A stretch of 64,000 bases of DNA from Protula sp. h YS-2021 (lineage: Eukaryota; Annelida; Polychaeta; Sabellida; Serpulidae), in the NCBI GenBank assembly GCA_949752745.1, contig OX457025.1:95793804-95857803 (forward strand), given 5' to 3'. The position numbers were made by a program, and so were the translations under genes. Each line of letters begins with the position of its first letter. Within the stretch, counting starts at the first letter, position 1. This document shows, piece by piece, positions 1 to 64,000 of this stretch. The notes beneath the pieces were generated by a model that saw only the letters and a list, made by a program, of their open reading frames with translations, was not told the DNA's origin and made no database searches.

Positions 1-327
1 TATGAAAACATGGTGGACGACTTAACAGTGCGCTGGGACGATGCGTGGGGCAGAATGAAAGCATTGGCTTCGTCCATCGCTCGGGAATCTCCGTCAACGA
101 TCGGAGTGTATGCCCCGGGTGCGGAAATGTACGACATTCGTGACGTACAAAAGCAAATCAATGCCATCTGTAGCAAGTTAAAAGATTACTACAGATCGAA
201 AGGTCTGAACACGCACGTGATTGACAGCTACATGGATATCATCAAGGAAATGGAGGAGCGCTGGAATAAGGTGGACTTCCGGGAGGAAGAAGGACCAGTC
301 ATATGCTTCAATTTCAAGATCAATTAA
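1..327 (+). CDS. VWA-domain protein paralogue, last exon (5' partial)
   Basis: The window opens inside a coding exon, in frame from base 1 (Tyr-Glu-Asn...), and ends at TAA 325-327. The 108 residues match the C-terminus of the minus-strand VWA gene at 7564-14641 almost throughout: shared blocks include WDDAWGRMKALASS, GVYAPGA, DIRDVQKQ, VIDSY and EMEERWNK, and both end in CFNF-[KT]-I-[NE]. The methionine at base 10 is internal, because homology runs through it to base 1. This C-terminal region follows the VWA domain in the neighbour, and I know no function for it. The exon is intact. The two paralogues converge tail to tail, which suggests an inverted local duplication. Identity as a paralogue is certain; biochemical role is unknown. 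Confidence 0.9.
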   Translation, partial: YENMVDDLTVRWDDAWGRMKALASSIARESPSTIGVYAPGAEMYDIRDVQKQINAICSKLKDYYRSKGLNTHVIDSYMDIIKEMEERWNKVDFREEEGPVICFNFKIN

Positions 328-446
328 TCAACTTTCTACATGGTATTACAAAGTATAGGAAATTGTTTTTTTTTTCGCCACTGATGCCACTGAATGGGGC
401 TTTTTTATTGACAAAGAAACAAATAATATTTTGTAATAAGTCTTAA

Positions 447-452
447 AATAAA
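447..452 (+). promoter_or_regulatory. Poly(A) signal AATAAA of the left VWA paralogue
   Basis: A canonical AATAAA lies 120 bases after the TAA stop of the left VWA paralogue, in AT-rich 3'UTR-like sequence. A second AATAAA near 513 is an alternative. Confidence 0.6.
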
Positions 453-2229
453 GATGCCACTTATTGCTCCTTTTTGCGACATGTTGAACTTTTTTTAGAT
501 TGCTATCATTAAATAAATTATATTATACATTTTATATTAATTTTGCGATGGCAGCTTTAGGGCTTGAAATTTCATAGTATTCATGTGCAAGCTTTGAATA
601 TAACTAGCACAATTCTGTTAAAGATTTTTTTACTGAATTCTAAGGAGAAGAAGAAGACATCGTTGATGGTTATTTATGTGTGCAATATAAGTTTCGTTTC
701 TGATATGTAAATTGGTAACTATCTGAATTTAGAAAAATAACGACTTTGACTTAAGTTTGTTTAATAATGAATTTATTATGATCTATCATTGACGGGGAGA
801 CAACATCCACCTCCCCCCCCCCCCCCCCCCCCGTCCTCAGAACACAAAGAATAATATTAAATCAATCAATTCATAGTCTTGTTGGTGAATTTATTCGTGA
901 TGGCCATGACCTATTCTCATCCGTTGTTATAAAACAGTTGATTTCTGTTGTGTATAAATACAAGGCGGAGGGATATTTTAAAAAATAATTCCTCTCTTTG
1001 TGAGCATTATATTCGCGGAATCGCCAGTGAGTTTGCGGAGTGAAAAGGTGTTACGCACAACAGACCGAACCGCCGTAGAGGTCGGCTGTTTGACAACAAC
1101 GACTCTCATCAAGACGACAGTGACACGGAATATGTGAAGGCTGTCTGGACCATGCATAGGTGATGCTGCGTCCTTGGAAGTGGTGGAGCAAATAAAGGGG
1201 CATATTGGGTTTAATCGCCTCTCCAATTGTGTCTGGTCCTAACCAATTTTTAGTGCATCTTTTTGACAGTAATGCACCCTGTCAAGCCCTAATTTGCAGC
1301 AACAAGAAACCATAAAGTGCTCGTTTAGTCCAGAACAACTGCCAGGATTTTGTAAATACTTGCAACACGGCAAAACATTGAAGTGATACCCTATATCAAT
1401 TTCAGTGTAAATTTATAAAAAGACGTTTTCTTCATATGCTCGGAAACAACACATTCACCATTTAATAAGAGGGAGTCCTGCGGTATCCCATACGAGTCTT
1501 GCCCTCGACAGTCGATGGTCCGACGGGCCCTTCGTATTCAATTGTGTTCGCCTGTTGAACAACTTCAGCGAAAGAAAATGGCGCATAAAATGTTGGTCCC
1601 CAAGGATTGTGCGAAAACATGTTAATGTTTTTATTATTGACCACATACACATTAACTTCATAATCGCAGTTTCGATATTTTAGTAATCGAGAAAATTGTT
1701 TGTTGAAGACAGAGTTATAACCTTTATTGTAATGGCTGTGAGATTTCCGTCGATAATGACAATGCTGATTCCACTTACTGTATGTCTATATTTTTTTTTA
1801 CACTAATCCTCGAACAGGCAAACTTTCTGTCCCCAGAGGGTAAATAATGTAATAAAAATAACAATGGCCCCAAAAGCACCTGTGGCCATATTCACAAAAG
1901 TTAACTTTACATTTAGCTGAATCCGTTAACTGTTCAGCAATCAGAACGTCCGAAAGTGTATTAATACATTTGACTTGTTTAACCAAATATGTCATTCTTA
2001 AAATTTAGCTAGATCAGTTGATTTTCGCTGCTGCGAGCTCAGTTAACTGTGCAGTTAACTTTTGTGGATATGGCAGCTGACTGTAAAAGTTACAAGCCCC
2101 CCCCCCCCCCCCCAAAAAAAAAAAAAAAAAAGAAAAAAGAAAAATAAAACACATGGTTTTTGATCCGTTTACAGCTGTGTTTTATAGTAACGTGGGGCAT
2201 TCGTGCCAAGTGTCAGTCCAAGACTCCCC
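453..2229. other. Non-coding spacer with two poly-C tracts
   Basis: No exon or gene is supported here. The stretch holds a 20-base C run (813-832) and a C run followed by an A run (about 2097-2131). Short open frames at 978-1226, 1455-1661 and 1798-1995 have no recognisable composition or motif. Confidence 0.6.
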
Positions 2230-3168
2230 TCACCGAAGGGACTGCTGGAGTTTACTGACTTTAGCATAGAAAACCTGAAGATGGGGTTGGAGGGCTTCTG
2301 TCGTCCGTCGCTCTCTTTCTAACAGTCTGGCGGACGATACGGGGGCTGGCGTGATCACAGATCGTCTCTGGCGCATGATGCGCAAGTCGCGCCTTAACTG
2401 TGTGATTGCACACTGATGTCTACTTGGGGGTGCTGTGTGGGTTTTGAGGGTGTCCGCCCCGCCTACCCGGCTTTGATATGCTGGTTTGTTCACAGGCTTC
2501 TGTGTTTTGCTTAAGTCACTGACGGCATCGAGTTTTATTGCATTCCCAGGTTGTGGCCGTGAATGAGAAAATTCACTAGAATCGTCCGTGACGTCACTGG
2601 CTGCGTCATCAGCGACGCTCTCGGAACCTGTATTCGTAGAAGGAGCAGGACTAATGACCTCATGTCGTTTGCCCGTGTCGTATCCTGTCTGTATGATAAC
2701 CGACGTATGCGGGCGCCTTGGAGCTTGTTTCAAGTCACACGGTCCATCATTTTGCTTGTTTTGAGTGGCTTCCGTGTTGTGTTTTATATGTGACGTAAGC
2801 ATCCTTGCACACATGACGTCAATGGAATGTTTCCGCCTCTCGACATCGCGCGAGAATCGCGCACTGCGCGCGCGCATTAACTGCACTTCCTTCTCGCGGA
2901 TTTTACCATGATGAGTTTGCTGCAACCCTAAATGATCCACAGCGCGATTTAATTTCGATTTTTCCGTGCGATTTTTCTTCCAGGCGTAGCGCTCGATGTC
3001 ACTCCAGAAGAAAGCTGGAGGGGGCAACTTCCGGGCTTCCATATCCATGAAGTATTTGGATGAGCGTGCTTTTGTTGACGACTGGCGCTCGACACTTTCT
3101 ACACATTTTCTTTCTAGAGTTGCCACGTCGATAATATTACGCCGTTCACTTATGTCCACCACTAACAT
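2230..3168 (-). CDS. Intronless orphan gene, basic Ser/Thr-rich 312-residue protein
   Basis: An uninterrupted frame runs from ATG at 3166-3168 (A at -3, a favourable context) to TGA at 2230-2232. The locus is clearly more GC-rich than its AT-rich surroundings, as expected of a real exon. The N-terminal third is charged and probably helical (ERRNIIDVATLERKCVESVE, WKKNRTEKSKLNRAVDHL). Residues about 130-250 are low-complexity and rich in Ser, Thr, Asp and Pro, so probably disordered. The C-terminal 60 residues are again basic and helical, ending KVSKLQQSLR. There is no signal peptide or membrane segment, and I recognise no domain. It may be a lineage-restricted gene, or the single large coding exon of a gene with an upstream non-coding exon. 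The plus-strand frames at 2563 and 2996 are shadows. Confidence 0.7.
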   Translation of the reverse strand: MLVVDISERRNIIDVATLERKCVESVERQSSTKARSSKYFMDMEARKLPPPAFFWSDIERYAWKKNRTEKSKLNRAVDHLGLQQTHHGKIREKEVQLMRARSARFSRDVERRKHSIDVMCARMLTSHIKHNTEATQNKQNDGPCDLKQAPRRPHTSVIIQTGYDTGKRHEVISPAPSTNTGSESVADDAASDVTDDSSEFSHSRPQPGNAIKLDAVSDLSKTQKPVNKPAYQSRVGGADTLKTHTAPPSRHQCAITQLRRDLRIMRQRRSVITPAPVSSARLLERERRTTEALQPHLQVFYAKVSKLQQSLR

Positions 3169-5118
3169 CGTGTTTTCCAGTTACTCCGGCCAATACTTTG
3201 GTAAATGATCCAAAATTCCACTTTTTCGTCGCCGCGAATGTAAGATCAGCTTCTAAAAAGAAACGATGAGACAAAATCCGTTTCTTTTATTTTTTATTTA
3301 TTTTGTTATTATTATTATTTATTTATATTTTGCTAGATGATTTCGTAATGCAGTCCAATACACAATATTTTTTAAAATACCATTTGCTTTCAAGGCATAA
3401 TTTAAATATTTTCCCACTATATGTTTAAATTTTTTAAAAATATGGAAATCTGAGATATTTTTTTTCTTATGCGAGAAGTCAGTCAAAACCAAAAAAAGCA
3501 CCGGAAACTGCGGGAAAATTACTGGGGTCAACCCAGACCTTCCGCATCTGAGAACAATGAAACAAACTTCTTGCCCCCACCCTTCTTCTACTTTAACATC
3601 TCCGATAAGCTCCGTACAGTATCCCAAAAATTTTATATCCAGATTCTCCTCTGTATCAACTTACCCTTGTGTCAAACCTCGCACTAACACTGACGCCTAA
3701 ATTGAAACATACTTAGTAGCCAATCATTGGATCCAAAAAACAACCAAACCTTTACTGAATATATTGAGTTAGATGTTCGGCTCTGTGCACTTTCCCGGGC
3801 ACATTCCATGCCTTTTGACATGTTCACACAAGCAATAGCCTCACTGCGTGTGATCTCACAGAGGGGGGTCATTTCATCGCAACAGCAGCTCAAGAGCTTT
3901 GTTGTTTTTATGTACAATTATTAAGTACAAGTGGATTGTTGGAAATAGTCAAGTCTTCACATGTGTTTGTGCGCGCATCAAATTTCAAAAATTTAATATT
4001 TTCCAAAGCCAGCGGATTTATCTCTTGCTGGTAACTATTTCTAATACGCACACAAATAAACAAACAAAAATAAACTAGGCCTTTTGATCCACACTGGCTG
4101 CAGGTAATATCGCCGCATGACTCGGCACATGACGTAATAACGTCAAGAAATTCACCAAAATTTCTATTCTAGCATAACATTATTCCATAAATTATTTTAA
4201 ATTCTTTCATTATTTCATACACAACAATATGATAACAATAATAAGTATATTCACTATTAAATTATTTTATTCGCCTAGTGGCTTATTTTTATATCCCGCA
4301 AAATATATTTGTCATAACTTCTGTAGCACCATTAAAATCTATTATCAAAATGAAATCATGCGGGATAATAGTCTTGTAATCCACGATTGTAATGCCGAAA
4401 GAAGAATGTGAAGGGACTGATAAGTAAGATAATAATCTCATTATCATATGTTTGCGAAGTGATGTCACGATGTCACGTCTTAACTCTACTCTCTACCTCC
4501 TCTCAGATAATAAGTTTATCACTGTTTTTTTCTTTCTGAATTATTATATCATGTTATATATTGATTAATCCGCGAATTATTATATATTAAATGCAATTAT
4601 TTCACTGTTACTTTATCACGATTTGAATTAATCTACAAAACGAATTTTAAATGTAGTTTTAAACACGAGATATAGAAGTTCATTTCTAATTACTTGCTGA
4701 TATGTACAATTAAAAAAAAAAAGAACATTGGCTTTGTTTAAGGTTTATCCAAAGTAGAAATACTGGCATTACGAGGGCTATTGTCAATATATCTGTATCC
4801 GCAGTATGTCCATGGTTTGCAGCAATTAACGTTCTCACTGGTGTATTGATTTTACCCTTATATAAATAATGAAATGGCCTTTAACGGAAAGACAATGAAA
4901 TCACTAAGCCTTTGCTCTTCACACGCAAATTAAAAAAATAAGAAGATGCAAAAATCCTATAGCATGTATCTCAATATTTTCAGGAGCAAGAGGAGTTGGG
5001 GTCGAGTTGAGGGGGAGCGGAGGGGGCTAGGGGTGGCTTGGTTCAGATTCAGGTATCATGGAAATCGTTTGGCAAACAGGTTGATGAGAAAATGTGGTTA
5101 TTTCTTTTCTCCAAAACA
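3169..5118. other. AT-rich non-coding spacer
   Basis: No coding signal, RNA gene or recognisable element. It contains long A/T-rich stretches (3270-3460, 4140-4720) and short open frames without coding character. Confidence 0.5.
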
Positions 5119-5252
5119 ATGTGTGATGTCCTGTTTCATAAATGATACCCTGTTTGATGCCTGATGTCGTGTTTGATTTGTGATGTCCTGTTTGATCTGT
5201 GATGTCCTGTTTGATCTGTGATGTCCTGTTTGATGTGTGACGTCCTGTTTAC
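5119..5252. repeat. 19-bp tandem repeat, about 7 copies
   Basis: Copies of a 19-mer built on TGATGTCCTGTTTGATCTG. Central copies are near identical and the edges degenerate (GATACC, GATGTCG, GACGTCC variants). No link to a gene is visible. Confidence 0.85.
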
Positions 5253-5712
5253 ATCACGAATGTTTTTCATTGAGATTTAGTGCTTCCTGAAAGGAGCTCA
5301 TGAAAAGTTACCTCATCGCAAAACCATCTGAGTGAGTGTTGGGCTGGTTGCGAGGGCAGCGTATCACAAACTAGCTGTTTCAGTCGTTTGTGTAACGAAC
5401 CGAGTATCTCAAAGACTGTACAGCATTTGCTATTTTGTCAGTTAGTAGATGACGGCAAAATATGGCAGGATATCTGTAAAATTAAATCTCAGGTCTAATG
5501 AGCGTCCATGATCAGTTCGCGGTCATACTGTAGAAATCGGACAACGGCAGCTATGTAGCAATCAGGCACAGCGCATGCTTTGTGACGAGACTGACGGAGT
5601 TTAGGTGGAACAGGTAAAAATGTAAATGTAAACATGTAAAAATAGGTCTGCATACAGAATATGTAAAAAGAGGTCCGTTTTCAGAAAAAAAAGTTTGTTG
5701 TGTAAAGGACAG

Positions 5713-5892
5713 CAAGCATTTACGAATCACTGATGCCTGATGCGGATAGCTAGCGTTTACGAATCGCTGATGCCTGGTGAGGATAGCTAGCGTTTCCGAG
5801 TCGCTGATGCCTGATGAGGATAGCTAGCGTTTACGAATTGCTGATGCCTGGTGAGGATAGCTAGCGTTTACGAATCGCTGATGCCTGGTCGG
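5713..5892. repeat. 37-bp tandem repeat, about 5 copies
   Basis: Each unit contains ACGAATCGCTGATGCCTG followed by GTGAGGATAGCTAGCG. Successive copies differ by one to three substitutions. It lies in non-coding sequence; 5253-5712 and 5893-6659 show nothing else recognisable. Confidence 0.85.
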
Positions 5893-6659
5893 TGGTTATT
5901 GTCAAACGGCACAAAATCCATGGCTTTAGAGACCATGCATAAAGAACGTACGCACCAGTTTCGGACTTTCCAAACCTTGCCTCCCTCAACCTCATCCCTG
6001 TGAGCAAAATTTGTGCCATCACCTATTGACTATTAATTTTAGAATACGCACCGGCATTTTTGTGATACCGGAAAGGGTTTTTTTAATTTTCTGTCCTTTC
6101 GGGAGATTTTCTTGCTGGAATATTTGGGAGATTTATTTATTTATTTGTGTATTATTACGAGATTTCTGAGACTGCGGGCATTTTATATTTAGAAGGTTTT
6201 TCAGTGATGGAGGGTTTTAAGAGAGAAAGGTTTAAATACCCCCTCACTTCCCCGTTACTGTTCTGCAGTTTGTACTGTCAACAGATGTTGCCTGGGATGT
6301 GCCTTGCTTGGAAACCAGTAAGCATACGTAAGATATATATATAATGGCTTTGTGCCCTGGATAATAAACTCTATATTTGCTCAGTAGTTGAGAAAAACAT
6401 CAAAAACTGGATCTCGTTGTTGTGATGAATCAATAAAGACATTGATTTCATAATCCACTGCCCATTAGCTGCTGTTGAAAACAAGAGGTTTATTATTTGC
6501 AGAGCTCTCAAAATGAAAGACATCAGACGGCTTCACACCAACCAAGAGCTATCCCTTTTTTCGTGTGTTAATTGACGTCCTTATGACGTTCAAGAGACAC
6601 TTATTTTGTTTCTTTAACGCAGTATCATGCAGCTTTTTCTAACTTGGCGTTATGGTGAC

Positions 6660-7020
6660 ATGGAGGGAGGGAGGGAGGGAGGGAGGCAGGCAGGCAGGCA
6701 GGCAGGCAGGAAGGGAGGCAGGCAGGCAGGGAGGCAGGCAGGAAGGGAGGGAGGGAGGGAGGCAGGCAGGCAGGCAGGCAGGGAGGCAGGCAGGCAGGGA
6801 GGGAGGGAGGCAGGCAGACAGGCAGACAGGGAGGGAGGGAGGGATGGAGGGAGGCAGGCAGACAGGGAGGGAGGGAGGCAGGCAGGCAGGCAGGGAGGCA
6901 GAGAGGCAGGGAGGTAGGGAGGCAGGGAGGGAGGGAGGCCCGGAGGCAGGGGGAAGGCAGGCAGGGAAGTAGGGAGGGAGGGATGGAGGGAGCGAAGGAG
7001 GCAGGGAGGGAGAAGGGAGG
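6660..7020. repeat. Purine-rich GGGA/GGCA tetranucleotide array
   Basis: About 360 bases of interspersed GGGAGGGA and GGCAGGCA units, with GGCAGACA and GGATGGA variants. The 4-bp register keeps several frames open on both strands (Gly/Arg/Gln- or Pro/Ser/Leu-rich), so the open frames over it reflect the repeat and are not genes. Confidence 0.95.
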
Positions 7021-7079
7021 AAAACAGACAGGATGTGTAAGATATGTATTGTTGTACTACGTAATATCTTTGATTTGAT

Positions 7080-7420
7080 TGTGGCAGTCAAAATACTCTT
7101 CCTGCCAACGTTGTAAAGACGTCGTTTATCCTTCTTATCAACGCTGCGAAAATATTGCAAATGGCAGTCAAACAACGTCTATTTCTTAACGTGAGCGATA
7201 ACTTCAGGAGTTTCTTGTTTGGTTGCGACTCCAAACGCCCATACAGCTTAGAGTTTAGATTTCTATACCCCGTTGATTTCCCGATGTGTATTCAACGTTG
7301 CACGAAAGACGTTGATTAGACGTTGGAGAAAGTTGATTTTTGATTGCGACCAAAAGCAACGTCTAAACAACTTTGCTTAATGAATGTATATTCAATGTTG
7401 CGTTCCAGACATATGTTAAG
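7080..7420. repeat. ACGTTG-rich dispersed repeat, copy 1
   Basis: Repeated AACGTTG, GACGTTGATTAGACGTTG and AACGTCT words in both orientations, with GTTGATTTTTGATTGCGACC. Similar mixtures occur at 17630-18010 and 29465-29610, so this is probably a dispersed, partly palindromic non-autonomous transposon. It ends about 140 bases past the VWA gene's stop codon and may lie in its 3'UTR. Confidence 0.5.
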
Positions 7421-7563
7421 GATTGATTGTGTACAGACAATCCAAACCTTACAAAAAGTGTTCTGTGAACACAATTTTGTTTGAATATGTTCATTAATGG
7501 ATGTCTTTGCGCCATATGGTTTTGAATCAGTTTTTACTGCATTGTTTTTCACATTAACAGTTA

Positions 7564-8752
7564 TCACTCAATAGTAAAATTGAAACAGACAACTGGGCCC
7601 TCATCATCCCGGAAGTTGATTTTGTTCCACCTCTCTTCCATTTCTCTGATGACGTCAACGTAGCTGTCAATCACTTGCGTATTAAAGCCCCTGGATTTAT
7701 AATAATCTTTCAACTTAGCGCAGACGCCATTGAGTTGCTTCTGTACGTCGCGGATGTCGAACATATCGGCACCCGGTGCGTACACCCCGGAAGATGACGG
7801 AAACTCCCGAGCTAGTGACGACGCCAGTGCTTTCATTCGACCCCATGCGTCATCCCATTGAAAAGTGAAATCATCCAATAGGCTTTCATAATGCTCCAAG
7901 TTAGTGATGATTGGCTGTGAGTACTGCGTGAGTGCATCAAAGTACTCTTCAGTGGTGATAGTACACGACAAAGTATCCACATCAGTCTGGATCCTCACTG
8001 CTCCGGATGCCAATGCCTCCTTGGCTTCTACTCTATTTAACTTCGTCATGTAATCACAGCTTGTTTCTAAAGCTCGAACAGCCATGATTCGATTGTCATG
8101 TTTTGCAATTTCAGCTAAATCTTTTTCTAGATTAAATTTTGGCTTTTTGGGAAGGTCTTCATACGGTATTGTTTGTTGGACCATTCTCGGGCTGTAAGAC
8201 CTATCATCGAAATCTATCTGGATGTGTAATATATCCATGTCTTTCAGTAATTTCCGGTGCTTTTTGGGTAGGATCAGCGAGGTGGAGATATGCCTAGAAT
8301 TATCCTCACATACGTCATACAGATAGAAATGTACTTCCGTTTCGCAGTCGGAGAAATCTTGACCCTGCACGGCTTGTTGAAAATCACACACAGTCATACA
8401 CGTGTCAAACTTGGTCCCATTTAAGGCCAATATCTTACCCTTAACCCTATGCGCAAATGTCGCATAGCGCAAAAATACCGCTTTAAAAATATTCAATTCT
8501 AAATTGGTGGTGGAGTCAAGAAAACTAAAAGCATCGCTGCTAAATGCCTGGCCTATGTCATAGATTAGCTTAGGCATAAACCCTCCCGTGCCTAGGGTTG
8601 ATATCCGTATGGTGTAGCCTTCGGGGTAGTGGTTTTCCTCCATCAGTTCGTGAGTACGACGCCGTATTTCGCTGGATAAATCCTCCGCGTTTGTGATCCC
8701 CTCGTTCGCCATGCCATCGGTAAACATGATAATGTTATCGTCAAAAGCAGGT
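7564..8752 (-). CDS. VWA gene, last exon
   Basis: Acceptor TGTTTCAG, then one base and 396 codons including the stop. It begins PAFDDNIIMFTDGMANEG, the last VWA strand, and continues through about 370 further residues. The C-terminal 108 residues are the paralogue of 1-327. No AATAAA was found close downstream. Confidence 0.92.
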
Positions 8753-11700
8753 CTGAAACAAATTAAAATTGCAACTCCAAGCCGAGCTCAAAACAGAGTA
8801 GTCATTCTCACGGCATTATAATTATTAGTTAAAAATAACATACAATTAGAATAGTGACATACGCTTAGCATAGTGACATCCTTTTGTTGGTTTTGTAAGA
8901 ACGATGCGTTGGCTGGTTGCACTGAATGTTAATATAAATTACTAGCTTCAGTTACGCACAGTTCTTTGTGAGGGTGGGGAGGGGGAAGGGGTTAGGGTTG
9001 GAGGATAGGGGAGGGAATGCCGTTTCACAGATTGAGTAGCAAAGCCGTTTTATTTCTTAAAACGGTTTCGAACTGGCGAAAAATAACTTAGAAAGGTTTT
9101 TGAATCTGAAAAATAAAACATTGGCTTTTCTACAAAGGAAAAGCAAACGAAAATCAGACTGAAAAGTTTAAAAATTCTACTCAGAAAGAGAAAGTGACGT
9201 AAAAATATTATTTTTTGACCAAGTGTTCAGTATTTCGCATTTGAGAAATAGGTCCTAGTTTCATTACGAGGTTCATAATTTTACTCATCATATTAATCTT
9301 ATACTGCACATGCAACATCTGCAACTTAGGGTGTTAAACCTTTTAAGATAATTCAAATGCTGGAAAATTTAACAGTTTCGGAGTGGGGATGTCACTTAGT
9401 GTCCTCGGTTTTACAACAGCAGATGACACAAATTGTAAATATAAATAGGGATCAGCGTTGAAGTGGGTAAGCAGGGTCGGGGAAGGGGGGAGGTGGTGAG
9501 GGTGGATGAGGAGTCAGGGTGTACGCTAATGCTATAGCTGACCGGTAATGTAACAGCATTGCTTACGTCCCGTCGCAAGGGGCGGGGGGGGGGGGAGGCG
9601 TGGGGAAAGAGGTGGCGAGGGTAGATGAGGAGCCAGGGTTACTCTAATGCTGTAGCCAACTGGTGACGTAACAACATTGCTTGCTGCGTGACGCAGGGGG
9701 TGGGGGTGGGGGCGTGAGGAAGGAGGTGGCGAGGGTGGATGAGGAGCCAGGGTGTACGCTAATGCTATAGCCAACCGATGACGTCACAGCATTGCTTACT
9801 GTCTCTGGGAGCGAGGGGGGTGGGGAAGGAGGTCACGAGAGTGGATTCAGCGTGTACGTTAATGCTACAGTCAACCGGTGACGTCACAGCATGTAGGAGG
9901 GTGGAGGAGTGCATTGCGAAGGGGGTGGCGAGAGTGGACACTGAGTCAGTGGTGTGCGTACGCTAATGCTATAGTCAACCAGTGACGTAACAATATTGCC
10001 TACGGCGTGGGGCTGGGGGATGGTCTGTAAGTTGTGCGCACATCACGGATGAACCTTAAGACAGCACCACTTACGCTTTCTTTCGGATGCCGATCTGGAT
10101 GTGGATGAACTGATCCTGGGCGAGCAGCAGACCGGCCGACATGTTCGTCACGCCACCGATTTCTATCGCTCTTATGCTCTCTATTGTTTCTTCCTATCGA
10201 AGAAAGAGGCGACCTGATTTATTCGACTGCTGGAAATCTCTAAAAAAATCGTTGCATATTAAGTCCTTGTTTCGGTAAAAATGTTTTCTAGTTGATGCTC
10301 TTTATTAACCAGTGAAGGACTTATCAAATGTTTCTCTTGTTAAATGTAGGAAGCGGCAACATTGGTATAGAAAGTTGCGTCACATTTACCTCGTGTTGGT
10401 CAGTGAATTTACGAAGCGGTACCACGGGTAGATTAGAAGAGCGCGGAAGGGACACCATATTTACCATGTGCTTATCGTTTAGTTTACGAAGCGTTGTCGT
10501 CATTTTTGACTTGTGTAATTCAGTTTTACATAGGGATTATTGACGTTTGCGCGGGAGTGACGTCATATTTACCCAATGCTGGCCAGTAAGTTTGCCATAT
10601 TTACCATTTGCTTATCGTTTAGTTTACGAAGCGTTGTCGTCACGCTTAACTTGTATAAGTCCGTTTTACATAGGGATTATTGATGTTTGCTTGCCAGTAA
10701 GTTTATGTGGCTGGCTGAAAGGCCTGGCGTTGAAATGACGTCGTGTTTACCTTGTGCTAGTTAGTTTATGTAGAGGGTCAATGAGCTTGGTGCGGAAGTG
10801 ACATCATATTTAGCTTGTGGTGGTTGGTGAGTTTACGCAGCGGACCAATGAGACTGATGCGGAAGTGACGTCATATTTACATCATGCTGGTCGGTTAGTT
10901 TACGTAGCGAGCTGATAGGTTTGGTGTAGAAGTGACGTCATATTTACCTTATGTTGGTCGGTGAGTTTACGTAGCGGGCTGATGAGCTTGGCGGTCGTTC
11001 CAAACGTCACGATACCGAGCGTGTCTTCCTCTTTCAGCTGCCTAACGAGCAGAGTGGCGAAGATCTTCACTCTCTCTAACTTTGAGAAGTCACCTGCATG
11101 ACGTCATGGCATATATGCTAAGGGACCAACCGTAGAATAAATTTTCAAAATTTGTTGAACTCCTATCCCCCCCCCTCCATCCCCGCCTCCCCCAAAACCT
11201 CCTTCGCTTCTCCATTATACGCAAAAAATTATGATTGTTATCCACCCTGTAACCCTTGCTTTCTCAAAACCCACAACCGCCAGCACCCCCACCTCCACCC
11301 ACCCCCCCCCCCTTCGTAGGTACAAAGCTTACAAATTCATTCCAAGGCAGACGCAGCGGTATACCGAGTGAATTCAGTTTTTTTCAGCGCCTTTTAAAAA
11401 AAATAAATATTTTTTCATCCTTGATTGTGTCCACATGTCCATATTAAACAGCTACTATGTATGTTCTTTTATTTATGCAATTATTCTGGACAGCCAAGCG
11501 ATTTTTATAGCTTTACATTTAGAATTAAGTGGAATTTTGGTACTTAATCCATTTTTTTCGTTGTTTCACTTTCACTTAGCAGTTCTTAAAGTTAAAATCA
11601 GTATCAGCAACGAGTTAAGAAAATCACTGATTTACGCGTTAAGAGAATGGTGTACCTTCAGCCTCACAGAACGGCTCATTGATGTAACAATAATTCATGT

Positions 11701-14641
11701 ACCTTCAGCCTCGCAGAACGGCTCATTGATGTAACAATAATTCATGTACTTTCAGCCTCGCAGACCGGTTCATTGATGTAACAATAATTCATGTACCTTC
11801 AGCCTCGCAGACCGGTTCATTGATGTAACAATAATTCATGTACCTTCAGCCTCGCAGTCCGGCTCATTGATGTAACAATAATTCATGTAGATTCAGCCTC
11901 GCAGAACGGCTCATTGATGTAAGAATAATTCATGTACCTTCAGCCTCGCAGTCCGGCTCATTGATGTAACAATAATTCATGTAGATTCAGCCTCGCAGAA
12001 CGGTTCATTGATGTAACAATAATTCATGTACCTTCAGCCTCGCAGAACGGTTCATTGATGTAACAATAATTCATGTACCTTCAGCCTCGAAGAACGGCTC
12101 ATTGATGTAACAATAATTCATGTACCTTCAGCCTCGCAGAACGGCTCATTGATGTAACAATAATTCATGTACCTTCAGCCTCGCAGAACGGCTCATTGAT
12201 GTAACAATAATTCATGCACCTTCAGCCTCGCAGAACGGCTCATTGATGTAACAATAATTCATGTACCTTCAGCCTCGCAGAACTTCTCATTGATGTAACA
12301 ATAATTCATGTACCTTCAGCCTCGCAGAACGGCTCATTGATGTAACAATAATTCATGCACCTTCAGCCTCGCAGAACGGCTCATTGATGTAACAATAATT
12401 CATGCACCTTCAGCCTCGCAGAACGGTTCATTGATGTAACAATAATTCATGTACCTTCAGCCTCGCAGAACTTCTCATTGATGTAACAATAATTCATGTA
12501 CCTTCAGCCTCGCAGAACGGCTCATTGATGTAACAATAATTCATGCACCTTCAGCCTCGCAGAACGGCTCATTGATGTAACAATAATTCATGTACCTTCA
12601 GCCTCGCAGAACGGCTCATTGATGTAACAATAATTCATGCACCTTCAGCCTCGCAGAACGGTTCATTGATGTAACAATAATTCATGTACCTTCAGCCTCG
12701 CAGAACGGTTCATTGATGTAACAATAATTCATGTACCTTCAGCCTCGCAGAACGGCTCATTGATGTAACAATAATTCATGTACCTTCAGCCTCGCAGAAC
12801 GGCTCATTGATGTAACAATAATTCATGTACCTTCAGCCTCGCAGAACGGTTCATTGATGTAACAATAATTCATGTACCTTCAGCCTCGCAGAACGGCTCA
12901 TTGCTGTAACAATAATTCATGTACCTTCAGCCTCGCAGAACGGCTCCGACATACTGTGGCTGATATCCAGCACGAGCATGATCCTGACTGGGGCCTTGTT
13001 TACGCGTCCTGACGTCATAATGGGCACGCCATAGCGGTTCATGAGCGGAGGCAGAGGGCGTATCTCCCACCAAAATTGGATCTAAATCAACCCAAATATG
13101 CACAGGTGCTTAATTATACAAAAAATAAATGTCTTTTTTATGTTTTATAGAGGATCGCCTACAGACGTTGCGAAACGTCCATACAAGGTCACATTCAAAC
13201 ACATAATGTAGCTTCTAATACACTGCGATGGCAAGTGTGACTTTTTCATCAATTTCTAAATTCCTATTGTTTTGATTCCCTAGTTCGAATTTTACAATTG
13301 ACATTAATTCATCCGCTTAAAAGTTTTTATTTGGTGAAAAAGAAAACATTGAAGACATTTCAGTGTTTTTTTTTGTGTTTTTTGCTTTTTTTTTTTTTTT
13401 TTTCATCTCAAGTATTTTGTACGTATAAGATTATGCGAGAAGCTATGCGAGCGCCATCTTTTGTATCAAAACAATATAGAGTTCCAGTATGAAAATTATA
13501 AAAAAGAAAAAAGTGAAAAATTTTCGGAATAATTACAAAAGGGAAAAGGGAAATGTGGCAAAAGACATTCATGGCATAGGGCAAACCCTGCCCTACACAT
13601 CCACCCTGCAGTGCTGTACTCACGTATTTGCCGCGTTTGCGCATATATTCTTCACCGCTGCATTCGCTTAGTCAGCACGGTTTGCACACACACTCTGCAC
13701 CGCTATACTCACATAATCGCTGCGGTATGCACACACATTTTGCATCGTGGTACCCACGTTATGGCCTCGGTTTGTAGACACACCTTGACACGTTGTACTC
13801 ACGCAATCTCTGCGTTTTGCACACACACTCTACCCCGCTGTACTGACGTAATCGCTGCGGTTTGCACAGACACTTTGCACCGCTGTACTGAGGTAATCGC
13901 TGCGGTTTGCACACACGCTTTGAACCGCTGTACTCTCGTATTCACCGTGATTTGCACACACACACTTTGAAACCCTGTATTCACATACTTGTCACGGTTT
14001 GCAACGTTGTACTCACATAATTGTTTCGGTTTGTACAAACACTCTCTAACGCTGTACTCACGTAATCGCCCTGGTTTGCACACACACCTTGGACCGCTGT
14101 ACCCACGTAATCGCCGCGTTTTGCACACACACTCTATCCCGCTGTACTCACGTAATCGCCGCGGTTCGCACACACATAGTTGATTTCAAGCAGCTTGTCC
14201 TCCTCTTCTGCATTATCGCCTTTCTCCTTGTCTGTTCAAATAAAATGGTTTTTGTGCAAAAAACACAACACAGAAAACGGGATAAAACGTATGCTTCTGT
14301 TGTTACACATTTTAACCAGCAATGGCGTTATGTTTCATGTATGTCGCCATCACCAAATTTCGAAGCTTAAGCCACTTCAACACCAGAATTAAGTGGCACT
14401 TTGTTATATGTTCATTGATTTTATATATTTAGCTTCAAGCTTTACACTTGATAAAAAATCGAGCCCTGTAAACAAAAGGTGTACTTCTGTAAACAAAAAG
14501 GCGCACTTCTGTAAACAAAAAGGCGTACTTCTGTAAACAAAAAGGCATCACCTGTGACATCCAGATCTTTGATGGCGCTGACTAGGGATACGACCCCGCC
14601 TTCCTTCTCTGAAGTAGTGCCCACCGCTACCATAACGCACC
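7564..14641 (-). CDS. VWA-domain protein, six coding exons in view (5' end not found)
   Basis: Six exons join with matching phases: 14552-14641, 14152-14231, 12925-13081, 10948-11093, 10075-10193 and 7564-8752. They give 592 residues and a TGA at 7564-7566. The first exon begins with a splice acceptor, so the N-terminus lies upstream and was not found. A VWA domain spans exons 3 to 6. It shows the MIDAS motif DISHS in VLDISHSMSEPF (classic DxSxS), the metal-binding Thr in GGVTNMSAGL, and the strand with Asp in IIMFTDGMANEG. VWA domains bind Mg2+ and protein ligands. No signal peptide or membrane segment is visible in this part, so a cytosolic protein related in layout to WAV3-type VWA proteins is possible, but the family assignment is my inference. 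The last exon carries about 300 residues conserved with the paralogue at 1-327. The introns hold junction-derived tandem arrays, described separately. Confidence 0.9.
8753..9479 (-). other. VWA last intron, unique part
   Basis: The acceptor-proximal part of the last intron. It is AT-rich with a GGGGAGGG-type stretch near 8970-9020, and no further exon is seen. Confidence 0.6.
9480..10020 (-). repeat. About 100-120-bp degenerate tandem array in VWA last intron
   Basis: Five units share GTGTACGCTAATGCTATAG, then CGGTGACGTCACAGCATTGC (variants), then a G-rich tail. Spacing falls from about 123 to 100 bp toward the exon. On the minus strand each unit holds CGTAAGCAATGCTGT, which matches the real donor and intron start (CGTAAGTGGTGCTGT) at 12 of 15 positions. 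The array may therefore derive from the exon-intron junction at 10075; this is weaker than for the other arrays. Confidence 0.75.
10075..10193 (-). CDS. VWA gene, fifth visible exon
   Basis: Acceptor TTCGATAG, 119 bases, donor AAAGC^GTAAGT at phase 2. It encodes EETIESIRAIEIGGVTNMSA then GLLLAQDQFIHIQIGIRKK, including the conserved Gly-Gly-x-Thr-Asn loop of VWA domains. Confidence 0.85.
10365..10990 (-). repeat. 67-bp tandem array copying the exon/donor junction at 10948
   Basis: About 8 degenerate units, spaced exactly 67 bp in the three nearest the exon (TGACGTCATATTTA at 10933, 10866 and 10799). Read on the minus strand, a unit holds about 45 bases matching the exon end (GCTACGTAAACT, GACCAACAT) followed by the donor and intron start GTAAATATGACGTCA. 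The block 10452-10546 is duplicated at 10590-10684. The exon-proximal copy is the functional junction. Confidence 0.88.
10948..11093 (-). CDS. VWA gene, fourth visible exon
   Basis: Acceptor CATGCAG, 146 bases, donor CATAAG^GTAAAT at phase 0. It encodes DFSKLERVKIFATLLVRQLK, EEDTLGIVTFGTTAKLI and SPLRKLTDQHK, the amphipathic helix and central beta strand that follow MIDAS in VWA folds. Confidence 0.88.
11094..11651 (-). other. VWA intron, unique part
   Basis: Acceptor-proximal intron between the fourth visible exon and the 47-bp array. It holds C-rich stretches at 11165-11320 and otherwise AT-rich sequence. No exon is seen. Confidence 0.6.
11652..12946 (-). repeat. 47-bp tandem array, about 27 copies, copying the exon/donor junction at 12925
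   Basis: Near-identical 47-bp units. On the minus strand each is 22 bases of exon end (TTCTGCGAGGCTGAAG preceded by GAGCCG), then the donor GTACAT and 25 intronic bases. The exon-proximal unit merges into the real exon. A two-base variant (AACTTCTC) recurs at 12281 and 12469, 188 bp apart, so blocks of four units have been duplicated. Two units (near 11887 and 11981) have lost the GT of the donor. Confidence 0.97.
12925..13081 (-). CDS. VWA gene, third visible exon (MIDAS)
   Basis: It starts at ATTTAG^ATCC (an alternative acceptor 18 bases further in keeps the frame) and ends at CTGAAG^GTACAT, phase 1. It encodes RPLPPLMNRYGVPIMTSG and then VRIMLVLDISHSMSEPFCE, which holds the DxSxS metal site. 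A TAG immediately upstream limits how far it can extend. Confidence 0.88.
13082..13605 (-). other. VWA intron, unique part
   Basis: Intron sequence between the 45-bp array and the acceptor of the MIDAS exon. It holds a T run near 13386-13403 and no exon. Confidence 0.6.
13606..14185 (-). repeat. 45-bp tandem array copying the exon/donor junction at 14152
   Basis: About 12-13 units. The four nearest the exon are spaced exactly 45 bp (14151, 14106, 14061, 14016) and distant ones are more diverged. On the minus strand each unit reads GTGTGTGCAAACC, GGCGATTAC, GTGAGTACAGCG: the end of the second visible exon plus its donor. Because 45 is a multiple of three, long meaningless frames are open across it on both strands. 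Confidence 0.93.
14152..14231 (-). CDS. VWA gene, second visible exon
   Basis: Acceptor TTTGAACAG; 80 bases encoding KEKGDNAEEEDKLLEINYVC then ANRGDY; strong donor TAC^GTGAGT. It enters at phase 1 and leaves at phase 0, matching both neighbours. The last 20 or so bases plus the donor are the template of the 45-bp array that follows. Confidence 0.8.
14464..14555 (-). repeat. 22-bp tandem array adjoining the donor at 14552
   Basis: Four units plus the junction itself, spaced 21-22 bp (CTGTAAAC at 14466, 14487, 14509, 14531). On the minus strand a unit is ACAG, then AAGTACGCC, then TTTTTGTTT. The junction reads ACAG^GTGATGCCTTTTTGTTT, so the array runs directly off the splice donor. Confidence 0.85.
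14552..14641 (-). CDS. VWA gene, first visible exon
   Basis: The acceptor TTGTTTCAG precedes 2 + 29 codons + 1 base, and the donor is ACAG^GTGATG. The peptide reads CVMVAVGTTSEKEGG...IKDLDVT. Phase 1 at its end fits the next exon, which begins with two bases completing Asp. The possible ATG inside it is not taken as a start, because a good acceptor precedes the exon. Confidence 0.75.
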
Positions 14642-14790
14642 CTGAAACAAGCAGGGATTGCTTCACAAAGCACTCTTACATATTCACATTTGCATATTTA
14701 ACGGCTAAGAAATATTTGTGAAACTACGGCCTCAGTAAGGCAGGATCCCTCGTGAAGGAGTAAAAGTAAGATGAGGTCAAGTCACACTGC

Positions 14791-15196
14791 AAGGTTTCAG
14801 GTTCCTACGACAATCCCTTCCATGAGAAGTGGGCCGGACAAAACATCGTCTCACGGCTAAGTTCAAGCCCAAAATTCACCATATTTGACAGTTTCCCACG
14901 ACGTCAATATTTGGCCGATTGTGACACTAATGCTACACTGCACATCTTCAATATATATATATTCACCATGTAAGGTTTCAGGTTCCTACAACAATTGCTT
15001 CTATGAAAAGTCGGCCGAAAAAAAAAACATCGCGTCAGGGCTAAGTTGAAGCCAAAAATTTCACCATTTTTGTGCTTTTTGTACTTTTTGTGGACAGACA
15101 GACGGACGAACAGACGGACGGAGGGACAAACGGACGGTTAGATGGACGGATGGACGGACAGCTCATAACAATATCCCTCCGTTTCACGGGGGATAA
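14791..15196. repeat. Dispersed repeat with duplicated half and GACGGACG tail
   Basis: Two related half-units (14791-14895 and 14971-15075) share AGGTTTCAGGTTCCTAC, GGCCG and GGCTAAGTT. A GACGGACG-rich stretch follows, ending in a small hairpin TATCCCTCCG/CGGGGGATA (15169-15196). From general knowledge this kind of tail is common in bivalve genomes. Confidence 0.65.
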
Positions 15197-15644
15197 TCAC
15201 AAATTGATATTTTGGTACAAGATTTATTGCATTATATCATTCATAAAAACTGTAGCTTTAACAGTGTTTATTTCATTCAAAGGACAACTTTTAAAAATTT
15301 TAACACTCACCGCGTGACAATCCACACTTATAAAGGAATCATGAGTATATTCTCCGTTATCTAACCGCTTACGAAGCGTCGCTCGTCGCATTCACCCGAA
15401 TGTTATAGGTATAAGCCAACGTGACACTGACAGAGGCGTTGTCACGAAACCCCTTTCGCTTTGTGTAATGAAAGGTGCCAAGTGGCATCCAGGCGAGGCC
15501 TCAAAACAGGCGTGTCTGAGAGGTACGAATACTTTAGTTCTGCTGGTTCTGGCTATCAAGGGCATGAGTCTATGTGTTTTTGTGTTATAATAGCGATAGA
15601 CCATTGCGTTGGGGCGCTATGTATTTCATTGTGGAAGGTCAATG
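15197..15644. other. Spacer without a supported gene
   Basis: Contains a minus-strand frame at 15392-15604 with acceptor- and donor-like ends, whose phase does not fit the first visible VWA exon. No firm feature. Confidence 0.4.
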
Positions 15645-16315
15645 ACTTGATCGCTGCGCGGCTCGTTCACAGGCCTTCCACGCGTGTCCGAATCCACCAC
15701 AAAGCACTCAGCCCCATGATCTGCGAGGGTCGTTCACTGGCATTCCACGCGTGTCCGAATCCACTACAAAGTACCCAGCCCCATGATCTGCGTGGGTCGT
15801 TCACTGGCATTCCACGCGTGTCCGAATCCACTACAAAGCACCCAGCCCCATGATCTGCGAGGATCGTTCACTGGCATTCCACGCGTGTCCGAATCCACTA
15901 CAAAGCACCCAGCCCCACGATCTGCGAGGGTCATTAACTGGCATTCCACGCGTGTCCGAATCCACTACAAAGCACCCAGCTCCACGATCTGCGCGGTTCA
16001 TTCACAGACAATCCCCGTGGATCCGACTCCAATACAAAGCACCCAGCCCCATGATCTGCGCGGTTCATTCACAGACCTTACCTGTATGTCCGAACCCAAT
16101 ACAAAGCACCCAGCCCCATGATCTGCGTGGGTCGTTCACAGGCCTTACCCGTGTGTCCGACTCCAATACAAAGCACTCATCCCCATGACCTGCGAGGGTC
16201 ATTAACTGGCATTCCACGCGTGTCCGAATCCACTACAAAGCACCCAGCCCCACGATCTGCGCGTGTCTATCACAGGCCTTCCCCATTTGTCCGACTCCAA
16301 TACAAGAGCCTACAA
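15645..16315. repeat. 67-bp tandem array, about 10 copies
   Basis: Units hold CCACGCGTGTCCGAATCCAC, then AAAGCACCCAGCCCC, then GATCTGCG. Early units are spaced exactly 67 bp (15678, 15745, 15812). It is unrelated in sequence to the other 67-bp array. Open frames over it are repeat artefacts. By analogy with the VWA introns it might start at an exon near 16300, but I could not establish one. Confidence 0.92.
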
Positions 16316-17629
16316 CCCAATTGCCTAACAAGTAATGGTTCTGAGATTGGAGTGCCTCAGGAACACGAATCATAACTGGGACAATAGCTTTCCCCTGATT
16401 TTCCAGACAAGAAGGGAAACTGTACTTATGAAAAGCGTTTCCTGCAAAATATTTATCGAAATTTCGCATTCAATTTCCGGTATTCTCCGGACTTTCTCGA
16501 AACGTATTTATATTGATATATCTGTTTCATTTTTCATTGCTAAAATCTGCTACTACTGTAGGTCTTTATAAGTGAAAAGTGACACTTTATACAGGGCGGA
16601 TAACTGACGGGTCTTTGTAAAATGAAGCCGGTTTGTGTTAACGACTACTTAATGATTGTAGAAACAGAATGTAAGTGGTATTATGACAGCTCTATTGGTC
16701 ATAACTGTTATTTCCCAGAAGTGAATTGAAGAACTGATATTTTCCAACTTACACTATAATCTTTGTTTCTATCTTAAATGTATAGAACATCTTTTGTTTC
16801 TTTACACCGGTCTGACATTTCAGGTCCTTTAATATTGCTTGGTATTTTTTATTCTGCTTTTTATTTACTGAACTACGGAGTTGCAAAATTCAAAACACAT
16901 ATAAAGAAAGGGCAACTGATTATTCCTGTGCCACTACATCAATATTTAACTACTTTTTAACAGAAAGAATTCTAAAAGTTTTATAATACTTGTTTTACTC
17001 ATTTAGTTAATGAACCTCCTTTATTCTGCATTTCATTCATTATCACCACAATACCAAAGACCTTCATGTCTAAGGCCCTTATACCAAATACCATTTTTGT
17101 GCAGGGCTGTTAAATTCGTTATTTTGTCTATCAGTTGCATGGCAACACAAGCTTTCACAGACAAGTATTTGCTTAATATCATCACCAATCAGTTTGTTTA
17201 CATTGCATTTGAGCTGTGATTAGATTGGCAAAATACAGTGCATTAAACACACAAGAGATAGTTGTACTGATTGTTTAATGTATTACACTAAACCTAGAAA
17301 ATATAACTACAATGATATGATTTGAATGATATTGCACTGAAACGACTCCAAATAGACAAATAAATGAATGGAAACAATCAGGTGAAGATTTTTTTGTCTG
17401 AACACTACCACATATGTTGTAATTACGCTCTTAACACTGGCAAAGTGGATTTATTGTCCTCAATTTCAAATAGTTTTCCTCTTTTTCTGAAAGCCAGTGT
17501 TTTTAAATACTAGGGTCTGCGTTTTAATTAAACTTGGGGCCACAAAAATTACGATTCTTAATCCTTAAAAGCCATCTTAAATGTCATGCTCAGTTGCCAC
17601 ATGTATCAAAACTTCTACATAACAAGAGC
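16316..17629. other. AT-rich non-coding sequence
   Basis: No gene supported. A minus-strand frame through 16316-16440 (containing IVPVMIRVPEALQSQ) is open, but no donor gives the required phase. Confidence 0.4.
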
Positions 17630-18010
17630 TTTAGACATTAAATATTCTGCCTTCATGAAAACATCGAATTGAGGTTGCATCAGTGACCAGGCCAAACCGC
17701 AACATTGAATCTCGCTGTAATTTGGTTTTGATTGGTCGATGACATAGAGCAACGTCTTTAACACAACATTGAATATACGTTAGATATGCAACGACGTGCA
17801 GGCGTTGATTTTGCTTGCAAAACTCCACTTCCATGGCAGTAAATCTGGTTGTAATTTTGTTGATATCATATGTGTAACCACATATCAACGCCTATTTTAA
17901 AATCCATTGAACAGTCGTTGGAAAGAAAACACTGTTTAGACACGACGTTTATTTTGGATGAAGGAAACATAACTTTGTACGACGCTCAATAAACGTCACT
18001 GACGACGATT
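17630..18010. repeat. ACGTTG-rich dispersed repeat, copy 2
   Basis: Scattered CAACGTC, AACATTGAAT, GCGTTGATTTTG, CGTTGG and ACGACGTTTATTTTGG words in both orientations, resembling 7080-7420 and 29465-29610. Confidence 0.45.
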
Positions 18011-21000
18011 TATGAAGATCATGAAAAATAAACTCCGCAAAGGTGCCCGGGACACAAAAAATAGTCGTGCTAACGCTCACTGGAAACTAAAGCTTGGCAC
18101 TGGTGATGTTTATGTTAATAACTGGACGCTTGAAAATTGACGAACATCCGGAGATACAGTATAGAATATTCAGTGGCGCGACAGTTTTTACTGTGTACTT
18201 TTGACATATATTCATGAAACTTGACCAAAGGGAATTTCGAGTGATGACCGCTACTTGTTATTATTGGCGATGGCATGATTCATATTTTCGCGACCTCTAT
18301 GTGTCACTCTTCCGAAATTGAAATTCTAGGTACAGACTGTGGAGTTGATGAGTGGTCACTCCCCCTTATTTAGGCAACTGCAGTAAAAAGACCACTTCTG
18401 TGAAAAATATAGTTGCAACTTCCGCCCTCCTCCTACCTATTAAAAATGGTACTCAAGAAAAAATGGTCTGGTGGTCAAATGGTCGGTTTCTGTCGGTCGG
18501 TCCTGTGGTCTGTTGTTCTGTGTGCATATGACCGGTGCGAGTTAACCGGTGGTCATTTGGTGTGAAAGCCTTTTTAGCCATGCCAGAATTTTTTCAACAT
18601 TTACCCCCACAGTCCGATGTTGATGAATCGTTAAAATGTACAGTGGAATGAATAAATTATAATAACATCACAAGCATTATTGTGTCATTACATCGTACCA
18701 CTCTTGCAACACATGGATGGCTGATTCTTCTCGTATTGTTTTAGCGAGTTAAGGAAACCACAAATAGCATTTATAATGTGAATACAACTTTATAGCAAGT
18801 GTGGAGGTCAGCGTCCACGAAACGTAGCGGATAAACTATCTTTTCTGTGATATTAACTGTTTAACCTAACGGCAGAGCTACAGCACGTAGCAAATAGCAC
18901 ATACACGCAATATTTGCTCACTCTTTCTCGCTAGTGGAAATATTAAAAGTTTTTACTGTTAACAGAATCATAGCGCGTCCCTGCCTTCTAATGGGCTTCA
19001 GTAGCAAAATTTCGTTCAATATCCGTTTCTCCATATAAAATAAAAATTAATTTCTTGAAAATTTGAGTCGGACCAGCTATGCCATGCTGCATTATGTCTG
19101 TAGAGTTTGATCTTCTTAGCCTTAATCTTTCAAACTAGTTTGGGATATGCTCATGACGGGAAAAAGAATTATACGTGAACACTTTTTTGACATCATACAA
19201 ATTGAGTAAACTATGGGGATTAAACATCCACCAATTGTAACAAGTAAAAAGAACCGTTAGTTTTCAAGCATCTCTATCAGATTACGAGGTTGCACTGCAT
19301 GAAGCAGAACTTGAATGAGCTGCGCTCAAAGAAAGATATGGGATCATTGGTCCATTATCCGCTGCAGTGACACTACGATTCACATAAAACGACAAATGAT
19401 TACGGAAAATAATTCCTTTCAATACTGATCGTCTGCTACAGGGGTCTCTTACAGGAACAAATGACTGTAGATCTAAGGTCCGTTCTGTCAGTCAGTTCTG
19501 TAAGGCTTTGTCAATAGACTGCAGAGTACATGCGATAAGTCTGAATTCACTTTCGAGTACTGCTGAAAGCGGATCTAAGTGTACACGAGCCTTTTCGTGC
19601 ATGTCATAGACCTTTTGAGGGCGAAATTCCGCGCATGTACGGGCTGAAACGAAACTCCATGAAGCTCTGTTGTTGCTTCATTGTGCCGTATTTATTATGG
19701 ATCCGACGCAACAGTATTGTATTAAACTGTAACGATGCACTGCATAGAAAACGTCACAGATACTGATTCACAGTTACTTCTCTGCACATATGTTAAGCTT
19801 GTGACCAGTTTCAAAGACAAAATTTATTTGAGGTGGGCTACAGGATCAATTGCCAGACATCTAAATTGTGTTGAGAAAATTATGCCTAAAGACTTCGATA
19901 GCTACTTGAATACAAATATACAGCCCTAGTGCAGCCCATTAGACCGCTGTTCTAATGTTCTGGTGAAGATATTTCATAAAACATTATTTCAAGTTAGACA
20001 AAATTCGCTGTGCAGTTTTCAGTATTCAGGTCACAAATATCACATCATAAAGCATTCAGGTCCGCCGGTTTTGCTATAACGGAACAACGGTTATGGTCAA
20101 GCCCGGATACAGCAAATAAAATAATATTTTAAAACAAAAAACTGTCACTGATTTACTAGCCAATCATCCTAAACATTTTCGAATTGCAGTTGACTTACGC
20201 ATCACTCTTTACTTTCACATTTTCGTACAGTGTTCTGAGTACACGGAACTCTGGGCTACACGAACGTTAATTTTAGGATCCGTTTCAATCCTATTTTTGA
20301 CAGAGTTCTGACTTCCTTTATGTGTTTTATCAGTGTTAATATAATATAAAAAACCTGTCTGATGACTATATTTAACATAACCAAAGACGGCAGGCAGAAT
20401 TTAAAAACAAACATTCATGCATTTCTCATTTAAAATGCAAAATATTATGTATATAGTTGATAAAACATAAAAATGTGGTAGTGGAATAAGTCTAAATGGT
20501 CTTCGAGAATTTCTTGTTGTTTAAATTAAAAATAAATTACAGTTGGGTTTATAATCAATTAAAGGTTTCATTTCTTGCTTTTTAATAGGTAGTTTGATGT
20601 ACATTTCACGCAGGCCTACGTAAATCAATTAATTGTGCCATTCAGGGAGTATAATCATGTATAAAGCTTGGAATACAATCAGTGATACCTATGCTTTGCA
20701 AGAAAATGTTTCAGATGTTTTCGCAATTTCGAGCATGCTATCTTTTCACCGGGCCCTAATGATCATTCCTTTCCCACAGAAACTGACAAATTAAAATTGA
20801 CGAAATAGCATCAATGTGTGGTTTTATACATAATAATTTCACGTACAACCTGCTGAGTCTGTCTACTTGAAATTTTCCGTTGTGTGAGTTGTAGTTGTTA
20901 CGCAAAATCCCAGTGATGTGTGACAAAACAGAGTGAAGTGTGACAGTTTCTCAGCACAGGTGTTTACAGTCCATGCACAGTGCCTAAATTCTTATGTCCC

Positions 21001-22243
21001 TCTGCAGCGGTAGTCATAGTTCAAAAAGGAACAATTGGAAATATCGCTTTATGATTTTTTTATTTATTTCTTAGCTTATTATTCATTTTAAATTCTTGAT
21101 ATACAGCAGAATTTATTGGGTCGTGGAATAGCCTTTGCCATTTGATTGGCATATTTCAAATCGTGATTTACACTACAACTTTCCGACACCTTGCCTCCTA
21201 GTGACTAAATGTAGGGTCAACTCTAACTGATAAAAATTAGAGTAGTTAAATGTTTCTACATAGCTAATTATTAGCGCTCTTCTACAAATCTATTTTGTAC
21301 AAACTACATAAGAAACTTATTTTGTTTTTGATGCAATATCAGTGCAAAATCTGTCAGATATAAGACCCGCATGCACAAAATTGTAAAATTCTACACGAAA
21401 CAGTTTTGCAGAAAAGCAGTAAAGCGTTGGCTTCACATTTCGTGCATTTCGCACCTTAATATAAAATATTGTTCATGTCTCCCCATGAGGAGACTTATTC
21501 AAAGTGCTGGTTGAACTCTTGAGCTGAGCGTGCAGTGAGCAGATAATATTTAAATGATGTGAATGCCATTTCACGTGATCAATTAATATCACATATTAAA
21601 GGTATGGCACTATGCTGTACAAAATAATAAAATACTAAAAACAGAATTTTAAAAAGAACATTTCATTTCATCGGAAGCGTCCTTAGATAAAAAATTGCTG
21701 TATTGTTTTGTTTTGTTTTTTTTTCTGCCACAACCATATTTTTCAGTGATACAGAAAAAAACAAACTGTGCGCCAAGCACAGAATGTTATCTCAAGGGCT
21801 TGCTGTTTAATGTCTTTTTAATCCAATTGCTATTATCTGGAAATAAACAAACCTCACATATTGCTGACCACTTACCTTTGAGTAACACTACAGTGTGCTT
21901 TTGATGTTTATTATTATGAAGAGTGTGATATTTTTGTGGATTTGAATGCTTAACTTCAACCTGAAATTTTAAACAGATGTTTACTAATGGAACCTATTTA
22001 GAAAATCATTTACAGAGATGAACGCGACTACAATGGTACTGAGTACACCCGAAGCATGAATATGGTCATCAAATTAAAAACGACCTTTAGTTTGAACAAA
22101 ATGGAAAACGTATTTCTCAAAGACCGTTTATAATTTTATATTATGAACAAGAAGTAGTTGCAAAATATTACAGCCCAATTCTCCATTTCCGGAAAAGGTC
22201 ATTTGTATTAAACAACATTTGCAAACACTACAGTCAACCCTCT

Positions 22244-22334
<91 letters not shown>

Positions 22335-24050
22335 TGTATGTCATTGTATTCAAGTCGCATTTTAAAATGCAAGCACCATAAAAGCATTTTGCCAATAACC
22401 ATATAAATAACACGGCATATGCATGACACCTGGCAGCTTTATTCATGACGCCTGTTATACCCTTACAACACACTGATGCCTTATCTATGGCAGCCATTTA
22501 GCCTCCACAATTATATTAAATCTCGAAGATAAAAAGCAGATTGCTTTGTGTAGTGCCAGGCGGCATTTCTATGCTCTTTGTAAACAGTGACACTGAACAA
22601 AAATGTTCCACGATATGTATAGACTTTACTTTAATATCAAGTTTAAAAGTAGAATTAAATACATCAACAGCACGAGGTTGGTGTAATGAAAAAAGAAAGC
22701 ATTACAAGTTAAAGGTTTAAATCATAACTGTTTGTACAATTCTCCACCTATTAACTTATGTGTATTTCATTTCCAACTCAAAGCAAGTCTAGTATTTTAA
22801 GCGATTATAATAATGAACAAAGGGAAATATCCGAATTTGCACCCTATCCATTGGCATAGTTTTACCAGTGGCAGGGATTAGCTGGAAGATTGGTCAATGG
22901 CCAGTCCTGGAAAATCCTCTGAACATTGGAGAATAGAAATGGGGTCAGAGTCTGAACAATGTGACAGCAGCAATCAACTTTACCATGACAAACCTGGCAA
23001 TATTCACGCACGCTATTTTAGCGTTAAAAAATTCCTAAAATACTCCAAGATCTATTATATATCCTGGGCATAAATAATTAAAGTCATAGAGAAGAATGTT
23101 TTAAAGTGCAGTAATGTTGCCTGAGTCAACACGGCCAAAATATAAAATACTTCAGAATCAAAAACCACAAGGAAATTTTTTACGAATTCTTTTGTTATAT
23201 GTTGCAGTTAAAATGGAGCACTATTTTAAACCTCTGCCCTCTTAATGAGCTGGGGTAAAATTGAGCAATGTGTTTTTTAATAACAAGTTCAAGATCTTAG
23301 CCAAGTATATAATATTAATAAGTTGTTGTTTTTGATGTAGGATGATAGCGAATATGATCTGATCGAGCTACCAGTTTAACGTCAAAGTCATCATGATCTA
23401 CATAGTTACATAGGTTAAAGAAAATAACATTAAATTGTAAATGTCAAGTCTGAGACTGAGTTAGCTAGGATTAGTCAAGGAATAGAGTGGTTTATCTTTC
23501 AATATGAAGCGATGCAGAAAATGGAAACATCAAACTGTGACTGGAAGGGCTAATGAATGGCTTGCTGCATTGTTTTACCAAACACTTATGTGACTGTGCA
23601 ATTTATTCCACTGAATATCCAATTTGATGTGTCTATTACAACTGTCTAAAAACACAGCTGCTATAGATTGCTGACCTTGTGTTGAAAGACTGGTGTCAAT
23701 GGTTGGCCTGTGTTCATACAGTGCTGAATGAGTATTGAATGAGTATTGAATGAGTACTGAATAAGTACTGCAATCGGCGTATGAAATAAGAACGGTTCTT
23801 AGTCACCAAAATATGACCCACAAATATAGATTTTTCCTAGAGATCAAAGATTCTTTTGCAAACTGCTGAAACACTTACATTTTTTAGCGAGCAGGAAACA
23901 ATGATTTCAGTTTAATCATTTTTTCATAATACACTAAAATTAGAAATATGACCAGCAGCAGGATAAAATCATTCCATTTGACAACCAGAACTGAACTCTT
24001 GAAAAGTGGTACTGCATACCAGTTGGAGAGGGTACATGCCATTTTTTCGA
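18011..24050. other. AT-rich gene desert
   Basis: I see no exon with coding composition and supporting splice sites. The stretch holds the AT microsatellite listed separately, a run of GAATGAGTATT-type repeats near 23725-23765, and TGGTC-rich sequence near 18460-18530. Confidence 0.5.
22245..22332. repeat. (AT)n microsatellite, about 44 repeats
   Basis: An uninterrupted AT dinucleotide run. The Tyr-Ile frames over it are artefacts. Confidence 0.98.
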
Positions 24051-24054
24051 AGGA

Positions 24055-25065
24055 TTAAAATACAGAACGTGCATTAGTGCATTCAACATCTCCGAAATCC
24101 AGAAATTACAAGCTCAATAGTCCAAAGGTCTGATATTCCGAAACAACACCTCTTAGAAGGCCCATTGGTCTGAAACGCTTACAATCCGAAGCTTGAGAGA
24201 AGTGTGAAGGCACATTAGTTCGAAAGTCCATAATACGAAAGACTAAATGTTCCGAAAAATCACTATACCGCTAACGCTAAAGAAAATCGAAATTAGCATT
24301 TCGTTGCTTCTGCCTGATGCTATTTATAAAGTTTGGCAATTTTAGAAAGAAAGAAATCGGGGTCGGCTACCAAGGCTTTTTGTTCGTCGCTGACTGCGGT
24401 AACTGTCATTTGCAGTGTGGATTCAGTGCCAGGGTTATGTGCGTTGGGGTAGAAAAGACTCGAGATGTCTGTACGACCCCGCAAACTTCGCACAAATCCT
24501 AAGACCCCTCCCCTAGCAATTATATCTTCGTTTAAAAAGGAGTGACTTTGATCCAAGGACTGACCTATCTACGAGGTGCTTTTTCAGAAACTGCCTGGAT
24601 GAGGTCGTCCTTTTTTTTGCTATCCCTGTATGGGTAGGGGGGGGGGGGGTAAATAATAACAAAGACAGCTTATGATAAAATTGTCCAGAGGGGTTGACAG
24701 TTACATGTGCTTTTTTGACAGACAACTTCAAAGCGTTTTCACCAAATGGTCCATTGTAGTATGTTTGCTTTTCGAACAATTTGTTCCTCAAAATACTAAA
24801 ACTTCGGCAATATGTACATTGCGTGCACTGATTTCAAATTACTGCCTCTTCTGACCAATATAATTTGATATAGTAAACGTTCGGACTTCTGGTTCTTCGG
24901 ATTGATGAGGTTTTCTTTCACTGGAGTGTTGAGCCTTCGAAGTATTGAGTTTTTGGAAAAAGGTGTATCATAGTTTTTAAATGCCGGACTAGTGGGATTT
25001 TGGAGAACTTAGATTTCGGAGTATTGACCCTTCGGACTTAAGAGCCTTCGGCATAATGGACAGTC
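24055..25065. mobile_element. Fold-back element with TTCGGA/TCCGAA arms
   Basis: The left arm (about 24055-24270) is a series of degenerate units of about 20 bases of the type CATTAGTTCGAAAGTCCATAA. The right arm (about 24870-25065) is the same in reverse complement (GCCTTCGGCATAATGGACAG, ACCCTTCGGACTTAAG). The 600-base centre holds a G run (24641-24651) and no transposase. This is typical of a non-autonomous fold-back DNA transposon. Confidence 0.75.
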
Positions 25066-25979
25066 CCCGGTAGCTGTGCCCATTCGTGGGTTTGTCCTAT
25101 CCCGAGCAAATGTATTTAAAAACACGAAGCATTTCATTAATTAGCGCTGTTAAAACCAAATAAATAGTTATTTATCTATTTTTTAAATTATTAACATATA
25201 AAATTTTACGACCACCCGGGAAATAGGACCACTTTGCAATAGCCACTTTCTACTTCGCCGCCATCATGAAGATCCCCACAACCATTCCGGGAACCCGATC
25301 ACTTTAATTCATTCCCGATTGTGCAAAATCAATCACTATGATTGTTACTTTGATCCATCTCCTATCAACCAAGGCATGCAGTCACAAGCAGAAATGTGCT
25401 TTCAAGAGTTTCCGAGAAAATTTTATATAATTGATCTGTCTCGCTTTTTCCGCCGCGGTGTTAACAGTCATGTACCGTAGATAAACGCCTACTGCGTCAT
25501 AAATAGATATATTAATGCATAAAAAATGTTCGTTAGTGGTATACGTTCCTGATTTTTCTTTTTTAATTTTAATTAGACGATATTAAGTTTTATATGAGAA
25601 TTTTCTCGATAAAATAAGAAAAAATAAGGCCCTTTCAAAGAACCATGACTAAGATATCAGTTGTGAACTGATGCCAGTACTCATTGAATCTATCTTTCCC
25701 GAAGCTGTGAAAGAGACGTAGAAAAAAGGCAACCTTTGTAAAACAACGAACGACTGGTGCCTCAGTCTGTCCGGCTTTGACACGGTTTGGCGGGACATTT
25801 TGTCTTTCTTGTTATTGTGATTTAATTAAGTGGGTAGCAAAACAAGTATCAAGACAAGTACCAAAACAAGTACCAAGACCAATTACTTTCGTCCTAACAT
25901 GGTAAAACTTCACCTAGACTAACTGTGTCGCGTTGCAATTGTATTAGACTAAACAGCTTTCAGTTGTTGAAAATCAGTT
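25066..25979. other. Non-coding spacer
   Basis: No gene or element recognised. Short direct repeats ACAAGTACCAA occur near 25850-25880. Confidence 0.5.
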
Positions 25980-25983
25980 TTAA

Positions 25984-26541
25984 AAACTAGAAGCTCATTC
26001 CGCAAGTTTCATGGTCGTAGGGCCCATAGTGTCAGAGAAGAAGAAGACACAAAAAATCGGAAAAACTGTCAAGAAGAAAAAAAAGGACGAATTTGCTCGC
26101 ACAAATTCATATAACCCTTCTTCTCTGGCACTATGGGCCCTACGACCACGAAACTTGGGACTTATGAAGAACTTGATCTGAACATGTGCACGTCACTTTT
26201 TATTTTCGTCTTTGATTTCGTTTACTTTGTTAAAACGCCATGTGAAAAGAGTGTATTTTTTGCAAGTAAATGCGTAGCATTTAACGACAGCACAGAACAG
26301 ACATTAACTCAGTGAGCTTTGTGCGAGCTCTCGCTACGTAAATAGACAACAAGGCGCATGCCTGATCAGTCAATAAAACTTTAAGTCAACAACAACCAAA
26401 CACTACTCGGCTTATAAGACTTATTCAAGCTGTGTTGTTTGCAATATATTGTTCAAGAAATAACCCATTGAAGGAAGTATTTTTGCGTTTTAAATTTTGT
26501 CAAGTGTTTAACATTTCGCCAGCGGAATGAGCTTCTAGTTT
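25984..26541. mobile_element. Small inverted-repeat element with nested hairpin
   Basis: AAACTAGAAGCTCATTCCGC at about 25984-26003 is exactly reverse-complemented near 26522-26541. Inside, arms of about 40 bases (26003-26044 and 26118-26157, both with GTCGTAGGGCCCATAGTG) form a second inverted repeat around a 73-base loop. No coding capacity; MITE-like. Confidence 0.7.
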
Positions 26542-26755
26542 GTAGAATTCAATTTCCCAATACATTCAATTTCCCAACAACAACCAAACACTACTCGGCT
26601 TATAAGACTTATTCAAGCTGTGTTGTTTGCAATATATTGTTCAAGAAATAAGCCATTGAAGGAAGTATTTTTGCGTTTTAAATTTTGTCAAGTGTTTAAC
26701 ATTTCGCCAGCGGAATGAGCTTCTAGTTTGTAGAATTCAATTTCCCAATACATGA
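26388..26755. repeat. 188-bp tandem duplication
   Basis: The segment starting AACAACAACCAAACAC at 26388 is repeated at 26576 with almost no change (AATAACCC versus AATAAGCC). The near identity implies a recent event. It duplicates the right end of the inverted-repeat element. Confidence 0.92.
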
Positions 26756-28389
26756 GGTATGGCTATGTAATATCTGACTGCAACCTCATAAACAGGACCA
26801 CCTGCAGGATTAGGCCAAACTCGTTCTTTTTTTTTTCAAGTCGTTCTTAATAGTGATATCCTCAGAACCTACCTGTAAGTGTTTTTAAGTGCTCCTGCAG
26901 TACTTTTTTTCCTTAAGCAGTGTGTACAAAAACAGGTGTTGACTTAATTTGATTAAACGTCAGTTTACTCTGACCTGTCGCTGTGCCCTTATCTTCACCA
27001 AGATAACGAGTCATTGTTACAGGTACATTTTATGTAATCATAAATAGAACTTCCACTTCTTCTGTGAGACCCAGTCTATGTTACAATTCTCTTTTTTATC
27101 CTGACGTCTAATAGAAAGGTTTCAATTTCAGTACCGTTTATTATAAACAATATTTAGCAATAGTAATCAAGACAATATGATTTTACCTGAAAATGATAAA
27201 CTAAAACATTCTGTGACCTGTTTACATATTTTACGTATTTTAAGCATAGACATGGGAGATTGGGCTGTGGCAGAGAAGCCTGATGCAAATAAGTGCTGCT
27301 AGTAGGTTTAATACGGAATTCGACATGGGAATGTGACAATAAGCCAGTTCACGGTTTCCATTGCGCATGCTCAGTAGAGTAAATTTACAGGATTTCAGTG
27401 GAGAAAAAAATAAAGAAACAGATAAGGAAAATATGTTGAAGTTTTTCTCCCTGTCATGACGGGTCTGTAAGCGTCAAACCTTTATTGGGGTGTCGCAAAA
27501 ATTTATTCAGGACATCACTAAAATGATTTTCCAACTCAAAACGAGTTCTACACCAATTTCAAGATGATTTTGATATTTTTCTCCATTGATTTCTATGCAT
27601 TTTTATCCCCCAGCACTGGAGTCCTGTCATTTACCTAAAGCCCGTAGACGAAACTGAGAATCGTTTTATTTCAATCTATGCCTGGAAAGATTCACACCAA
27701 TCTCATTTCGAACAGTTGTGCCAGATTATCTAAGTCTTACAAAACCTGTTATTTTTTTTATTTTCAAATATCACATGCTTTGACTCGCATAAATTATTCC
27801 AGATTTCAACTCATCGTTTTGCAAAATGGAACAAAAATTATGGAAATAATTTACTTACAAGTTTAATATCAGCTTTAACATGTGTTTTCAAAATGAACTA
27901 TCCTGTTCAGTTTTAATCTGAAATAGGTTTCACATATTGATTTTTTTTCAAACTCTTTCCATGTGTTCGCTTTTAAGCGAGCCTTCTATTTATTTATTTT
28001 TTTTTGGCACATGCACACATGATCACAGCAGATGTGCAGCATGGCGTTCAATTACACAAACTGTTGGCGACTTTTTGTTCTGGGATTGCTCAAGCTCTCG
28101 GGTTCATAGCCTCGCCCTTTATAAATTATGCATCATTCCCGTGTGTACAGAACTCAGGGGAGAAGGAAAACAGATGGCATAACAGCTATGTACTTGGCAA
28201 TTAATATGAAAAGAAGTGTTATTTTCATGCCTGTGTGACCTTTACCTTAAATGTAAATGGTAGGCTCTGTGCCTTCGTCTGACATGCAGTCTCGTTTGAT
28301 TGTGCAGTTGATGTTGGAATCGCGGTAAATCATCATATAAGACTGATAACGAGTTAAAACAAAACTTCCTCTCCAGGACCTGGTGACGA
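26756..28389. other. AT-rich non-coding sequence
   Basis: No gene, RNA gene or element recognised. The frames at 27678-28204 lack coding character. Confidence 0.45.
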
Positions 28390-28911
28390 TGGATCAACAA
28401 ACACAGACGCACACACACACAGACACACACATACACAGACACACACAAACACGCACTCAGACACACACAAACATGAGCACACAGACACACACACAAACAC
28501 ACGCGTACACGTACACACAGAGGTACAAAGAGAAAAACAGACACGCACACATACACATACCGACACATACAAACATACACGCATGCACACCCACACATAG
28601 ACGCAGACAAAGACGCAAAGAAACACACACACACACATACAAACATACATGCACACAGAGAGAGAGAGTCATCGAGACACACCCATACATGCACTCACTT
28701 ATACACACACACAGATGCACACACATACATGTACACACAGAGACGCACATAGACACACACAGACACACACACATACACGCATACACAGACGCACCCATAC
28801 ACAGACGCACACGCACAGACACATGCATAGACACACACACACACACGCAGGCGCAGAGACACACACATAGACACACACAGACACATACACACATACACGC
28901 ACACACACACT
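28390..28911. repeat. Imperfect (CA)n block
   Basis: About 520 bases of ACACAC interrupted by GCAC, ATAC and AGAC units. The long Thr/His and Val/Cys frames on both strands are products of the repeat. Confidence 0.97.
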
Positions 28912-30899
28912 CTGTATATTCTGGAGATTACAATTCCGCCATCGCTCCCCCGTCAAACTGACATCCAGTTTTCTCATCAGTGATCAGTGAAGTCAAGAAT
29001 ATTTAGGCCATCAGCATTTGGGAGCAAGTTAACAGCTGTGATATTGACGAGGTGTATAGTTATGAACATCGTGGGCCGGGGGAGGATGGGGGGGGGGGCA
29101 ATTGGTATCAAAGCGTATTGTCATGCATTTACGAACAATGCGAAGGGGGGGTGGGGGAGAGATTTCCATTCAGTATTGCGTTTTGTTAAGATAATAAGTA
29201 TCATTTCAAACTTCGACCTCCGCCTTTATTGGTCGCTTTCAAGTTGCGGATAATCGTGGTAACCAGTTGGTACCTGGCCCCAACCCCTCTCCCCCCTCCC
29301 CCCCCCCCCCCGGATAACGGACACGCATGGCAACCGTTTGATTCGTGAGTGCCCGTCGATTTGAGGTAGCGGCCTCGATCCGACCAAAACATAACATTAA
29401 CTTTGGTTGTACTTTGGTTGTTATTTTCACGACCACAAATCAACGTTTCACTAAGATCTTTAACACAAAGCTGAGCAGATGTTAGTTAAGCAAATGTTGT
29501 TCAGAAGTTGGTTTTGGTCGCAACGAGAACGCAGCTTTCTCCGAGGTTTAATCAACGTCTTTGGTGCAACGTTGAAAACACGTTGGAAAATCGACGTTGG
29601 AGAGACATAAGAAATCGACCCCCCGGTGTTTCCGCCCACTGGAAATGATAGTCAAGACAGGTCACCTTGAATAGACTTATAAGAGAATATGAAATATGAG
29701 GATTTTAAGTATGCACGAAAAAAAAGATTCCACTGAGTGTTCAAGGAGTGGAATGATGACAAGAGAAAATATTTTCTTCTGTCTTTAGGTACATTGATCA
29801 AGTGCTCCCACCCACCATGCAACAACAACAGTGTCGTTAATCGATAGGACAGGTCGATGTGAGGCATCAAGCGAGGGGAGGGGGAGCAGGGGTGATAATG
29901 CTTTTTTCCTTGCAACAACAACTTGGTTTGCATTATTTTACCATTATTATCACTATTATTATTACGAATAAAAAGAAAACAAATAATAATAATAATAATG
30001 ATAATAATACAAATTAACTTTCTATTAACCCCTCTCACTATATAGTGAAATGGTGACCACTCATCGCGAAAACGAAAGTGATCCATTGAAATAGCTGTAT
30101 TGTGTAATCGAGAGTGTGCATGCTGATTGACTGAGGCTGATCGATATAGGTGATTGAGTGGACACCACTAGCAAAATACGCGGTATAGATAGAATGAAAT
30201 CACGACACGCCAGGCTGTGAAATTATAAAGTAAATACATAAATAAATTAGCAATAAATAAACAGTGGTGTGACTAAATCGTTATTTGCTAAAATGATGTC
30301 GCATCATTTTTTTTTGGAAGAAAAAAAATTTGTTTGTAGTTTTTTAAGCACAGGTCAACGCCGGAAAATGACCGGGGGTTGTTTATGACTTTCACTTCAC
30401 GAACAACAAAAAGAAAAAAAAAGAAAAGAAAAGAAAAAAAAAGAAAAAAGGGAGGCCAGAAAATTGTGCATATACTTCTTTAGTTTTGTGTGCTTGTTGT
30501 TTTCGTTCTATAATTGCAGTAACGTGCGTTATAGCCGCCCCTGTACTCATAAATATATAATTTGGTGAAAAGAGTATGTTATTAAATTAAATTTGATGCT
30601 CCATAATTACGGGGTGAAATTTACAAAGGTGTGCTCGTTTGATTAAAAGGGTTTTTTTTTAAAATTGAACACTCCGAAAGGGGTCATTTTAATAAGGCAT
30701 GGACGTGGTAACCGATTTGTGACCGAGTACCCCCCCCCCCCCCATCCCCGGGACACCAAGTGGCCACTCACGATTTCATATTGGCCTGTGACGTTGTTTG
30801 CGTGATAAGAAGCAGACGCAGTTGTAAATTTGATTAGTTTTCACTGGAATTCAACTACATTTGTCGACCGAAAAGAAAAGAAAAAATAGAGAAGTTACG
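28912..30899. other. Spacer with G/C runs and fragments of dispersed repeats
   Basis: Holds G runs near 29085 and 29147, a C run near 29296-29310, and single copies of the GGTAACCAGTTGGTAC repeat (29255-29340, and a degenerate one at 30700-30770). It also holds an ACGTTG-rich repeat (29465-29610), an ATT/AAT triplet run (29940-30010) and an A-rich AAAGAAAAG stretch (30405-30450). The end includes the unassigned promoter/5'UTR of the gene that follows. Confidence 0.55.
29465..29610. repeat. ACGTTG-rich dispersed repeat, copy 3
   Basis: GTTGGTTTTGGTCGCAACG, then ATCAACGTCTTTGGTGCAAC, then CACGTTGGAAAATCGACGTT. It shares words with 7080-7420, where the order is reversed in places. Confidence 0.5.
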
Positions 30900-31103
30900 A
30901 TGTATAGAATGAGACCAAGCGACATTTGCTACATCCAGTCGGATGTAGGCCGTAACTTCCAGAACGGAATGGATATGCTGACCACGTTTGAAGAGTTGGT
31001 TGGCAGAAGGTTGACGGCCGACCAGCTGGGCGCAATTGAAGTTGTGCCTTACCAAGGCAAATATTTTGCTTATGATGGAAACCGACGCCTTCTTCTCTTT
31101 AAG
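30900..31103 (+). CDS. ParB/sulfiredoxin-like small protein, exon 1
   Basis: Starts at ATG 30900-30902 (A at -3). A second in-frame ATG at 30909 is possible; the open frame further upstream has no ATG. It ends at TTTAAG^GTTGGT, phase 0, and encodes 68 residues: MRPSDICYIQSDVG, FEELVGRRLTADQLGAIEVV, QGKYFAYDGNRRLLLFK. The order 'condition - IEVV - GKYFAYDGNRRLLLF' is that of the ParB/Srx (ParB N-terminal-like) fold. In sulfiredoxin the equivalent turn is GGCHR with catalytic Cys. Here it is DGNRR with no Cys, so sulfinic-acid reductase activity is unlikely. ParB-type domains bind nucleotides or DNA; which applies here is unknown. Confidence 0.85.
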
Positions 31104-32533
31104 GTTGGTCCTTAAGCTAATTCGACTCAGTATGTTTTTTTTTAATTTTATTTGGCTGGAATTGTTCGGCATAATCTCTGACCTAACCATTCCAACGTTC
31201 TCTAAAGTTGAGACTTTCGAAGTTGAAAAGCAAACTGTTTATTTGTATGAAATTGCTCTTGATTTTGTTAAAATCGAAAGAGCAATAATTTTGGTAAAAT
31301 TCAATTGGAATTGTTGTGATTTTTTTTCCTGGACCACCGGGTGCTCCGGCACACAACCATCTGGATTTGTTCCTGATTTTTCTCTGCGACCACCATGTGC
31401 CAAGGGGCACAACAAGCTGCTGATTTTTTTCTCAATAACCCAATGCTTCGGGATAAAGCTACCTGGATCCATAAACGGCTAAAGTGAATTTGAAAAAAGC
31501 ACACATTTCAAACAAGCAGACAAGATATTGATGCCTTTGTCAGTTTAATGCAATTAAAAGATTTTATTTATCGTTTTCTTCATTATCTCATTAAATTATT
31601 ACATCAAAAGACTGCTACTACCGCACTAACATACTCACCTTAGGCCGAGAAGAAAAACAGTCTTGTTTCTCATCCTGTTTTTATTTATTTATTTATTTTT
31701 TTTTTTTGAAAAATTTAAACCTGACCTGGGCATCATCTTTTGTTCTTGAAAATTTAAATGCCCCAGCGTTGGCCTAAATTCTTGTTTGTTAATATAACTT
31801 TGTATACTGGTCTGGCCAATCAAAGCAGTGAAAAATATTATTGTCATTTTAAGACATATTTCCTGGGTTTCTGACGGTCTTTCTCTAAGCTACAAAAATA
31901 ATTTATCGTGTGCTTTTACAGTTTTTGACTGCTGTCTATATTTGCAAAATTTCCGGCCGCTACTCCAACCCCATCCCTCCCTCCCCCTACTAATGCAGGA
32001 CAAATCTCGGTTGATGTCTTTTTTCTGTGATTCTCACAATCTCTTAGGGCTTTTTATATATATTTTTATAATGGTGCACATTTTTTAGATTTCAGTGTGT
32101 TCATTCTTGGTAGGAAGTGTTTTTGTTTGGGTTTCCAAACTGGCGTAACATTGTTGTTCCGGTCTCAAGTAGCGATCATTGTCTAAATAATTTCATTTTC
32201 ATTGCACTCCATGATTTTACAACATGAGATCCAAAAGCGGTCAAGAAATATTCTCATTTACAGAAACGTGCTCTCGGAGCACTGGGTGTCTCCTCAATTA
32301 ACTTCAAGTTCGCCAGAGAGCTTAGCAGTCTGTGGTAACGCCGTCCCTGGACAGTCTTGTTTTCTCAAATCCGATGCCAGTTGACCTTGCTTCAGAAAGA
32401 GAAACAAAATCAACTTTCCCTGGCTTAATGAGTAAACAAGTAAACTTCTGTTTTTAATCACTGTTTTTTTATTAAATGTAATATCTGGGTGTTTTTGTTT
32501 TTCTTTCCTAAGTTTTTTTTCTAAATATTTCAG
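31104..32533 (+). other. Intron of the ParB-like gene
   Basis: 1430 bases, GTTGGT...TATTTCAG, with T-rich sequence before the acceptor. It holds a short imperfect repeat of GGTGCTCCGGCACAC / ATGTGCCAAGGGGCAC character near 31335-31415. Unlike the VWA introns it has no tandem array at its donor. Confidence 0.75.
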
Positions 32534-32710
32534 AGGCTAGAGAGGGCTGGTCTCTTGCACGAGATCGATGTTAAGATCAAGCATCGTAATGAATCCGGTG
32601 TGATGATGAAGTACTCCACCAAGGATGGCGGCCAGAGTATCCGAGTGCGTGGTAGCCCTGGCTTTGAACAAGAGATGGACCAGGTTCTTCGCAGACATGG
32701 TTACGCTTGA
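32534..32710 (+). CDS. ParB/sulfiredoxin-like small protein, exon 2
   Basis: Begins after TATTTCAG in phase 0 and ends at TGA 32708-32710. It encodes 58 residues: RLERAGLLHEIDVKIKHR, then MMKYSTKDGGQSIRVRG, then EMDQVLRRHGYA. Joined with exon 1 the core reads GNRRLLLFK-RLERAGLLHEI, a continuous ParB-like helix that confirms the splice. The full protein is 126 residues with no signal peptide or membrane segment, so probably cytosolic or nuclear. Both exons are free of lesions and more GC-rich than their surroundings, indicating a functional gene. Confidence 0.88.
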   Translation, partial: RLERAGLLHEIDVKIKHRNESGVMMKYSTKDGGQSIRVRGSPGFEQEMDQVLRRHGYA

Positions 32711-33101
32711 TGTGAAGCCTGCCCGGATGACGTCATGTGTCAGCGAAACAAACAAAAACACGAACAATATAATACCAATGACCTAGTTTGTAAACAATAC
32801 CGCCGTATGTTTATTTACACAGCTTAGGGTAACATTTTCTTTATATTTGTTTAAAATATTTCAGCAAAAATTGTTGGGAACTCTTGTGTTGGGAATATAT
32901 GTTTTATTAACACTAAAGAACCATTCAAAATTAAGCAAAAATTATTGCAATCTATCTTGCTGCTCTGTAATGGACATAACAGCTTTGTTACGGTTAAAGT
33001 GCATTAGTTTATGGTATCGTACATTGAATAGTTAAAAAATCAAATTGATTTGATAGAGATTTACCTTTGTTGCTGAGGCTCTAATTGATAATAGTATTCT
33101 T

Positions 33102-33107
33102 AATAAA
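33102..33107 (+). promoter_or_regulatory. Poly(A) signal AATAAA, ParB-like gene
   Basis: First AATAAA after the stop codon, about 390 bases downstream, in AT-rich sequence consistent with a 3'UTR. Confidence 0.5.
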
Positions 33108-33749
33108 GAAAATTCATATAAACTTTCCCAAACAGGTTTTACTAAGTTTTCTCTTAGTAAAAGAGTGATCTAATCCCCAGAAAAAAATTCACGTTTTTCT
33201 GTTCAAATAATGATCTATTTATGGATAAAAACGTGCATTTCTGAATCTATCCGCGATTTCCACCAGTGTTAAGACGAGTTGACTCCGTTTTGTTGTCTGG
33301 TCAAATGAGTGCGGTGAGTGAGGGAGGGGAGCGGAGGGAAAGGAAAGGTAGCAACCGTTGTTTACGAAAAATCTTTAGTTGGTCTTCTCTTGAAAACAAA
33401 GCATTTTGACCATTCTATTAGTTAAACCCTATAAACCAAGACATCAGTTTGTCTCAATGTCCCTGGATATTGCTGTTCTTTTTACATTTTTTCTGTATTT
33501 TTTTCATTGAGCACAATGATTTTTAATTGTTACATGTTTGCAATGGTTTATATTCAGGACATTCAAAGACTGGCAAATATTCATTTGTATACAATCAAAA
33601 GGCGGAACCGTCCATGGAATTCTTTATACAAAAAAGATTTTTGAAATCAGAAATTAATTCTTGATGTCAAAAAATCAATTTTTGAGATCAAAAATGAATT
33701 CTTGATATCAATAATTGCCTAATAAATGTAAAAAATGGCATTCCACCAT
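33108..33749. other. Spacer with a short GAATTCTTGATATCAA-type repeat
   Basis: Non-coding. About 33628-33720 alternates TTTTTGAAATCA, AATTCTTGATGTCA and ATTTTTGAGATCA, an imperfect repeat of about 20 bases just before the LINE fragment. Confidence 0.5.
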
Positions 33750-34340
33750 AAGTATAAAGAAAACTGAAGTGATGTACCAACCACGCACAAACGACAACCA
33801 CCTACGACACAGTAGTCACAACTGATGGCAAGGCGCTTACAGCGTTAAAGTCCTTCTGCCAGATCGGCAGCGTAATGTTATATGACGGCTCTCTTGACGA
33901 TGAAGTACTGCTGCACATTTCCAAAGTCAACGGAACGTCCGGGCGCCGAACAAACCGTCTGTGGAAAAACCACGACATCAAGCTTAGCACCAAGATAAAT
34001 GTCTATAGGGCCGCCGTGTGATCCTCACTCATGTACGGGTGTGAAACTTGGACAACATACAGAAGGCACATAAGCAAACTTGAGGCTTTTCACCAGCGCT
34101 GTCTGAGCAGAATCTGCAATATGCATTGGCAAGACCGTGCACCGTACACAAGTCTTGGAGACGTGCGGTGTAGTGAGATTAGAGGCCCTCCTGTTGAAAT
34201 CCCAGTTACGTTGGGCTGGACATGTAGCGGATATGGACAATACTCGTATACCAAAAGCACTGCCATACGGGCAACTCAAGGAAGGGGGCCGATGTGTGGG
34301 CCGCCAACGATTGCGCTGGAAGGACTCGCTTAGCTTTTGT
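33750..34340 (+). pseudogene. Non-LTR retrotransposon fragment, reverse transcriptase C-terminal part
   Basis: Fragments in two or three frames read IKKTEVMYQP, then ALKSFCQIGS, LDDEVLLHISK, STKINVYRAAV and SLMYGCETWTTYRRHI. They continue SKLEAFHQRCLSRICN and (shifted) LLLKSQLRWAGHVADMDNTR...GRQRLRWKD. This series is the region after the polymerase core of RTE/CR1-like LINEs widespread in invertebrates. In-frame stops and at least two frameshifts make it dead, and it is 5' truncated. It ends close to the left boundary of the TLR duplication (about 34340). Confidence 0.85.
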
Positions 34341-36654
34341 TTTTCAATCACTGTTGGATGTCAAAGGTGATGAAGATCCAAGATGGCCGCTTGGTATCTT
34401 ATGTGCTACCATGCGTGTCCAAAAAAACGCAGAGAAGGGGGTATCTTATTAGCTAATATAGTTTAAAATGGTTATTTTTCATTATGTAGTCATCGTTTCA
34501 AACGAAAAGGGGAAGTATTTCGGAATTTTACTCCCGTTTGGTTAAAAAGGGGGTATTATTTCAAAATTAGCATTCCGTGTTAGGGGCTGTTTTAAAAAGT
34601 CATGGAGACTCCTGATAGCCAGTTGGTTCGAGTGTGCCCCCTGGGCATGGATACGCATGGTAACCAGTTGGTACGTGAGTGGCCCCCCTGGACATGGACA
34701 GGCATGGTAACCAATTGGTTCGAGAGTGCCCCCCTGGGCATGGATACGCATGGTAACTAGTTGGCATGTGAGTGGCCCCCGGGGGCATGGACACCCATGG
34801 TAACCAGTTGGTACGTGAGTGGCCCCCCTGGGGCATGGACATGCATGGTAACCAGTTAGTATATGAGTGCCCCCCACCTCATGGATACCCATGGTAAGAA
34901 GTTGGCACGCGGGTGGTCCGGTGGGATGAAGACAAAAACAAAAACCATGTGTGAAGCACGTATTTATTACACAATAAGAAGTTTGCCTTAACAAAGTTAA
35001 ATCACGGCCAGAAAACGTGTGATATCAGTTCCCCTTCTTTTTCACCAATGTCTATTTTGTTATTGTAAAGCGTTGTTATTACATCCTTAACTTGCTTCAA
35101 TATTAACAACCTATTTGAACGCTAAATAGCTTTTTACAGGGTCCGTACCACGCGAACCTGCACGCAAGAGCAGGATCTAAGAAAGGCTACATCCCTGCTG
35201 TACATTTCTACGAACCACTAAAATTATTGCCGTAAAGCCTTACCAAGCGTACGATTTTAGAACAGACTTTTACTCGCATTTGGAGCAAGAAGTTGTTTAA
35301 TTCTACACAATCCAAAGTCTTTTGAAGTCCATTTGTCACAATGTCACAAGATGTTATTTTTATGTTCTAATATATAGGACATAGCCAATGTTTGCTTCCC
35401 TGTCTACTTGAGGTCAAGTATTTTTAATTTATAGATGACAGGCTTTATTTCTAAAAGTTTATGATATGATAGTATTAATATGTAATCAGGATTAACCGTC
35501 CTTCACTTTTCTGACGCCGATTTTTTTTTATGTTAAAGGAACATTTGTTTCATTGCATTCAATGTTAGTGGCTAAAGTAAAAGATGCTATTGAAGCTGGT
35601 GTCAGCGAATTAATTATTCTGCTTTATGTAATACTTTTCCAATGTTAAGAAACCACAGTGCATTCACATGTCGAAAATACTCAATCCAGTAATTGATGAG
35701 TATTTCATCAATCATTTTTTTACGCGATTTACAAAATCATCCCCACCTACTTGAAATTGCGTGATTTTTTCCCGCAAGTTACTATGAAGATGTGTCCTAT
35801 GTCATCCGTAACGTGATCTGCAGTCCCGACTCTCAAACGCAAGTGTAATTATATAACTGAATAAGAATAATGTACAATTGAACATATTATGTTATACTAT
35901 GCTATAATATAACAATAACTGTATTTCAAGCAGCATCGGATCTTACAAACATCTTAAAATACAATGGCAATAGTGACCTCAAAGGCACAATGATGTTCAA
36001 GACAAACAATGCATAAATACAAGGATTTCACCTATACAAAATAAGAATCAATCTGCTGTCCATTTGGCAAGCATCAGCCTATAGATTCATTACCTGCAAG
36101 ACTATACTGGACTGGATTTCTCATAAAAGCACAAAACCGCCTAAAGGAAATGGAATCAAAGGCTGGGACATGAATGTACAGTTTCAAAGCAAATCCAACA
36201 AATCTGAAGATGCCATACTATTTACCAAATAAATTTGAAACCATGCATAGAGGCTAAGATTAATTTTAAAAGAGCAGACATGCCAAAACATTGACTATGA
36301 AGCGTAAAGCATATTATCCTTGATTTATAAGAGGAATGAACCAATTCCTTTTGGCATTACAGCATACGTCAAACACTAACAGAAAGGCCATACAATTGCC
36401 TTGTATAATTTATATGTTTAAGACAGTTTATAAATGAAGAAAAATTTTCGGATGACTCAGCAGTAGGCTCATTTAAGACGAGAGAATGGTACTTATTTAA
36501 AATTAAAAATGCACAATTAAATCGGCTTTAACAAAGGAGTTTTAGATCATTAATTTCAAATGGCTCTTCTTTCATTACCAGAACATGTCGAAAACTGGTC
36601 AATTAAGAATCTGTTATTGTGGTTTTAATCATTTTCAAATCACTGACTATTCAT
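34341..36654 (-). repeat. TLR unit A, 3' flank (segmental duplication)
   Basis: Aligns with 43625-48092 (unit B, apart from its insertion) and in part with 41570-42440 and 52140-52531. Shared landmarks are ATGAAGA-CCAAG, TTGGTATCTTATGTGCTA, GTGATATCAGTTCC and the A-rich end before the receptor's stop. It contains no gene besides the tandem array listed next. Confidence 0.8.
34615..34905. repeat. GGTAACCAGTTGGTACGTGA array, about 6 units
   Basis: Units of about 45-60 bases: CATGGTAACCAGTTGGTACG, then TGAGTGGCCCCCCTGG, then CATGGACA. The same array occurs with about 4 units at 43915-44110 in unit B, and as single degenerate units near 29255 and 30700. Confidence 0.88.
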
Positions 36655-39491
36655 TCATTCTTGATTACTGGCAATGGTGTGATAAGGCCTTTGTAGCATT
36701 TGTATATTTTCATCATCAAAAGTAGGCATATTTCGGGAGGAAGGTACAGAACAGACACAACACGCGTCGCATAACTCCCTTCCGCGAATAGCCGCTACCA
36801 GCTTGTCAAAGAAGTAGTTCACCTTCCTGACGTCACGAAAGTCTTCTGGCCACTCAATGTAGATCTCAGAGTCAAGGACCTGGCTTACTTCCGGTGTAAT
36901 ATTAGAACCAAGATGTCCAAGTTTTACGTAAAACACATTGATGCCTTCTCGTTTCTGTAAATCTTGTGCATGTTCAAGCTCAAAGGCGGGCCATCTTTTA
37001 TTAATTGACAGCTCACTCATTACGATCAGAATATGCCGACTAGATCCCATGAACTTGTAGATAACATCGGAGATTGTTCCATTTGCTGGGAAGTCTCTGT
37101 AATGTATACAGCATTGTATGCCATGCACATCCTCCAAAGCAGGCCTTAGTATGTTGTGCACCCAAAGGCGATCCTCATTACAATATGAGATATACATTTC
37201 AAAGCTAAATGTTCTACGGCGACCCGAATGTTTTGAACAAAATAATCGCTTTAATTGGTACATTTTCATAATTATCCGATACCTGTATTTTTGGCTCAGG
37301 TAGACAAGCAGTACAATGGCTAGTGTAGTGAATACTGTTATCACCATGGCGATACCACAAATAATAATTATGTCTTTTAGTAGCCACTGTTTACAGTTGC
37401 TTCGATGTCTTTCGATGTCAAAATTCACTAAAAGATGTGTCTCGGCAAGGCCGTAGCATACGTATTCCTCAATACCTGTGTAACGGTACAGATGTTTTCG
37501 CAACCATGACAATGTCGCTATGGCATCGTCATGACATTCACAAGATAGTGGATTATCTGACAGATCGATAGTAAAGTCTTGGCGTTCTATCCAGTCGTGA
37601 ACCTCTTGAGATAACACACGAATCTTATTTTTTGGAAAGATCAAAATACTCAAGATGTAAACAATCTTTTACTAGATTCTTTGGCAATATCGTGATGTTA
37701 TTTTCTGCTAAATCTACGCAAATTAAATTGTGTAAATATCTGCACAGAGCCAAGTCCGTTGGTAGAGACAACTGGTTTCCTCTTAAATAAACATTTCTTA
37801 GACTCGGTATAGGAGCCGAGCGAAAGAGATCCAAAATAAAATCCGCATCAATATCAACATAATTCATATTGAGCTCTGCCAGTGTGTCAACTCCATTTAT
37901 GATTGTTCGATTCTGTAAAATTGGGCTATTTAAATTCGATAGTATTTCGGAGCGAGAGTACATTTTGAACGCGTATGTAAAAGAGTGAAATTTCATATCG
38001 ACTTGCTTAAGAGAATTTGTCCCAAAGCAAAAAGTACATTTCATCTTCTCTGACATGTTCTTGTAGTTTTGAACTTGTTGCCACATCTTTGTCTCAATGA
38101 TTGGGTGACTATAAAGGGCCGTCTGGCTTGTTAACCATATAAGGCTTGGCCCATAATCTCGATATAAAACGTTAGTCATATGTAATTCTTGAAGTTTTGG
38201 AGCAACAGGCAAACATACAGGCTTTAAACATTGTGTGTCAGAATAAAAATAACGGTATGTGCAGTCAAGGTCACTCAGTCTGTAAACACATTTTAGAAAT
38301 TCACATTGCTCATCTATATCAGTCCAAAACTGGCTTGCATTGGAGTGAACCTCACAAGATTCAGAGTTAGTCATTGTTTGCCATGCTTGCCGTTCCAAAT
38401 TCTGACTATCAGCCATGTCAATCTGATTATTTCTTGGATTTTGAATAAAATATTTTTGCGGAATTTTATCAAAAGACAAGTCATCTATCTCATTTACTGA
38501 TACAAATAGTTCAAGATTTGGATGAAATAATACATTTTCTGTCAGAAAATCAATGTAAGTACCTGCAATAAGTCCATCACTCGATTCTATATTATGAGAA
38601 ATGTCCAAAATTTTGAGGTTCGGAAAGAACACATGAAGACTCCTCGGTAATTCGCTTATGCGCCTTTGGAAATTTATGCACAAGCATTTCAAACCATAGT
38701 TTACAAAGGGTTTGTGTGTATTTGAGCGGTCTTTGTTGTTCCATGCAGCTATAGTGGACGGATTTAGCAACTGCTGACCTTGCATTGACAAAATTTCTAG
38801 AGATTCGTAATCTTCACTACCTGAGGTGTGAAAAAGATCCGAAGTATAAAATGGCGAAGTGTGCGTTGACCTTCCCACAGTAAGATTGCTGATACCAGTC
38901 CGAGTATACGTGAAAGGTTGGATATTTTGAATGTCGAGCAGTAGCAGATCCCTGGTGAGATCAATAAATGAATTCGGGAAAAAAAATTATACTGAGGCTG
39001 CAAGCACAATAAATGAAGATATATTATAAGTACAAAAAATTTTCTTTTCCAATGTAAAGGTCTATGTGAACGTGCGTGTTTTCAACAATAACCCACAATT
39101 CTTCTATCCTAAATGAATCGAAACGAGAGAGATTTCGCACAAAATCGTTGAAATACTGGTAAATTGGCGTGATATTGAACGTCCGGAAAAATGGATCCAG
39201 GGGTTCATTGATTATCATAACTAGCGATTTATATGTTTCACCGGACATTTGGTAATGTTCAATTTGCTTCGAAATCTGCGCACGGGAGCCACTGATATGC
39301 ATGCCATCTTTCGGCAATGTGAATGCGTCTTTGAAGCAATCCATGCCTTGATTCTTACTTTCTAACAACTGCTTACTTCCAAAATACGTCTTTCCTGGTG
39401 CTGGCTGCATCCGAGGTGAAAAGGCACAATTTGTTTTAATCGTCATATTGAAAATAAAACACAGCTTCAGGAAAGTCCACTTTAAATCCAT
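36655..39491 (-). pseudogene. Toll-like receptor A, frameshifted
   Basis: ATG at 39489-39491; signal-peptide-like start (LKLCFIFNMTIKTNC). A leucine-rich ectodomain follows, with repeats such as LRNVYLRGNQLSLPTDLALC and LICVDLAENNITILPKNL, then a C-terminal cap (NPLSCECHDDA). One transmembrane segment (DIIIICGIAMVITVFTTLAI) and a cytoplasmic TIR domain complete it. TIR box 1 is MYISYCNEDRLWV, box 2 IHYRDFPANG, box 3 YFFDKL. TLRs sense microbial ligands and signal through MyD88-type adaptors. Compared with copy B there are at least two lesions. One is a small-indel cluster with TAA near 38950-39030 after residue 155. The other is one extra A in an A run near 37635-37650 (six A instead of five). 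Each splits the frame, so no full receptor can be made unless these are sequencing errors in homopolymers. Confidence 0.88.
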
Positions 39492-39510
39492 CGTTCGTAG
39501 TCCGTTCTTG

Positions 39511-39520
39511 CCTTTTTATA
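39511..39520 (-). promoter_or_regulatory. TATA-like box upstream of TLR-A
   Basis: TATAAAAAGG on the minus strand, 29 bases before the ATG. It is conserved in unit B (50904-50914) and altered to TATATAAGG in unit C. If used, the 5'UTR would be extremely short, so the role is uncertain. Confidence 0.3.
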
Positions 39521-40086
39521 TTAATATTTTATAATTTCTCTTTAACAATATGTTTTATTATTGCATTATAAGCTTTCATTATTGTGCATAGGACATCCTC
39601 AACTTCGAAATTGGAAGTATACATGTGTATTGAACAGTTGCGGTTTTACATGTTTTTATGCTACGAATTCTAGACAGACATCTTGCTAATGTGTGCTTGA
39701 AAAGTCAATCATAGCCTGGAAGCGATGAATTTGATCTTTTACCACATTCGCTTTCTGAAGATACCAATATTATATTTTCTTTTTCTGTGTGCGTACTTTT
39801 TCTGTGTAGCTGTCCAGAATAAATATGGTGTGTTGGTATGTTTAGACATTAGAATGCTTTCCAACAGCATTATGATGTATTAAGAGGCAAATTGTTCAAG
39901 CTTTCGTTTTTCAATATCTAAATTGCAGAGAAAAAAACGATCTTTATATGACTTCACAAAGCAAGCTTCAGGAAGGAGTTTTTTTTCGCGGTCGGTTCTC
40001 TAAAATACCAGCATAAAGCTGAGAAAGCCGTTTCGAAGAAATACAGAACTGAGATGGTGGGCAGTGGAAAAGCTATAGATTGAAAA

Positions 40087-40094
40087 TGACGTCA
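40087..40094. promoter_or_regulatory. Palindromic CRE-like TGACGTCA upstream of TLR-A
   Basis: Perfect CREB/ATF consensus 596 bases upstream of the ATG. It lies in the conserved block AATGACGTCACAGGTTCTTT, which is also present in units B and C. Confidence 0.5.
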
Positions 40095-41569
40095 CAGGTT
40101 CTTTTCGTAGTACGTGTAAAATTATAAAACGGGAAAGTTAAATCAAACAGTCACTAAAAATTTATAATATGCTGCAAACAGATAAAAATATAGTACATTT
40201 TTAAAATGTATGACAATTGACTAAAGCCAATCATAGCTTTCTAAATAAACGATTTTGGGTCAAGTTAATTGTTTGTTCCCTTTTTTAATTTTAATAAAAA
40301 TTTGGCTACTTTTTTGGTGCAAAAAATGCTTTTACGCGTGTTTCAATCTCAGATGAAATGTTTCAGTCTGACGCTCAATCTCACTCTATCATTAAATCAC
40401 ATATTTATCACATCTCCACATTGCTATTATTTATAATCATATTGCCTCACTTCATATCATGGATATAGTGTAATCTTCAAGTGAGTCATCATCTGCACAC
40501 ATTCTTTTATTTTCTTATTGTTAATATAGAGGTCAGTAAGCCGTAGAATGTTTACACATAGAAATTTTGTGCTGTGACATGTACATAGACTAGTGTTAAT
40601 TATGATTCTGTTGTTGTCAAAATATGAAATTATGTTTTATTTACTTCTAGTCCCCTTTGAATTAAATAAATATAAATTAGTGCTTCATTAAACCAGTTAC
40701 ACAAAGAAACTATTTCACCACCGATCAAAATGATTTTGGTGTTCTGTAAGGTTATACAGACAAATCAGACGAATTTCTTGTTTTTCTTCTTTTCCATCCT
40801 CTTATTTTTTTTTGTTATATATTATATTATTTCTAACTTTTCTTAATTTAGTCATATTTAACTTTCATGATTCTTTGTTTAAGCCTTGAGTTATGGTCGT
40901 TTATATCTTCAATGGAATCGTTTCTTTTGCCTCGGATTTATGATTGTCTCGGATTTATGACAGTCTTAAGAATTCATTTCCTCAAGGTTTTCTTAAATTA
41001 ATTCAGATAAGCAGATATGCCTATAAATGAATACAGAGACGCCAGGTAGTCCTTGCTTCATATCACATTTGTGGGGAAGGGACGACGGCCTTTCCAATTG
41101 CATTGGCAATGCCAGTATAGGATGACATGAGCTGTACTAAAGATACTTTTATTTTGGATCGATAAACTACACCACTGTGCAAATCTTCGATTTGTGCGGT
41201 TACGTCAAGTGACCAGCAGTCAAGGGATCACTGGCGCACTGACCAAAGATCAACTGACCACCAATAAAACAAAAAATAACAGGCAACTAACTACCAAATA
41301 CGATTTTTTTAACCAATATAGCTATGCCGATATAGTGACAAAGTATTGGATAGAGATTTATAAGCTTTTGCAATACCAAGGAAACTTTTCGAAATTTTCA
41401 CATACATCAAGCTGGCGTAAAAGTTCCATCGGAAAAAATCTACTGGACAACATTCGCCGAGAAGAAAGCCGACTTAGATCAAAAACTACCCGATAAAAAG
41501 TTAATCAAATATTTAGAACTCCGGTATCATCATAATAATTATAATTGCAAGTGTTTATCGTGTTCGGTT

Positions 41570-43624
41570 GATGGTAAATGTTTAACTAGCAAAGAAAAAT
41601 CACGACCAGACAAAATGTGATATCAGTTCCATACTTTCACCTATATTTAATTTATTATTATAAAGCATTGTTATAATACTCTTAACATATTTCTTCCATT
41701 TTAACAACTTGCTTGAAAGCTTCTCTACAGTGTCCCAACTATACGAGCCAACAACCAATATCGTGATATAAGAGAGACTACGTCACTCCCGAACATTTCT
41801 AAGTTGTGCGAATCAACCTTCATTAAATCCATTATTCATTACACACCGAAAAATATTTGAAACGAATCTTTACCAACATACGAATTTAGACGCAATTTTT
41901 TCTTCGTACCTGAAACATGAAGTTTTTTTAATTTTATGCAACCGAAAGTCTTCTATATATGGGCAATATTGTCACAATGGACAAGATATATTATGTTCAT
42001 ATTCTAACAGATTGGCCATTAACAGAATTTTGCTTCCCTGCTTATCTCTGCCTATCTTTATTTAAATTTAAAGAACCTAGATTCTTTTTTAATAATTTTA
42101 TTAGGACATTATATCAATTTGAAATCAGTAGTAATCTTTCCACGCCTTTTCCACCAGTGATTTGTTGTGGTATTAATTGACTTATTTGTTTATTGCATCC
42201 ACTGTTATTGTAAATTATTTTCATCAAATTTATTTAAATAAAATCCTGGTATTTGAAATTCTGTCGATATTACAAAGAATGTTGAAACATCATAACATAC
42301 AAAAGCAATACTGGCTAAAGTGTAATGATGCTCAAAATAATGAATACGTAAGTAGCAAAAATTCACCTGTACATATGAACTTCCTTTGGTCAGAATTAAC
42401 CTGTAGATTTCTATCTAATTCGCCCACAACACTACAATAGGCTCGCTCTATCATGGATCGATAGATAAACTGTATTGATGTTGTTCATCTAAGCCCTTAA
42501 TCTGTAGGAAAAAGTGACCACCAGTCCACTGACCAGTAATAAATAACTGACCACCAAGTACGTTTTATTTAACCTTTACAGACGTGCTAACGCAGTGGGG
42601 AAAATATTGTATATAAATATTTACAATCTCGTTATGTCCAGGGAAATTAGGAGCCATCTTCACTTAAATAGTCTCTAACACATTACTAGCTCGGATAGGT
42701 TATTATCCGCCCGGGCAAAAACTGCTATACAAAATCCACCTGCAAAATGCCTCTGAGCAAAATCACAGTAATTTTTATTGCAACCGTTAAGCCGCTAGAC
42801 TAATTTTAGGATTTAAAAAATATGGCCACATTATCCAAGCTCTAAAGGATCTTCACTGGCTTTCAGTTTGCTGCAGAATTGTGTACAAGATTGCGCTTAT
42901 TACTTACAAAGTATTAAACCGTGAAGGACCTACCTACCCATGTGACCTTCTTGAAGCAAAACCAGTTCAGGGCAAACTAAGGTCAAACAGTTTAAATCAA
43001 CTTAAATTTCCGTTGTCGCGACTAAACACCGCCGGCGTCGAAGGTTCAGTGTATGCGCTCCATTTATTTGGAGCAATCTCCCCAAAACCCTGAAGACTTG
43101 TTCTAGTGTAAATCAGTTCAAGATTAAGTTAAAAACACATCTGTTTTACGAAGCTTTTAACTAAATATCTGTGACAGTTAAAGACTAGTTTGTTATAAGC
43201 AGTATTTATACTTTATTCTATAGCTGAAATTTTGTATTTTAACTCATTTACTACTATTATTTTGTGTTATGTACAGCCCTTTGAGCAAATCTTTGGATAC
43301 ATGCTATATAAGAATTTAATCGGATCGTATCGTATTGTTGTTTCGTATTGAGTTTAATATCTACACAAAGTTCCAATGACAACGTTGCTAAGACGCTGTT
43401 TTTCTTGTTGATTTAAAAGTTCTATTGACATTACTGTAAGAGCCAAATGAAGACCTCTTTAGTCGTGAATCTGTTGTTTTTCCGGCAACGTCATTAGAAC
43501 GGTCCGTCCGATGCAATGTTTTGGAATGATTCTTTGATTTTTCGATACTCTTGCAAGCCTTGTTAGTATGGAGCGATGTTTTGTAAATGAGCCAGAGATC
43601 TTAATTTTGATCAGTAATCAGTGA
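41570..43624 (-). repeat. Truncated TLR unit without receptor, between A and B
   Basis: 41570-42440 aligns with the 3' flank of unit A from about 34990 (ATCACGGCCAGA, GTGATATCAGTTCC, TTTAACAACTTGC-type landmarks). From about 42480 it switches to 5'-flank sequence (CTGACCACCAAGTACGTTTT). The whole receptor has been deleted between the two. 43330-43550 aligns with 63520-63720 in unit C. A LINE tail is inserted in it. Confidence 0.65.
42820..43340 (+). mobile_element. CR1/L2-like LINE 3' end
   Basis: Encodes LKDLHWLSVCCRIVYKIALI, TYKVLNREGPTYPCDLL, LRSNSLNQLKFPLSRLNT and, after frameshift and stop, the usual end with FKIKLKTHLFYEAFN. This is the standard C-terminus of CR1/L2-type reverse transcriptases. 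The element ends in CCTTTGAGCAAATCTTTGG, ATATAAGAA and a GTATC-repeat tail. Strongly 5' truncated. Confidence 0.85.
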
Positions 43625-43914
43625 TAAATGCTTAGCATTTGTTCTTTAATCACTGTTTTATGTGAAAGGTGATGAAGACCCAAGGGGCCACTTGGTATCT
43701 TATGTGCTATCATGCGTGTCCCTAAATCGCCGATAAAGGGGTATTTTATAAGCTAATATCGTTTAAGATGGATATTTTTTATTAAGTACTTATCGTTTCT
43801 CACAAAAGGGGGATTATTTCGGAACTTCACTCCCGTTTGGTTAAAAAAGGGGTATTATTTCAAAATTAGCATTCCGTGTTAGGGGCTGTTTTAAAAAGCC
43901 ATGGAGACGCACGA

Positions 43915-44110
43915 TAACCAGTTGGTACGTGAGTGCACCCCCCGGGACATGGACACGCATGGTAACCAGTTGGTACCTGAGTGACCCCCTTGGAACATGG
44001 ACACGCATGGTAACTAGTTGGTAGGTGAGTGGTCCCCCCTCCCTGGGGCATGCACACTCATGGTAACCAGTTGGTACGTGAGTGCCCCTCCTCATGGACA
44101 CCTATGGCAA
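43915..44110. repeat. GGTAACCAGTTGGTACGTGA array, about 4 units
   Basis: Same unit as 34615-34905 but fewer copies, so copy number changed after the segmental duplication. Confidence 0.88.
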
Positions 44111-45934
44111 GACGTGGACACGCGGGTGGCCCGCTGGGATGAAGACAAAAACCATGTATGAAGCGCGCATTTATTTCATGATAAAAATTTTGCCTAACAA
44201 ATATAAATCACTACTAGAACATGTGATATCAGTTCCTCTACTTTTTCATCGATGCCTATTTTGTCATTATTAATCGTTGGAAGAAGAAGTTGTTTAATTC
44301 TATACAATGCAAAGTCTTTTCGAAGTCCATTTGTTACAATATCATAAGATGTTTTTATGTTCTTATAGACAGTGCATTAAGAAAGTTTTGCTTCCCTGCC
44401 TATTTGAGGTCGAGCATTTTTAATTTATAGATGATAGCTTCTATTTCTAAAAGTTTATCACACAATAATATCAATATGTAATCAGTATTGACCATTCTAC
44501 ACTTTTCTGAAACTGATCGTTTATGTTAGACATTTGTTTCATTGCATCCAATGTCAGTGACTAACGTAAAAGATGTTATTTAAACTATTGAGCTAATTAA
44601 TGAGTCTTCTTTATGTAATACTTTTCTAATGTCAAGAGACCACAGTGCATTCAGTCACAAATACTCAATTCAAAAACTGATGAGTATTTCATCAATCAAT
44701 TTTTATGCGATTTACAAAATCATTCGCACCCACTTGAAATTGTGTATTTTTTTCCAACAAATTGCTTATATGAGGACGTGGCCTATGTTATCCATAACGT
44801 GATCTGCAGTTCTGACTCAAGTTATATAACGCAAGTGGAATTATATAACTGAATAAGAATATTGTAAAATTAAACATGTTATGTTATGATATAATATAAT
44901 ACAACAGTTATTGTATTTCAAGCAACAGCGGATCTTACAAACATTATAAAATACAATAGCACTAGTGACCTAAAAGCAACAAAATGCTCAAAACAAGCAA
45001 TGCATAAATACAAGGAATTCACCTGTACAAACTAGACCGTAATTCGCACAGCGAATTAGCCCCACTTGGAATGATAACTTAAAACGGAAGGTAGATGATA
45101 TTGCAGTTTGTTAACAATTTTCACATGTCTGAATGTAGAATATCCTTCTAAATACTACTAACTATATCGGTAAGGTCAAAGTAAAAAATTTGCTCTATCT
45201 CTTATCGTTTTCGAGATAAGGCCAATTTCCGGTTTGGGGCTCGAAAGTGACCTGGAGGTCAAGGACACCGAAATTATACCTTACGTATCGTCGTATAGGG
45301 GGCGGAGATCGAAAATGAGGTCAAAATTGCTCTATCTCTTACCGTGTTCGAGATAACTGTTTGTTTAATGTTTTTCGCGGATTCAAGGTCAAGGTCAAAA
45401 ATTTTTGTCTATTGATTCAGATCACATCGCCCTTTATATATGTGCCAGGTTTGGCTTTTCTAGCTTCAATGGTCTTGCTGTAGATGTCTGGAAACCGATT
45501 GACCTTTTTCGCGATTTGACCTTGACCAGTAAGGTCAAGGTCAAAAATTTTTAACAGGTACACCACTTTAGATGATCCTCAATAGATGTGCCAAGTTTGG
45601 TTGGTCTAGCTTCAGCGGTCTCGTCAGAGATGTCTGGAAACCGAATCGGCGGAAGAAGAAAAAAAGGGAGGAAAAAAAATAGGTGAAGAATTCAAGGCAA
45701 TCCATCCCCATTTTGTATTTTCAGTAGCAAGTGGGAATAAAATCATACGCACTCCAATAATGTTTATCATATAGTAGAATAAATTACCTAATCTCAGAAT
45801 GCAGCCACACACACACACGCACAGTGAATATAATATATTCTGTTTTAAAATTAAATTTGTGTGTTTCCACTCGATAACAAGCTAAAAAACATGTATTATT
45901 TTTTCCAAATGGTCTCCGCAAGTGCTATATATAA

Positions 45935-45963
45935 GGCATGGCCCCCCTATGACTGGTTGCAGA

Positions 45964-46030
<67 letters not shown>

Positions 46031-46063
46031 GATCTGCAATCCCCCTATGACTGGTTGCAGATC

Positions 46064-46107
<44 letters not shown>

Positions 46108-46150
46108 TAGATATTATATATAGATCTGCAATCCCCCTATGACTGGTTGC

Positions 46151-46246
<96 letters not shown>
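45935..46246. repeat. Hairpin units alternating with (AT)n, then (GA)n
   Basis: CCCCCTATGACTGGTTGCAG occurs three times (about 45942, 46041, 46135), each followed by an AT run. In the copies GATCTGCAA...TTGCAGATC forms a 9-bp inverted repeat around the C-rich loop. A 40-base GA run ends the block (46207-46246). Confidence 0.85.
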
Positions 46247-46248
<2 letters not shown>

Positions 46249-46612
46249 AAACTTGGACGATGCAGGCTTCATACTGTACATCAAATGGCGCATACGAAAA
46301 GCACGACCTCTCAAAAAATGCAGGAGAAACATGCGCAAAAACTAAAAAAACGCACACAGGATATATAAAACTTGAAGGACGATAAGGGAAATGAAATCTA
46401 ACACACCAACCTCCCCACCTCCCGCTTAACAACTACCATCACCATCCAATATTTGTTACATTTGGGCAATTAATGTCGATGAAATGTACCAAAAGCCTCC
46501 ATAAATAATGTCACACTGAGTGGGGATAAAGAGAAGAAAGGTGTTTTTGATTTCCCTCAATGCTTGGGGTCGTAAACGACATGATAACATTGTGAAACTT
46601 CATAATCACGTT

Positions 46613-46613
<1 letters not shown>

Positions 46614-46665
<52 letters not shown>

Positions 46666-46676
46666 AAGAGAGAGAT
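46614..46676. repeat. (GA)n microsatellite
   Basis: A GA run with a few substitutions toward its end, inside the composite insertion. Confidence 0.95.
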
Positions 46677-48092
46677 AGAAAGAGTACAGCATAGAAAAGG
46701 AATTACCTACGACGACAGCAATATGATATATATGTAGCCGTTTCTGAATTATAGAGAAATGCGATAATAAAATCATACGCACATCCCCCGCCAACTTCCG
46801 GTTTGGGGCTCGAAAGTGACCCGGAGGTCAAAGACACCGGAAGTTATACCTTACATATCGTCGTATGGGGAGTGAAGGTCGAAAATGAGGTCAGAAATGC
46901 TCTATCTCTTTCCGTTTTCGAGATTGTTTTACTTAAATAACGTTTTTTGCAATTTCACGGTCATGGACAAGGCCAAGGTCAAAAATTTTTATTGGATACT
47001 TTAGATCATATCGCCCTTTATATATGTGCCACGTTTTGCTTTTCTAGCTTCAACGACTTTGTAGTAATTGTCTGAAAACCGTTTGAACTTTTTCACGATT
47101 TGACCTTGACCAGTAAGATTAAGGTCAAAAATTTTTATCAGGTACATCACTTCAGATGACCCTCCATATATGTGTCAAGTTTGGTTGGTCTAGCTTCAGC
47201 GGTATTGGAGGAGATGTCTGGAACCGATTCGGCGGAAGAAAAATTTTTTTTAAAACCGAGAAAAAAATATGTGAAGAATTCGAGGCAATCCATCCCCATT
47301 TGGCATTTTCAATGCCAAGTGGGAACTAAGAATTGAACAGAATCGGCTTAAAGATTCATCACCCGTAAGACTAGACTGGACTAAATTTCTCATAAACACA
47401 AAACAGTGTATAACACAAGCCTGTATGAAGGAAATGGAATCAAAGACTGGGACGTGAATGTTCACTTTCAAAGCAAATATAAACAATCTGAAAATGAAAA
47501 TCTAAACACAGAGCAAAGGCACAAACATTTATTATTGTCATTTATTTGTGCATTTTGTTACTGTTTCTGTTTGTTTTATTATTAATGTCTTGTACTTTTA
47601 TTATTAGAAGTAATATTCTGAAGTCAGACAAAAAATCATTTTGTCAGTAAATAGCTTAAATGCTATTTACCATATTAATTTAAAAATATTAGCATAAGCA
47701 TGGACGCTAAGATTAATTTTAAAAGATCAGACATGCCAACACATTGACTATGAAGCGTATTGTCCTCGCTGCATAAGAGAAATGAATCAGTTCGCTTGGG
47801 CATTATAGCATACGCCAAATACTGACAGAAAGGCCATACAATTGTCTTGTATAATTTCTATGTTTTCGACAGCTCAAAAATGAAGAAAAAATTTTCGGAT
47901 GACTCAGCGGTAGGCTGATTTAAGTGGTAATCATTTAAAATTAAAATGCGCAATTAAATCAGCTTTAGCAAATGAGTTTCAGATCATTAATTTTAAAAGG
48001 TTCTTCTTTCATTGCCAGAACATGTAGAAAGCTGGTCAGATAAGAACCTGTTACTGTGATTTTTAACCATTTTCAAACCACTGGCAATTCAT

Positions 48093-50885
48093 TCACTCTT
48101 GATTACTGGCAATGGTGTGATTAGGCGTTTGTAGCATTTATACATTTTCGTCATCAAAAGGAGGCATATTTCGGGAGGAAGGTACAGACCAGACACAACA
48201 CGCGTCGCATATCTGCCTTCTACGAATAGCCGCTACCAGCTTGTCAAAGAAGTAGTTCACCTTCCTGGAGTCACGAAAGTCTTCTGGCCACTCAGTGTAG
48301 ATCTCAGAGTCAAGGACCTGGCTTACTTCCGGTGTAATATTAGAGCCAAGGTCTCCAAGTTTTACGTAAAACACATTGATGCCTTCTCGTTTCTATAAAT
48401 CTTGTGCATGTTCAAGCTCAAAGGCGGGCCATCTTTTATTAATTGACAGCTCACTCATTACGATCAGAATGTGCCGACTAGATCCCATGAACTTGTAGAT
48501 AACATCGGAGATTGTTCCATTTGCTGGGAAGTCTCTGTAATGTATACAGCATTTTATGCCATGTACATCCTCCAAAGCAGGCCGTAGTATATGGTGCACC
48601 CAAAGGCGATCCTCATTACAATATGATACATACACTTCAAACCTTAATGTTCTATGGCGCCCCAAATGTTTTGAACAGAATACGCGCTTAACTTGGTACA
48701 TTTTCAAAATTATCCGATACCTGTGTTTGTGCAGGCAGACAAACAAAACAATGACTGATATAGCGAATACTGCTATTGCCATAGGGACAGAATGAATATA
48801 AATGATGTCTTTTAGTAGCCCCTGCTTACAATTGCGTCGGTGTTTTTCGATGTCAAAATTCACTAAACGATGTGTCTCGGCAAGATCGTAGCATACATAT
48901 TCCTCAAAACCTTTGCAACGGGAATGATGTTTTTGTAACCATGCCAATGTCGCCATGGCATCGTCATGATATTCACAAGATAATGGATTATCTGACATAT
49001 CGATAGTAAAATCTTGGCGTTCTATGCAGTCGAGAACCTCTTGAGATAACACACGAATCTTATTTTTGGAAAGATCAATATATTGAAGATGTGAACAATC
49101 TTTTACTAGATTCTTCGGCAATATCTTGATGTTATTTTCTAATAAATCCACGTAAGTTAAATTGAGTAAATATCTGCACAGAGCTAAGTCTGTTGGTAGA
49201 GACAACTGGTTTCCTCTTAAATATACATTTCTCAGACTCAGTATAGGAGCCGAGCGAAAGAGATCCAAAATATAATTCGGATCAATGTCAACATAATTCA
49301 TATTAAGTTCTTCTAGTGTGTTTAATCCATTTATGTTTGTTCCATTCTGCGAAATTGGTGTATATAAAGCCATTAATAGGTAGTAATCTAAAAGCGTGAA
49401 AGAATGAAATGTCAGATCGACTTTCTTAAGAGAATTCAAACCAAAGCAAATAGTACATTTCATCTTCTGTGGCATGTTCTTGTAGTTTTGAACGTTTTGT
49501 AACTTGCTCTCGATGACCCACGGACCAAAAAGGAACCACTGGCTGTACAACAATATACTGCTTAGCCAAAAATCTCGGTATGAAATGTTATTCATATATA
49601 ATTCTTGAAGCTTTGGAGCAATAGGCGAACATACAGGCCATAAACACTGTGTGTCAGAATACAAATAACGGTGACTGCAGTTAAGATCGTTCAGTTTGTA
49701 CACGCATTTTAGCAATTCACATTGCTCATCTATATCGGTCCAAAACTGGCTGGAGTTAAACTGGCAAGGGACCATGTTCTCTAAAAATAGCCAATCGAAA
49801 TTCTGACCATCACCTATATCAAGCAGATTATTTGTTGGATTTTGATTAAAATATTTTTGTGGAATTTTATTAAAAGACAAGCCATCTATGGTATTAACTG
49901 ACGCAAAAAGTTCAAGATTTGGATGAAATAATAAATTGTCCACTAGAAAACTAATGTAAGTTTTATCTTCAGTAAATCTACCACTCAAATCTATACTATA
50001 AGAAATGACCAAAATTTTGAGGTTCGGAAAGAACACATGAAGACTCCTCGGTAATCCGCTTATACGCTTTGGAAAAGTTAGGCACAGGCATTTCAAACCA
50101 TAGTTTTTGTGTGTATTTGAGCGGTTTTTGTTGTTCCATGCAGCTAAAGTGGACGAATTTACAAACTGCTGACCTTCTATTGACAAAATTTCTAGAGATT
50201 TATAAGCTTCACCATCTGATCTGTGAAAAACATCCGAAGTATCAAATGGCCAATAGTACGATAGCCCATCCACAGTAAGACTGTTGACACTAGAAAAAAG
50301 AGACGTGAATGGTTTCATATTTTGAATGTCGAGCAGCAACAGATTCCTGGTGTTATCAGTAAATGATTTTGGAAAGTAAAATTTATACTGAAGCTGGAAG
50401 CATAATAAATGAAGATATTTCAAACACGAAAAATTTTCTTTACCATTGTAAAGATCTACGTAAAAGTTTGTGTTTTCAACAAAAATCCACAATTCCTCTA
50501 TCCTTAATGAATCGAAATGAGAGAGATTTCGCACAAAATCGTTGAAATATTGGTAAATTAGTGTTTTATTGGTCGTCTGATGAAATGGATGCATAGGTTC
50601 ACTGATTCTCATAACTAGCGATTTATATGTTTCACCGGACATTTGGTAACGTCCAATTTGCTTCGAAATCTGTGCAAAAGAGCCATTGATATATATCCCA
50701 TCTTTCGGCAATGTGAATGCGTCTTTGAAGTAATCCATACCTGGATTCTTACTTTCTAACAACTGCTTACTTCCAAAATACGTCTTTCCCAGTACTGGCT
50801 GCATCCGAGCTGAAAGAGCACAATTTGTTTGAATCGTCATGTTGAAAATAAAACACAACTTAAGGAAAGCCCACTTTAAATACAA
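48093..50885 (-). pseudogene. Toll-like receptor B, start lost and nonsense codons
   Basis: One frame runs about 830 codons: LRR ectodomain, LRR C-terminal cap, transmembrane segment (IAVFAISVIVLFVCL, about residues 693-720) and TIR domain (from about residue 747; VYVSYCNEDRLWV, IHYRDFPANG). Lesions against copies A and C are few. The initiator ATG is TTG at 50883-50885, and the next in-frame ATG is codon 16, inside the signal peptide. A Gln codon in the TIR domain is TAG (48393-48395). A Gln near the C-terminus is TAA (48138-48140), 15 codons before the ancestral stop at 48093-48095. The cap motif CEC has become CEY. The rest is open and well conserved with copy A, so inactivation is recent. 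A truncated or re-initiated product cannot be excluded. Confidence 0.88.
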
Positions 50886-52131
50886 CCTATGTAGTCTGTT
50901 TTTGCCTTTTTATATTAATATTTCATGATTTCTATTTAGTAATGTGTTTTATTATTTTATATCAACAGCTTTTATTATTTCGCATAGCACATCCTCAAAT
51001 TCGAAATAGGAAGTATACATGTGTGTTGAAAAATTGCGAATGTATGATATGCTTTAATACTGTGTATTCTAGGCAGATGTCCTGCTGCTATGTGCATCGT
51101 GCAAGTGAATCGAGATTCATAGCGACTAATATGATATTTTTGCACAGCACAGGCGCTTTCTTTAAGTAAAAAAGTACACTTTCTTTTTTGTGTCAATGCT
51201 TTAGTGTAAATCCCTTAGTGCCTTGAGTATACATGGTGTGTTGATGTTGGTGTTTTTATGCAATAGGAAACAAATGATTCAATCTTCCGTTTAGCTGCTT
51301 GAGAGAAACATGGAAAGAAAGAACAGTGTGTTAGAATATTCAAATTGCATAGAAAAAAAACATCTGACTTCACAAAACAAGATTCAGAAACGGGTTAAGC
51401 TAGTGTTTATCTGGTGATCGGTTCACTTAAATACCAAAATAAAGCTAAGAATGCTGTCTTGGGGGAAAAAAGCTGTAAAAATGACGTCACAGGTTCTTTC
51501 TGGATGTTTTTGTAGTACGTGTAAAATTATGTAACAGAAAAGTTAAAGCGAATAATCACATAGAATCTAATAATATGCTGTAGAAACATGAGAAAAAATG
51601 TGCATTTTTTTAAACGTATGACAATTTCCTTAAGCCAATTATAACTTTTTTAATATACGCCTCGGGCCAGGCCAATTATCGTTGACTAGTCATCTTCTTA
51701 TTTCCATTTGCCAATCAATAAGCATTGAAATTTTTACGCATTGAAATACTGATATTGTATCATCTATATTGACTAGTATTAATAGTAACCAAAACTTTTA
51801 TTTACGTTGTTGCAAATATTCATGAAAAACAAAATCTCTCTTTAAAAATGTAATTTAAACAACTCGCGACGAAAGACTGTAAGTTAAATTTAAATTTTAC
51901 AGGTAGCTGTTAATACAAATGGTAGAAAGGTTGAAGCATTTAGATGGCAGACATTTTTAAAGGAAATCGCCACCTGCAGTAGAATATGATCTGCATCAAA
52001 AGCTGGACGTTGATTATTATATACAACAGACTGTATTATTATTTTCAAATTGTTAATATTACTATCATTTTGCAATCAAACATACATGATGTATGTCATA
52101 CATCATTAAACGACTAAAATGTCATTTTACC
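50886..52131 (-). repeat. TLR unit B, 5' flank (shortened)
   Basis: Aligns with the first 1.2 kb of the unit A 5' flank and then stops, passing directly into the 3' flank of unit C. Nothing else seen. Confidence 0.75.
51482..51489. promoter_or_regulatory. CRE-like TGACGTCA upstream of TLR-B
   Basis: Same block as in unit A, 597 bases upstream of the start position, against 596 in A. Confidence 0.5.
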
Positions 52132-52531
52132 ATACAAACTAAAAAGCTAATGAATTTTCGTAGAGTATTCTAGATCAGGCATGACAACACATTTACCATG
52201 AAGCGAATCATACTTTCACTATGAGAATACCTTTGCTTGGACATTTGAATGTACACAAAAATAGAAAACGAAAATTCTAGGCCAATTGAATTGACAGAAC
52301 CCGTAAGCCGTTAAAATTATCAGACATAAAAACTGATAAGACTATGCTTTTAAAGAAAGTGGTGCTCATTGAATGTTAAAATTTTAAGAATTAAACAGGG
52401 CTTAACAAGCTAACATGTTCGAAATCAATAATTGCATATTATTCTTTTGTCATTATTAGAAAATATAGAAAACCCTTTACGTAATAATATATTCCTGTCA
52501 CTTTTACCATGCCAAGTCACTGACTCTTCAT
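52132..52531 (-). repeat. TLR unit C, 3' flank (short)
   Basis: Aligns with the last 0.4 kb of the 3' flanks of A and B (ATGCCAACACATT-like, ATGAAGCG). No gene. Confidence 0.6.
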
Positions 52532-54813
52532 TTATACTGGATTACCGGCAATTGTATAGAAAGACCTTTGAAGCATTTGTAAATCTTCGTCATCAAAAAG
52601 AGGTATGTTTCGCCAGGAACGTACAGAACAGACACAACACGCGTATCGTAACTCCCTTCCAAGAATACCAGCTATTAGCTTGTGAAAAAAGTCGTCCAAC
52701 TTGCTGTCGTCATGGGAGTTTTCTGGCCACTCCATGTAGATTTCAGAGTCAAGAACCTGGCTTATTTCCGACGTGGTATTAGGACCAAGGTCGTCAAGTT
52801 TAACGTAAAACATAATGGCACATCTTCTCGTTTCTCTAATCTTGTGCATGCTAGTGCTCGAAGACGAACTATTTTTTATTGATTGACAGCTCACTCGTAA
52901 CCATCAGAATATACCGAGTTGATCCCATGCACCTCCTGTAAAATAGGCCTGAGTGTATTGTGTACCAAAAGTCGATCCTCATCACAATGGAACATATACA
53001 CATCAAGCTTGAATGCTCTGCTAATGTTTTAACAAGAATATGTGCTTTAATTGACACACTTCCAAAATTATAACTGTACTGTAAATCCATGTAAATTGCT
53101 TAAATATCTGCACTGAGCTAAGCATGTTGGTAGAGACAACTTGTTTCCCCTCAAATATAAATTCTCAGATTCGGTATGGGAGTCGAGCGAAAAATATTTA
53201 AAATAAAATCCGGATCAATGTCAACATAATTCATATTGAATTTTTCCATTTGGTACAATCCATTTATTTTAGATCAATTCAGCAGAACTGTAATAGTAAA
53301 ATTCGACAATATTAAAGTTCGCAGCGTGAGGTCACTTCAAAAGTGCATGTAAAAGAATGAAATTTTAAATCGATGTTCTTAGCAGAATTTCTCTGAAAGC
53401 AAAAAATATATCTCAACTTCTTTGACACGTTTTTTGTGGTTTTCAGCTTTTTCATACATCTCAATCAAAGTTTGACTATAAAGGGCCTTCTGGCTTGTTA
53501 AACAGATAAGACATGGCTCACAATCTCGGCATAAAGCGTTAGTCATACATAATTCTTGAAACATTTGGATAATAAAGAAACATACAAGCTCACAACACTG
53601 CGTATGAGTATACAAACGATGGTCTCCGCGGTCAAGGTCACTTAGTCTGTACACACATTTTAGAAATTCACATTACTCATCTATATCGGTCCAAAACTGG
53701 TTTCCATTGCAGTGAAACTCGCAGGTCGTAACGCTACTTATATTTTTCCAAATCCTGACCCTGTCAGTTTGATTATATCTTGTATTTTGAATAAAATAAT
53801 TTTGCGGCAGTTTGTCCAAATAGCAGTCCTCTATTTCATTAACTGACACAAAGAAGTCAAGTTACGGATGAAATAATAAGAATTTTCCATCACAATCGCA
53901 ATGTAATAAGCCCATCACTCGATTCCTTATTATTAGGAATATCCAAGAGTTTAAGGTTCGGAAAAAAGACATGAAGACTCCTCGGTAATTCGTTTAGACG
54001 CTTTTAAAGAATTAAAAATTTAGGCACAGTCATTTCAAACATAGTTTAGAAGCACTTTGTGTGAATTTGAACGCTTTTTTTTGTTCCATGCAGCTATGGT
54101 GAACGGATTTATCAACTTCTGACCTTGCATTAACAAAATTTCTAAAAATCTATAAGTTTCAGCACGTGAGATGTAAAAAGGAAACAAAGTTTAAACTGGC
54201 TAAGTGTGTTGCAACTCATTCATGCAAATATTGCCGATACCAGTCCTATTATATGAGGATGGCTGGATAGTTTGAAAGTCAGGTAGCAACAGATTTCTGC
54301 TGAGTTAAGTAAATGAAAAATAAATTCATATGAAAGCTGCAAGCACTCTAAATGGAAATATTTCAAAGACAAATATTTTCCTGTACAATGTTATTGTGCA
54401 TATTTGAATTTTCGTGTATTCAGCAATAAACCACAATTATTCTACCCTATATAAGTCAAGAGAGAGATTTTTCGACAAATTGTTCAAATAGATGAAAATT
54501 GCGTTTCATTCCTCACCTGTAAAAAGTGTTCATTCACAATTACAATTTGGACTGATATGTTTCGCCTAACATTTGATGTGTTCAAGTTTGCTCCAAAATA
54601 TCGCAAAACAGCACCGAATAAGCGTTACATCTTTCCGCAATGTGAATGTGTCTTTGTAGTAATCCATGTTTGGATTCATACTTTCTAACAAGTGTTTGCT
54701 TCCAAAATTTGTCTTTCTAGGTCTGGTTGCATCCGCGCTTAGAGAACACCATTTGTTTGAACCGTCATGTTGAAAATAAGACACAATTTCAGAAAGACAC
54801 GATTTAAATACAT
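52532..54813 (-). pseudogene. Toll-like receptor C, heavily decayed
   Basis: Homology to copies A and B runs from an ATG at 54811-54813 (MYLN...) to the stop at 52532, but is broken into many short frames. These include the N-terminal region (KTNFGSKHLLES), an LRR part (YRLSDLDRGDHRLY), a TIR start near 53000 with part of boxes 1-2 deleted, and the TIR end (MFYVKLDDLGPNTTSEISQV...FFHKLIAG). At about 2.28 kb it is shorter than A (2.84 kb), so deletions add to the frameshifts. It is the oldest casualty of the array. Confidence 0.88.
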
Positions 54814-56700
54814 CCTTCCTGGTGCGTTCTAATCCTTATATATTAATATTTCATGATTTATATGTAACAATACATGCTTTATTTTTGTATTAATAGCTTT
54901 CAGTATTCCCTATGGGACATCCCCATAAGAAGTAAATATGTGTGTTGAAAGTGTAATATTTCGAAAAAGTTTCGAAAGTATAATATCTATTAATCCTCCT
55001 ATTCTTGAAAGGGGTCTTTTTGGTTAAGCGAGACTAAACTCCCCACCTCACTGCTGCCGCTCTGCAGCACGCCTCGTTCTTTTCTTCTAGCCCAGACGCT
55101 CCGGAGCCCCTCGTGTCACCCTTTTGCCTGCTGTCTTCTGGGCTTGTTTGTTGTAACTCTTACTTCTCCGGCGCCTAATCCTCTGGTCACGCATCTTTAC
55201 TCCAGCTTATTCGCATTCACTAACTAGCAGCGAGATTGTCAACATAGTCAATGTTTAACCCACTACCACCCCTTTGCACTCCGTTCCCCCTGGGCAATTC
55301 ATCTTTTTTACTTACTGACTTAACAGCACTATGTCTCCCTTCACTATCTTTGGAAAAGTATTTCAGGTTTTACTGTTACTAACGTCAATTTTTTTTGTTT
55401 TTCCTTGTTGCGATTGGTTAAAAAAGCGGACTGCTCAGTGTTGTCCAAGTACCGCTCGGTAACATAACTCCGTTAAAGAAGCCAATAGAATTTCTTCTAA
55501 CATCTTAACTTTAGTATTTTTGAGAAAAGGAAAGGTTGTTACATTATCAGTATTGTTGCATCACAAAAGCTTTCTCGTTAGCAACAACTTTGAATTTGCT
55601 CAGTTTTCTTTTTCAGTTACTCTTAGGTTTACTAAAAACATAAAAGGTAGTTGTGTGTAGCAAACGAACACTTTTATTTAAGTATTTTTATGTAGGTTTT
55701 CATATAGTGTCAAATGACTAGTGTATTTAAATAATTACAGTGTGCCCTACCCATTTTGTCTTTACGTTCGTAAGGCTAGGGATTCTCCAGTTTTTTCCAG
55801 GAAAACAGTTTAAATGTGCTTGAAAAGTAAATCAGAATCTAAATGTAATCAATTTGATCTGCACTGCAAAGACGCTTTCTTAAAATAGAATTGTCTTACC
55901 TTTTTATTGCTGTGTTAGTGTCTTGATAGTAAATACATGGTATGTTACTATTTTGACATGACAACCCTTGCCAAAAGGTTTTAATAAGTTAGTGAATACG
56001 GGATTCAATCCGTGATTGAGTGATACACGTAAATGTCCAGAAAAATCGGGCTGTTAAAATATTCTAAATTTACAGGCAAAAAAAAAAAACCAGAGAAGTT
56101 CAGCCCAAAAATGGCGTCACAGGTTTTTTCTGGGTTTAATTTTCTCAATATTTTTGAAAATTTAGCCCAAAAAAGCTATAACTTATAATCACAAACATTT
56201 TAATGATATGCTGCGGTACAAAAACAAAAGAACAATTCTAGTACATATCCTGAAATGCGCTGAAGGTTGCAGCAGACAATTGTAAATGTCTAAACAAACG
56301 TCGCATGTCAATGATCATAATAAGGCTTGATAAAAATTCGACTAGTTTTTTGTGATTTTTTAAAGATTTTTTTCCTTTTCCCATTAAAACACATTTTATA
56401 TATCCAAATTTGTCTTATTTCTCTACATATTTCATCACTTAAAAGCATAAATATAGTGATGTCTTTGAAGTGAGTTATCATCTCCATACATTCTTTTCAA
56501 TTACCATTTTCCAATACAAAAATCCCTAAGCTTTGGAATTTTTAATTTTTATATTGTATATATGTATATATGTATATAATCTAGTATTAAAATCAACCAA
56601 TAATGTTATTCATGTTATTCCAAATATCTACATTTTATTATTCTGTTGTTGTTGTTAAAAATGGAAAACTGCTCGATCCGTTTCGATTCATTAATATTTA
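54814..56700 (-). repeat. TLR unit C, 5' flank with insertion
   Basis: Aligns with the 5' flanks of A and B except for an insertion between about 54950 and 55740. The CRE-like site is mutated to TGGCGTCA (56112-56119). Confidence 0.7.
54950..55740. other. Insertion of roughly 0.8 kb in TLR-C flank
   Basis: Missing from units A and B. It includes a pyrimidine- and GC-rich part (55030-55220, e.g. CCGCTCTGCAGCACGCCTCG) unlike its AT-rich surroundings. I could not identify it, and it has no clear inverted ends or frame. Confidence 0.5.
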
Positions 56701-58440
<1,740 letters not shown>

Positions 58441-58442
58441 TC

Positions 58443-60324
<1,882 letters not shown>

Positions 60325-60716
60325 ATATATATATATATTTGTTATGTCCCAATTTTAGGTTATATACACTACAATTTCGAAAATAGTGTGGATCCTTTTG
60401 AACGATGACTTCCTAGACTTTTTACCAATGAGACTGTATATCTGTATAATTATCGTTACTTTATTTAAAGTACTGGTGGTGAGAGCATTGGTAGACTAAT
60501 TGTAGACCATTATCCTGACTTTGAGTGAATTACTATTCCACCTTCAACAAGAGATCTCCTAAATATCAATCTTCGAGACCAAAAGCATGTTTATGTTTTA
60601 AGTAACAAAACTTTTGACTTAATTCACAAATAAATTAACTCAGAGCTGCAAACGGTTATGCAAACAAACCGCATAACATTGGTTTTGTGTTTTCCCAATA
60701 GCTTTATATACTTAGG
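60325..60716. other. Short spacer between two elements
   Basis: AT-rich, no feature recognised. Confidence 0.4.
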
Positions 60717-61903
60717 GACTTAAAATGCAACAAAGAAATGTACTTCCTATGTGGCGGTATCAATGTGTGAATTCTGAGTTAATTGTGGTCTATGCAATTT
60801 GAGGTTGTTTGACCTGACTGACGGGAACTATTGCCTTAAAAACAATATTGCTCTGCACTATTGAAAAGAACAAATCTATGCAGTTGAAAAAGTCCTATTC
60901 AACACGAAAGCTACGATGTCGCGGCTTTCCGATAACGAGAGGTAACAAGCTATAGGGATGTTGATGGGTGGTGTTTCGCGTACAGCGGTAGCCAGACAGT
61001 TTGGTGTCGCCAGATCAACAATCCTTCGTCTCAAGGAAATCGGATTGCCCCAGACCAGGGCAATAGCCCCAGACCAGGCCAGCCGCGAGTAACGACCGTG
61101 TATCAGGATCGTAAAATTCGATTTCTACACCTCCACAATAGATTTCAAAGCGTTTGGCTACAGCGCCTGTTACGCCGGGTAGACACAACCCGCAAATCAG
61201 CGCAAATACCGTGTTGCGATGTCTTTGTTAGCGCATCATTCGGCCATACCGCGTCAAAATCTCGCCAACGTCACAAATGGTTTGCGATTGTGTTTAGCGA
61301 TGCGTCACGTTTCTTGCTATTCCGCAATGATGCACGTCAACATGTAAACGAACGAGTAGGGGACCGATATCAGCATGCATGTCTCCGCGAAATCGACAGA
61401 TTCGGAGGTGGTAGTACCAAGGTGTGGGGAGCGATAAAGTTCGAATGGAAATTACTGATGGCACTCTTACGCCTCAGCGATACCAAGACACTGTGTTAGA
61501 GGGGGAAGTTGTGCATTAGTTCAACCGAAATCCTCGTGAAATATTCATGCATGACAATGCTCGTTCGCACGCGTCCGCTATTTGCCAGAATAGGTTACGC
61601 GTCAACAGCATAAACATTCTATAGTGGCCGTCTTACTCGTTCGACATGAATCCCATCAAACACTTGTTTGATATCCTCGGCCGAAGAATTCACACGCGTA
61701 TGCCGCAACCCCAAACGTACGCAGCACTGAGCCAAGCCTTGATCGAGGAATGGAATAGGATACCACAGTGGCACATAAACTGACTCACCACGTCGATGCC
61801 CAGACGGATAAATGCCTTATAAACGCGTGAGGTGCCCACACGGTCACTTAGCAATTAAAATTTGGACTTAAAAAAGTCCAAATTTCTATGGCGCATTTTT
61901 GAA
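60717..61903 (+). pseudogene. Tc1/mariner-like transposase relic
   Basis: From ATG 60916 the frame reads MSRLSDNER, stop, then QAIGMLMGGVSRTAVARQFG and VARSTILRL, a Tc1-type helix-turn-helix. After gaps and shifts come KWFAIVFSDASRFLLFRND (first catalytic Asp in FSD), DRFGGGSTKVWGAIKFEW, FMHDNARSHAS (second Asp) and FDMNPIKHLFDILGRR. In active relatives the last motif is NPIEHLW; here the catalytic Glu is Lys. With stops, frameshifts and a lost catalytic residue it is dead. AAAATGCAACAAAGAAATGT (60723-60742) and the reverse complement of 61874-61903 may be remnants of the terminal repeats. Confidence 0.85.
61858..61886. repeat. Perfect short inverted repeat
   Basis: AAATTTGGACTT and AAGTCCAAATTT around a 5-base A loop, just past the transposase remnant and perhaps part of its right end. 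Confidence 0.8.
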
Positions 61904-62099
61904 ATGAGCAAGACATTTTGTTCAGTAGCGACAGGTACAACATACAAAAATTCATGTACTCAGAGAATTACTTACAGCGCTGTTAATTTGAAAAATAGGT
62001 ACAGTACATATTGCTATGTCATTTTTCTTTTTCGCTGTTGCGTTTTGCTGTCCTTAATATAATATTGTAGCGGATGAGAGCGGGATATATGAAGTAATA

Positions 62100-64000
62100 G
62101 CTACTTGTTTCAATCTTTATGTCAGAAAAATCAGGATAATTTTTCCTTATTTTTAGTTAAAACTTGTTTTTAACTTTTGTCAATGTCTTCCTATTTCACT
62201 TTCCTATTTCTTCCTTCCTTTCTTTCTTTATTTCTCTTTTCTTTCTTTCTTACTTTAAACATTTAGTTAATGTTCACTGCTGTTTTAACCTTCAATCAAG
62301 GCGTTGCAATTCTGACATTTCTTGTGCTTCAGATCCTTAAGATAACGTTAAGAATCTATTCTCTCGTCTTTCTTAAATTAAGTCAAGTAAGCGGATAACT
62401 CAAGAAGTTGGTGAATACGGGGACGCCAGATAGTCCCTGGTTCGTAGCACATCTCTGTCTGTGGTAGCGGAGTTTGCCGTTGGATTTGGTGGCTTTTCCA
62501 ATTACATTAGCAATGCCAACAGAGATTCTATGAACTGTAGTAGAGATACTTATCATTTTGGATAGGTAGATAAACTATGTTAATGTACGAGTCTGTCCAC
62601 AGGTCAACTGACCACTAATAAATAAAAAAAACGGACAACTGACCACCAAGTACATTTTTAAGCCAATACAGCTATGCTGCATAGTGAGAAAATATTGGAT
62701 AAATTTTTACAGTAGCATTTTGCTAAGGGAAACATTTTAATACTATGAATACTTTTCGACATCTCCACTTAAATATTGTCTAAGTACATAACTAGCTGGG
62801 GTAAAAATAACATTCCCGAGGGAAAACTGGACAAAATCCACCTGAAAAAGGCCGCCAAACACCATCATAGTAATTTTAATTCCAAGTGTTAAGAATTAAA
62901 TTTTTCAATTGCAGGTTCAATTCAAAATCTCAATTGATATCCACTTTAATGCGGTTAATATGGTGGTGATTTAAGCTTGTGCTTGTGATAAGGTGTATTT
63001 AGATTTATAGACTTACATCGGTTTTAGCTTTAATGATGTATCTGTCTATTGTATAGTTTCTTCTGCAGTAAAACATTGGAATGAGAAATCGGAAAAGGTG
63101 TCTAATTGTTTAATTTTAAAAGAATGTTGAACGGATTTTACCCATGTGCATCTTGAGATCAGGCTTATATTTTTCAGGCGGATTTTGTCAGGATTGTTTT
63201 GCTCTGGTGGTTTTTGTCCTGTGGTTTTTATGTCCTAGTGTTGGGTGCCGGCAAACTTCACTATTCGTTATATAAATGCTACCTGATTTAGTCTGCGTTT
63301 TTATTAACACTTACACCATATTTTTGGAAACGCATAAGATATAGACAAAGTATAGTGTTTTAAGGAAATCTGTATAAGTATAGAGGCATAGGAGGTTCAT
63401 ATTTTACGTTCTACAACCTCTTCATTCAAATTCATTTAATTGAAAACAGTTCTGGAAGAATAGTTGAGGTTGGCAAAATAAAACTGAAACAATGACACAA
63501 ATTCGAACGATAATATGATTTCGTTGTTGTTTCATATCGACCTTAAAATCTACACAATGTCTCAATGACAAAGTTGCTCATACGCCGTTTTTCCTTTTGA
63601 CATAAAGACAGTTCTCTTGACAATATTAGAAGAGACAAATGAAGAACGTTTTAGTTGTGAATCTGTTTTGTTTCAGGCATCTATGCAACTTCATCAGAGC
63701 GGTCCATGCAATGCGTAGTTGTCGAGTTATATTCCTCGTAGAAACAAAGTCAAAGAAAACCGATTTCGCAAACTATTAGCGAAATGAACACTTGCAATTG
63801 CAATTGAACAGTTCATTTTCATGACCAATATTTAGGTTCTTCTTCAAAAGCTGTAACCCCAAAGCCCCCACAGTGTTTACAGCAAGAGGCCTTAAGTGCT
63901 ATGTAACTGCAACAGTGCACAGTAAGCTTTTGCTTTTTGCTGAGCGTTCACTATGCAGGAAGTAAACGCAGCAAAAATACCCTGTCTTTGCGTTTGAAAA
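62100..64000 (-). repeat. TLR unit C, distal 5' flank
   Basis: 62340-62900 aligns with 40980-41560 (GACGCCAGATAGTCC, CTTTTCCAATTACATTAGCA, CAACTGACCACCAAGTAC), and 63510-63720 with 43330-43550. The segment between 56.7 and 62.1 kb is therefore largely inserted material. 61904-62099 shows nothing. No gene is seen to the end of the window. Confidence 0.7.

Follow-up and report, generated by a model that had tools for sequence, protein, structure and literature searches.

The VWA gene and its surroundings

The window, by which we mean the whole stretch of 64,000 nucleotides that was analysed, contains on its minus strand a gene with six coding exons and five introns. Its product matches the Pfam families VWA_2 (E = 1.3e-13) and VWA (E = 3.3e-12), that is, a von Willebrand A domain of an animal protein. 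A single open frame runs over all the joins of exon 1 (14641-14552), exon 2 (14231-14152), exon 3 (13081-12925), exon 4 (11093-10948), exon 5 (10193-10075) and exon 6 (8752-7564), with GT at every donor and AG at every acceptor. A preliminary description of this DNA had placed exon ends at 14552, 14152, 12925, 10948 and 10075. All of them are indeed followed by GT, and the frame stays open across the joins and through exon 6. An in-frame ATG at 14633 makes exon 1 a candidate for the first coding exon of the gene. Exon 3 contains DISHS, which we take to resemble the metal-site motif of VWA domains. Exon 6 carries the stop codon, and its phase-2 start agrees with the position inferred in seven homologue ORFs.

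With 7997 candidates scored, an organism is named for only two of the 15 homologues of the VWA product: Paralvinella palmiformis, at 39% identity, and Capitella teleta, at 34%; no cephalochordate is named among the 15. Paralvinella and Capitella are annelids. No relative was confirmed in IMG/VR viral contigs or GTDB genomes, and Rfam gave no match at the gathering threshold. Elsewhere in the window, Toll-like receptor genes (LRR and/or TIR domains) lie on the minus strand at 36655-39515 and 48393-52903. Their frame is broken over several ORFs, which suggests pseudogenes or assembly indels. Furthermore, an ORF of 316 aa at 2233-3180 (minus strand) matches no Pfam family at E 0.01, and none of 633 candidates qualifies as a homologue at E 0.001.

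Arrays spanning the donors of introns 2, 3 and 4

According to the preliminary description, each of the first five exons is followed by a tandem array. An array with approximately the reported period is present in all five introns, but it starts only at +6 from the donor in intron 1 and at +72 in intron 5. The extent of each array was defined by wrap-around alignment of the repeat unit to exon plus intron. Three of the five, all on the minus strand like the gene, cross the exon-intron boundary, and their units consist of exon end, GT and intron start, as had been proposed for the units of 45, 47 and 67 bp. The array of intron 2 (13596..14176; 45-bp unit, 12.9 copies, 81% identity) includes the donor and the last 25 nt of exon 2. 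That of intron 3 (11651..12946; 47-bp unit, 27.6 copies, 97.5% identity to the consensus) includes the donor and the last 22 nt of exon 3. In intron 4, the array (10372..10991; 67-bp unit) includes the donor and the last 44 nt of exon 4; it has a regular part of 4.5 copies, down to 10688, and degenerate copies onward to 10372. The reading frame confirms that the real junction is that of the unit nearest the exon.

In introns 2, 3 and 4, respectively, a copy located downstream matches the junction (-25..+20) at 87, 93 and 89%. Additional junction copies number at least 10 in intron 2, 27 in intron 3 (the last one partial) and 7 in intron 4; for the counts in introns 2, 4, 5 and 1, each intron was searched with its own junction. 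GT is present in 25 of the 27 copies of intron 3, and 18 of the 27 are identical to the real donor over -9..+6. Since identity to the consensus reaches 97.5% in intron 3 and only 81-82% in introns 2 and 4, age or turnover is not the same for all arrays, and the near-identity of the intron 3 copies suggests recent turnover in this intron. The arrays of the VWA gene hold many distinct point variants and are therefore unlikely to be an assembly artefact, although their copy number could be wrong.

Arrays of introns 1 and 5

The other two arrays do not span a junction. The array of intron 1 (14466..14546, minus strand) has a 22-bp unit in 3.7 copies. Its junction and the downstream copy match at 49% only, and a search with the junction recovers the intronic part alone. 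The earlier statement that this array fits well is thus not upheld. Its unit contains CCTTTTTGTTTACAG, which is acceptor-like (a pyrimidine tract plus CAG) and not donor-like. The array of intron 5 (9489..10003, minus strand; unit of about 114 bp, 4.5 copies) had been viewed as a weaker junction case. However, a search of this intron with its own junction found no junction copies, and the array has no junction homology. Hence, the reported recurrence at donor after donor holds for introns 2, 3 and 4 and was overstated for introns 1 and 5.

Acceptors, other donors and chance placement

No copy was found for any of the seven acceptors tested (best identity 0.38-0.49), namely six of the VWA gene, the one before exon 1 being presumed, and one of another gene. 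This agrees with the initial remark that no array sits at an acceptor. A small repeat in intron 5 (8838-8879; 19-bp unit, 2.2 copies) lies 86 bp before the acceptor of exon 6 and does not reach it. In the plus-strand intron 31104-32533, the exons of which were identified by eye, the donor lacks an array, as had also been reported: the self-match of this donor lies within 38-49%, like those of the donors of introns 1 and 5 and of all seven acceptors.

Random positions reach 80% self-match in 2.0% of 4000 cases outside 8700-16400 and in 5.0% of 4000 cases over the whole window. With three of six donors self-matching, the probability is 1.5e-4 at the first rate and 2e-3 at the second. If the five arrays were placed uniformly in their own introns, the joint P would be 0.0015 and that of at least three spanning arrays 0.004, values that rise to 0.0037 and 0.009 when the longer version of the intron 4 array is used; 0.4-0.57 spanning arrays are expected and three are observed. 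The comparison of donors (3/6) with acceptors (0/7) gives a Fisher P of 0.07. These chance tests are post hoc and, since the locus was chosen for its odd look, they are suggestive and not decisive.

The body of the VWA gene makes up 9.2% of the window and holds five of the 14 tallied minisatellites (P = 0.0065), a value that hinges, like the GC comparison below, on the choice of these 14, which were hand-picked from 75 TRF rows. Excluded rows comprise simple-sequence runs (including AC-rich, TA-rich and CT-rich ones) and short arrays with fewer than 4 copies, for instance 8838-8879, 15094-15137, 25834-25879, 31488-31522 and 40927-40966. A 188-bp pair and some other low-copy arrays were retained in the 14 despite their few copies. 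The pair, located at 26387-26753, consists of two copies with 99% identity and is a very recent tandem duplication. Another array, at 15654-16305 upstream of the VWA gene (67-bp unit, 9.7 copies), was considered as a donor array and rejected, no adjoining exon being recognised by eye. Its unit is private and unrelated to that of the intron 4 array despite the equal period.

Ordinary intronic minisatellites might have been placed by chance in a lucky cluster. The window is rich in minisatellites (the 14 tallied by hand cover 8.2% of it), the arrays occupy 25-76% of each VWA intron, and two arrays out of five do not span the donor. The placement tests (P = 0.0015-0.009) weigh against such a cluster, and the same arrangement has been reported independently from amphioxus, as far as the available texts describe it (PMC3087553, PMC3902484). 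We therefore consider chance placement highly improbable.

Strand composition, folding and possible donor targeting

Alternatively, 5' splice sites could themselves seed tandem duplications in this lineage through co-transcriptional R-loops, polymerase pausing or break repair. The spanning of the donor in three of five introns, the lack of copied acceptors, the placement probabilities and the enrichment of the gene body in hand-picked minisatellites all point in this direction. However, the case comes from a single gene and was built post hoc, and the difference between donors and acceptors only reaches P = 0.07. Moreover, coding-strand G/C skew is +0.26 in intron 2, +0.20 in intron 3, -0.27 in intron 4, -0.41 in intron 5 and 0 in intron 1. 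No G4 motif occurs on the coding strand, and the four matches on the template strand all lie in intron 5. Because the sign of the skew differs between arrays and coding-strand G4 motifs are absent, R-loops, which had been put forward as a cause, make a poor common one, and duplication driven by them is disfavoured. Duplication driven by hairpins is disfavoured as well: the DNA folds of the first two units, compared with shuffles, are inconsistent among introns 2-4, being worse in intron 2 (z = 2.09), equal in intron 3 (-0.13) and slightly better in intron 4 (-1.20). Overall, mutagenesis targeted to donors appears rather unlikely.

Base composition could also favour donor edges. GC content is 0.47 in the 14 tallied minisatellites and 0.37 outside them; it is 0.47 in the exons and 0.31-0.40 in the non-array parts of introns 2-5. 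Exceptions are the unit of intron 1 (0.36), the unit of intron 3 (0.43, for 0.40 in its intron) and two other arrays of the window (0.30 and 0.20). Since the first of these units is AT-rich, the second is barely above its intron and the two arrays are very AT-rich, GC accounts for at most part of the donor bias.

Reading frame and retention of the copied donors

When introns 2, 3 and 4 are translated past the true donor, a stop follows after 15, 5 and 45 nt of intron, respectively, in each case before the next donor copy. Therefore, a working protein needs the exon-proximal donor. From the open frame across the joins and these stops, we predict that the authentic boundary alone is used and that splicing is undisturbed. 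In intron 1 the frame remains open for 107 nt, through the array, and in intron 5 it closes after 1 nt. Array copies were considered as coding repeats and rejected, the exon frame reaching these stops in introns 2, 3, 4 and 5. An ORF of 128 aa that crosses the intron 2 array was also rejected as coding, its frame being different from that of the exon.

Selection might keep the arrays if extra donors aided splicing or regulated expression, and selection for donor copies had indeed been suggested as a cause. Many copies retain a full donor, as illustrated by the 18 of 27 in intron 3 that are identical to the real one, and the donor columns (-3..+6) vary slightly less than the rest in intron 2 (0.139 vs 0.196) and intron 4 (0.148 vs 0.182). 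In addition, the available text of one study links an intronic minisatellite of C. elegans to multiple splicing choices (PMC4039745). In intron 3, however, the same columns vary more than the rest (0.041 vs 0.021). GT is retained in 9 of 12 copies in intron 2 (70th percentile of dinucleotides), in 25 of 27 in intron 3 (28th) and in 2 of 3 in the regular part of intron 4 (61st), i.e. about as well as the average dinucleotide and below average in intron 3. Clearly better conservation of the copied donors is thus not supported, and neither is selection on them, given that the retention of GT is much like that of dinucleotides in general. Furthermore, splicing at a donor copy of intron 2, 3 or 4 instead of the true donor leads to an early stop. 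Maintenance of the arrays by selection is, in our view, quite improbable.

Origin of the arrays

The duplicated exonic stretch of exon 4 encodes KLISPLRKLTDQHK, which aligns with NVIFPLTRMSRDGK of the homologue P0001. Because this repeated stretch corresponds to normal coding sequence that aligns with homologues, the exon is the source of the exonic part of the intron 4 array. Within the window, each of the five units occurs in its own intron only, and their mutual matches are at most chance-level words. This bears out the opinion that the arrays are unrelated in sequence and that no single transposon spread. An insertion of a transposon or satellite family beside the donors deserves next to no credence: no other part of the window matches any of the five intron units, and the exonic part of the arrays of introns 2-4 is coding sequence of that same exon. 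A satellite-bearing transposon, which was sought through occurrences of the units at other loci, was rejected since the units are private within the window. In favour of such elements, another minisatellite of the window is dispersed. This 47-48 bp minisatellite (CATGG...) is found at 34407-34947 and 43900-44088, with a short match at 29257-29273; it is perhaps element-borne, and satellite-carrying elements may therefore exist here.

Introns could also have been born by tandem duplication of exonic segments containing AGGT. This is a known route of intron gain (PMC3443670, in its available text) and was proposed for the amphioxus arrays, according to the accessible part of PMC3087553. However, no copy resembling the acceptor was found within 15-150 bp, and the junction copies stop well short of the acceptors. 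Moreover, intron 5 appears to be old. Seven of the 11 C-terminal homologue ORFs (P0005-P0015) extend upstream of exon 6, and the four others begin downstream and are uninformative. All seven informative ORFs resemble read-through of an AG-ending acceptor, at the same phase-2 position as exon 6. Since acceptor position and phase are common to these seven, intron 5 looks older than its array, as far as can be judged from protein ends, this array being one that does not span the donor. Such a birth of the introns seems to us improbable.

We favour, with a probability of roughly 0.64, junction-spanning minisatellites of the kind called "mirages", which would result from tandem duplication across the junction, survivorship and then minisatellite turnover. 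At least three separate events, one per intron, would have duplicated in tandem a short stretch of exon end plus donor. The exon-proximal donor would have been kept and all the extra copies would lie inside the intron. The protein would be unharmed because the original donor stays and the extra copies fall within the intron. Later growth and partial homogenisation would be due to ordinary minisatellite turnover, by slippage or unequal exchange. Donor edges would perhaps be favoured for several reasons: (i) exons are GC-richer than introns, (ii) duplications within exons or at acceptors would be purged or (iii) splicing at one of the downstream copies would lead to a stop. By eye, no similarity of the flanks (microhomology) is visible at the ends of the arrays.

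Simple tandem duplication combined with survivorship might suffice to account for the observations. Survivorship alone would nevertheless need help, given three spanning arrays where 0.4-0.57 are expected. Purging at acceptors would not be absolute, since mirages of amphioxus also occur at acceptors in the available text of PMC3087553. We infer the mechanism of duplication and turnover, as well as that splicing is correct in vivo and that the donor bias stems from survivorship.

Implications for splice-site choice

Provided that the gene is transcribed and that its splicing follows the reading frame, exon 3 is followed by 18 further donors that have the same sequence as its own over -9..+6 and can be told apart only by their position or by the exon context. 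The VWA locus would then be a ready-made test of splice-site choice. A wider possibility, which we judge unlikely, is that in a non-cephalochordate animal lineage some process linked to transcription or splicing systematically steers tandem duplication towards 5' splice sites. If true, introns opening with up to dozens of near-identical donors would make this genome a natural experiment on how the spliceosome chooses among equal donors.

Comparison with known systems

In a literature search that was thin on subscription papers, the available texts described boundary-spanning arrays from amphioxus and human only. The AGGT model of tandem genomic duplication (PMC3443670) shares with the VWA arrays the tandem duplication of segments containing splice sites. 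In the accessible text of that model, the new intron takes its acceptor from a copy, whereas no acceptor copy was found for the VWA arrays. Intron 5, which is not an intron with a junction array, also differs from a newly gained intron in looking older than the array it contains. A looser parallel is provided by internal tandem repeats at exon-intron boundaries in human segmental duplications, which are likewise minisatellite expansions at such boundaries (PMC2812944, available part). There, the repeats are tied to new introns and often kept in an alternative transcript (PMC2812944). By contrast, frame and stops predict that no copy of the VWA arrays is retained in the working mRNA.

The closest parallel is with the mirages of amphioxus, defined in the available texts as minisatellite-like tandem duplications of exon-intron boundaries (PMC3087553, PMC3902484). 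Those of globin genes have units of 150-160 bp; duplication can affect 5' as well as 3' boundaries, and splicing is apparently normal (PMC3087553). Those of Adh3, as cited in the same text, have units of 10-72 bp and show somatic instability. Another mirage is found in PGBD5, beside which Adh and troponin C (TnC) are cited (PMC3902484). On the strength of these accessible descriptions, mirages and VWA arrays share units of tens to about 160 bp over an exon-intron boundary, the keeping of the authentic boundary and extra copies, of which many bear splice signals. The arrays of introns 2-4 correspond to mirages both in unit length (45, 47 and 67 bp) and in spanning the boundary.

The VWA arrays differ from amphioxus mirages in affecting donors only (no copy at seven acceptors), in occupying three introns of one gene and in reaching up to 27 extra copies. 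They also differ in that the two organism-named homologues are annelid. The VWA arrays come from the sequence of one haplotype. Mirages in a lineage other than amphioxus are thus possible, if unproven, since both of these homologues are annelid. Donor-junction minisatellites may therefore occur outside amphioxus, where the cases in the texts available come from studies of individual genes. The more unusual aspects of the VWA arrays are that they recur in three introns of a single gene, that intron 3 holds so many copies and, possibly, that the phylum is a different one. The arrays of the VWA gene probably represent a new and striking example of a type already described, the mirage, rather than a new system.
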